Origin: a virus
Reading direction: 5' to 3' (one strand)
Virus record (IMG/VR): IMGVR_UViG_3300001349_000032
Span: 1 to 41,724 of that record
Length of the DNA stretch: 41,724 nt
The position numbers and the translations under genes are program-made. Shown in pieces: positions 1 to 41,724 of this stretch. Numbering within the stretch: the first letter of the stretch is position 1; the number at the start of each line of letters is the position of its first letter. The notes under the pieces are model-generated. The model saw nothing but the letters and a program-made list of their open reading frames with translations, did not search any database and had not been told where the DNA came from.

Positions 1-264
1 TCAACTACTGCTTTACGTAAATCTTCATCTGCATCTGTAATTCTAAATATACTATGTAAGTTGTGCTCAACTACTGCTTTACGTAAATCTTCATCTGTAT
101 CAATTATACGAAATAAACTATTAAGATTACCTTCTAGTACTGCTTTACGTAAATCTTCATCTGCATCAATTATACGAAATAAACTATGTATGTTTCCTTC
201 AACTAGTGCTTTACGCAAGTCCTCATTGTCAGTTAATTTAAAAATACTAGTTAAATCATGGTCA
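1..264 (-). repeat. 66-bp tandem coding repeats (22 residues each), at least four units
   Basis: Units lie at 1-66, 67-132, 133-198 and 199-264 with exact 66-bp spacing and continue past the left edge. The first three are very similar at DNA level (shared ACTGCTTTACGTAAATCTTC core); the fourth, at the N-terminal edge of the array, is more diverged. Each encodes a predicted helical 22-residue unit with DLRKA and a hydrophobic IFRI/LFRI end. The unit length is a multiple of three, so copy-number change would keep the reading frame. Confidence 0.92.
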
Positions 265-2051
265 TTATATAATCTTCTAACATCACTTAATTTATTTCCA
301 TAAAGTAATTCAAATCTATCTAATATGTCTATAATAACATTATCTTTTTTATTATTAATTTTAAAATTAGTAGCTACAGACGTATTATGAGTTGATTTAT
401 TATCTGCATAAACTTCTTGAATATCATCAACAATGATTTCAGTTTCAATATTATCATATGCTTGTTTAAATTGTTGTGTCAACCAATCAAAATCATTAAT
501 ATGAAACATTTTATCTTTGTGTGATTGTCCAAACTCTTTTCCAGCAACAGCGCCAGCTATTGCATATTCACCAAAAGGTCTATCACTTCCTACTGTACAC
601 CAAATTTCAAGTCGTTGATTTGTTTCATCATTTTTTTGTCTATCAATTATCTTACTTGATAATTTTGCACATTCTCGGAACGCACTTTTCCAAGATTCAT
701 ATGGTCCAGTATTAAATTTTGTATAACAACTAAGATCTTTCATTACTTTAAAGTTTTGACTAATACTTGTATTAACATCAACTCTTGTTTTATCAACTTT
801 TTTAGTAAGCTCAGTTGGTAATAATTTTATGCCGCCGTATCCATATTCTAGATCATTAATAGGGTTTTTACTACGCCATACATGTACTGCATCTTTATCA
901 TGCTCAGGCACTATATATTCAAAATTAAATGTTTCAACAACTTCGGCATCTCCGTCAATAATCCACATCATATCAGTATCGCATATTTCAGCGGCTGCAA
1001 TATGTGCATTAGCAATACCTTTTACACCGTGTATTCTTTTTGCAGCTGGAAATCTACGTTTTAATAAGTTAAAATTTTCATTAGAATTTTGTTCACCATA
1101 TGAAATCATTATTATATCGTAAGTATTGGATATACTTTCAACTATAGACTTATGTACTGGCCTTGCTGGACTTTTGTACATGCGTTTAAAAAACTTACTT
1201 TGTCCACTGTTATACGGCATTAAATCTATTGGTACATCTAATTGATTTTTTAAGTCAGTGCCTAACTCTTCAATATAATGTTTGATATCTTCTTCAACAA
1301 TATTGCCTTTTTCATTCCAGTAGTTGTTTAACCATTTGAAATCTCTTACATTAATATAATCCCAATCAGTACACATTGTTTTATAAAAACCTTCTCTAGC
1401 ACCATATATGGCCCAAAGTCCATTTTTAACATCTGCACCAGTCATACACCAAACATATAGTCTACTAAGATTTTTCCAATGTATTGCTTTCATATCTTTT
1501 ATTGAAGGTTTTATGCCTTCAATAAGACACATTTTTACACCTTCTCGAAATCCAGCACGCCATGCTTGCTGAGGAGTATAATTATTTTCTACTGTGCTCA
1601 TACATTTGCTTAATTGCACATAATCTAAATCCCAACAAAAATCAACTTGTGCTTTTAAATTATTTTTATCTGCATTTTCATGGGTTTTCATTTCTAATAC
1701 TGTGTTCTTATCCCAGCATTTGATTCCGCCATTGCCATATGTTAGTCCATTTATAGTGTTATAGCCTGCCCAACTAATAACTTTATTAGATAAATTTGTT
1801 CCATTTGCAAATTCAACACTTTGATTTACAAATTCAGAATGTACAATGTTATCGCCATCAATGGTGATAAATCTAGATGTTTCAGATAGTTCAGCGCAGG
1901 CTTTGTGAGCTGCATCGCTTCCTTCGACTCCGTGTACTCTTTTAGCCCACGGAATTTTTCTACACAGATCTGTATAATTTTTTTCTGCATTAGGTTCGTC
2001 ATAGCTTAAATATATAATATCAAAGTCTAACACATTAATAATTTTGCTCAT
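1..2051 (-). CDS. Partial protein with two glycosyltransferase-like domains and C-terminal 22-residue repeats
   Basis: Open from an ATG at 2051 to the left edge, about 683 codons visible, no stop reached, so the C-terminus is missing. Its ATG overlaps the upstream TGA as ATGA. The N-terminal ~530 residues hold two copies of one domain (about 11-245 and 311-530). Both show a (D/Y)DII-x(2)-SY start, an AKR(V/I)HGV motif, an acidic IDGD motif (residues 64-67 and 365-368), YG-x-GGIK, W-x(2)-(G/A)FRE and a WC-x(2)-G segment. The IDGD motif after a hydrophobic strand resembles the DxD metal/nucleotide-sugar site of GT-A glycosyltransferases, and two DxD-bearing glycosyltransferase-like genes lie upstream, so a role in glycan transfer is inferred, not shown. 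From about residue 600 the protein becomes 22-residue repeats of the type DEDLRKAVVEGNLHSLFRI. Activity, acceptor and sugar are unknown. Confidence 0.75.
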   Translation of the reverse strand, partial: MSKIINVLDFDIIYLSYDEPNAEKNYTDLCRKIPWAKRVHGVEGSDAAHKACAELSETSRFITIDGDNIVHSEFVNQSVEFANGTNLSNKVISWAGYNTINGLTYGNGGIKCWDKNTVLEMKTHENADKNNLKAQVDFCWDLDYVQLSKCMSTVENNYTPQQAWRAGFREGVKMCLIEGIKPSIKDMKAIHWKNLSRLYVWCMTGADVKNGLWAIYGAREGFYKTMCTDWDYINVRDFKWLNNYWNEKGNIVEEDIKHYIEELGTDLKNQLDVPIDLMPYNSGQSKFFKRMYKSPARPVHKSIVESISNTYDIIMISYGEQNSNENFNLLKRRFPAAKRIHGVKGIANAHIAAAEICDTDMMWIIDGDAEVVETFNFEYIVPEHDKDAVHVWRSKNPINDLEYGYGGIKLLPTELTKKVDKTRVDVNTSISQNFKVMKDLSCYTKFNTGPYESWKSAFRECAKLSSKIIDRQKNDETNQRLEIWCTVGSDRPFGEYAIAGAVAGKEFGQSHKDKMFHINDFDWLTQQFKQAYDNIETEIIVDDIQEVYADNKSTHNTSVATNFKINNKKDNVIIDILDRFELLYGNKLSDVRRLYNDHDLTSIFKLTDNEDLRKALVEGNIHSLFRIIDADEDLRKAVLEGNLNSLFRIIDTDEDLRKAVVEHNLHSIFRITDADEDLRKAVV

Positions 2052-2638
2052 TGTATTATCTCGATACTGTAAGAGTCAAATCTTTTTAAAGTATATACAC
2101 TGTTTTCCAATAACTCTTCATCGCATATCATAGGTATTTTGTAATCTTCCGAACTATAAAGGTATCCTTTATCAATTAGATATATAACATTTTCGATGCT
2201 TTTAGTTAAGTTAATTTGAAGAACTCGGTATAATTCGTGAGGGTCATTTTCTTTTGTAATGCTAAATGACAGCGATGCAATGCCTAGTGTACTTGGATTT
2301 ATTTGATCATGAAACTTAATACTCCAATATTTTTCTTTACAATTTTTTATAATAGTAACATCAGCGTTTGAACTTTTTTGTATTTTGTAAATTGATCTGT
2401 TTATATCATAATTATTAATTTCATCAATAGTTTTTGTAGTTAATTGATTTTTTTTTGAAATAGGGTCAAACATGACACAATAATTACTAAACGGTGTAGT
2501 TCCTGTAACCAAATCACTAACTTGACCTAACTCAACTTCAAGACACGGAGTATTATCTGAGCTAATGTTACTGTTTCGAATTGCTGTTATATTACCATTT
2601 ATATCAAAGTAAACATATTTTTTAATATTGCTATGCAT
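2048..2638 (-). CDS. Unknown protein, 196 residues, in glycosyltransferase cassette
   Basis: I do not recognise this family. Translation begins at ATG 2638 behind a GAGGAA ribosome site, overlaps the end of the upstream glycosyltransferase-like gene by 8 bases, and its TGA overlaps the next ATG (ATGA), so it is translationally coupled on both sides. The sequence opens with a beta-rich stretch (KYVYFDINGNITAIRN) and has no evident signal peptide, membrane helix or catalytic motif. The N-terminal strand pattern resembles many marine-phage accessory proteins of unknown role, but that is only an impression. Position inside the glycosyltransferase cassette suggests an accessory part in the same glycan or surface modification. 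Confidence 0.75.
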   Translation of the reverse strand: MHSNIKKYVYFDINGNITAIRNSNISSDNTPCLEVELGQVSDLVTGTTPFSNYCVMFDPISKKNQLTTKTIDEINNYDINRSIYKIQKSSNADVTIIKNCKEKYWSIKFHDQINPSTLGIASLSFSITKENDPHELYRVLQINLTKSIENVIYLIDKGYLYSSEDYKIPMICDEELLENSVYTLKRFDSYSIEIIQ

Positions 2639-3482
2639 TTAATTCCTCAAAAAAACTTTCATAGGTATTTACTATTTCATCAGTTAAAAAATTTTTTTCA
2701 GTATAATGAAAAATTCCGTGTTGTTGAAAGTTGCCAATTTTTAATTCACATTCTTTGGTGAAATAGGTTCCAACAATTCGTTGCCAGCTGTTTGAATTTG
2801 GAGTAGACCATCCTTGTATATATGTTTTCATATGTGTAAATGTAGGATAGTCAATGCCAATGTCTAATATTTTAGATTCAACACCTAATATTTGACACGC
2901 AATTGCACAACTTAGATCAACACTTGCTTGTTTTTGATACACTGTTCCGCCAGCAAATTCATTATAAAAAACTTTCCAATTTTTTAACACATCTTCTAAA
3001 CATTTATAAAATGTATGAGAAAAATCAGACTTCTTAAAGTAATGAAATCCACTGTATATGTTGGGCAAATCATATTTTTTGAATGCTTTTCGATAGTAAT
3101 TATCAATTACATTTTCATTTTTATAAGTTTTTACATTAGATACAAAAAACAATTCTTTGGTTTGTAGATAATTCCACCAAGATGATATATCATCTAGTAC
3201 AAGCATGTCAGTATCCATTACAATTGTTTGATCATAAGGCGTACAATTATAAATTTGCCACCTATTGTGTATTTTCCATTCACCTTCGTCGTTGTAATTT
3301 ACGTTCTGCATAGGAATAATATAATCAAACATGTGTTTGTACTGAATATCAACCAAATCATTAGTAATTAAACATATACTAACATCTTTGTTTGAACATC
3401 TAATACTCATTGCAGCTACATAAGCTTGTCTGACATAATCATCTTTGTTGTTTTGAGCAAACATTGTAAAATTAATAGTCAT
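2631..3482 (-). CDS. GT-A-like glycosyltransferase (paralogue A), 283 residues
   Basis: Probably a nucleotide-sugar-dependent glycosyltransferase. The N-terminus has a Rossmann-like strand pattern (NFTMFAQNN...DYVRQAYVAAMSIR), followed by the motif TPYDQTIVMDTDMLVLDD around residues 81-98, whose DTD fits the metal-binding DxD of GT8-type enzymes. The downstream part keeps YSGFHYF and an aromatic-rich acceptor region. The next gene upstream in transcription has the same TPYDQT(I/L)-x(2)-DTD block, so the two are paralogues. I prefer ATG 3482; a TTG two codons earlier (3488) is also in frame. It overlaps the preceding gene by 11 bases and the following one by 8. Donor and acceptor cannot be read from the sequence. 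Confidence 0.78.
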   Translation of the reverse strand: MTINFTMFAQNNKDDYVRQAYVAAMSIRCSNKDVSICLITNDLVDIQYKHMFDYIIPMQNVNYNDEGEWKIHNRWQIYNCTPYDQTIVMDTDMLVLDDISSWWNYLQTKELFFVSNVKTYKNENVIDNYYRKAFKKYDLPNIYSGFHYFKKSDFSHTFYKCLEDVLKNWKVFYNEFAGGTVYQKQASVDLSCAIACQILGVESKILDIGIDYPTFTHMKTYIQGWSTPNSNSWQRIVGTYFTKECELKIGNFQQHGIFHYTEKNFLTDEIVNTYESFFEELNA

Positions 3483-4290
3483 TTTCAATAATCCTATGCA
3501 AACTAAATTTATTCATAACGTGTACATTGCAGCCTGAGATATTAGATACACGTTGCTCTCTATTAGAGAAAAAAGTAAACTTGTCGTTGGTTAATGAAAG
3601 TAGCTCGTCCTGGTCAATGGTATAAAACATTGTGCCCGGCATTGATTTAGCAAAATCACCTGCTTGGTGGCCATTTAAAATATGTATTGCAATACTAAAA
3701 ATAAAATCATTTCTAATTAAAGATGATGGAATTTGATATAGATTTACATAGTGCGACCAATTTTGTTGTATGTGCTTGGTAAGTTCAAATAATAAATTAG
3801 TTTTTTGTGTTTTTCTAAAAAATATAGCTGTTGCCCAGTAAAATCTAGGACCAGTTTTGGTAATATAATCAAATTCTTCAGTATTTTTTGTACCTGTTAC
3901 TTCAACTCCGCCGCTGTATATTAAAAAATCATGAGGTTGAACAAAACAACTTTTAAAAATATCATTTGATATAATATAATCTGTGTCAAGCAATAGTGTT
4001 TGGTCATATGGTGTTAGATCATAAACCAATGAGCGTTCGGTATTCTTGAAATCATCTTTTTTTAATATCGTACCATCTTTAAAAGTTTTTCGAGAATGCG
4101 ATGTGCTATCTGATATGGTAATTATATTTTCAAACACATCTAAATACACATTATCCTGTGAATCAGTATCAGTTATTAGAGAAACTGGTAAGTCTAAGTA
4201 TTTTTTAATTCTATTTGCATTAAATGCTGCTTGTTTTACATAATCAATACTGTTATTGTTTCTTGCAATAAAAACTACACCTGATTTCAT
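3472..4290 (-). CDS. GT-A-like glycosyltransferase (paralogue B), 272 residues
   Basis: Same architecture as its downstream neighbour: N-terminal GVVFIARNNNSIDYVKQAA, a predicted strand SLITDTD, and the block TPYDQTLLLDTDYIISND with the DTD at residues 102-104, expected to bind a divalent metal and sugar nucleotide. Shared spacing of the N-terminal (D)YV(R/K)QA and DTD motifs shows duplication followed by divergence; the C-terminal halves differ more, which would fit different acceptors. The ATG overlaps the upstream gene's TGA (ATGA). No membrane segment or signal peptide is visible, so it should act in the cytoplasm of the infected cell. Functional class is inferred from motifs; the specific reaction is unknown. 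Confidence 0.75.
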   Translation of the reverse strand: MKSGVVFIARNNNSIDYVKQAAFNANRIKKYLDLPVSLITDTDSQDNVYLDVFENIITISDSTSHSRKTFKDGTILKKDDFKNTERSLVYDLTPYDQTLLLDTDYIISNDIFKSCFVQPHDFLIYSGGVEVTGTKNTEEFDYITKTGPRFYWATAIFFRKTQKTNLLFELTKHIQQNWSHYVNLYQIPSSLIRNDFIFSIAIHILNGHQAGDFAKSMPGTMFYTIDQDELLSLTNDKFTFFSNREQRVSNISGCNVHVMNKFSLHRIIENDY

Positions 4291-4634
4291 AATTCAACTA
4301 TGCCCGCTACTGACCTTTGTTTTGTAATTTTTTCGTACTCATTGTAATATTCTGTTGAAGCTGTGTTGTATACTTCCAAAAGTGTTTTTAAAAATTCTTC
4401 TAGATTATCAAAACGTATTGGTATATCAAAGTCATCAACAATTACAGCATCAAGTTGTTGTGCATTTACCAACGCACTTACATGTGCTATCAAAGTTTGA
4501 CTGATCAAAAACTGTCCTCTATTATAATAGACTATTGATGATTCAAGATATTTTTCTTTGAGCAAACGTTTTTGATTAGAAAGTGTTACTGCGTATTTAC
4601 TAAAATCTAATGCTTTAGAAAGTCTGTCGTCCAT
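4287..4634 (-). CDS. Small unknown protein, 115 residues, first gene of the glycosyltransferase cassette
   Basis: I place the start at ATG 4634 because GGAG lies six bases before it; an in-frame TTG at 4646 overlaps that ribosome site and is unlikely. The product (MDDRLSKALDFSKYAVTLS...) looks mostly alpha-helical, with a Lys-rich segment (NQKRLLKEKYLES) and an acidic middle (DAVIVDDFDIPIRFDN). It has no recognisable enzyme motif, signal peptide or membrane helix. Similar small helical proteins occur in marine T4-like phages in my recollection, but I cannot name a function. It is the promoter-proximal gene of the cassette, directly downstream of a consensus sigma-70 promoter, and is coupled by ATGA to the first glycosyltransferase-like gene. 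Confidence 0.78.
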   Translation of the reverse strand: MDDRLSKALDFSKYAVTLSNQKRLLKEKYLESSIVYYNRGQFLISQTLIAHVSALVNAQQLDAVIVDDFDIPIRFDNLEEFLKTLLEVYNTASTEYYNEYEKITKQRSVAGIVEL

Positions 4635-4646
4635 ACAATTCTCCAA

Positions 4647-4654
4647 TATTTATA
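4647..4654 (-). promoter_or_regulatory. TATAAATA late-promoter-like motif overlapping the sigma-70 start region
   Basis: TATAAATA, the T4 late (gp55-dependent) consensus, reads 4654 to 4647 on the minus strand. If used as in T4, transcription would start around 4641, inside the GGAG of the next gene, giving an almost leaderless message. It may therefore be an A+T-rich coincidence or a weaker second-phase promoter. Confidence 0.35.
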
Positions 4655-4660
4655 TATACA

Positions 4661-4689
4661 ATTATACATGTAAATATTGTATTTGTCAA
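4661..4689 (-). promoter_or_regulatory. Consensus sigma-70 promoter of the glycosyltransferase cassette
   Basis: On the minus strand TTGACA (4689-4684) is followed by exactly 17 bases and TATAAT (4666-4661), all 12 positions matching the bacterial sigma-70 consensus. Predicted start near 4654, about 20 bases before ATG 4634, leaving the GGAG ribosome site intact. It sits in the 59-base gap right after the stop codon of the last structural gene, so it separates the cassette from the late block. Confidence 0.85.
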
Positions 4690-4693
4690 GTAA

Positions 4694-6097
4694 TTATTCT
4701 AAAGAACTGTTAACTGCACAAGTAGGGTCAGGAAAATGTACTGCTGTTATAGTTGATCCATTATATGTAAACGAACTATCAGGCACATAAGCCGATATAG
4801 TCGAAGTAGTAGTTCCTCCAACATCTTCGTCTTCGGCAGCGCCAGCTGGGCCAATTTCGCCTTCAGGAACATCTTGTTGATCGCCGGCGTCATCGTCACG
4901 GAATTCGATTAAAAATTGAATCTTATTAGTACCAACTAATTTAGCTTGAATATTATAATCATTTTCAGCATACACTGCTGCAACGGCGTCTGCTTTAAAT
5001 ATTTCTTTATAGTCAGTGGTTAAATCATTATACCCATCAGTATCTGTAATACTAACTGTTGCATCTTGTGGTGGAGTATTTACTCCTATGTCGTTAGTAT
5101 TATGTGTCTCGTCTCGACCAAATTTTATTGTTCCAATAGAATCAAGTAATGCTAACCAACTAGCATATTTAGTACCTGTAGTATTGGTTCCGCCACTTAT
5201 GCTAGCGTTGAACCAAATTTCGCCGCCGGCTTCAAAATAGCTTGTCCTTGTTCGGTTGGGTCCGGCTGTGTTAAAAGTAACCGTTACTTCGTGAGTAATT
5301 ATATCAACAGTATTTCCCCATGCAGTTGTACGAGTACTTGTATCTAAGGTAGTCACTGAATAATTATTAGCATTATTAGCTGGCAAAGTATAGCTTCCGC
5401 CGTTTGCTACTGTCAATGCATACGATCGAATTGTATTGACTGAACTTAAATAGTCATTGTATCCCATTTGACTAGAATTTGAAATTGATGTACCAGTAAT
5501 AGTGTAATTACCAGTGTTGTACAATGGATTACCTAGAGGGTTTGGCGGATTATCAAGATCAGGAGATTCATATGTAGTATCACTTGTAGTATTTCGGTTT
5601 ATAGTAAAATTTGTTTCGTCTACTACTGTTACTGTAAACTGTTGTGTATTTAACACTGTCATTCCGGCAACGCCGTCAATAGTAACTGTCATGCCGGTTT
5701 GCAGTCTATGCGGTGCCGAAACTGTAATTTTTCCTGGATTTTCTTTTGTAATATTTATTATATGCCCTGACCCAGACACAGATGTAGCGTCAGCGCCGTA
5801 AGTATACCCTGTGTCTGGAACATCTAGATTAGGCAAATTTCCAGTTTGATGATAATGTGCTCTAGCAATTGAGAGATATAATTTTTCAATTTCAGATATA
5901 TATGTACCAGCACCAACAGGATTATAAGCTGCCTTTCCTATAGTTTGTCCTGTAGATACAGTACTAACAAAATTACTAGTACCTGGTAATTGCCAACTCG
6001 AAGATGTTTGGCCATACATGTCGTGTAAAACATCTTCAAGTTGACTACGTAAAAGATTATACTCCGATGCTTCAATATTATCATTTGAAGTTACCAT
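4694..6097 (-). CDS. Virion structural protein with an inserted FCCH-like beta domain, 467 residues
   Basis: Paralogue of the gene directly upstream (6110-6997). Both share an N-terminal helical segment (ASEYNLLRSQLEDV here, ASKYNEIQSRVEQV there), an HQTG-x(2)-P block, a YF-x(2)-GG-x-I-(W/I)-FNA beta motif, a W-x(2)-(L/M)L segment, YDLT(T/S)DY and an (E)F-(R/N)-D-(D/A)-D-(A/T)-G block near the end. This copy carries an extra ~120 residues; at about 112-168 the pattern ITVSAPHRLQTGMTV ... FTVTVVDETNFTIN matches the small beta domain often annotated in phage tail proteins as ubiquitin-activating E1 FCCH-like. A structural role on the tail or fibres is inferred from position at the end of the fibre block and from beta-rich composition. 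ATG 6097 has an AGGAAA ribosome site. Confidence 0.8.
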   Translation of the reverse strand: MVTSNDNIEASEYNLLRSQLEDVLHDMYGQTSSSWQLPGTSNFVSTVSTGQTIGKAAYNPVGAGTYISEIEKLYLSIARAHYHQTGNLPNLDVPDTGYTYGADATSVSGSGHIINITKENPGKITVSAPHRLQTGMTVTIDGVAGMTVLNTQQFTVTVVDETNFTINRNTTSDTTYESPDLDNPPNPLGNPLYNTGNYTITGTSISNSSQMGYNDYLSSVNTIRSYALTVANGGSYTLPANNANNYSVTTLDTSTRTTAWGNTVDIITHEVTVTFNTAGPNRTRTSYFEAGGEIWFNASISGGTNTTGTKYASWLALLDSIGTIKFGRDETHNTNDIGVNTPPQDATVSITDTDGYNDLTTDYKEIFKADAVAAVYAENDYNIQAKLVGTNKIQFLIEFRDDDAGDQQDVPEGEIGPAGAAEDEDVGGTTTSTISAYVPDSSFTYNGSTITAVHFPDPTCAVNSSLE

Positions 6098-6109
6098 TAA
6101 CTATTTTCC

Positions 6110-6997
6110 TTATTCTAATTCAGTAACAATATTATATGCAGGAGTTTCTACTAATACATTAGAACCAGTAGCTCGTCTTTGTGAAATGCTACTAGTTAAT
6201 GTTCCAGACACTGATTCGTCGCCAAAAAATCCCTCTGCTGAGCCGCCGGTGTCTGCATCATTAAACTCCACTTTAAATTGTAGCACACTATCGCTTGTTT
6301 GTCTAGCAAGAACTTGATAACGATTTTCTGAATACGAACCAGTTCCTTGCCTTGTTGCAATAATTTGGTAATCTGATGTTAGATCATAATTTCCTATAGT
6401 TGTTAACACAGAATTATTTTGATCAAGAGTATTATTATGTTCAAATTTTATTATGGTAGTATTTAACATTCCTACCCATTCATCAAATTTTGCTCCTGTG
6501 CCACTAACAAGTGTTGCATTAAATATTATTTGGCCGCCTGAGTTAAAAAAATATCTTCTATGATTTGCATCATCAAATACTACTTTAAAATTATGTGTAA
6601 TTATTGGAGCACCATCATTTACGCCCCAAATACTATTTCTAGCACTAGTTAGCTTAACTTCTACGTCGGCTTGTGTTAATTCATAGATATTAAATTTATT
6701 AGCAATAACTGTTGTTGAAACATCAGCGTATTGTGTGTATACTGAATCTGTAATATTTTGTGATTCTATAACATCAGTTAATGTAGGATTAGTTCCTGTT
6801 TGGTGAGCAAACGTTTTGGCTAAGTCAGTCTTGAGTCTTGACATATGTATATCGTCAACTACTGCTGACGCTACTAATTGATTTGATAATAATGTTTGTC
6901 CATATCCAAATTGTCCTGATCCTATGCCAAAAACTTGTTCGACACGAGATTGTATCTCATTATATTTTGAAGCTGTAACTAAATCACCAATTGCCAT
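6110..6997 (-). CDS. Virion structural protein, 295 residues, short paralogue
   Basis: Short version of the neighbouring 467-residue protein, sharing its N-terminal helix, HQTG motif and the C-terminal half (RRYFFNSGGQIIFNATL, YDLTSDYQII, VEFNDADTGG) but lacking the inserted FCCH-like domain. The start MAIGDLVTASKYNEIQ is preceded by an AGGAAAA ribosome site. It lies 12 bases upstream of the paralogue and 29 bases after the last fibre gene, so all are probably co-transcribed late. Mostly beta-sheet by composition, with Asn/Thr/Ser-rich loops, as usual for fibre-associated proteins. No enzymatic motif. Family members of this type are usually labelled simply as structural proteins in marine T4-like phages. 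Confidence 0.78.
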   Translation of the reverse strand: MAIGDLVTASKYNEIQSRVEQVFGIGSGQFGYGQTLLSNQLVASAVVDDIHMSRLKTDLAKTFAHQTGTNPTLTDVIESQNITDSVYTQYADVSTTVIANKFNIYELTQADVEVKLTSARNSIWGVNDGAPIITHNFKVVFDDANHRRYFFNSGGQIIFNATLVSGTGAKFDEWVGMLNTTIIKFEHNNTLDQNNSVLTTIGNYDLTSDYQIIATRQGTGSYSENRYQVLARQTSDSVLQFKVEFNDADTGGSAEGFFGDESVSGTLTSSISQRRATGSNVLVETPAYNIVTELE

Positions 6998-7026
6998 AAC
7001 AAATTTTTTCCTATTTTACAAACTAT

Positions 7027-8496
7027 TTAAACCTTTAGTACACACTCGACTAGCTTTTCTGATTCAACATCACTTGACTCTAATGCAATTCCTACTATAT
7101 TAGAATCTGTTGGAGAATTATGAGCTACACCATCTGCGCCAGTATACACATAATCTCCTTTTGTAATTGTTCCTATTATCCTTATAGGCACTCGTCCTTT
7201 TAGTGCCAATGCCTGTCCTGCAGATTCGGAATTCATTAGATATGCAGGCGAAGCAGAAATAACTCCTACTGGAATCTTAAATTGCTGACAAGCTGTAGTT
7301 TCGCTATCAGTTGCATCCGATACCATCATTACAGTACCAGTAGGATATTCCTCTGACGTAGTATATTTTTCTGCTAGGTCTGCATATCTTGCTTGTGTAG
7401 CTGTACCGCTAAAAAGTACCGCAGTCAAGTTGCCATTTGAATCTCTTGCTGCAATACTACTAACTGTTGCAGCAGTTGCAGCATTTGCATACGTTGAAGT
7501 TCCACTAATCTTTAATGTAGTAGCTTTTGCTGCTTCACCAGTAAAGCTATCACTGTGTACTGTTCCCCATTTTTTAGTTGAAGATCCTAAGTTAACTGTT
7601 CCATCAGTATACCAATAAGCTGCATCACTTCCTGATGCAGCGCCGAATGCAAGCATAGCACTTTCTAAATTATCAGTAATATTAAATTTATCGTTATTCA
7701 TTTTAAATGTTGGTGTTGAGCTTGTGACACCAACAGTTAGTGTAGTTGAAGTACCTAAGGTGTACCCGCCATCAGTAAAAGTAGTTGTTCCTGTTAATGC
7801 AGGACTAGCTGATTGTAAGAAACTCGACGAAGGTAAACCGCCTAATTTTAATGCATTTGAAGCTGTGCCCCAAAATCTATAATCACCACTGGTTACACCT
7901 GTTGCTCCAGTATTAATCATAGTAATACCTTTTTGTAAATCAGTAAAGCCTGTTATAGCCGATGTTGAATCAATTGTAAACGCAGTGTTACTAATAATAT
8001 GTACAATCACATCATTGATTATAGACACAATTACAGGGTAATTTACACCTGTGGTTGCTTTTAACTCTCTACTCTGCATTTGAGTTGTACCACTTGAATC
8101 TGTTGACTGGGGACCTACTAGTGTCCAGGTACTTGAATCATTGTATGTAAATAACTGCCCTGTTGTGGTATTCCAATAAAAATCGCCTGCTGTGCCTGTA
8201 GAGGGCGCACTAGCTAGTACTTGTGCTCCGCCAACTGGTCTCCAATTCGATGCTGTACTATTATATAGTTTTAATTTTTGTACACTAGAGTCATACCATA
8301 ATTGTCCGCCTACTGGTCTTGAAGGTGCAGCTGAACTACTAAAGTTTTCTAACAAAAATAACATGTTTTCGTTTTGTGCTTCGCCATAGCCTGCATAGTT
8401 TTTACCAATAAGTTTTAGATTAGTAGTTTGATCTACTGTTCCGTCTTCAATTGTTGATAAAACTGTACCGTTAAATTTGTTAATTGTGTATGCCAT
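7027..8496 (-). CDS. Tail-fibre-like protein 1, 489 residues
   Basis: The first ~130 residues are the shared N-terminal module of this gene trio: GK-x-YAGYGE-x(2)-NEN, LLENFSS, GQLWYDS and a second AGD-x-(Y/I)W ... Q-L-(F/Y) repeat ending in (V/A)GP, probably the part that docks on the baseplate or on another fibre. The C-terminus has ARYADLAEKYTTSEEYPTGT, IPVGVISASPAYLMN and a KGDYVYTGADG block, a pattern common in marine-phage fibre tips and somewhat like the G2-type autoproteolytic C-terminal domain; self-cleavage is only a possibility. Preceded by AGAGGAAAG and by two late-promoter-like motifs in the 50-base gap upstream. Likely role: host-surface contact. Confidence 0.8.
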   Translation of the reverse strand: MAYTINKFNGTVLSTIEDGTVDQTTNLKLIGKNYAGYGEAQNENMLFLLENFSSSAAPSRPVGGQLWYDSSVQKLKLYNSTASNWRPVGGAQVLASAPSTGTAGDFYWNTTTGQLFTYNDSSTWTLVGPQSTDSSGTTQMQSRELKATTGVNYPVIVSIINDVIVHIISNTAFTIDSTSAITGFTDLQKGITMINTGATGVTSGDYRFWGTASNALKLGGLPSSSFLQSASPALTGTTTFTDGGYTLGTSTTLTVGVTSSTPTFKMNNDKFNITDNLESAMLAFGAASGSDAAYWYTDGTVNLGSSTKKWGTVHSDSFTGEAAKATTLKISGTSTYANAATAATVSSIAARDSNGNLTAVLFSGTATQARYADLAEKYTTSEEYPTGTVMMVSDATDSETTACQQFKIPVGVISASPAYLMNSESAGQALALKGRVPIRIIGTITKGDYVYTGADGVAHNSPTDSNIVGIALESSDVESEKLVECVLKV

Positions 8497-8520
8497 TTGT
8501 AACTTTCCTCTTGTGCATGT

Positions 8521-8537
8521 GTATTTAGTTTAAATAC
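8521..8537. repeat. Short palindrome GTATTTA-GTT-TAAATAC in the fibre 1 leader
   Basis: Seven-base perfect arms with a 3-base centre, between the TATAAATA motif and the ribosome site. The arm TAAATAC on the minus strand is also the core of the CTAAATAC late-promoter-like motif. Could be a promoter or an RNA hairpin; it is weak as a terminator because it is all A/T apart from the ends. Confidence 0.4.
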
Positions 8538-8543
8538 TGCGAT

Positions 8544-8551
8544 TATTTATA
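8544..8551 (-). promoter_or_regulatory. TATAAATA late promoter before fibre 1
   Basis: Exact T4 late consensus TATAAATA on the minus strand (8551 to 8544), overlapping the TAA stop of the upstream fibre gene. Expected start about 8538, giving a ~42-base leader before ATG 8496. A second motif, CTAAATAC, follows at 8528-8521. Confidence 0.6.
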
Positions 8552-9848
8552 GTGCTGCTATTGCTGTTTGGAAGTCACCATAAGTACTTGCCGCAGCAAC
8601 TAATGTTTTTAAATTTGATATTGTTATAAATGCTTCAACATTATTAATTTTATATGTAAATCCAGTAGGAACATTAAACCCACATGATGAGTTCCACGCA
8701 TTTGAAGCTGTAGTCCATGTTAATGTTTTATCGTCGCCACTTACACGTACTGATATGCCTGAATTATCTGCTTGTGCTTCTGTTAATAATGTACTATCGC
8801 TAGTAATTCCTAATTCTATTAATTTATCTTCAACTCTTAGATTATCTACATCAACACTAGTTGACGTACCTTCAACTATTAAATTTCCAGTTACACGAAG
8901 ATCTCCTGTTAAATCTAAACTATATTGCGGTGCTTCATTCCATAAACCAATTCGTGTTGTGCTATTATCAACATTCATAACAGTTTTGTTTGTGGCGCCT
9001 TGTTTAATTTGTAGTCGCCAGTCACTGCCATCTTTTTGTCCTCTATTAACAATTATGTTATCCTCAACTCTAATAGTATAATCGCTATCAATTCCAATAG
9101 TTAATCCGGCATCATTTTTAATATGTAATATACCAGTAGTGGTATTATTTGATGCTGTCCTAAGTAGTTGTTCAGGTGTATAGGAAACTCCTCCAGCTGA
9201 AACAATATTTTTTGATGTAGTAGCCGTACCATTAAATATAAATTCAGACTGACTTGGACTTACATTTATTCCAACATTTATTGGACTGGTATATCCTGGT
9301 AATATATTTACATTAGCACTGTCAGTTGTATCATAGCTTATGCTAGATTTAGCATGTACTGCCATTAATGTTCCGCTAATAAACTGTCTTACAATAGTGT
9401 GTTTAATACCGTTTGTATCTATTATATCTTTAACATCAAGTCCTGAATTTTGTTGAGTTTTTGTATATATTGGGCCAGCAAGCAATAAGTCTGTGCCGTC
9501 ACTAAAATACAATTGTTCATTTGCACTATCAATCCAAATATCACCAGCTACCATAGCCGGCTGTACTGGTGATACTGATGCAGTGTCAGTTGACTTCCAC
9601 AATGCACCATTGTAAACTTTTAATCTTGATTCGCTTGAATCAAACCATAATTGGCCTGTAATTGGAGTAGTTGGTGCTGTTACACTGCTAAAATTTTCTA
9701 GTAATTTTATAAGATTTTCATTAAATATTTCACCATACCCAGCATATCCTTTGCCAACTAGGGTTAAATTAGTCGTCTCATTATCAACTGTAGCATCTAC
9801 TAGATCAACTAGTAATGTGCCATCAGTTTTATTAATCTTATAACCCAT
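8547..9848 (-). CDS. Tail-fibre-like protein 2, 433 residues
   Basis: Shares the N-terminal ~130-residue module with fibres 1 and 3 (GKGYAGYGE, NENLIKLLENFSS, GQLWFDSSESRLKVYNG, GDIWIDS-x(3)-QLYF, AGP). The C-terminal half is repetitive beta structure (YSLDLTGDLRVTGNLIVEG, VDNLRVEDKLIELG, SGISVRVSGDDKTLTW), the kind of element found in trimeric phage fibre shafts and tips. It has no collar domain and no evident C-terminal chaperone. ATG 9848 is behind CAGGAG and only one base separates it from the previous stop, so it is coupled to fibre 3. Role inferred: a fibre or fibre-associated subunit; which of the virion's fibres is not determinable. Confidence 0.8.
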   Translation of the reverse strand: MGYKINKTDGTLLVDLVDATVDNETTNLTLVGKGYAGYGEIFNENLIKLLENFSSVTAPTTPITGQLWFDSSESRLKVYNGALWKSTDTASVSPVQPAMVAGDIWIDSANEQLYFSDGTDLLLAGPIYTKTQQNSGLDVKDIIDTNGIKHTIVRQFISGTLMAVHAKSSISYDTTDSANVNILPGYTSPINVGINVSPSQSEFIFNGTATTSKNIVSAGGVSYTPEQLLRTASNNTTTGILHIKNDAGLTIGIDSDYTIRVEDNIIVNRGQKDGSDWRLQIKQGATNKTVMNVDNSTTRIGLWNEAPQYSLDLTGDLRVTGNLIVEGTSTSVDVDNLRVEDKLIELGITSDSTLLTEAQADNSGISVRVSGDDKTLTWTTASNAWNSSCGFNVPTGFTYKINNVEAFITISNLKTLVAAASTYGDFQTAIAAL

Positions 9849-9849
9849 A

Positions 9850-11931
9850 TTAAACTCCTGTATATATAATGTAGTTTACCGTTAAAAACGGTGAAACTGT
9901 AGTAAACTTATTGCCAACTGACTGACTAGTATTATCTATTGTTTGAGTAGTATTAGTTAAATCTTTAACATCATGTGTTGATTTACGACCACGTCCAGAC
10001 TCACCGCCGCCAGCAAAATCAATTAATGTCGATTCACTATCCTCAATAGTTCCAGTTGTACTAGTAACTGCATAATACTGTGTATTTGACTCATCAGACC
10101 CAATCAAATTATGATGGTGTTGCGGTAACTGATCCTTAGTTAAATACCTTCTTTGAGCTCCACCAGTTCCTCCCATAAGTGCAGCAGAAGGATCGTCATA
10201 CGCTCTTGATTCGTCGGTTGCTAATGTTCTAGTAGCTGTGCCACGATGTCCTAACAAGTTTCTACCACGTGTATCAGGAACATTAAATGTACTAGATGTC
10301 GCAAACCCATATGTTGTGCCAATTGCATTAAACAATGCTGAATATGTTGAACGAGATAACGAACTGCCGTCACACATATACCATCCTGTTGGAGCAGTTG
10401 TTCCACCAAATGGCATTATCATTCCAACTGCAAAAGTAGGTATTAATGATGTAATTTGACTAACTTTTGCTTTGTATATACCAACTCCTTGTGTTGACCC
10501 AGCTGCCTTTAGGGAAGTCTCAGATGGATTGTAAAGAATTAGTTCTTCATTGTTAACAACTGCATCAGTATAATTAGTTTTGCCAGCAATAAAACTATTA
10601 TCTATTGATACATTAAAAATTTTAGAGCCGCCTGTTCCGTTAAAGCTTACTTCTGTACTAGTTGTAACATCGCCTGTCATTGAAAAATTAGTTGCTGTAG
10701 TTAATTTATTAGCACTTGTAGCTATTCCTGTTAGATTTCCAACAACATCACCTTGTACGTTACTAATAACTTTTGTTGCATAAACATTATTAAATTTTAA
10801 TAAATTTGTTCCAATATTCCTTGTACTAGTAGTATCTGGAGTAATATCCTTAAATTGAGAAGTAGTACCATTTACTGTTAAATCTCCACCTATATAAGTA
10901 GCAAGTGAAATTCCAACACCTCCTGATACCTTAAGTGCTCCAGTACTAATAGAAGTACTTGCAGTAGTGTCAGTAATACTTACTGCACCACTTGATGCAA
11001 TACTACCTGTAACATCTAATGCTGATTGAGGATTAATATTTTTTATTCCAACATTTCCTGTATTAGTAATTTTAATTCCAGTAGTATTAGTATTAACTCG
11101 TAATTCAATATATCCATCAGTACTTAAATTTTTAAGAAATGCATTACTTCCAACTATTCCAGCAGTAAAAGTTTCTGTGGAGCCGATTCTGACACCAGAT
11201 TCGTCTGTAACTCTAATTGGTTTTGTAAATATGTTATTTGCAGTTAGTCTTGCAAAATCTGATCCAGCATATGCAGTTCCGCTAACAATTAGCGATTCGG
11301 CCTTTTCTGACGTTCCATAATACTTGCCTGTTGTTCCATTAATATTTGACGAAATATTTAATCCAGCATTTATTTTTGTAAATCCTACAAGCGTTAGTTT
11401 TGGAATAAATTCTTTATAACTAACAATTGAAATAATAAAATTATTTACATAGGTCATTACAACTGGATACTCAACATTATCAATTCCTGTAACAGTTACA
11501 AATCTTGGGCCTGTAGCAGCACCTGAAGAAAATTCTGGGCCAATTAATATCCAAGACGAGCCTGAATATAAGTATAATTGCTGACTAGTTGTATCTACCC
11601 ATAAATCTCCGGTTAAACTAGACGCTTGAATTGGCTGCGTTGATGATTTTTCTATACCATTTGCTGTTACCCAGTTAGAGCCGTTGTATATTTTTAATTG
11701 GTCAATACCAGCTGTAGTATCATACCATAGTTGTCCTTCAACTGGATTTGATGGTGAATTATTGTTTGCAAAATTTTCTAATAGATGCAAAAAATTGGTA
11801 TTTATTGCAGTTCCGTAATTTGTTAACGACTTGCCTGGCAATTGTAAAGAAGTTTCAGTATTAACTGCATTATCTTGAACTGTAATAGATCCTTTATTAA
11901 TATTATCGGTAAAATTTACTGGATATGACAT
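9850..11931 (-). CDS. Tail-fibre-like protein 3 with tail-collar domain, 693 residues
   Basis: N-terminal ~135 residues match the module of fibres 1 and 2 (LPGKSLTNYGTAINTNF, LLENFANN, GQLWYDTTAG, GDLWVDTTSQQLYLYSG). Residues ~230-480 are repetitive beta segments. At about 498-575 a phage tail-collar domain is clear: VGMIMPFGGTTAPTGWYMCD, then YSALFNAIGTTYG and FNVPDTRGRNLLG. A His-rich loop (QLPQHHH) near residue 604 and the ending TVSPFLTVNYIIYTG complete the pattern seen in T4 gp12-like short fibres and many host-receptor-binding fibres. Role: attachment to the host surface at the baseplate, inferred from domain content and from lying downstream of the baseplate wedge genes. RBS GAGGTG. 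Confidence 0.85.
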   Translation of the reverse strand: MSYPVNFTDNINKGSITVQDNAVNTETSLQLPGKSLTNYGTAINTNFLHLLENFANNNSPSNPVEGQLWYDTTAGIDQLKIYNGSNWVTANGIEKSSTQPIQASSLTGDLWVDTTSQQLYLYSGSSWILIGPEFSSGAATGPRFVTVTGIDNVEYPVVMTYVNNFIISIVSYKEFIPKLTLVGFTKINAGLNISSNINGTTGKYYGTSEKAESLIVSGTAYAGSDFARLTANNIFTKPIRVTDESGVRIGSTETFTAGIVGSNAFLKNLSTDGYIELRVNTNTTGIKITNTGNVGIKNINPQSALDVTGSIASSGAVSITDTTASTSISTGALKVSGGVGISLATYIGGDLTVNGTTSQFKDITPDTTSTRNIGTNLLKFNNVYATKVISNVQGDVVGNLTGIATSANKLTTATNFSMTGDVTTSTEVSFNGTGGSKIFNVSIDNSFIAGKTNYTDAVVNNEELILYNPSETSLKAAGSTQGVGIYKAKVSQITSLIPTFAVGMIMPFGGTTAPTGWYMCDGSSLSRSTYSALFNAIGTTYGFATSSTFNVPDTRGRNLLGHRGTATRTLATDESRAYDDPSAALMGGTGGAQRRYLTKDQLPQHHHNLIGSDESNTQYYAVTSTTGTIEDSESTLIDFAGGGESGRGRKSTHDVKDLTNTTQTIDNTSQSVGNKFTTVSPFLTVNYIIYTGV

Positions 11932-11933
11932 GA

Positions 11934-12545
11934 TTACACCTCGTTAAATCCGCTAAGACTCTGCACTCTTACAGTATAGTCAATTTGAATTAATCTATTC
12001 AAACTTTTTTGTACTGGATGGAAAATTACATGAGTAATTAGTTTTCCTGTTCCAGAACTACTGTAACTTCGCAATCCTAATTCATCAAATACATATGCAC
12101 TGTTTGAATTTGATGATGTATCGTATGCATCTTGACCGTCAGGCTCGCCGTAATCTAATAAACAACTTACTAAAATATCAGTATAATTTGTGCCAGATAC
12201 GTGTCTTATTTCTGTTTTATTTCTTGAAGGATCAAGATTATTTACACTTCTATCATCAACTACTTTGGTATAAGTTTGATTATACAAGCTAGCATTTGTT
12301 CCAGTAGAGTTTGGTGTTAGATACGTTATTATACCTGTTGGGTCAATATTTGTTCCGCCGTTGCCGAAACTCATTTCATATACAAATCCCGATCCAGCGT
12401 TTGATAAACTTTCAGCTAATGCAATACTCATATTTTCATAATGTATTGCGTTACGCTTGTTTATTAAAATTTCACCAGATTTAGGATCAAATATTTTTAT
12501 GTGTCCTTCGATGTGTATTCCGTTTAATTCATTTATTTCTGTCAT
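11934..12545 (-). CDS. Baseplate/tail-associated structural protein, 203 residues
   Basis: Unnamed family; I judge it structural from context and style. Starts MTEINELNGIHIEGHIKIFD with a following (G)EIL-x-NKRNAIHYENMS segment, continues with a glycine-rich F-GNGG stretch, and ends in a beta pattern YVFDELGLRSY ... ITHVIFHPVQKS ... IQIDYTVRVQSLSG. Proteins with this N-terminal pattern are commonly encoded next to tail-fibre genes in marine T4-like phages. It lies between the giant protein and the collar-domain fibre, with AGGTGG five bases before ATG 12545 and two bases to the next gene's ATG. It could be a connector between wedge and fibre; no direct evidence. Confidence 0.7.
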   Translation of the reverse strand: MTEINELNGIHIEGHIKIFDPKSGEILINKRNAIHYENMSIALAESLSNAGSGFVYEMSFGNGGTNIDPTGIITYLTPNSTGTNASLYNQTYTKVVDDRSVNNLDPSRNKTEIRHVSGTNYTDILVSCLLDYGEPDGQDAYDTSSNSNSAYVFDELGLRSYSSSGTGKLITHVIFHPVQKSLNRLIQIDYTVRVQSLSGFNEV

Positions 12546-12561
12546 TGTACCACCTATACTG

Positions 12562-12569
12562 TATTTATT
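12562..12569 (-). promoter_or_regulatory. AATAAATA late-promoter-like motif before the 203-residue protein gene
   Basis: Minus-strand AATAAATACAG, overlapping the TAA stop of the giant gene, followed by AGGTGG and ATG 12545. Fits the NATAAATA form described for marine T4-like phages; the expected start is near 12556. Would allow the fibre genes to be expressed independently of the 13.6-kb gene upstream. Confidence 0.45.
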
Positions 12570-15500
12570 TAGGCAACTGTATTGTAGCCTTTAGAAGGAA
12601 TTTACTAATATCATTATTACTAGATCCTAGTGATTTAGTAGTTGAGTTAGACACAATCTCATTCCAAATTTGTCCTGTTTTTCTATATACTTCTATTCTT
12701 TCTCCATCTAACGGAATAGTTGAAAATGTAACTGTATTACCACTGATTGTAAATTCTGGATTAATTGTTTCATCACCTTCGGTACTATCTTGATCATTAG
12801 ATTCGTTGTACATACTTATGCTAGACTTACGTAGACGCTTGCCGCCAACTTTAATTTCAATTTCGTTTACACCGTATGTTGGTGTAAAGTTTAGATCCAC
12901 TGTTGCTGAAGATCCATTGCCACTAAATGTCTGTTTATCAATTGTATCATTGTATAATATATTTTCATCTGGGCCTTGTCCATAAACTTTAGTGTCTACT
13001 GCATATGCTAACTTAACGCCTGTTCCAAGTGTGCCACGTCTGAGTTGAGTTAAGTTATTGCCTGTTTTTGCAAAATATTCTATGCGTTCACCTTCAACAA
13101 ATATTACTCCAGGTATATTTGTTGAGACATCAGGTTCAAAAATTCCAGTTGCATTTTGTAATTGTATTGTATTATCATTATAATTTAAAATAGATTGTAA
13201 TTTATAACTATTTGCTTCGTTTAGCCTTTTGTAGTGTGTTCTATTAAGCATATCTTTAAATACTCTATATCCAAACGAATCAGTTGTTGAATTTCCAAAT
13301 TGTAAAACATCTATAGTATCTAATTCAACTGGAATATTAGTTAGCTCAACTGCATTTAATTTAGAATTTACAATATAGTCAATATTTACATCTAGCATAA
13401 CACCATTTTTAAATACCCAAACATATCTATTATTTGACACTATGTTTGTTAATCTTATTATACCCTGTGTAACTTCTTGTCTTTTTATATATTCCGGAGT
13501 TCCACTTGTTAAACTGGCTATTGTGCTAGGTTCTCCGGTTGTACTAGTTGTTAATACTGATAATGCAACTCTTTCAAATTTGTTTACATCGTGATTTGAA
13601 AAATGTATTAATTCAACTTTTTTTCCTGCTGCTGGTGCTGTTGTAAATTCAATTATATCTGAACGGACTTTATAATCTGCATCTTTATCAATTACTACAT
13701 TAATAGATGCTCCAACTGGAGCAATTAAATCATCAGTTAATGTAATAGTATATTCAGCTGGATTGTAGGTATATTGTAACGAAGTTAACTTAACAGTATC
13801 GACAAATACTTGAATATCTGTCGAAGTTATTTGACTTGGCTGAGTAAACTGCCAGCTATCGATATTATATACTCGACTAGATGTTGCTGTATAAGTTCGG
13901 CTATATCCCGGTTTTTGTACTTTATTATCTACTAACAATAATATTTTATGCGACCATGGATTGTTGTTAAACGGCGTAACATTTACACTATATGTAGTAG
14001 TTGATCCATCAGGAATAAATGTTTTGTCAGTAATAATTTGACTATATGTTTTTAATGTGTTATTATACAAACTATATTGTATAATATTGTTATTACTAAT
14101 GCTTGCTGTATTAAGTAATTCAATAACTACCTTTCCTGTTGTTGATTTAACAAGATTATAATCAACTCCAACAGTTTTGATTACTCCGTTTATAGTTAGT
14201 ATTGCTGTTACTGTAGTTGACCATATTGCAACTGTTGGAATTTGAGATATTCCTGTAACATAAGTTAATGAATTTCTGTCAATTAAATCAGTGCCATTGG
14301 CACCAATTGTAGTAATTGAGACTCGGTTACTACCGCCTATTTCATAACTGCTATCGCCGTCAATATGTAAAGTATTGTCAAACCAATTAATTGAATATAA
14401 TTCACTAGGTAAAATAACTCCATCTAACTGTACAATTATATCTGAATTTGAAAAAGGTGTTCCAGGTAATGTAAATGTAGTAGTACTTGTATCTAGCGTA
14501 TAATGAACAACATCAATCTTGCCTACACCTTCTGATGGTTTATGAAATACTCTCATATCTAATGTATCAATTAGTTGACCCGGTACTAACTCCTCAGGGC
14601 CTTGCGACGACAAAGGAGAAACAAAGTCGTCACCGTCGATATTAATTGATTCTGGCAAAACTCCAGTTGCTGTAGTATAACCTAGGTCGCCTCCTGACAA
14701 TGCAATATCATAACTATTTGGTGACGGAGTAAAGCTACCATCACTGGTAGCTTTCCTAATTATAACATTATCTCCGTCGGTTATTCCAACTATTTGCTCA
14801 TTAAGAACAATAACTGTTGTTGAACCGTCGCCAATTATAGTTGACATTCTAACATTATTAATAATTGTTGATCCATCAAAATTTGGGCCGTCGATTCTTA
14901 CTCCATTAAGATATACATGGTATTCAACACCATCAATTAACGGAGAACTCATTTGGAATATGTTTGTACTTCCGTCAAGAATAAACACTTCATCTTCGTA
15001 TGCACTATCAAATGCATCCCATGGTTGAGTGCCAAATCCTTGAGCTTCAAAACCTTGTTCTACTCCAAAATCTGTTCCTTCGTATACCGACTTAGCATTT
15101 TTAACTCCGTTAAGAAGTTGGCTTAAATCCTTACCTGGCATATTACTAGTAGGAGTATAAAAGAAATTAATTCTATCAGCAGCATCAAGCATTCTAATAT
15201 CTTTTTTATATGTAATAACTATAGTATCAGTTGCTAAAGGTGCTGTATTAAAAGTTACATACCCAAGATATCGATCATAACCTTTAGTAGTATCTAATTT
15301 GTTTCCAACTGTATAATTACTCGAAACTAGTACCTTAGAATTTATAGTTATACTAAACTGATTAGTTTTTATGTCAATTGGCCATTTTAATCCAAATGTT
15401 TCTTTTGATCCTGTTCCTGTAAATGATTCATTTACAACAAGGTCAGTAACATAATAAGATCCTCTTACCCTGTCAAATTTCATAATCATATGACTAGATC

Positions 15501-18500
15501 TAACCACACTTTTACCTAAAATTGCTATAGCACTTGCTGTTACGCCGTCTTTTGATGTACCGATTGTTATAGTCGGAGCAGTTAAAAATTTTAATGTATT
15601 AGGTTGACTAATAATTTGAATACTATCAACAGAACCATTTTTTAAATATGCATATGCAATAATATCACTATCGCCAATTTTAACTATTGGAGTATCTATA
15701 TATCCACTTCCGCCGTTGATAACTTTTATCGAAGCTATATCAAATCCAACATTATCTTTCCAATTTTTATACGGATAATTATTATATCTTGTATCTAAGT
15801 TTGATATTAAATCTGTTGTTTTGTTATATACAGCCGACGAAGTTTCAATTAATCCATCATGATAACTCGGAGGAAGATCAAAATCAGACGTCATAGTCTG
15901 CGTATTAGATATATTTTCGTAACTTGATATATATTCTCGTACTTTAGTTTTAAATGGTTTTACTTCGTTAACATAATCTTGATAATTTTCTAAATTATCA
16001 TTTTGATAATTTCTTGTTTTCTTAAAGTTACCAAGATTGTGTTTAGCTGTTACAAAACTACTTTTAAATGCCCAGTCTAGTCCTGGCTGTTCTGCAAACG
16101 CATATCGTAAGCTGGCAAAAAATAAATTATAATATTCAACTTCAAGATCTGCAATAAAAATATTGTTTTTAAGTACTGACATAATTATTCGTAATTCTTC
16201 AACTGGTTCTTTATCATAGAACGAAGTATCATATAATTTTGAATCGTATCCCTTACTAGATGTAATTGTGTCGTATAGAGATGTTGACAATTCTATTGTA
16301 CCATTTTCTCTACCAATAGTTTGATAATTAACTGTATAGTCTTCCGTATCAGTATCGTTAATTTTCTTTAACAATAGCCAACCGCCTGTGCCAATGGTTT
16401 TAATTTTTACTATATCACCAATTTCACAGTCTAATAAAAATAATTGGTAGCTTTGATCTACACTTTTGTTAATTGTTGTTAGTTTATCATATCCGTCAGC
16501 ATACCAATCTTTATAAATCCAATATTGTCGTGTATCATAAGATTGAATATTGGTTCTTTCCCATATTCTAGTAATTTTATTATACTTGTAAATAGTCCAA
16601 ACGTTTTCAACGGTTGAATCTGTTTTAACTAAAGCAGTGTAATCACGAACTGTTAACGTAGTATTAGATGAATATTTTTTCCCCGAATCTCTTACAGTAA
16701 CACTTGTTATCTGTCCTAAATTATTAATAGTTGACTGTAGTACTGCGCCAATTCCGCTAGATGAAGTTATCTTTATAACTGGAGCATTTACATAACTTCT
16801 TCCAGATTTTATAATATTAACTCTAATTATTTTTCCATTACTAATTACAGGCAATAGTTCAGCCTTTTCAAATTTAGCCATTATTATATTATCAAGATCT
16901 TCAATAGTTTCAACTATCGAATCATATACTCCAGTGTCAGCATTTGGAATTTTATCAAAAGTTAATAGTCCTGATATATCATAATTATCAACAATTTGGT
17001 ATTTGTATAATATTGAATTTGCTCTCTCAATAACTTGCTTTAATGCTTCTTTGTTATTAATAAACATTCCTTGACGTGGATAATTTAAAATTCCATATCT
17101 ATTGCTAACTGGTAATGATAAATCTGGTAGTTGTATTTCTTGTAAATCGTATCCAACTAAACTATCTAACCATTTTTGTTCAATCTCGTGATTTAGTTTT
17201 TCTCTACTGACAACACCTTCAGCTAACAATTGATATTCACGATGTAAATTTACTTGAAGATTTTCATCTTTTAATAATTCAAAACGTAATATAGAATTAG
17301 TTCCTTCAATAAAACTTTTGCAATTGTGTAATATAAATTTATCAGTGTCGAGTATTTCTACATAACGATATCCTTGCGAAGCTGGATCTGCTATAAGATT
17401 TGCAACCGACATTGCATCAAGTGTTCTAAAATTAACCGATGGGATTGTTTTTTTGTTTTTAACCCAGTAAAAATATTTTTCACTAAATGTCTTAGAAACA
17501 CTATCAAATACTCGTTTTATACTATATGCTTGATCGCCATATAATGGTACTCCAGACACTCCATTTGAAATTCCTTCGTTAGTGTTACTCAATGACAGCC
17601 ATTGACTTGGAGTCAATGATGTGCCAACCCATTCGTAAATATCAATACTAGTTCCAAATATTAGCTTACTACGATGTGCTGATCTATAATGTGAATCGCC
17701 TTGATAAGGATCGTACCATGCAGAAGTTGACAAGTTCCACCATAGTCGTCCTTCATATTCTTCGTTCCATGCTGAACTTTCATCAACTACTACATTTGCC
17801 ACAATATTTCCAAGTTCGTCTTGTGTATTAACTGAATATATTGCAGGATCATAAAATGTTTTATACGATATTTCAACATCTGCAACACGAGGTATTCTTC
17901 CCTGACGACAGTCAACAACATCTAATGTAGTTAAAAGATCATCTGTATCTGCTGAATATAGTAATACTCGTTTAATTTTGTCAAGATTTATCATTCCATC
18001 TTGAACTGACAACGATGTCCAAGAATCAATATTAATATCAGCTCTTAAATCTGTAACTATTCCAACTGAATCAGCCGTGGTTAAATTAACAATTGTACTG
18101 TCACTAGTGTCAGCAGGATCAACATTTGGAAGACCTATGTATATATGATTGTTTGAAAACACAAAATTTTCTAACTCAGATCCTGTTGTTTTTCTTTGAT
18201 AATCAACATCTTCGGCAAATATAAAATTATTTCCAATATCTTGAAATATAAAAATTCTGCCTGTATCTTTGGTAACATTTTTAAAAGTAGTTGAATTGCT
18301 ATCAAAAGTTGTAATTGAATCATTTTTTGTTCCTAATGAATCTAATACATATTTTGAATAAACTAATGTGTGGTCTGCTAATTGATCAACAATATATTTT
18401 TGTATAAATTCATCATACGTATCAAAACTTATTGACAATCTACGATCGGTATTTTTTGCTGATACTGCAAGTTTATTTTTACTAAAATCAAGACTGGTTC

Positions 18501-21500
18501 CAAAAAATTCATTTATTTCTAGATGTATACTTTTTAATGTTTGATCTAGACTATAAGTTGATACATTATTAATAGTAGTTTTTTTGTATACATAAACACA
18601 ACCTTGATCTATTCCTGTTTCATCATTTCCGGGTGCACCGATTGCAATTTTATCACCGGTATCGTTAACTGCAAGACAATATCCAAATTGTTCATGTGTG
18701 TTTGCTGAACTAATATCTTGTATGTATTTCCATCTACCTAATTGATTAAAATATACTGAAATTTTATTATCAAATCCGTCTGACGACTTAAATGCTAATA
18801 CATCGCCTAATTCGTTAACATCAAATATTTTTCCAATATTAACAATACTATCAGCAGATGAATCATCTGCTTCATCTGCAATATTCATTCCTGTACGAGG
18901 AACATATCCTGTGTGTTCAATAAGACTAACAGTACTCAAGGTCGGATCTGATATTTTTGTCCATGCTGCTGTTATAGTAGGTAAATTACTTCCAGCAGTC
19001 ATTGTAATACTTGCTTGATACAATTCTTCATTATATAGCACTATGTCTAAGTTGTTATATTGAACTGAGTTACTATATTCACCTTTAAATTTTCTATCAA
19101 TACTATAATTCCAAGTAGACCCATCATAATCTATAAAATAAATACGGTCTGCTCCTGGAGCACCGACAAATAGTCTGTAGGTTTCCTCGCCTACTGTTTT
19201 TCTTATTTCAACATGATATCCAAATTTTTCATCTGTTGTCGGAGTTGGCGATATTACACACGAATGAAACCCATAAGCGCCTGTTTGATAATTTTTTTCA
19301 TATAGATATACTAAACCTTGATTGCTTAACCCGCTTGATGTTCCGTCTTTATCAGCTGTAAGCATAGATACAACTTTCCAATCGTGACTCTGGTCAGTAA
19401 TTGTACTGTTGTCTCCAGTTATAGTTCTACGTGCTTCCCATAAGATTCCTCTATCAAGTACAATATCACCTGCACTGTAATTTCCACTACTAGATAGTGT
19501 TCCGACTAATTTTGACTTAACATTTGTTGCTAGCGGAGCACCAACTGCAATAAATCTATCAGTTGACGTAATTGATGTAGAAAATCCATAATTAGACGAA
19601 GTGCTATGTAAGCTATCAACTGGTATTAACGCCTGAGATTGAATTAAATTTTCAAACTCAGTATTTCTTGTGAATATACCTATACGTCCAATATTATTAT
19701 GTGTTGGTGATCCTATAGTAACAATATTATTTAATTTGTTTGATGAAATACTTGTACCAAATTCGTCAGTAGTGCTGTCAAGTTCAACAGGATTAATAAC
19801 TTCGTTATGCAGTTTAAACATACTTTGATTTTGATAAACTTCCCATAAACTATTACCGTTGTTTTCTAACCATATGCGATCTCCTGGTGTATTATACAAA
19901 TCAATTGCTGTACTATTTGCTATGTTAACATCTGCAAATTTGCGAGTTACAAGTTTAAGCACGGTTGTTGAGCTTAGTGTTGGAAATTGATCTTCTTCAT
20001 TGATTGCTTGAGATGTTAGTAACCCAACTTCAGTTAATCCATCTTTAGCTAATACACTGTTTACTTTATAAAATCCTGTAACTATACTATCTGAACGTAT
20101 ACCAATTATATCATTAACACTTAGATTAACATACCCGTTAAAATAACAAGTAAATCCCTGTACAAAATTTCCCTGTTGATCTATACGTGATTCTTCAGGC
20201 AAGTTTAGTGCAAAACTATTAATTGTAAGTTCGTCTGCATGTATGATTCTATAAACATTCCAACTAGTTAATTCGTGTGTAACCCAGATAAACTCACCGG
20301 CTGAGATAGCATTAAGATTTAAATCAAGTATATTATCTTTAAAGGTAACAATAAATGAAACATCATTATCATTTACAAATCCTGAATATCTTGTAAAAAA
20401 ATTATTATCAAATTTTTCAACAAATGGATTATTGTTATAACCATCAGGAGTAAGTTGTAATGAATTATTTGTTAATTCATATACTAAATCATTTCGAGAT
20501 GTTGTATTGTCAGTTAATTCAAATATTTGAGGTTCTAATTTTATCTTTGATTCATCTAATTTAAATTCTAATTCTTCAATGTTATCAAACGATCCAAAAT
20601 TTCCTACTCTTAATGCCCATTCTTCATAAAACTCTAAGCTATCTTTATCAGCAGTACTTAATTTATCAAACAATTTAGTTAACGAATTTTTAGTACCCTT
20701 TTCTTGTATAAATCCTTGATAAAATTTATACTCACTTGAGCTATCTGCGATAATATTTGATAGGTATTCTCTAGGCTGATATCCAATTAGATGCTGCGCC
20801 ATTCTTTGTTGTTCAGAATCAAAATTGTCACTATCTAAATCATAAAATTCAGTAAACTGTAATGCTTTATAATCCCAATTAGGCAAAAGTTGTCGAGTTG
20901 GTTTTTGATCTAATAACGTCCAAAAAACTGGATTGAATTTTTCTGTACTTGAATGTGTAGTATTAGACGAATAATAATATTGTTTATACCGAACTACATC
21001 GCCAATTGTATAGTCACTCCACACTTGCCAATCAGAAATTTTTGGATCATCAAAAATAAATCCTGGTATATTATAACTTCCGTTCCAGTCAGCTGTTCGA
21101 TGACCTACAAGTTTAATTCTATCCTGTCTATATCCAGTTGAAGTTTGATAGATAGTATCATTAAACACTGTAGAATTATCAATTAATACAATATGTTCTC
21201 TTTGTACCAACGGAAGATTTACAGAATATATTAGATGTTTATCATCTAACGGCTGAATACCAAACATATTTTTTTCGTCTCGATATACACTTATTGTATT
21301 GTTTGTTACTACAGTACCGTCATTTGACAATAGCACATAATCATTATTTTTTGAATCTTTTAAATTATCAACAACATGATATTTTCTTTCAAAAACAACT
21401 GCATTAGCAAAAGGACTTAAACTTAAAACTGTTCCGTTATCCCAATTTTGCTGTGTCCAAAACAAAAATTCTTTTATTAGTAAATTAACATCCTCAACTA

Positions 21501-24500
21501 GTTCAGTTTCATTATTGAAATAATCAAATATAAATCCTTGCTGTTGAAGATATTGTTCGTATCCAAGTAAAAAATCAACTAATTCTTGATCAGTTTCTAT
21601 TAAATGTCCATAATTATAACGTGTTAATGTATCTTCAAAGTGTGTAGCAATTAAAGCCGTAGTTCCGCCTGCTAACGGTAATTTTGATAGTTTTGTAAAT
21701 TTTTTATCATCAAATGTTTGAGTGCTTTCATGTGTAATAGTAGTTCTATAATATTCATCATTATACTGTACTACTATACCTGAAACATATTGAGATTCTT
21801 GACTCCACAAAATAAATTCTTCGCTAACTCCGCCTACTGTTAGTTGAATATCACCAACTTGTCGAATAGATTTGTAAATGTCAAAAAATGGAGTTGTCTT
21901 ATTATATCCAGAAATTAAATATCCTTTATTTGATTTTTCAACAATAATTGCACTTATTGATACTAAGTCAATAACACTACTAGTATTGAAAAATATTTGA
22001 TAGTTTTCATCTGGAACAAATACTGTATTTTTATTTAACGGGCTGCGACTGTCTAAAACTAATTTAAGTTTTGATTTATCAGCATACCCTCCGAGTTTTA
22101 TTGAAAGTTGATTTGTTAATTTAGTTAATGTATCCTTATATAAGTTATATACATCTAAATTTTTTCCAATTAAAAATGCTGATATATAATTTATTAATCC
22201 TGAAGAATAATTTATTGTTTGTACATTATCAAATGTTGGAAATAACAACTCAGACAGCTCAATTTGTTTTTCAGTTGAACTATAAACCAAATTGTTAGAT
22301 AAATCTCGGTTAACTCTACTTGTATCAAACCCTAATCCTAACACTTTAGCAGGCTGAGATAATACCCATGCTGTTAACAATGCAAAAGGATATTCTGAAC
22401 TTCTACGCCAGGCTGTTTCAACTGGTGAATAGTCGCCAAACATCCAAGACTGGTTAGCTGTCGACACATTAAAATTTTGTGCTAATCCTGAATCATACGG
22501 ACTTAATAAATTTCCACTTGAATCTACTGGAATATAATTTAATAAATCTAGACGTACATATTTTTTATTTTTGATAATTGCAACACCAGGTTGTCTAATT
22601 ATACCTTGCGATAAATCTTGCCATAAAATTAAGTTATCCTTTGTATACGGAGCAACACCATAAACAGTATCCCACCAAGTTGGTTTAATGTAAAACCCTA
22701 CCATTTCCCAGGGGTGAGAATGAGGACGATCAGTATCAAAATAATCTTTGTATATACTTCTCCAACTGCCGCTAAGGACTTCGTTGTTATATGATCCAAG
22801 ATAGGAATAGTTATACGAAAATGAGTCAGTATCTAAAAAATCATTATTTTCACTATATGTTAAATTACCAACTGTTTCATTCCAGCTAACAAAATCACTA
22901 ATTAATATTTTATTAATTTTTGTAGAGCTAAATCCACTACTACGAAATTTTCCTTTAATGAAATCATGAATATCCAGTTTGTTAACATCATATTTTGCCT
23001 TAATATTATTAAAAATCCTATATTCAATTTCTAAAATAATATCATCTCTGTAGTCATCAAATGCTTTTATTAAAGATCCATCGTGACCTTGAATTACCGA
23101 TACCGGAGTATTAAAATTATAAGTTGTATCAATATATTTTATTGGCTGATACTTTGGATATAACCCTAATTTAGTAGGAGTAGGAGGCACAAACCACGAA
23201 TCAGTTGAATCATATTCGTAAATATCAATTACATCATTAATTAATGGAGTTGTTAATAAATTTACAAATCCATCTTTAAACGTATAATCTTTATCATGCA
23301 AAAGTTGTTGATCGTTTTTATATACTAGTACAGACTTAGACGATAATGTGTCTAGTGTAAATGTTGATGATAATGAAAAATAAGAAACACTAGTTGATGT
23401 AATAGTATGTCTAGTTTTTATTTCATTTTCAAAACCAATCATATCCATAAATTTAAATGCGTTTGAAGATATAAAATCTTTAGATAAGTTTGAAAGTACT
23501 AAATCAGCATGTTCTTTGGCCGAACCATGAAATCCACTATTTTCTATTTCAAAAATTAATTTTCTTTTAAATTTAGCATACTCGGTTTTAGCATATCTTA
23601 AGGAATTAACAACATTACTATCGTCAGATGCTAGATGATATAATGCTAGATTTACAGGGCCGCTGTGCTTAACAAATCGTCTACCATATTTGGCTAAATT
23701 TCCTATATCTCTTAGATTATTACTACCCGGATGTACTCCATCAAAACTAGGATGAGCTTCGGCAATTGAATCTACATGATCCGAAACTTCACCTAATGTA
23801 AACGATGTAATATTTTCATTTAACGGGTTTTTTTCAAAATTAATAGGCATTTCATAAAATCCGTTGGTGTTTTTATCAGCCGAACTTAAACATTTAAACA
23901 CTACCAAGTCTTCGGTTTTTAAATTCTTAATAAACACAATACGTCGGAAATTACTGGTATTATCAACTGTATAATCAACATTTTCAATTTTACGAATTCC
24001 ATTTACTAAAACTTGAACAGTAAGGTCTGTTAGTTGAGAACTATTATCGTATACATCAATATCAAAATTATTTAAAATAGTTGATACTTGTAGGGTTTGT
24101 ATAACATGCTGATAACTATTAACATTAGCTTTTTTCCATCCAGATGTATATTCAAAAGTAGTTCCATCAGTGTTATATTTTTTTAAGAACGCTTTATCAG
24201 TCTTATAAGTAACTTCAGTTAAACTTGCAGTTTGATATATTACCGATTGTGTAAGTAAATCAAAATTAAACGCAATGTCTCCAATATTATTAATACTATT
24301 ATATGATAGAGGAAATCCTAATTCGGTGTCAGCAACACCAGTTCCAATTTTATAACTAAAAACTTTATTACCAGCAAAATTACTTGAATCGTATAAAATT
24401 TCATCATTTAGATTATTTTGTAATTTATCAAATAAATCAAAAAGTGGCTCTTGATTGATTGCAGTTTTTTCTTGTGCTAATTTCCAATTTTTACCATTAT

Positions 24501-26175
24501 AAAAGAACATTTTTCCTTTATAAGAATTACCTAACTTAGATAAAACAACATCGTTATCCAAAGGAGATGCATCAGCTTCTTCTACTAAACCAATTTGTTT
24601 AACTGAGTTATGTGTATGTACTCTTACTTTATATATTCTTCCTGACACAAGTATATCTGTATCAGCAGTAAAAAGTACTCGCATTCCGTGAGCTAAATCA
24701 ACACCATCGACATTGTATCCAATACTTCCTTCAATAGTACTAAACACATCTTTTGTATACGTATCGACTAGGTCAACTTGTGCCTTTGCTTTAGCACCAT
24801 GATTAAACAATTTAAGACCCGACTCAAATTCAATAATAGGCCTAATTGCTCTTGTACTTTCATCTATATCAATTGGCAAATTATTTGCCAATAACGATGA
24901 TTCAATTACTGATTTATGAAACCATCTATTATTTCGTGACCATGGATTACGATCAGGACTGTTCCGATTTATTAAAATGTAATCTCGTGTTATAGGCTGT
25001 GTTATAGCTACATCAAGAGGATCTTCATCAAACACAGAATTGTCAAAAGGTGATGATTTATCAGATGAAAATGCGTTCGAAGTTACTAATTCTGTTTCAG
25101 GTATTAATGATATACTATCTCCAACTCCTTCGACATACCATGAACCAGTTGAATATTTTGTTGGTATCACATTTCCTTCAAAATGTATCTTCATTCCGTT
25201 GCTTAATTTAGTACCTGTTCCTAGTGTATATGTACTTTTTCCAATTATTTCATTATCAATATCAATCTGAGAATTTTCTGAAATATTAAAAAAGTTAAGT
25301 ATTCCACTAACATCACCATCTAATTCACTAATATAGAATAATGTATCAGGAATTGTATCACTAACTTTAAGTTCAATTATGCCATTTTCAATATAATTCT
25401 GAGTAGTTAATTCTAAACTGCCATCATCTTTATAAATGTATTTTTTTATACCAGTAGTATAAAGATTACTAGTATTTTGAGTATTAATTTCTGCTGAATA
25501 CTCTTGATCTATATAGCTTCTATTTGTAGCTATTGCAACTGGATATCCAGGACTATTAATATCAAATTTATATGTTTGTCCTTTATATAGTTTTATTGTA
25601 GGATTATATTTTATTCCATCAGGAGTTACTACAAATACTGTTGAATTACTATCTAACTTATTTGTTATTTTGTAGGTACTAACTGTTTCTCGTTGCTGAC
25701 CACTAATTGCAACCGATCTTGGACCATTTGATAACCAATAGTATTCTCTAAAATTTACAAACTTATCTAAATCAATATGAGGATTCCATGCATAAAATTC
25801 TGATGCATTTAATTTGCTATGATTACTAACATCGCCGCCAAACTTTTTTATAACACCTAAATAATCATTATAATCTTTATAAAAATTAACATTTTCATAT
25901 TCGTCTTTTTGGACTAACGCTGGCTCAAATTGATAATCTTCTCTATTTGAAGTAACGTCTTTTAAATATAAATCTGTTTTTTCTCTCGATAACGAATGTC
26001 GTCTTCCAGCATAAGAATTAATTTTTTCAAGTTTACCAGGAGTAATAAACTGATCAACTGTACTTGACAAAAACTTTTTATTAGCGTCTGACCTAAAATA
26101 TTTAGGTAAAAAATTATGAGATTTTTCAGTATTATTATTGTCAACTGGTAAGGACATTTCATCTTTATTAGCCAT
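12565..26175 (-). CDS. Giant virion structural protein, 4536 residues
   Basis: A single uninterrupted frame of 13.6 kb, coupled to gp6 by TAATG. It stands where T4 has wedge genes 7 and 8 and later baseplate genes, so an outer-wedge or fibre-network role is inferred. Visible parts: an N-terminal segment (~22-155) with LPKYFRSDANKKFLSSTVDQ and AGRRHSLSREK; an aromatic-rich central region (~985-1290) with HPWEMVGFYIKPTWWDTVYG; an FG-GAP-like beta-propeller at ~2120-2700 (FGTSISS, VTIGSP, IAVGAP, LFVGAPGADRIYF, IAIGAPGNDE); (G)G-x-GY-x(3)-P-x-(V)-x-I beta elements near 3120 and 3480; a helical segment near 3320-3400 (YNLFFASLRYAFAEQPGLDW, then YVNEVKPFKTKVREY); and a C-terminal third of repeated ~100-residue beta domains (DGSTTTYSVN, DGVHY-like, VGGKRLRKSS). 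No enzyme motif is evident. Comparable giants occur in marine T4-like phages. Confidence 0.9.
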   Translation of the reverse strand: MANKDEMSLPVDNNNTEKSHNFLPKYFRSDANKKFLSSTVDQFITPGKLEKINSYAGRRHSLSREKTDLYLKDVTSNREDYQFEPALVQKDEYENVNFYKDYNDYLGVIKKFGGDVSNHSKLNASEFYAWNPHIDLDKFVNFREYYWLSNGPRSVAISGQQRETVSTYKITNKLDSNSTVFVVTPDGIKYNPTIKLYKGQTYKFDINSPGYPVAIATNRSYIDQEYSAEINTQNTSNLYTTGIKKYIYKDDGSLELTTQNYIENGIIELKVSDTIPDTLFYISELDGDVSGILNFFNISENSQIDIDNEIIGKSTYTLGTGTKLSNGMKIHFEGNVIPTKYSTGSWYVEGVGDSISLIPETELVTSNAFSSDKSSPFDNSVFDEDPLDVAITQPITRDYILINRNSPDRNPWSRNNRWFHKSVIESSLLANNLPIDIDESTRAIRPIIEFESGLKLFNHGAKAKAQVDLVDTYTKDVFSTIEGSIGYNVDGVDLAHGMRVLFTADTDILVSGRIYKVRVHTHNSVKQIGLVEEADASPLDNDVVLSKLGNSYKGKMFFYNGKNWKLAQEKTAINQEPLFDLFDKLQNNLNDEILYDSSNFAGNKVFSYKIGTGVADTELGFPLSYNSINNIGDIAFNFDLLTQSVIYQTASLTEVTYKTDKAFLKKYNTDGTTFEYTSGWKKANVNSYQHVIQTLQVSTILNNFDIDVYDNSSQLTDLTVQVLVNGIRKIENVDYTVDNTSNFRRIVFIKNLKTEDLVVFKCLSSADKNTNGFYEMPINFEKNPLNENITSFTLGEVSDHVDSIAEAHPSFDGVHPGSNNLRDIGNLAKYGRRFVKHSGPVNLALYHLASDDSNVVNSLRYAKTEYAKFKRKLIFEIENSGFHGSAKEHADLVLSNLSKDFISSNAFKFMDMIGFENEIKTRHTITSTSVSYFSLSSTFTLDTLSSKSVLVYKNDQQLLHDKDYTFKDGFVNLLTTPLINDVIDIYEYDSTDSWFVPPTPTKLGLYPKYQPIKYIDTTYNFNTPVSVIQGHDGSLIKAFDDYRDDIILEIEYRIFNNIKAKYDVNKLDIHDFIKGKFRSSGFSSTKINKILISDFVSWNETVGNLTYSENNDFLDTDSFSYNYSYLGSYNNEVLSGSWRSIYKDYFDTDRPHSHPWEMVGFYIKPTWWDTVYGVAPYTKDNLILWQDLSQGIIRQPGVAIIKNKKYVRLDLLNYIPVDSSGNLLSPYDSGLAQNFNVSTANQSWMFGDYSPVETAWRRSSEYPFALLTAWVLSQPAKVLGLGFDTSRVNRDLSNNLVYSSTEKQIELSELLFPTFDNVQTINYSSGLINYISAFLIGKNLDVYNLYKDTLTKLTNQLSIKLGGYADKSKLKLVLDSRSPLNKNTVFVPDENYQIFFNTSSVIDLVSISAIIVEKSNKGYLISGYNKTTPFFDIYKSIRQVGDIQLTVGGVSEEFILWSQESQYVSGIVVQYNDEYYRTTITHESTQTFDDKKFTKLSKLPLAGGTTALIATHFEDTLTRYNYGHLIETDQELVDFLLGYEQYLQQQGFIFDYFNNETELVEDVNLLIKEFLFWTQQNWDNGTVLSLSPFANAVVFERKYHVVDNLKDSKNNDYVLLSNDGTVVTNNTISVYRDEKNMFGIQPLDDKHLIYSVNLPLVQREHIVLIDNSTVFNDTIYQTSTGYRQDRIKLVGHRTADWNGSYNIPGFIFDDPKISDWQVWSDYTIGDVVRYKQYYYSSNTTHSSTEKFNPVFWTLLDQKPTRQLLPNWDYKALQFTEFYDLDSDNFDSEQQRMAQHLIGYQPREYLSNIIADSSSEYKFYQGFIQEKGTKNSLTKLFDKLSTADKDSLEFYEEWALRVGNFGSFDNIEELEFKLDESKIKLEPQIFELTDNTTSRNDLVYELTNNSLQLTPDGYNNNPFVEKFDNNFFTRYSGFVNDNDVSFIVTFKDNILDLNLNAISAGEFIWVTHELTSWNVYRIIHADELTINSFALNLPEESRIDQQGNFVQGFTCYFNGYVNLSVNDIIGIRSDSIVTGFYKVNSVLAKDGLTEVGLLTSQAINEEDQFPTLSSTTVLKLVTRKFADVNIANSTAIDLYNTPGDRIWLENNGNSLWEVYQNQSMFKLHNEVINPVELDSTTDEFGTSISSNKLNNIVTIGSPTHNNIGRIGIFTRNTEFENLIQSQALIPVDSLHSTSSNYGFSTSITSTDRFIAVGAPLATNVKSKLVGTLSSSGNYSAGDIVLDRGILWEARRTITGDNSTITDQSHDWKVVSMLTADKDGTSSGLSNQGLVYLYEKNYQTGAYGFHSCVISPTPTTDEKFGYHVEIRKTVGEETYRLFVGAPGADRIYFIDYDGSTWNYSIDRKFKGEYSNSVQYNNLDIVLYNEELYQASITMTAGSNLPTITAAWTKISDPTLSTVSLIEHTGYVPRTGMNIADEADDSSADSIVNIGKIFDVNELGDVLAFKSSDGFDNKISVYFNQLGRWKYIQDISSANTHEQFGYCLAVNDTGDKIAIGAPGNDETGIDQGCVYVYKKTTINNVSTYSLDQTLKSIHLEINEFFGTSLDFSKNKLAVSAKNTDRRLSISFDTYDEFIQKYIVDQLADHTLVYSKYVLDSLGTKNDSITTFDSNSTTFKNVTKDTGRIFIFQDIGNNFIFAEDVDYQRKTTGSELENFVFSNNHIYIGLPNVDPADTSDSTIVNLTTADSVGIVTDLRADINIDSWTSLSVQDGMINLDKIKRVLLYSADTDDLLTTLDVVDCRQGRIPRVADVEISYKTFYDPAIYSVNTQDELGNIVANVVVDESSAWNEEYEGRLWWNLSTSAWYDPYQGDSHYRSAHRSKLIFGTSIDIYEWVGTSLTPSQWLSLSNTNEGISNGVSGVPLYGDQAYSIKRVFDSVSKTFSEKYFYWVKNKKTIPSVNFRTLDAMSVANLIADPASQGYRYVEILDTDKFILHNCKSFIEGTNSILRFELLKDENLQVNLHREYQLLAEGVVSREKLNHEIEQKWLDSLVGYDLQEIQLPDLSLPVSNRYGILNYPRQGMFINNKEALKQVIERANSILYKYQIVDNYDISGLLTFDKIPNADTGVYDSIVETIEDLDNIIMAKFEKAELLPVISNGKIIRVNIIKSGRSYVNAPVIKITSSSGIGAVLQSTINNLGQITSVTVRDSGKKYSSNTTLTVRDYTALVKTDSTVENVWTIYKYNKITRIWERTNIQSYDTRQYWIYKDWYADGYDKLTTINKSVDQSYQLFLLDCEIGDIVKIKTIGTGGWLLLKKINDTDTEDYTVNYQTIGRENGTIELSTSLYDTITSSKGYDSKLYDTSFYDKEPVEELRIIMSVLKNNIFIADLEVEYYNLFFASLRYAFAEQPGLDWAFKSSFVTAKHNLGNFKKTRNYQNDNLENYQDYVNEVKPFKTKVREYISSYENISNTQTMTSDFDLPPSYHDGLIETSSAVYNKTTDLISNLDTRYNNYPYKNWKDNVGFDIASIKVINGGSGYIDTPIVKIGDSDIIAYAYLKNGSVDSIQIISQPNTLKFLTAPTITIGTSKDGVTASAIAILGKSVVRSSHMIMKFDRVRGSYYVTDLVVNESFTGTGSKETFGLKWPIDIKTNQFSITINSKVLVSSNYTVGNKLDTTKGYDRYLGYVTFNTAPLATDTIVITYKKDIRMLDAADRINFFYTPTSNMPGKDLSQLLNGVKNAKSVYEGTDFGVEQGFEAQGFGTQPWDAFDSAYEDEVFILDGSTNIFQMSSPLIDGVEYHVYLNGVRIDGPNFDGSTIINNVRMSTIIGDGSTTVIVLNEQIVGITDGDNVIIRKATSDGSFTPSPNSYDIALSGGDLGYTTATGVLPESINIDGDDFVSPLSSQGPEELVPGQLIDTLDMRVFHKPSEGVGKIDVVHYTLDTSTTTFTLPGTPFSNSDIIVQLDGVILPSELYSINWFDNTLHIDGDSSYEIGGSNRVSITTIGANGTDLIDRNSLTYVTGISQIPTVAIWSTTVTAILTINGVIKTVGVDYNLVKSTTGKVVIELLNTASISNNNIIQYSLYNNTLKTYSQIITDKTFIPDGSTTTYSVNVTPFNNNPWSHKILLLVDNKVQKPGYSRTYTATSSRVYNIDSWQFTQPSQITSTDIQVFVDTVKLTSLQYTYNPAEYTITLTDDLIAPVGASINVVIDKDADYKVRSDIIEFTTAPAAGKKVELIHFSNHDVNKFERVALSVLTTSTTGEPSTIASLTSGTPEYIKRQEVTQGIIRLTNIVSNNRYVWVFKNGVMLDVNIDYIVNSKLNAVELTNIPVELDTIDVLQFGNSTTDSFGYRVFKDMLNRTHYKRLNEANSYKLQSILNYNDNTIQLQNATGIFEPDVSTNIPGVIFVEGERIEYFAKTGNNLTQLRRGTLGTGVKLAYAVDTKVYGQGPDENILYNDTIDKQTFSGNGSSATVDLNFTPTYGVNEIEIKVGGKRLRKSSISMYNESNDQDSTEGDETINPEFTISGNTVTFSTIPLDGERIEVYRKTGQIWNEIVSNSTTKSLGSSNNDISKFLLKATIQLPK
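18080..19820 (-). other. FG-GAP-like beta-propeller region in the giant protein
   Basis: Approximate residues 2120-2700. At least five blades show the signature of an FG(T/Y/F)-x-(I/L) strand followed after ~10-20 residues by a hydrophobic-G-(S/A)-P: FGTSISS/VTIGSP, YGFSTSI/IAVGAP, FGYHVEI/LFVGAP, FGYCLAV/IAIGAP, FGTSLDF/LAVSAK, plus IYIGLP. Such blades fold as integrin-alpha-type propellers and often bind protein or carbohydrate partners. Boundaries are estimates. Confidence 0.65.
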
Positions 26176-29100
26176 TAGTAACTATATCCTCCACTACTCG
26201 AACTACTACTTGAACTACTACTTGAACTACTACTTGAACTACTACTTGAACTACTTGAACCACTCTGTATTGAATACGTCGAAGCTGCTATACTAGTTGT
26301 TCCGCTTTGTATTGCTAAATTTGGTTGGCTAGTTGCAATTGTAATTGCACCCTCGGCTTTTAGCCTATCAGCAGTTATTGAAGTAATTATTTCAACATCG
26401 TCGACTGTTGCTGCACTAATAAATATTTCATCAGCATTTGCTTTTATTTCTTGAAGACTTCCAAAATAACTACTAGGGTCTCTTGGCACTATTACAATGT
26501 TGCTTATATTTGTAGCCAATTGTTGCATTATGTAAGCACTTAGTTCGCCCCAGTAAAATGTTTCGCCAAAGTCCCAATTTGTTAAGGAAAAATATTGATC
26601 AATAGCTGCAATGATTTGAGATTTTAAATCATTATTATTTGTAACTTTTTCATTATTTTTTACCACTTTAAAAACTGCTTGCATTTTTGACTCACTTATT
26701 TTTCCAAATAAAGGTTTAAAAACTACTGGATGATAAATTAATTCATCACTAATAGATTTAATTTTGTTTATATCAGTACTGTATGTTCTATACAATAAAT
26801 CACTACTCGGCGGAAGCGGTGCAGTTGTTAATACTCCTGAAAGATATAACCTATAATTAGTATTATACTGCTTGGTTAATAGATACATATCTATTATATT
26901 AGTTGAACTAGGATCAATTCTTGTATTTTCATCAGTGGCATGTACGTATTGAAATTTAAGGTTATTTCTTCCAGTATATGCGTTATAATTATAGTTATCG
27001 GTAAGTGTTTTAGTTGTACTATTCAAATTGTAAAATAATCCTAGTGTCGTTGTATAAAATACAGGATTGTTTTCTGTTAGTGTATTAATACTTTCATAAT
27101 CAGTAACTATTATAATATTTTCGATTTGTTGATCAACATAATCATAACTTTCACTATTATTCTTTGTTATTTTTTTAGTAAACACATACTCAGTTGATTT
27201 AACTATTTTTTCAAATAATTCAATATCGTCAACTACTCCATCATCGTCGGAATCAGAAAAAGTAATTTCTAATTTTTTATTATTAATATAACCATCGTCA
27301 TTATAAAATGATTTTGAAACTTCCCAATTAAAATCAGTTGTATAAGCTAACGTATTAGTCGAGGCATTAACATCATTATTAATACTTAATACGCTAATAG
27401 TATCTTTAATAAGTTTTCCTGTTTTTGAATCGTATATTTTTTTATTTTGGTCAAAGAAAAATTTAACTTCATTATAACTTTCAAAAATATAGCGAAGAGA
27501 TCGGTAACTTACATCATAAGTAGTTCCGTTTGTTTCAAAAAGTAATATCCAGCTTGAGTCTAATGACTTACTAGTTGTATCGCCTGCTGCCGATGTACTA
27601 AAATTATTAACAAGATTTAAATCATCTTGTAGAATAATTTTCCATTGCTTGGTGTTTCTGTCATATCTTAAACCAAAAGTTTTATATGAAAATATTTGGT
27701 TTATCATTTCTACTTTAGTTAATGCTGTTAATGTCCTTACAAATTTTGGTTTAATTTCTGATAATATTGCTCCATTTGGAATTTTATCATTTAATGTAAT
27801 TGGTCCAAGACCTGTGGTTGTATTAGTTTTTCCATCAGTGTAAATACTTACTACCTTTGTCCATTTATAAGTAGAAGATCCTGCGTGACTTGCAGGGCCG
27901 GCCATCAATGTTCCATCTGGCATAAAATGGTATCCTTCTGGTGGAGTAAATTTAACCATAGCACCTGACTCAAAAAATCTTAAAGTACTTTCAGTATATG
28001 AACCTACAACTACAGCTATATCAGTAGAATCAACAATTTTACCTGTAGACCGATTAGTTTCTGTAGTAACTGATGACCATGTTAACCCTATTAATTGATA
28101 GGACTGATTTTGAAAATTATCTAGATAAAAATTTCTTACATTTTTATCTTTTAAAATAGATGATATTCTATTTTCAATTACACCTTCGATATCTGTACGA
28201 GTAACAAAACTAAACATTTCTTTTTTTGTTATGTTTTCCTTGTATAAAACGCCATCTGAACCAAAAATTCTTGTATTACTATATTTTCCAGTTGCATCAA
28301 CTAGATCATAATTACGATTTATTCCGCTAGCGGTTCTATTAACTGCTTTAGATTTTATAATATCTTGACTTATACCCAAAGGACCAATATTATAATCTTC
28401 ACCAGTAATTAACCTATTTTGTGTATAATAAGTACTTGGAGCATTATCACGAATACTATCTGAAGTTTCTGAACTAGATGCATTACTTACTGTACTTTTT
28501 AAGTCTAAATTTATTGTTAAAGTTTCTGACCTGCCAATACTACTAATATATGGCAACGAGACCGAAACATTACTAATATTTGCTGGTAATATTGTAAAAT
28601 CTCTGTTTACACTAGTTCTGTAATATATTCTAAAAGTACCTTTTGGTAAATCACCAAAAACACCATCAGAAAAACGCAAGCTTATTCTATCGTTAATTCG
28701 AGTAACAACAGAATAAAAAGACTTTATTCCTTTGTTTAAACTATTATAAACAACATTATTTCCTTCAACAGCTTCAACTTGTGTCCATAATTCTTGTTCA
28801 TTACCATTGGAATCTAGCTTGTATAGCCATATATCTGATTGATTTATATTTTCAGCATCAATATCAACTCTTTGGTTTGGCACTGGATTATCAATTACAA
28901 ATTCTCCTCTTTGTAATTGTCCTTGTACAAAATTAAGAAAGAATCCTGTATTAGAACTAGCAGCACCTTGGCCATTATCTCTATACAAAAAATTCATACT
29001 GCTAGATAATGTAGGTGCTGACTCGATAATTTCTGAGTCTTTGATTCCGGTACTTACTACTTCAAAATCTAACGACTGACTGCTTACTGCTTTGCTAAAT

Positions 29101-29699
29101 GCATAAACTGGAATTCCAACCTGTGCTAGATTAAATGCATATTTCTCTGTAGGAATATTAGCTACATTAGCAAATTCCATCGGCTGTCCAAATTTATTTT
29201 GTGTCATCATTGCTGCATTTAATACACGAACAAATTGTTCAAACCAGTCTCGATTTGTTGGATCGTTCCATGCAATTGATCTGCCACTTAAATTATTAGA
29301 ATTTGAATCAACTACATTTTCTGTAGTAGATATACTTGTAAATTTTAATAATCCTTTAGCTGCTTGATTTCTTTTTGGACTATAAGATAACAGTCTGGCT
29401 AAGCGTAGTACACTTTCTCTACGTTCGGCTAATTCAATAAAGTTTTCTCTGGCATTAAGATCAACACGGAAACTAATATTTTGTCCAAGAAAAGCCACCA
29501 TATCAATTAGTGCTAGATATTCTGAACTTTCAATATAATCATTAAAATCTTCAGGATAGTTAGTACGAAGATAATCAATCATAGTTCTTCTTAGATTATC
29601 AAAATCATAGCTTTTAAAATCAGCAAATTTAAAACTTTGATAGACTCGTTTCCAGTCTTCGGCTGCTAATAGTCTAGTTTGTCTGTCAGTTGAGGACAT
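26175..29699 (-). CDS. 6: Baseplate wedge protein gp6, 1174 residues
   Basis: Recognisable T4 gp6 family: the N-terminal ~110 residues carry the conserved block DWKRVYQSFKFADFKSYDFD, LRTNYPEDFNDYIESSEYLA, LGQNISFRVDLNARENF and RESVLRLARLLSY. The central part has SLRFSDG-x-FGDLP-x-G and FRIYYRTS typical of the gp6/gpJ-like core, and PSSYFGSLQEIKANADEIFI near the C-terminus. gp6 dimers join neighbouring wedges into the ring around the hub and change shape on sheath contraction. It is longer than T4 gp6 (660 residues), as usual for marine relatives. Odd: after residue ~1140 it ends in a run of about 25 serines followed by GGYSY, encoded by 12-bp tandem repeats. Start ATG 29699 has AAGGAAAG upstream. 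Confidence 0.93.
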   Translation of the reverse strand: MSSTDRQTRLLAAEDWKRVYQSFKFADFKSYDFDNLRRTMIDYLRTNYPEDFNDYIESSEYLALIDMVAFLGQNISFRVDLNARENFIELAERRESVLRLARLLSYSPKRNQAAKGLLKFTSISTTENVVDSNSNNLSGRSIAWNDPTNRDWFEQFVRVLNAAMMTQNKFGQPMEFANVANIPTEKYAFNLAQVGIPVYAFSKAVSSQSLDFEVVSTGIKDSEIIESAPTLSSSMNFLYRDNGQGAASSNTGFFLNFVQGQLQRGEFVIDNPVPNQRVDIDAENINQSDIWLYKLDSNGNEQELWTQVEAVEGNNVVYNSLNKGIKSFYSVVTRINDRISLRFSDGVFGDLPKGTFRIYYRTSVNRDFTILPANISNVSVSLPYISSIGRSETLTINLDLKSTVSNASSSETSDSIRDNAPSTYYTQNRLITGEDYNIGPLGISQDIIKSKAVNRTASGINRNYDLVDATGKYSNTRIFGSDGVLYKENITKKEMFSFVTRTDIEGVIENRISSILKDKNVRNFYLDNFQNQSYQLIGLTWSSVTTETNRSTGKIVDSTDIAVVVGSYTESTLRFFESGAMVKFTPPEGYHFMPDGTLMAGPASHAGSSTYKWTKVVSIYTDGKTNTTTGLGPITLNDKIPNGAILSEIKPKFVRTLTALTKVEMINQIFSYKTFGLRYDRNTKQWKIILQDDLNLVNNFSTSAAGDTTSKSLDSSWILLFETNGTTYDVSYRSLRYIFESYNEVKFFFDQNKKIYDSKTGKLIKDTISVLSINNDVNASTNTLAYTTDFNWEVSKSFYNDDGYINNKKLEITFSDSDDDGVVDDIELFEKIVKSTEYVFTKKITKNNSESYDYVDQQIENIIIVTDYESINTLTENNPVFYTTTLGLFYNLNSTTKTLTDNYNYNAYTGRNNLKFQYVHATDENTRIDPSSTNIIDMYLLTKQYNTNYRLYLSGVLTTAPLPPSSDLLYRTYSTDINKIKSISDELIYHPVVFKPLFGKISESKMQAVFKVVKNNEKVTNNNDLKSQIIAAIDQYFSLTNWDFGETFYWGELSAYIMQQLATNISNIVIVPRDPSSYFGSLQEIKANADEIFISAATVDDVEIITSITADRLKAEGAITIATSQPNLAIQSGTTSIAASTYSIQSGSSSSSSSSSSSSSSSSSSSSSSGGYSY
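26193..26260 (-). repeat. 12-bp microsatellite encoding the poly-serine tail of gp6
   Basis: Repeats of TACTACTTGAAC on the plus strand (about five full or near-full units), read on the minus strand as AGT/TCA serine codons. In frame, so slippage would add or remove four serines at a time without breaking the stop or the TAATG link to the giant gene. Confidence 0.9.
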
Positions 29700-29722
29700 G
29701 TGCGCTTTCCTTAATTATACAG

Positions 29723-29730
29723 TATTTATG
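29723..29730 (-). promoter_or_regulatory. CATAAATA late-promoter-like motif before gp6
   Basis: Minus-strand CATAAATACTGTATAATTAAGG in the 51-base gap between gp25 and gp6. Seven of eight bases match TATAAATA and fit the NATAAATA form; start expected near 29717, 18 bases before ATG 29699, leaving the AAGGAAAG ribosome site. Confidence 0.5.
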
Positions 29731-29750
29731 TGTATTAGAAAAGTGCGTGT

Positions 29751-30191
29751 TTAAATTAACCCATTGTCTCTATCAAATTCTAACTGTAAAAATTCACTAA
29801 TATTATATTCTAAATATGTTACTTCAAACTCAACTTGTATTCCTGACTCGTATGAATCAACATTAATAGCATCAACAGTTACTCGGGGATCTGATCCTAC
29901 AATTTCTGTTAGATTTTGTATAATAGACTGCTTTAGTGTATCAGTAAATGGCTCATATAATACATCCCATATTATGTTTCCAAATTCTGGATTTTCTAAC
30001 TTTTCACCTATTCGAATATATAAGTGGTTTAGTATGTCTTGTTTTATTATTGCAACATCAAATTTTTTAAATTCTTTATTTTCATCAACAGTACTTAGAC
30101 CTCGATATGACCTATTAGCAATAGGTTTGTTAATCGGTGAAACTGGTTCAACTTGAACCAATTTATATAAGTTTTTTTCTAATGTACTCAT
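29751..30191 (-). CDS. 25: Baseplate wedge protein gp25, 146 residues
   Basis: Member of the gp25/W family, the small lysozyme-like-fold (but non-enzymatic) wedge component that nucleates sheath assembly and is conserved in contractile tails. The signature is present: a run D-x-(A)-I-K-Q-DILNHLYIRIGEKLENPEFG, then IIWDVLYEPFTDTLKQSII and a C-terminal VTVDAINVDS ... VEFEVTYLE strand pair. Length is close to T4 gp25 (132 residues). It follows the lysozyme-domain gene by 12 bases with AAGG before ATG and precedes gp6, the same pairing of wedge partners that physically contact each other in T4. Confidence 0.95.
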   Translation of the reverse strand: MSTLEKNLYKLVQVEPVSPINKPIANRSYRGLSTVDENKEFKKFDVAIIKQDILNHLYIRIGEKLENPEFGNIIWDVLYEPFTDTLKQSIIQNLTEIVGSDPRVTVDAINVDSYESGIQVEFEVTYLEYNISEFLQLEFDRDNGLI

Positions 30192-30203
30192 TCTATATTT
30201 ACC

Positions 30204-31709
30204 TTATATTTTTAGACTTTTTATAGTTTTTTCTAACTCTTCAGCTGTTGCAATTAGTCCTTTTGTTTCTACTTTTGCTAAACTTACAAATTTTTCAATC
30301 TTATCTTTATTATTATCAAGTATGTCTTGTGCAGAACTAGCCAGTTGTTTTAGATCTTTATCTTCTAAATTAATTACATTAAATGGTGCTAGTTTAGCTA
30401 ATTCACTAGCAGCTTGAGTAACTGCTATTCCTCCGGATAATTTATTTGAAAGCAACGAAGTAGGGTCCGATAGTGATTTTATTTTTGAAGTAACTGACGA
30501 GGCAGCATTAGATATGTTTGAAGATACAGCAGAACTTGTACTTGATGAAACAATCGACGACACTGAGGACGCAGCACCTGAAATTGAATCAGGTACCCTT
30601 GAAGATATAGCCGAAGCAGCACCTGAAATTGCTTTAGACATGTTGCTAAATGATTGTGTTATAAGTTCATCTGGTATTTGCGCCGAACTATATGCTACTG
30701 TTTCATTTTGTGATGAAAATCTTCCAGCTGCTGCATCTATTGCATCAGTTCCTGACAGTCCTCCGGTAACTTCTAATTTTTTAACTAAATCAGCTGCTTG
30801 AGTTTCTGTTAGATTGGATACACCAGGATCATCAGTTGCTACTGTGCCTGCTTGCAACGACTGTGGTCCGGTACCATTAATTAAGATATCTTTTATTTTT
30901 TCACCTACACGAAAATCATATCTATCATCAAGTGGACTGATTACATTATAACCATATGGATTTCCTGGTGAAGGTAATGATCCTTTAGGTCCTGGCATAT
31001 TTTGATGTTTTTGTCCTCTGCGGCGTACACCTCCCATTGCTTGAATTTCGGCTTGTGTTAATGGTGAGAAACCTTCAGGCAAATATGATGCTGCATTAGC
31101 AATATCAACTTTGGTAACTTCTCCAGTTCCGCCGTTTTTAATATCAATTAATCCAGCTAAAAATGCATCTGCTTTTCCGTGTGCTGCATTAAGGCCATCG
31201 CCTGCATAATAACTTTGTCCTTTATTTACTATACGACGGTGACCTTGAGCTCTAAATGGCATCGGAACACTTGCAAATTCTTTTGCAAGATGTACTTGAA
31301 AATTAGCAGAATTTTCTTGAGATGAATAAGAATTTCCTTCGTGTATCAAAGATCCAGCTTTCCATTTATCCAATCGACGTATTGACTTCAATCTTAATAA
31401 AATTAAATAATCTTGTATATCAGGAGTAAAAATTGTTCTTTCAGGATCAAGCTTTGAAATCTTAACTACATCTAGTAGTGTATTTTTTATAAATTGATAA
31501 CGACCACATGCTGTAGATTTAAAACCTGATCTAATTCTTGAAATTTGAAAATCTTTAACCTGTTTGAGAGACATACGAATTAAATTAGGCTCTGTTGTAC
31601 TTGGCCAAAGTGCTGTATAAGGGTCTCCGCGAACACCAGTTGATTCTCCTTTTGCAATTAATGATAATAAGGCTTTATCCTGTTGTGTTATTTCAATAGT
31701 AGTGCTCAT
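30204..31709 (-). CDS. Tail-associated lysozyme (GH104/lambda R-like) with helical Ala/Ser-rich tail, 501 residues
   Basis: Residues ~10-165 resemble the lambda R / GH104 lytic transglycosylase fold: an early E in IAKGESTG (E22, aligned with the lambda catalytic Glu), the core STACGRYQFIKNTL (lambda: STGAGRYQLL), IFTPDIQDYLILLRLKSIRR and a closing FASVPM. It should cleave the glycan strands of peptidoglycan. The rest is not enzymatic: a Gly/Pro linker (NMPGPKGSLPSPGNPYGYNV) and a long Ala/Ser-rich region of probable helices (SGAASAISS, SSVSSIVSS) ending in a Lys/Glu-rich coil. Location inside the baseplate operon, not near a typical lysis cassette, suggests a virion enzyme acting at injection and replacing the lysozyme domain that T4 carries in gp5. 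Role as endolysin cannot be excluded. Confidence 0.8.
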   Translation of the reverse strand: MSTTIEITQQDKALLSLIAKGESTGVRGDPYTALWPSTTEPNLIRMSLKQVKDFQISRIRSGFKSTACGRYQFIKNTLLDVVKISKLDPERTIFTPDIQDYLILLRLKSIRRLDKWKAGSLIHEGNSYSSQENSANFQVHLAKEFASVPMPFRAQGHRRIVNKGQSYYAGDGLNAAHGKADAFLAGLIDIKNGGTGEVTKVDIANAASYLPEGFSPLTQAEIQAMGGVRRRGQKHQNMPGPKGSLPSPGNPYGYNVISPLDDRYDFRVGEKIKDILINGTGPQSLQAGTVATDDPGVSNLTETQAADLVKKLEVTGGLSGTDAIDAAAGRFSSQNETVAYSSAQIPDELITQSFSNMSKAISGAASAISSRVPDSISGAASSVSSIVSSSTSSAVSSNISNAASSVTSKIKSLSDPTSLLSNKLSGGIAVTQAASELAKLAPFNVINLEDKDLKQLASSAQDILDNNKDKIEKFVSLAKVETKGLIATAEELEKTIKSLKI

Positions 31710-31718
31710 ATTTTTTCC

Positions 31719-31973
31719 TTATTTTATATATTTTTTTAATAACAAGTAAATTGTGTAACAAACAAACAAGTACGCTGTTGCTACACCTACGTCTATTAAA
31801 TGTTCTCGCATATGATATATAAATTCTATACCTGCTTGTACATCGCCCATATTGTCTGTGCTTTCGTTAATAGTTACGTTTTTTGTCCCTATGTTACCAT
31901 TGACTGTTTGCATCATCATTGACTCTAAATTTTGTTCTACTGGGCCGTCTAGCGGCACTGTGTGACTACTCAT
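31719..31973 (-). CDS. Small membrane protein, 84 residues, between gp5 and lysozyme
   Basis: ATG 31973 is chosen because AAGGAG lies six bases upstream; longer in-frame extensions run into gp5 coding sequence and lack a ribosome site. The N-terminal ~55 residues are polar (VNGNIGTKNVTINESTDN), then one hydrophobic segment at ~59-79 (LIDVGVATAYLFVCYTIYLLL) followed by KKYIK, giving a C-terminally anchored single-pass protein with positive residues at the end. Next to a peptidoglycan-degrading protein this could be a holin-like or pore-like protein, or a membrane-contact protein carried with the baseplate. No known family recognised; function inferred only from the membrane segment and neighbours. 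Confidence 0.75.
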   Translation of the reverse strand: MSSHTVPLDGPVEQNLESMMMQTVNGNIGTKNVTINESTDNMGDVQAGIEFIYHMREHLIDVGVATAYLFVCYTIYLLLKKYIK

Positions 31974-31986
31974 TATTACTCCTTTA

Positions 31987-34641
31987 CTATTGTGGGCCGG
32001 GTGTGAATGTTCCATCTTGATTATTTTCATTGTGCTGTACATCACTAGCAACATAATCATCTGATGTATCTCCGTATGCTGCTTCGTTGTACTCGTCAGG
32101 AATAAAATCAGGTGTGTTACTTTTAGTTGGAGGAAGAGAAGGTATTTCGTTATTTGCTAATTGTTCTTTTAAATCATAAGATCCGCCTTCGGCTTTAGCA
32201 GCACTAAAATGCATCGCATTGTTATACTCAGTTGCATCGCCTCCCCATCCAAGCCCATGTTTTTTAGCAAGTTCGCTAACGTTTTTAGGCATGTCAGTTG
32301 GCAGTTTTGTTCTTTTTGGTGAATAATAACCATTTGTTTCAGGATTGATATCAATAGCAGCACCAATAGAATGATAATTGTTAATAGGATGGCTCAATGC
32401 ATTTTTAGTAAAAATTCCGTGTATTTCTTTTATTAGATAGCCAGTAGCTTCAAGATCATTAATAAATCCCTGGAATGCTGGAACAAGTACTTTAGCAACC
32501 AATGCAGACGGTCCTGATTTAGTGTCTACGGCACCGACTCTATCTCCCTGCTCTTCTGGTATCTTAACTGTTCCTTGGGTAGTTCCTTTGGCTGTTGAAG
32601 TTGCACCATCTTGTCCTGTTCCTGGTGCTGGATCGTATACGTACCCCGAAGTTGAACGACCTATTGTATTTCTTAAAAATGTATCAGGAGTGAGAACTCT
32701 ATCATTTGACGGTAATTCGCCAGGTGATTCTCTGTCGGTTTTGGCTTTTTTAAACGCCTGTGGATTCATGTTTTCATGATGTGTCCACGGTTCGTGTTGC
32801 GGTGCTCTTGTGAGTATTGACTGATATGGTACAGCCTTTGATGCTCCTGGTAACATATAAGGCAAAGTTACAGTTGTTAATTTACTAATGGGCTGGGCAT
32901 CTGTTGGCTCTGTTGCATCGATTGCTGGACTAGCTGTTGTTCCAGCAGTCCCGTCGGCGCCAGCAGTAGCTTGGCCTGCACTATTTAAATGTACGTTTGT
33001 TCCAGCTAATGCAATATTTCCACTTGACATTAAACTAAGTTTGCCGCTGCTATCAAAATGCGAAGTACTGCCTGATTTTAAATTAAATGTTCCAGTTGAT
33101 TTAAGATGTAACGAACTACTAGAATCTACATTAAATGTTCCAGTTGATTTAAGATGTGTACTGGTTCCTGAATCGGCACAAAATGTTCTTGCTGCACTAT
33201 TAATAATTGACATTCCTGATTTTTGATATATTGATCCAGCTGCATCATTGTACATAAATGCTCCAGATTTATTATATGTACTATTTCCGCTTGTATGATA
33301 TAAGCTTTGTCCAGCAGTTTGATGAAAGGCACTGTCAGCTTTTTGAAATATGTTTGTCGATGAATGCAGATTATAATTATCACTAACAGTAGTTTTCATT
33401 TCCTGTTTAACATTAATATCATATGTTCCTAATATAGTATGTTTTGAGTCTGCACCAGTGTGTATTTCAGTATCGTGTGTGCTTTCTAAACGGATCCTAC
33501 CACTTGGTGCTCCATTTTCAATAGCATTTCCATCACTCGACCTAGCAGATGCTTTGATGTTAACATTACGACCAGCTTCAACATTAAAATCTCTTTCAGC
33601 TGTAAAATTAATATCATTATCACTCATTACGGAAATACTATCTTGTGCATGTATATCAATTTTACCATCTGATGATAATTCAATCCAAGCTGTTCCTCGA
33701 GAATTAGCAATGTAAATTAAATCTTCAGAATTATGTAATAATATTTGATGTCCTGTTCTAGTTCTTAAACGAATTAGTTCGTTTTGAGGAATAGTATCGT
33801 CGCCATCAGTTTCGTCATTTTCTCTACTTAGATATTCAGGTGCATGATCTGATGCATGAAAGCGTCTAACAAACTTATCATCGCCGTCGTCCATTACAAA
33901 CGAACTTCCGCCTAGTCTACTTCTAAATACATCTGCAGCCTGATCTTTAGTTCCCCGTTTTCCTGTTGGCGAGTCTATTCTTTTATCTAACGGACCGGGT
34001 GTATTAATACCAAACACTGCACTTGGTACTTCGCGCCTTGCACTTGATGTAGTAGTTCCTCTTGATTCGTCATCTAACAGTCCTTGAATTTCTAATATTT
34101 GTGTAAAATCATAGTTATACGGTTTAGGGTATAATGTTGGGTCATATTTATCAGGTGTTACTGTATGCTTATTGTATTCTCCAACTGGTAATTTTTTTCC
34201 AATTAGTTCAGGCGGAGTTCCAGGTGTAGTAAGTTCAGTGGCTGCATATCCTCCCGGAACCATAAAATTCATATAATCGTCTGGTATACAGGCAATCCAA
34301 TATCCATAATCGGCATGTCCTTCTGCAAAAATTACCAGCACTAACGTACCAATGTCAGGCGGGACCATCCACATACCATAACTTTGTTGTGTACTTCTAT
34401 AATTATCGTCTCCAGATGAACTTTCTAACGGTGTAACACCATAAAAAGGAGATGCATATTTTACAATACGTGTTTCAGATTCTTGCGAATCTCTATTTCC
34501 TGAGTTACCACTGTAGAGTAACTGAACTTTTAAAGATCCCATAAAGGTTTGATCAAGGTGACCTATAACTTTAGCAACAAAAGGTCCGCTGCCAATGCTG
34601 CTTGGTATTTTATGAGAGGTACGTTTAACTTGGTTTGACAT
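31987..34641 (-). CDS. 5: Baseplate hub/spike protein gp5 with C-terminal M15 peptidase, 884 residues
   Basis: The N-terminus (~20-130) is the gp5 OB-fold: GPFVAKVIGHLDQTFMGSLK, then YGMWMVPPDIGTLVLVIFAEG and GYWIACIPDDYMNFMVPG. Residues ~290-560 form the VgrG/gp5-type beta-helix, starting LIRLRTRTGHQILLHNSED and WIELSSDGKIDIHAQDSISV and continuing in eight- and sixteen-residue repeats. T4 gp5 (575 residues) has a lysozyme domain between these parts; here it is absent. Instead residues ~690-840 look like an M15 D-Ala-D-Ala/L-Ala-D-Glu peptidase: H757 and D764 in YHSIGAAIDINP and H811 in NAMHFSA are the expected zinc ligands. The trimeric spike would puncture the outer membrane and the peptidase cut peptide cross-links. 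Only one base separates its ATG from the upstream stop. Confidence 0.92.
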   Translation of the reverse strand: MSNQVKRTSHKIPSSIGSGPFVAKVIGHLDQTFMGSLKVQLLYSGNSGNRDSQESETRIVKYASPFYGVTPLESSSGDDNYRSTQQSYGMWMVPPDIGTLVLVIFAEGHADYGYWIACIPDDYMNFMVPGGYAATELTTPGTPPELIGKKLPVGEYNKHTVTPDKYDPTLYPKPYNYDFTQILEIQGLLDDESRGTTTSSARREVPSAVFGINTPGPLDKRIDSPTGKRGTKDQAADVFRSRLGGSSFVMDDGDDKFVRRFHASDHAPEYLSRENDETDGDDTIPQNELIRLRTRTGHQILLHNSEDLIYIANSRGTAWIELSSDGKIDIHAQDSISVMSDNDINFTAERDFNVEAGRNVNIKASARSSDGNAIENGAPSGRIRLESTHDTEIHTGADSKHTILGTYDINVKQEMKTTVSDNYNLHSSTNIFQKADSAFHQTAGQSLYHTSGNSTYNKSGAFMYNDAAGSIYQKSGMSIINSAARTFCADSGTSTHLKSTGTFNVDSSSSLHLKSTGTFNLKSGSTSHFDSSGKLSLMSSGNIALAGTNVHLNSAGQATAGADGTAGTTASPAIDATEPTDAQPISKLTTVTLPYMLPGASKAVPYQSILTRAPQHEPWTHHENMNPQAFKKAKTDRESPGELPSNDRVLTPDTFLRNTIGRSTSGYVYDPAPGTGQDGATSTAKGTTQGTVKIPEEQGDRVGAVDTKSGPSALVAKVLVPAFQGFINDLEATGYLIKEIHGIFTKNALSHPINNYHSIGAAIDINPETNGYYSPKRTKLPTDMPKNVSELAKKHGLGWGGDATEYNNAMHFSAAKAEGGSYDLKEQLANNEIPSLPPTKSNTPDFIPDEYNEAAYGDTSDDYVASDVQHNENNQDGTFTPGPQ
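33083..33157 (-). repeat. 27-bp direct repeat (period 48 bp) in the gp5 beta-helix
   Basis: An identical 27-base segment occurs at 33083-33109 and 33131-33157. It encodes LKSTGTFN in two successive 16-residue beta-helix turns. Identity at DNA level, beyond what the protein repeat needs, suggests a recent duplication or conversion of a helix turn. Confidence 0.85.
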
Positions 34642-34642
34642 A

Positions 34643-37600
34643 TTAATTAAATACCTTTATTACATTATTTTTAAGTTGATTAAGTTCTCCAGAAAGATTT
34701 TTAGTAGCAAAGTCTTCTGCAGTTGCTTTTCCAAGGTTTATTAATTCTTCAATTGGCTGAGATTCTAATAATTTTGGCGCTAATGATATATCATCAAATA
34801 TTTGACTATGTTTTTTTAATAAATCTCTTTGTAAATCACCATATGTTTGTGACAGACCTTCAAGTGCCTGAGGTATTTCACTTAATCCTCCAATTACAGC
34901 ACCATCAATTGATAATTTTGCTTTCTCTAATGCTGAGCCAATTCCTTGTGGAAATTGACTTTGTAAATCAGTTGTTGCCTGCTGTAATGCAGAGTTTATT
35001 CCCTTAGGAAATTGACTTTGTAAGGCAGAAGTTGCTTCTTTAAGTTGCTGTACTCCTAAATCAGGATTAACCCAAGGCTTTGCTAAATCAGGATTAACCC
35101 AAGGCTTTGCATTTTTTATTAAATCGCTAGCGTTAGTAGCAGATACTGCGCCTGCTAAATCTGACGATACTTGTTTAAGTGCCCGACTTGCATCAGGAAT
35201 ATTTTGTACCATTGTGCCAAGGTTAGGTATATCAATTCCTAACTTTCCTGAAAGTCCCTCAATTGAAGACAGAGAATTTCTTAGATTATTTTGAATTTGT
35301 AAACCAACATCAATTAATTCTTGTGATTTGTTTAGTATTTCAATAACCGGAGCTGCTGAAATTTTTTCTAACTCTTGAACATTAATTTTTCCTAGGCCAA
35401 GATCAGCAAATAAGTTAGATGCTGCATTACCAAAAAACGACGTTGAAATTGGATTATTAAACACCCTTCTGTTTTCAAGCATGGTTGGAATAAATTTAGG
35501 ATCAAGACTTGAAGTAAAATTTTCAATTATTGAATTTGAAAATTCAACACTACTATCACTTTGTCCTGGGCGCCTTAACAACTTTAATGTTTGTACAAAC
35601 TGTCCTTTTGAAAGAGCTGTACTAATGGTTATAACCTTGTACACACCATTAAACGCATTATTTGGATCTATTTGTAGTGTATTTCTTAAATTATAATCGA
35701 TAGCACTGTTAAAACGTACAAGAACATCAACTTCGGTTGATTTTGTGTTTATAGTTCCATTAGCAGTTGTAAATTTATTTGAAGCAAATCTTTGATTTCC
35801 TGCATCATTATCTAACAAATAATACGGATCTCCCCAAATTGTTAAATCTAAAACAATATTTTCAATATCACTGTTCATAACCAACGATTGAAATTGTTCA
35901 GCTACAATCTTCTTATCAGTTTTTTTTGACGAGCCACCTTTTATTTTTGCTCCAGTTTCTAATACTGGTTCACTTCTTGGTAAAATTCTCCCGGCAGCTT
36001 CTTCATACCCGTCAGTTACTTGTAATACATCATTTTGACTAATTGCTGTTTGTTCTTCTGAAGCAACACCAGCTTTGTGTTTGTCTTCAGTTGCTTGAGT
36101 ATCAATCATTGGTCTAAAAAAACTATTGTCAATTTTAAATTCAAAATCTAATACATCAATATTTTTACCTGTGTATGTATAACTATAAGATTTGACACAA
36201 TTTTGTATTAATTCATCATAATTTTGTTCATTATTACTATCAAAAATTCCATAATCCATCTGATAAGGAATTACAGCAAATATAAATTGATATGCCGGAC
36301 GTCCAGCACCATTGTCGTCACTGATAATTTTTAAATGGCCGTCAATTTTAAACCATTCAATTTTTTTATCAGGACCGGGCTTTATGTCAATTAATCCTTC
36401 GCCCCATTCGCTGCTAAGTATTACTTCTTCAATCATTTTTTCTATTTTAGTACCTGGAGCAAAAGTAAATTCTCTATTAAGGGGATCAATTGACATGCTT
36501 CCTCTTTTGTAAACATTATTTTCCCAAACAAGATTATCAACTCCAAAAGGACTAGTGCCTTTTGTTTGAAAATTGTCAGTTATTAGACTACTTCCAAACT
36601 GATTAGAATTTGGATTTATTATTGTGGGCCGAGTAATGGGCCCAGATTGAACTGGAACACTTTTAGCTGGTGTTATACTGCTAGGAACTTCGTCGTAGGT
36701 GCTACCTGGCTGGCCTAGGGGTATAACTTGATCTTCAGGAGATAATGCACCAAAATTAGATGATTTATCTTTATTGTTAGTATTTTCAATTACTCGTCCC
36801 GAGCCGCCAAATGCATCTAAATTATTGTCTGTAGGATCTATTCTTTTACCATCTAGTAAATACGATCCGCCGCCTGTTAATTTGTTAAATTCGTCAACTT
36901 CTTTATTTGAAGATTGATTTAATTTAGTTTTATTAACTGTAACTTTGTTTTTATTAAAAGGTACAATATCTTCAGGAGATAATGCACCAAAATTACTAGG
37001 ATTTGTACTTGCTCCTTGTATTACAGCACTTTGTCCGTCAATACTTGATTGTACTTGAGTAGGATCTTTTGGAAATATAATGTAATATTTGTCTGCAACT
37101 GTTTTTTCATTTTTTGAAACTCTGTTTAGTTCTTGACTATTTAATAGTGCTTGTAAACTATTTTCGTTTAAAGATAAAACTTCATCAACTGACTGACCTT
37201 TAATTTTTACATCTGTCTTAACTTCTTGAAATGTATCTGTAAACACCTGATGATTTGCAGGTATTGCTTGAACTTGATAATTTGAGCCCGAAGCAGTAGC
37301 GTTAAATTTAAGATCAACAATTTTAATAGCAAAACTGTGTTTAGGCAAAGTTTTAGTAGTATCAGTATCAGTGTGTCCGATAAAATCAACTGTTAGTAAA
37401 AAAGGCGATTCCATTGCACCTCCTCTAAACCCAGCCTCAAGTGCTGCAACATTTAGTGTTTGAAAAAACAACCCAATGCTATACGGTTCGCTAATAGTAA
37501 ATGACATTTGAGTGGCTTCTGAAGTGCCTGTGCCGCCGTTCGGAATTACTAATCCTTCTATATTTAAATCATCAATAAAGTATTCTACGTTTATTCCTAA

Positions 37601-37783
37601 CTGTTCTTCGGTATATGTTTGTATATTTCCACTACCCGCAGGTGTTCCGCCTGATCTTGCAATAACCAATCTTTCAGAATCTAGATAATTGCCCGAATTA
37701 TATTCTTCTTTTGTAACTGCCGATAAAGACAATCTATAATTGTACAATCTAAACTGATTTAATGGATTAGGTTGTAAACTCAT
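34643..37783 (-). CDS. Probable baseplate hub structural protein, 1046 residues
   Basis: Not named with confidence. It lies between gp53 and gp5, so a hub component contacting gp5, perhaps doing the job of T4 gp27, is inferred. N-terminal ~200 residues are beta-rich (FRLYNYRLSLSAV, MSFTISEPYSIGLFFQTL, SFAIKIVDLKFNATASGSNY), a linker of low complexity follows (two SNFGALSPED blocks), then a second beta-rich core (SSEWGEGLIDIKPGPDKKIE, YQMDYGIFD, IENIVLDLTIWGDPYYLL, FNGVYKVITIST, QTLKLLRRPGQ). The last ~270 residues are mostly helical and repetitive, including a perfect nine-residue duplication (AKPWVNPDL twice) and two LQSQFP-x-GI-x-SAL units. The C-terminal helices look like coiled-coil or tape-like material. 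ATG 37783 has AGGAAC upstream and lies within two bases of the gp53 stop. Confidence 0.75.
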   Translation of the reverse strand: MSLQPNPLNQFRLYNYRLSLSAVTKEEYNSGNYLDSERLVIARSGGTPAGSGNIQTYTEEQLGINVEYFIDDLNIEGLVIPNGGTGTSEATQMSFTISEPYSIGLFFQTLNVAALEAGFRGGAMESPFLLTVDFIGHTDTDTTKTLPKHSFAIKIVDLKFNATASGSNYQVQAIPANHQVFTDTFQEVKTDVKIKGQSVDEVLSLNENSLQALLNSQELNRVSKNEKTVADKYYIIFPKDPTQVQSSIDGQSAVIQGASTNPSNFGALSPEDIVPFNKNKVTVNKTKLNQSSNKEVDEFNKLTGGGSYLLDGKRIDPTDNNLDAFGGSGRVIENTNNKDKSSNFGALSPEDQVIPLGQPGSTYDEVPSSITPAKSVPVQSGPITRPTIINPNSNQFGSSLITDNFQTKGTSPFGVDNLVWENNVYKRGSMSIDPLNREFTFAPGTKIEKMIEEVILSSEWGEGLIDIKPGPDKKIEWFKIDGHLKIISDDNGAGRPAYQFIFAVIPYQMDYGIFDSNNEQNYDELIQNCVKSYSYTYTGKNIDVLDFEFKIDNSFFRPMIDTQATEDKHKAGVASEEQTAISQNDVLQVTDGYEEAAGRILPRSEPVLETGAKIKGGSSKKTDKKIVAEQFQSLVMNSDIENIVLDLTIWGDPYYLLDNDAGNQRFASNKFTTANGTINTKSTEVDVLVRFNSAIDYNLRNTLQIDPNNAFNGVYKVITISTALSKGQFVQTLKLLRRPGQSDSSVEFSNSIIENFTSSLDPKFIPTMLENRRVFNNPISTSFFGNAASNLFADLGLGKINVQELEKISAAPVIEILNKSQELIDVGLQIQNNLRNSLSSIEGLSGKLGIDIPNLGTMVQNIPDASRALKQVSSDLAGAVSATNASDLIKNAKPWVNPDLAKPWVNPDLGVQQLKEATSALQSQFPKGINSALQQATTDLQSQFPQGIGSALEKAKLSIDGAVIGGLSEIPQALEGLSQTYGDLQRDLLKKHSQIFDDISLAPKLLESQPIEELINLGKATAEDFATKNLSGELNQLKNNVIKVFN
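35056..35109 (-). repeat. Perfect 27-bp tandem duplication in the hub-like gene
   Basis: Two back-to-back identical 27-base units, 35056-35082 and 35083-35109, encoding AKPWVNPDL twice. A looser 57-bp repeat (LQSQFP-x-GI) lies just downstream in the gene at about 34945-35025. Frame is kept. Confidence 0.92.
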
Positions 37784-37784
37784 T

Positions 37785-38081
37785 TTATGTTCCTATTACA
37801 GCTGATAATAAGCTTTTTTGAGGCAAGTATATACTAGTTCCTGCTTTAAAATCAAAAATTGGATCTTTTAATACGTCCATATTCCTTACAGAAAATACCC
37901 ACCATAATTTAGGAGTTCCATATAAATCAAATGCTAATAAATCAGGACGATATGTGTATTGCGGTTTTATTTCGTATATTATATCGGTATCTTGTGCTGG
38001 AATACTTCTCTTTTGATACAATCCTAAATGATTTGCTTGTTCAAAAGGCGTAACTTTCCAAGGACTGGTGTTAGAGTACAT
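37785..38081 (-). CDS. 53: Baseplate wedge protein gp53, 98 residues
   Basis: Short member of the gp53 family (T4 protein 196 residues). The diagnostic block is intact: YTYRPDLLAFDLYGTPKLWW, then VFSVRNMDVLKDPIFDFKAG and a final strand SIYLPQKS, the LysM-like core by which gp53 clamps neighbouring wedges in T4. The N-terminus NTSPWKVTPFEQANHLGLYQ with a RSIPAQDTD loop is also typical. It overlaps the end of gp48 (TAATG) and runs into the hub-like gene two bases later, so the three are one translational unit. Late expression in the assembling baseplate is expected. Confidence 0.92.
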   Translation of the reverse strand: MYSNTSPWKVTPFEQANHLGLYQKRSIPAQDTDIIYEIKPQYTYRPDLLAFDLYGTPKLWWVFSVRNMDVLKDPIFDFKAGTSIYLPQKSLLSAVIGT

Positions 38082-38953
38082 TATATTATTCCTTTATTTG
38101 TTCCAATATAGTGTCCTTTAGTAAATTCATCTAAACTAAAGTTTGAAACTTCGTTCCGACTGTATGTCGGAGATACTAATATATTAAATCTTCCTAAAGT
38201 TGGCACATATGAATACGTTGCAGAGTCGTTATTAGTAAATTTTCCAGTTCTAGCTGAAAATGTAACCGAGCCTGGTGCAACAGGAACTTTAATGTAATCA
38301 ACATTAGCAGGAAAATCAACAGATACTTGTTTTACAACTACTGGAACTTTGTTATATATAACATCTCCGTATCCACTTAGATATACCAAAGGCGGAGGTG
38401 CACCTGAATTTGACGACTTACCATAAAACATTTTAGTTACTGCACGTAAAAACATAGTCGAGGCTATCCAATATTTTCCGTCAGCTTCATTTTCAACTGG
38501 CCATTCAGCACTAATTGATATATCATCAACTGAACTATTTTCGTAGGTATTAAAAGCATAATTACTATGAGTAGGATGTACTGTATTATAATTTGCACTA
38601 TGAGCAGCAACAACTTGCGGAGTTGCTGGAAATACCATTGAATTACCAGATGTTCGTAACGGTGCTAATACTGAATTATTAGCTTGGAAGAATTCAATAC
38701 CTGTTGGTAGATGTAATCTTACTCTCCAATCATTACTCGATGTTTGACTAGTTGGAGTAATTGGAGAATATGTAGCTGTATACTGAGCGCCTGAAGGTAA
38801 TCCTATCATTCTGCCATGACTAACAAACGACTTACCATCTGCAATATTTTCAAATGTATTTTTTATTGTATTTGCAGTATTTGCTACATTTTTAACGTCT
38901 CTGACCACAGACCTAACTGTTCTTAAACCTTTAACTATTTTAGATAAACTCAT
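38081..38953 (-). CDS. 48: Baseplate tail-tube cap protein gp48, 290 residues
   Basis: Resembles T4 gp48, which sits on the hub and starts tail-tube polymerisation together with gp54. An N-terminal Lys/Arg-rich helix (LSKIVKGLRTVRSVVRDVKN) is followed by a beta-rich tube-like domain: DWRVRLHLPTGIEFFQ, MVFPATPQVVAAHSANYN, a WPVENEADGKYWIAS block, MFLRAVTKMFYGK, PPLVYLSGYGDVIYNKVPVV and SVDFPANVDYIKVP. The C-terminus ends GHYIGTNKG. Length is close to T4 gp48 (364) but shorter. It is the first gene of the minus-strand structural block, facing gp55 across a 75-base divergent promoter region; a separate gp54 is not seen in the window. Confidence 0.88.
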   Translation of the reverse strand: MSLSKIVKGLRTVRSVVRDVKNVANTANTIKNTFENIADGKSFVSHGRMIGLPSGAQYTATYSPITPTSQTSSNDWRVRLHLPTGIEFFQANNSVLAPLRTSGNSMVFPATPQVVAAHSANYNTVHPTHSNYAFNTYENSSVDDISISAEWPVENEADGKYWIASTMFLRAVTKMFYGKSSNSGAPPPLVYLSGYGDVIYNKVPVVVKQVSVDFPANVDYIKVPVAPGSVTFSARTGKFTNNDSATYSYVPTLGRFNILVSPTYSRNEVSNFSLDEFTKGHYIGTNKGII

Positions 38954-38970
38954 TTTATACCTACTCTCCA

Positions 38971-38982
38971 GTGTATTTAGTT
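38971..38982 (-). promoter_or_regulatory. CTAAATAC late-promoter-like motif before gp48
   Basis: Minus-strand AACTAAATACAC, followed by GGAGAGTAGG and ATG 38953. The same 12-mer occurs upstream of fibre 1 at 8519-8530. It overlaps the -35 element of the divergent gp55 promoter by two bases, so the two directions may compete. Confidence 0.45.
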
Positions 38983-39009
38983 GACAAAATTAAGTACATA
39001 TATTATAAT
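38981..39009 (+). promoter_or_regulatory. Consensus sigma-70 promoter for gp55
   Basis: TTGACA at 38981-38986, exactly 17 bases, TATAAT at 39004-39009; all 12 consensus positions match. Expected start about 39016, then AGGAG and ATG 39029. Indicates host-polymerase (early or middle) expression of the late sigma factor. Confidence 0.88.
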
Positions 39010-39028
39010 AAATATAGTAGGAGATATA

Positions 39029-39847
39029 ATGAAAAAAGTTAATTATTTAAACAACAAGGATATCCTGTTAGAGATACATAAATCAAAAAGTTCATTTTGT
39101 AGTTACATAGACGAGTCATATGCAAACTTTGATATTATTTTGCCAGCAACAGACAACATTAATATACGAACTATTGCAGAAGCTAAACGAAACAAAGCAA
39201 AAAAACTTACACAAAAAATATTCGAAGGGCATAAAGCCCAAGGAAAGAAAGTAAAACTAGCTGAATGCGAAGTTGACTATAGAAAAATTACAAAAGAAGA
39301 ACTAATCTTTCGAATTATGACATATGATCATATTCCAGACGAGTTTGGACGAAAGAAAACTCCTAAAACAATTGCAGATACTAAAGTTAAATTAAATTTT
39401 CCACCTTTTCAGCATTATAAGTTTGACGAAAATAATGAACTGCAATGTGTTGGTAAAAGTCACTGGATTGAAGGGATGGAAAATGGATACTTTTCAAAAG
39501 ATCACGGAAGAGCAACAAATAAACTAGCAATGATGTGGATCAAACTATGTGAAAGATATGCTACTAGAGGCAATGTTCGAGGTTATACATACAATGACGA
39601 AATGAAGGGGCAGGCTATATTACAATTATCACAAATTGGTCTTCAGTTTGATGAATCGAAGTCACAAAATCCATTTGCTTATTATACTGCGGCTGTTACA
39701 AACTCATTTGTAAGAGTTATAAACATCGAAAAGCGTAATCAAAATATTCGAGATGATATTTTAGAAATAAACAATTTAAATCCAAGCTTTACACGCCAAG
39801 GTGTTGGTGAATTTGAAGCATCTGAAAAAAGGTATAACAATCGATAG
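39029..39847 (+). CDS. 55: Late-transcription sigma factor gp55, 272 residues
   Basis: Homologue of T4 gp55, the sigma-like factor that binds host core RNA polymerase and recognises the late -10 TATAAATA. The start is ATG 39029 behind TAGGAG; an upstream in-frame TTG (38981) lies inside the promoter and is discarded. The N-terminal VNYLNNKDILLEIHKSK resembles T4 YNYVNNKELL. The sigma region-2-like part is at ~165-250: WIKLCERYATRGNVRGYTYN, EMKGQAILQLSQIGLQFDES, NPFAYYTAAVTNSFVRVINI, EKRNQNIRDD. The protein is longer than T4 gp55 (185 residues) because of about 100 extra residues between these parts. Its end (NPSFTRQGVGEFE...) is not the T4 clamp-binding SLDFLYE type. It lies beside gp47 and gp46, an order also found in T4. 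Confidence 0.92.
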   Translation: MKKVNYLNNKDILLEIHKSKSSFCSYIDESYANFDIILPATDNINIRTIAEAKRNKAKKLTQKIFEGHKAQGKKVKLAECEVDYRKITKEELIFRIMTYDHIPDEFGRKKTPKTIADTKVKLNFPPFQHYKFDENNELQCVGKSHWIEGMENGYFSKDHGRATNKLAMMWIKLCERYATRGNVRGYTYNDEMKGQAILQLSQIGLQFDESKSQNPFAYYTAAVTNSFVRVINIEKRNQNIRDDILEINNLNPSFTRQGVGEFEASEKRYNNR

Positions 39848-39854
39848 TATCTTC

Positions 39855-39883
39855 TTGACAATTAACAACTTTTATTGTATTAT
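39855..39883 (+). promoter_or_regulatory. Sigma-70-like promoter for gp47-gp46
   Basis: TTGACA at 39855-39860, 17-base spacer, TATTAT at 39878-39883 (5 of 6 in the -10). It occupies the 62-base gap after the gp55 stop; start expected near 39890, about 20 bases before the gp47 start. A 7-base inverted repeat TCTTCTT/AAGAAGA (39850-39856, 39885-39891) brackets it. Confidence 0.75.
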
Positions 39884-39909
39884 AAAGAAGAATATAAGCG
39901 AGGTTTAAT

Positions 39910-40920
39910 TTGTTTAAGAAAGCAGCAGTATTTACTGACTTACATCTTGGATTAAAAGGTAATTCAAGAATACACAATCAAGATTGCGAAGACTATGTTG
40001 ATTGGTACATTGATCAAGCTAAAATACATGGTTGTGAGACTGGAATCTTTACTGGAGACTGGAATCACAATCGTAATAGTTTAAATCTTACAACTATGAG
40101 CACTGGAATTAGGTGCTTAGAAAAGTTAGGCGCAGCATTTAAAAACTTTTATATGTTTGCCGGCAATCATGACCTATATTATAAAGATAGACGTGATATT
40201 AAATCAACTGAATTTGCTAGACATATTCCTGGCGTAACTGTAATAGACAAAATTTACGAAGATAGTGATGTAGCATTTGTTCCATGGCTAGTTGGCGATG
40301 AATGGACACAAATTTCAAAAATTACTAGCAAATATCTGTTTGGACACTTTGAATTACCATCATTTTACATGAATGCAATGGTACAGATGCCCGATCATGG
40401 TGAATTAAAGTCTTCGCATTTTGTAAATCAAGAATATGTGTTTAGCGGACACTTTCATAAGCGTCAACGGCAAGGAAAAATACATTATATCGGTAATGCA
40501 TTTCCACATAATTATGCAGATACATGGGATGACGATAGAGGAATGATGATTCTCGATAAAGAAAACAGTTGTGAGCCATTATACATTAACTGGAACGAAT
40601 GTCCAAAATACCGAACCATTAAACTAAGTGAATTAATTGATCAAAAAGATACTGTTATTAAAAACAAAATGTATCTTCGTGTGACGCTCGATTTGCCAAT
40701 TAGTTTTGAAGAAGCTAGCTTTATTAAAGAAACTTTTATAAATGAATATAAATGTAGAGAAATTACACTAGTTCCTCAAAAAAATATTGACGAAATTAAT
40801 ACAGATGTTGATATTGAGAAGTTTGAAAGCGTTGATGAGATAGTAAGTAATGAAATACTTGCTATTGATAGCGAAAGTTATAATAAAAACACATTATTAG
40901 AAATATATAGAGACCTGTAA
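39910..40920 (+). CDS. 47: Recombination nuclease subunit gp47 (Mre11/SbcD-like), 336 residues
   Basis: Metallophosphoesterase of the Mre11/SbcD type that with gp46 resects double-strand ends for phage recombination-dependent replication. All metal-site motifs are visible: D10-x-H12 in FTDLHLG, GD at 49-50, GNHD at 85-88, H146 in FGHFE, and GHFH at 180-183. The start is a TTG at 39910 with GAGG six bases upstream; the protein there begins FKKAAVFTDLHLG exactly as the family does, and no ATG is closer. Length matches T4 gp47 (339). Its stop overlaps the gp46 start (TAATG), so the two subunits are translated together. Confidence 0.95.
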   Translation: MFKKAAVFTDLHLGLKGNSRIHNQDCEDYVDWYIDQAKIHGCETGIFTGDWNHNRNSLNLTTMSTGIRCLEKLGAAFKNFYMFAGNHDLYYKDRRDIKSTEFARHIPGVTVIDKIYEDSDVAFVPWLVGDEWTQISKITSKYLFGHFELPSFYMNAMVQMPDHGELKSSHFVNQEYVFSGHFHKRQRQGKIHYIGNAFPHNYADTWDDDRGMMILDKENSCEPLYINWNECPKYRTIKLSELIDQKDTVIKNKMYLRVTLDLPISFEEASFIKETFINEYKCREITLVPQKNIDEINTDVDIEKFESVDEIVSNEILAIDSESYNKNTLLEIYRDL

Positions 40921-41724
40921 TGATAAAATTTAAGAATTTAACTATTAAAAACTTTATGAGTGTGGGTAATGTTACACAAGCAGTTGATTTTGACAAGGCA
41001 ATGTTAACATTAGTGTTAGGCGAGAACCTTGATCAAGGCGGTGACGATACTGGAAGCCGTAATGGAACTGGAAAAACTACTATCATAAACGGATTATCAT
41101 ATGCATTATACGGGCAGGCATTAACAAATATCAAACGCAACAACTTAATCAACAAAACTAACAACAAAGGCATGATTGTTACATTAACATTTGAGAAAAG
41201 TAATAATAAATATCGAATTGAACGTGGACGATCGCCTAACATATTAAAATTTTATATCAATGATACTGAACAACTTGATAATCTCGAAGATCAAAGTCAA
41301 GGCGATAGTAGAGAAACACAAAAAAATATTGATTCGTTACTTGGCATGAGTCATAACATGTTTAAACACATTGTTGCACTAAACACATACACTGAGCCAT
41401 TTCTTAGTATGCGAACTAACGATCAAAGAGAAATTATTGAACAATTACTTGGTATTACTTTACTTTCTGAAAAGGCTAGCGTATTAAAAGATAAAATTAA
41501 AGAAACTAAAGATACAATACAGTCTGAAACACTAAAAATAAACGCTATACAGTCAAGTAATGAAAAGATTAGGAAAAGTATCGACGCTCTTATTAGCAGA
41601 CAGTCGGCATGGAACAGTAAAAATCGACAAGATTGCAAAAAACTCACAAACGGCATAATTGATCTTGAAAAAGTTGATATTGATGCAGAATTAGAAGCAC
41701 ACGAAAAGTTAGTTGCATGGAATG
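40920..41724 (+). CDS. 46: Recombination nuclease ATPase gp46 (Rad50/SbcC-like), partial at right edge
   Basis: N-terminal 268 residues of the Rad50-like partner of gp47. The beginning IKFKNLTIKNFMSVGN is the usual SMC/Rad50 first strand, Walker A is GSRNGTGKTT (Lys52), followed by INGLSYALYGQAL. The Q-loop-like segment ALNTYTEPFLSM and the EIIEQLLGI-x(4)-EKA motif precede the first coiled-coil arm (Lys/Glu-rich from ~190 on, RRxxS-like helices) that runs off the window; the zinc hook, second arm, signature and Walker B are outside. ATP-driven opening and closing regulates gp47. Coupled to gp47 by TAATG. The C-terminal rest should lie to the right. Confidence 0.95.
   Translation, partial: MIKFKNLTIKNFMSVGNVTQAVDFDKAMLTLVLGENLDQGGDDTGSRNGTGKTTIINGLSYALYGQALTNIKRNNLINKTNNKGMIVTLTFEKSNNKYRIERGRSPNILKFYINDTEQLDNLEDQSQGDSRETQKNIDSLLGMSHNMFKHIVALNTYTEPFLSMRTNDQREIIEQLLGITLLSEKASVLKDKIKETKDTIQSETLKINAIQSSNEKIRKSIDALISRQSAWNSKNRQDCKKLTNGIIDLEKVDIDAELEAHEKLVAWN

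Follow-up and report, generated by a model that had tools for sequence, protein, structure and literature searches.

A giant structural gene of the RaK2-like jumbo-phage family, a candidate baseplate wedge protein with inserted carbohydrate-binding-type modules

The giant gene and its neighbours

The window, by which we mean the whole stretch of 41,724 nt of viral DNA that was analysed, carries on its minus strand a single gene that occupies a third of its length. In the direction of transcription the order is gp25-like, gp6-like, giant gene, followed by a small conserved gene:

29751..30191, minus strand: gp25-like sheath initiator/wedge protein (phrog_43, phrog_261)
26175..29699, minus strand: gp6-like baseplate wedge protein, 1174 aa (phrog_10646, E 1e-296; phrog_219, E 6e-23)
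12565..26175, minus strand: giant gene, 4536 aa, 511 kDa, pI 4.9
11934..12545, minus strand: conserved protein of 203 aa after the giant gene, phrog_11259 (function unknown)

The PHROG matches of the gp6-like protein bear out the first-pass annotation, which had placed gp6 directly before the giant gene. Its Pfam match to PF21379 (Gp6-like_1st) is weak, and the gp25-like protein reaches 22.4 bits against PF04965, which is under the cut-off. The gp6-like protein has a long run of serines at its C-terminal end (26193-26255, minus strand; GSGS...S followed by GGYSY), and 5.2 copies of a 12-base tandem repeat encode it. A gene of about 200 aa is also found downstream of the giant gene, near the same place as that of the 203-aa protein, in PA5oct, Atu_ph07 and SCTP-2. 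A collar/gp10-like gene with a Tail Collar domain stands separate from the giant gene (9850-11931, minus strand). Together with 8547-9848 and 7027-8496 on the same strand, it encodes three successive fibre-like proteins that have the N-terminal domain TSLxLxGKxxxxYGxxxNxNxLxLLENF in common, which suggests a common attachment module.

The giant gene reads from an ATG without internal stop over 4536 aa. At its base composition, the chance of an open frame this long is about 10^-177. Its start shares one base with the stop of the gp6-like gene (TAATG), so that both the uninterrupted frame and the TAATG coupling described earlier from the letters were found again; the strand, which had been missing from that description, is minus. 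A related locus (L006) that is 86-88% identical to the giant gene preserves the frame across 4027 codons, with a dN/dS of 0.12 overall and of 0.09-0.19 in each block of 500 codons. The gene is under purifying selection along its whole length. Among 76 IMG/VR loci of the giant gene, the frame is intact almost everywhere, as far as the retrieved DNA extends, and the complete gene of one relative encodes 4937 aa. A frame change in one relative (L055, around 5693-5882) and a single in-frame stop in another (L062, around 18974-18976) may be sequencing errors.

A jumbo-phage family with a conserved scaffold

When compared with the PHROG families, the giant protein matched phrog_10938, annotated "virion structural protein", with E=0 and 1053 bits. 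A tblastn search with the protein gave 87 phage records, topped by the PA5oct-like Pseudomonas phages, Atu_ph07, the Sinorhizobium phage Phosso, SCTP-2 and the RaK2/121Q/PBECO4 group. Judged by these matches, the gene belongs to an already known and widespread jumbo-phage family and is no new kind of object; the protein is ordinary by family and unusual by size. The first-pass annotation had pointed to very large tail proteins in marine T4-like phages; the isolates closest to the window are jumbo phages of the RaK2-like group, and neither T4 nor cyanophages.

The family members are 3326 aa (RaK2 ORF070), 3857 aa (PA5oct gp355), 4449 aa (Atu_ph07 gp180) and 3807 aa (SCTP-2 gp140) long, and a reported member, AP-J-162 gp58, has 4455 aa (PMC11242549). 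The core of the window protein is 24-30% identical to those of RaK2, PA5oct, Atu_ph07 and SCTP-2, with block order and place alike, whereas the window branch is larger than these named isolates and has four CBM5/12-like modules and an FG-GAP region. RAS14, a more distant member of 3138 aa, retains the same blocks in identical order, and the great length is therefore ancestral in the family. The giant gene lies directly after the gp6 gene in the window, PA5oct, Atu_ph07 and RaK2, and the order gp25 - gp6 - giant is common to the window and PA5oct. In SCTP-2 the giant gene follows a large unannotated gene (the neighbour is labelled hypothetical).

In many jumbo phages these genes rank with the largest that encode structural proteins, and they are very common in viral metagenomes. 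They are annotated solely as "virion structural protein" or "hypothetical", and the literature lists family members merely in the same terms, as structural or hypothetical (PMC7247149, PMC11242549). The annotation of PA5oct gp355 carries "ESI-MS/MS", i.e. the protein was seen in virions. In phAPEC6, gp245 (381.9 kDa) was detected with 17 peptides and a coverage of 7.6% and is listed beside the baseplate wedge protein gp244 (PMC7247149). By its expected size and place, gp245 is probably a family member. The window phage is known from its contig alone; through these homologues, the earlier proposal that its giant gene encodes a virion protein is supported.

Family alignments divide the protein into conserved blocks with variable stretches between them, in agreement with the distinct regions noted before:

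25681..26118, minus strand: residues 20-165, conserved N-terminal block, aligned in RaK2, PA5oct, Atu_ph07, SCTP-2 and RAS14
23446..24993, minus strand: residues 395-910, conserved core block, from the family comparison
21046..23208, minus strand: residues 990-1710, conserved core block, predominantly beta and in part helical, with a good AF2 model
21676..21813, minus strand: residues 1455-1500, CBM5/12 module 1 (Pfam PF02839; 1ed7 chitin-binding fold)
20905..21042, minus strand: residues 1712-1757, CBM5/12-like module 2, from a fold match and member comparison
20386..20889, minus strand: residues 1763-1930, KGT domain (KGT at 1826, EEWA at 1851), proposed gp7/P2-gpI-like wedge-docking domain
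18106..19788, minus strand: residues ~2130-2690, FG-GAP region (PF14312 at 2491-2530, E 3e-8)
19369..19506, minus strand: residues 2224-2269, CBM5/12-like module 3, inside the FG-GAP region
18952..19086, minus strand: residues 2364-2408, CBM5/12-like module 4, inside the FG-GAP region
16996..18063, minus strand: residues 2705-3060, conserved block, from the family comparison
15586..16578, minus strand: residues 3200-3530, conserved block with a GxGY...P repeat at 3489
12568..15585, minus strand: residues 3531-4536, variable beta-rich C-terminal third, from the family comparison

The KGT domain is contained in a further conserved block at residues 1763-1980. An AF2 model of residues 990-2000 was good up to about residue 1760. 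In a Foldseek search against the PDB, the matches to this model were confined to CBM domains and to baseplate chains with low scores, and no fold link to solved wedge proteins emerged; against viral models the search returned family members and otherwise weak matches. A PDB sequence search with the whole giant protein and four profiles gave only chance matches, CBM domains and a GxGY-repeat tailspike.

Among Pfam families, the giant protein matched CBM_5_12 (PF02839) in three stretches and FG-GAP_2. The PF02839 match reached 41.9 bits against a cut-off of 26.2, and the AF2 model matched the 1ed7 chitin-binding fold with a Foldseek probability of 1.00, though with E 0.095. An iterative CBM model drifted, with envelopes of about 100 aa, and the CBM matches of 12-18 bits were therefore set aside. 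The FG-GAP region is a probable beta-propeller. PF14312 scored 34 bits against a cut-off of 23, and a single stretch passes alone; by eye there are about seven candidate blades, of which a simple motif scan recovers three. Two of the CBM-like modules sit between the blades.

The distribution of these modules differs from that of the scaffold. Module 1 is absent from RaK2 and two of the IMG/VR loci (L074 and L075), module 2 is absent from RaK2, PA5oct, Atu_ph07 and SCTP-2, and another locus (L066) has a CBM5/12 module at a different position. RaK2 and RAS14 gave zero Pfam matches to CBM or FG-GAP. Since the CBM positions vary and RaK2 and RAS14 have neither kind of module, we conclude that a conserved scaffold received modules in some lineages and that, in these alignments, the CBM5/12 and FG-GAP modules are lineage-specific insertions. 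Near the cell, the inserted modules are probably in contact with surface glycans, of the GlcNAc type or others. Such insertions suggest a way in which these phages may retune surface contact while the scaffold remains unchanged.

The KGT domain and the place of gp7

In T4 the gene for gp7 follows that for gp6, and the P2 order is W (gp25) - J (gp6) - I. According to work on XM1 (PMC10457771), contractile machines share the (gp6)2-gp7 unit as a conserved element. We searched the complete genomes of PA5oct, Atu_ph07, RaK2, SCTP-2 and RAS14 for gp8 (PF09215), the gp7 helical domain (PF21428) and whole gp7 (phrog_964). None of the three was matched in these five relatives, whereas the T4 controls were positive, which confirms for complete genomes the first-pass observation that separate gp7 and gp8 genes could not be found.

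Residues 1763-1930 offer a concrete region for the gp7 question. At least 597 IMG/VR stretches encode this domain. The KG is invariant in 51 members, with the pattern FYxGxIxxKGT...EEWA...YG; the corresponding motifs are KGT...EWWE in P2 gpI and KGIEAS in T4 gp7. When 45 blocks of the giant protein were compared with a P2-gpI profile built from 65 relatives from bacterial genomes, the two KGT-containing blocks ranked first, with scores of 26.0 and 25.6 and P values of 0.0016-0.0019, the next block scoring 19.1. They aligned in register, KGT on KGT and EEWA near EWWE, and the reversed profile scored 8.7. The uncorrected P of 0.0016-0.003 refers to a short aligned core and a motif chosen post hoc, and the match loses significance once corrected. 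The KGI of T4 gp7 is also in register with the KGT domain (P 0.03-0.09), but the KGT blocks are not top-scoring for T4 gp7.

The sensitivity of the profile method is limited, because the same method did not link T4 gp7 to P2 gpI (P 0.12). Pfam Tail_P2_I (PF09684) and the gp7 models (phrog_964, PF21428) had no match in members with the KGT domain; for PF09684 this negative result is weak, because PF09684 misses T4 gp7 too. Three families (phrog_2885, phrog_26741 and phrog_32294) appeared to bridge one member of the KGT alignment to gp7, but the matches were lost once the GxGY part at the end of the Atu_ph07 fragment had been cut off, and the bridge was dropped.

An AF2 model of residues 1757-1960 from 51 sequences had a pLDDT of 62 and a pTM of 0.27. 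The fold search found no wedge fold for this model, whose low confidence makes its matches meaningless. The low confidence could mean that the domain needs gp6 in order to fold, but a shallow alignment would explain it equally well. Overall, the likeness to T4 gp7, P2 gpI and TssG consists in the place after gp6 and possibly in a KGT motif domain in register, and the sequence comparison is suggestive of a relationship of the KGT domain to P2 gpI and T4 gp7. On the other hand, the giant protein exceeds T4 gp7 in length by a factor of 4 and P2 gpI by a factor of about 26, with no significant sequence match to either, and no match to gp7 domain V/VI or fn3 was found in it.

Possible roles at the baseplate

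We consider it reasonably likely that the giant protein is a single-chain baseplate wedge and periphery protein that stands in for T4 gp7 (P2 gpI, TssG). The KGT domain, small and helical, would dock onto a pair of gp6-like chains, giving a (gp6)2-gp7-type wedge unit, with gp25 sitting above the unit that contains the giant protein. The remaining conserved blocks would build an enlarged baseplate rim, into which the CBM5/12 modules and the propeller-like FG-GAP region would have been inserted in the window lineage for putative glycan binding. By analogy with T4 gp7, its copy number would be six. We favour a gp7-type wedge core with a rim platform for two reasons: other readings do not easily account for the position of the gene and the missing gp7 and gp8, and the core stays constant across members that differ in their adhesive modules. 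If true, this placement would fill a hole in the parts list of RaK2-like baseplates and explain why gp7 and gp8 are missing in these phages.

A different reading, which we regard as unlikely, sees in the protein an adhesin attached to the baseplate, as an external fibre or at the rim, with no gp7-like structural role; gp7 would then have been lost, or a small protein that escapes recognition would have replaced it. The giant protein is indeed beta-rich and acidic, has CBM5/12 modules, FG-GAP and GxGY repeats and a variable C-terminal third, and the profile of residues 2690-3560 touches a tailspike depolymerase (28lx/8ck1, E 1e-3). However, its core is kept across phages of very different hosts, RAS14 included, while the adhesive-looking modules are missing in RaK2 and RAS14, so that adhesion through these modules is not the ancestral role. 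Moreover, the long tail fibres of RaK2 are other proteins, gp526-gp534 (PMC10253068), and in the window separate collar/fibre-like genes follow the giant gene. A purely external fibre is thus less likely than a wedge/periphery protein.

The first-pass annotation had proposed a wedge/fibre fusion. The gene does lie at the place of gp7, but it appears very improbable that gp7, gp8 and other baseplate proteins of T4 have been fused in it. Such a fusion would account for the separate gp7 and gp8 genes not found in the complete relatives and for a protein several times the size of gp7. Yet a direct phmmer comparison of the giant protein with T4 gp6-gp12 gave nothing, Pfam likewise showed no similarity to gp8, gp9, gp10, gp11 or gp12, and the collar/gp10-like gene stands separate. 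With no trace of T4 gp8, gp9, gp10 or gp11, there is therefore no support for T4 baseplate genes having been literally fused. The absence of gp8 needs no fusion either, because P2-type baseplates function without it. From the family comparison, the extra length would be explained by a large family-specific scaffold and lineage-specific modules. That the giant protein is a precursor cut into several virion proteins seems the most improbable, since no positive indication of cleavage turned up and the strength of purifying selection hardly differs from one part of the chain to another, although the chain is very long with distinct blocks and published mass spectrometry gives peptides per gene and not a single chain (phAPEC6 gp245, coverage 7.6%, PMC7247149).

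The wedge protein reading has parallels in other systems. In phage Vp4, the CBM-bearing wedge protein Gp119 binds cells (PMC11406892), and in AlgoCIS the gp7-like wedge part has been called an evolutionary hotspot of related machines (PMC8894135). Both Vp4 Gp119 (Herelleviridae baseplate wedge 3) and AlgoCIS Alg11 are likewise wedge proteins with carbohydrate-binding modules, but these belong to other CBM families, the proteins are much smaller than the giant protein, and the scaffolds are unrelated as far as compared. More tentatively, we suggest that a whole jumbo-phage clade may have made gp7 into a platform of 3000-5000 residues, so that a single chain would dominate each wedge. The platform would be an acceptor for mobile sugar-binding modules, from none in RaK2 up to some seven in certain marine members, and these would form a second, baseplate-borne glycan-binding system in addition to the tail fibres. 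New here are the probable placement as a gp7 equivalent and the pattern of module insertion.

Elsewhere in the window, a gp5-like hub protein (31987-34641, minus strand) has an M15 D-Ala-D-Ala carboxypeptidase domain (PF13539), at a place where RaK2 is reported to carry a lysozyme domain. Downstream, a virion-type protein (4694-6097, minus strand) matches the E1_FCCH domain (PF16190, 42.5 bits), which is unexpected in a phage tail gene. A long open frame that runs off the window (1-2047, minus strand) has two similar halves with DGD-type motifs and looks like a glycosyltransferase. It ends in tandem repeats of about 22 residues (LHSLFRIIDADEDLRKAVLEGN), which correspond to a 66-base repeat at the DNA level.
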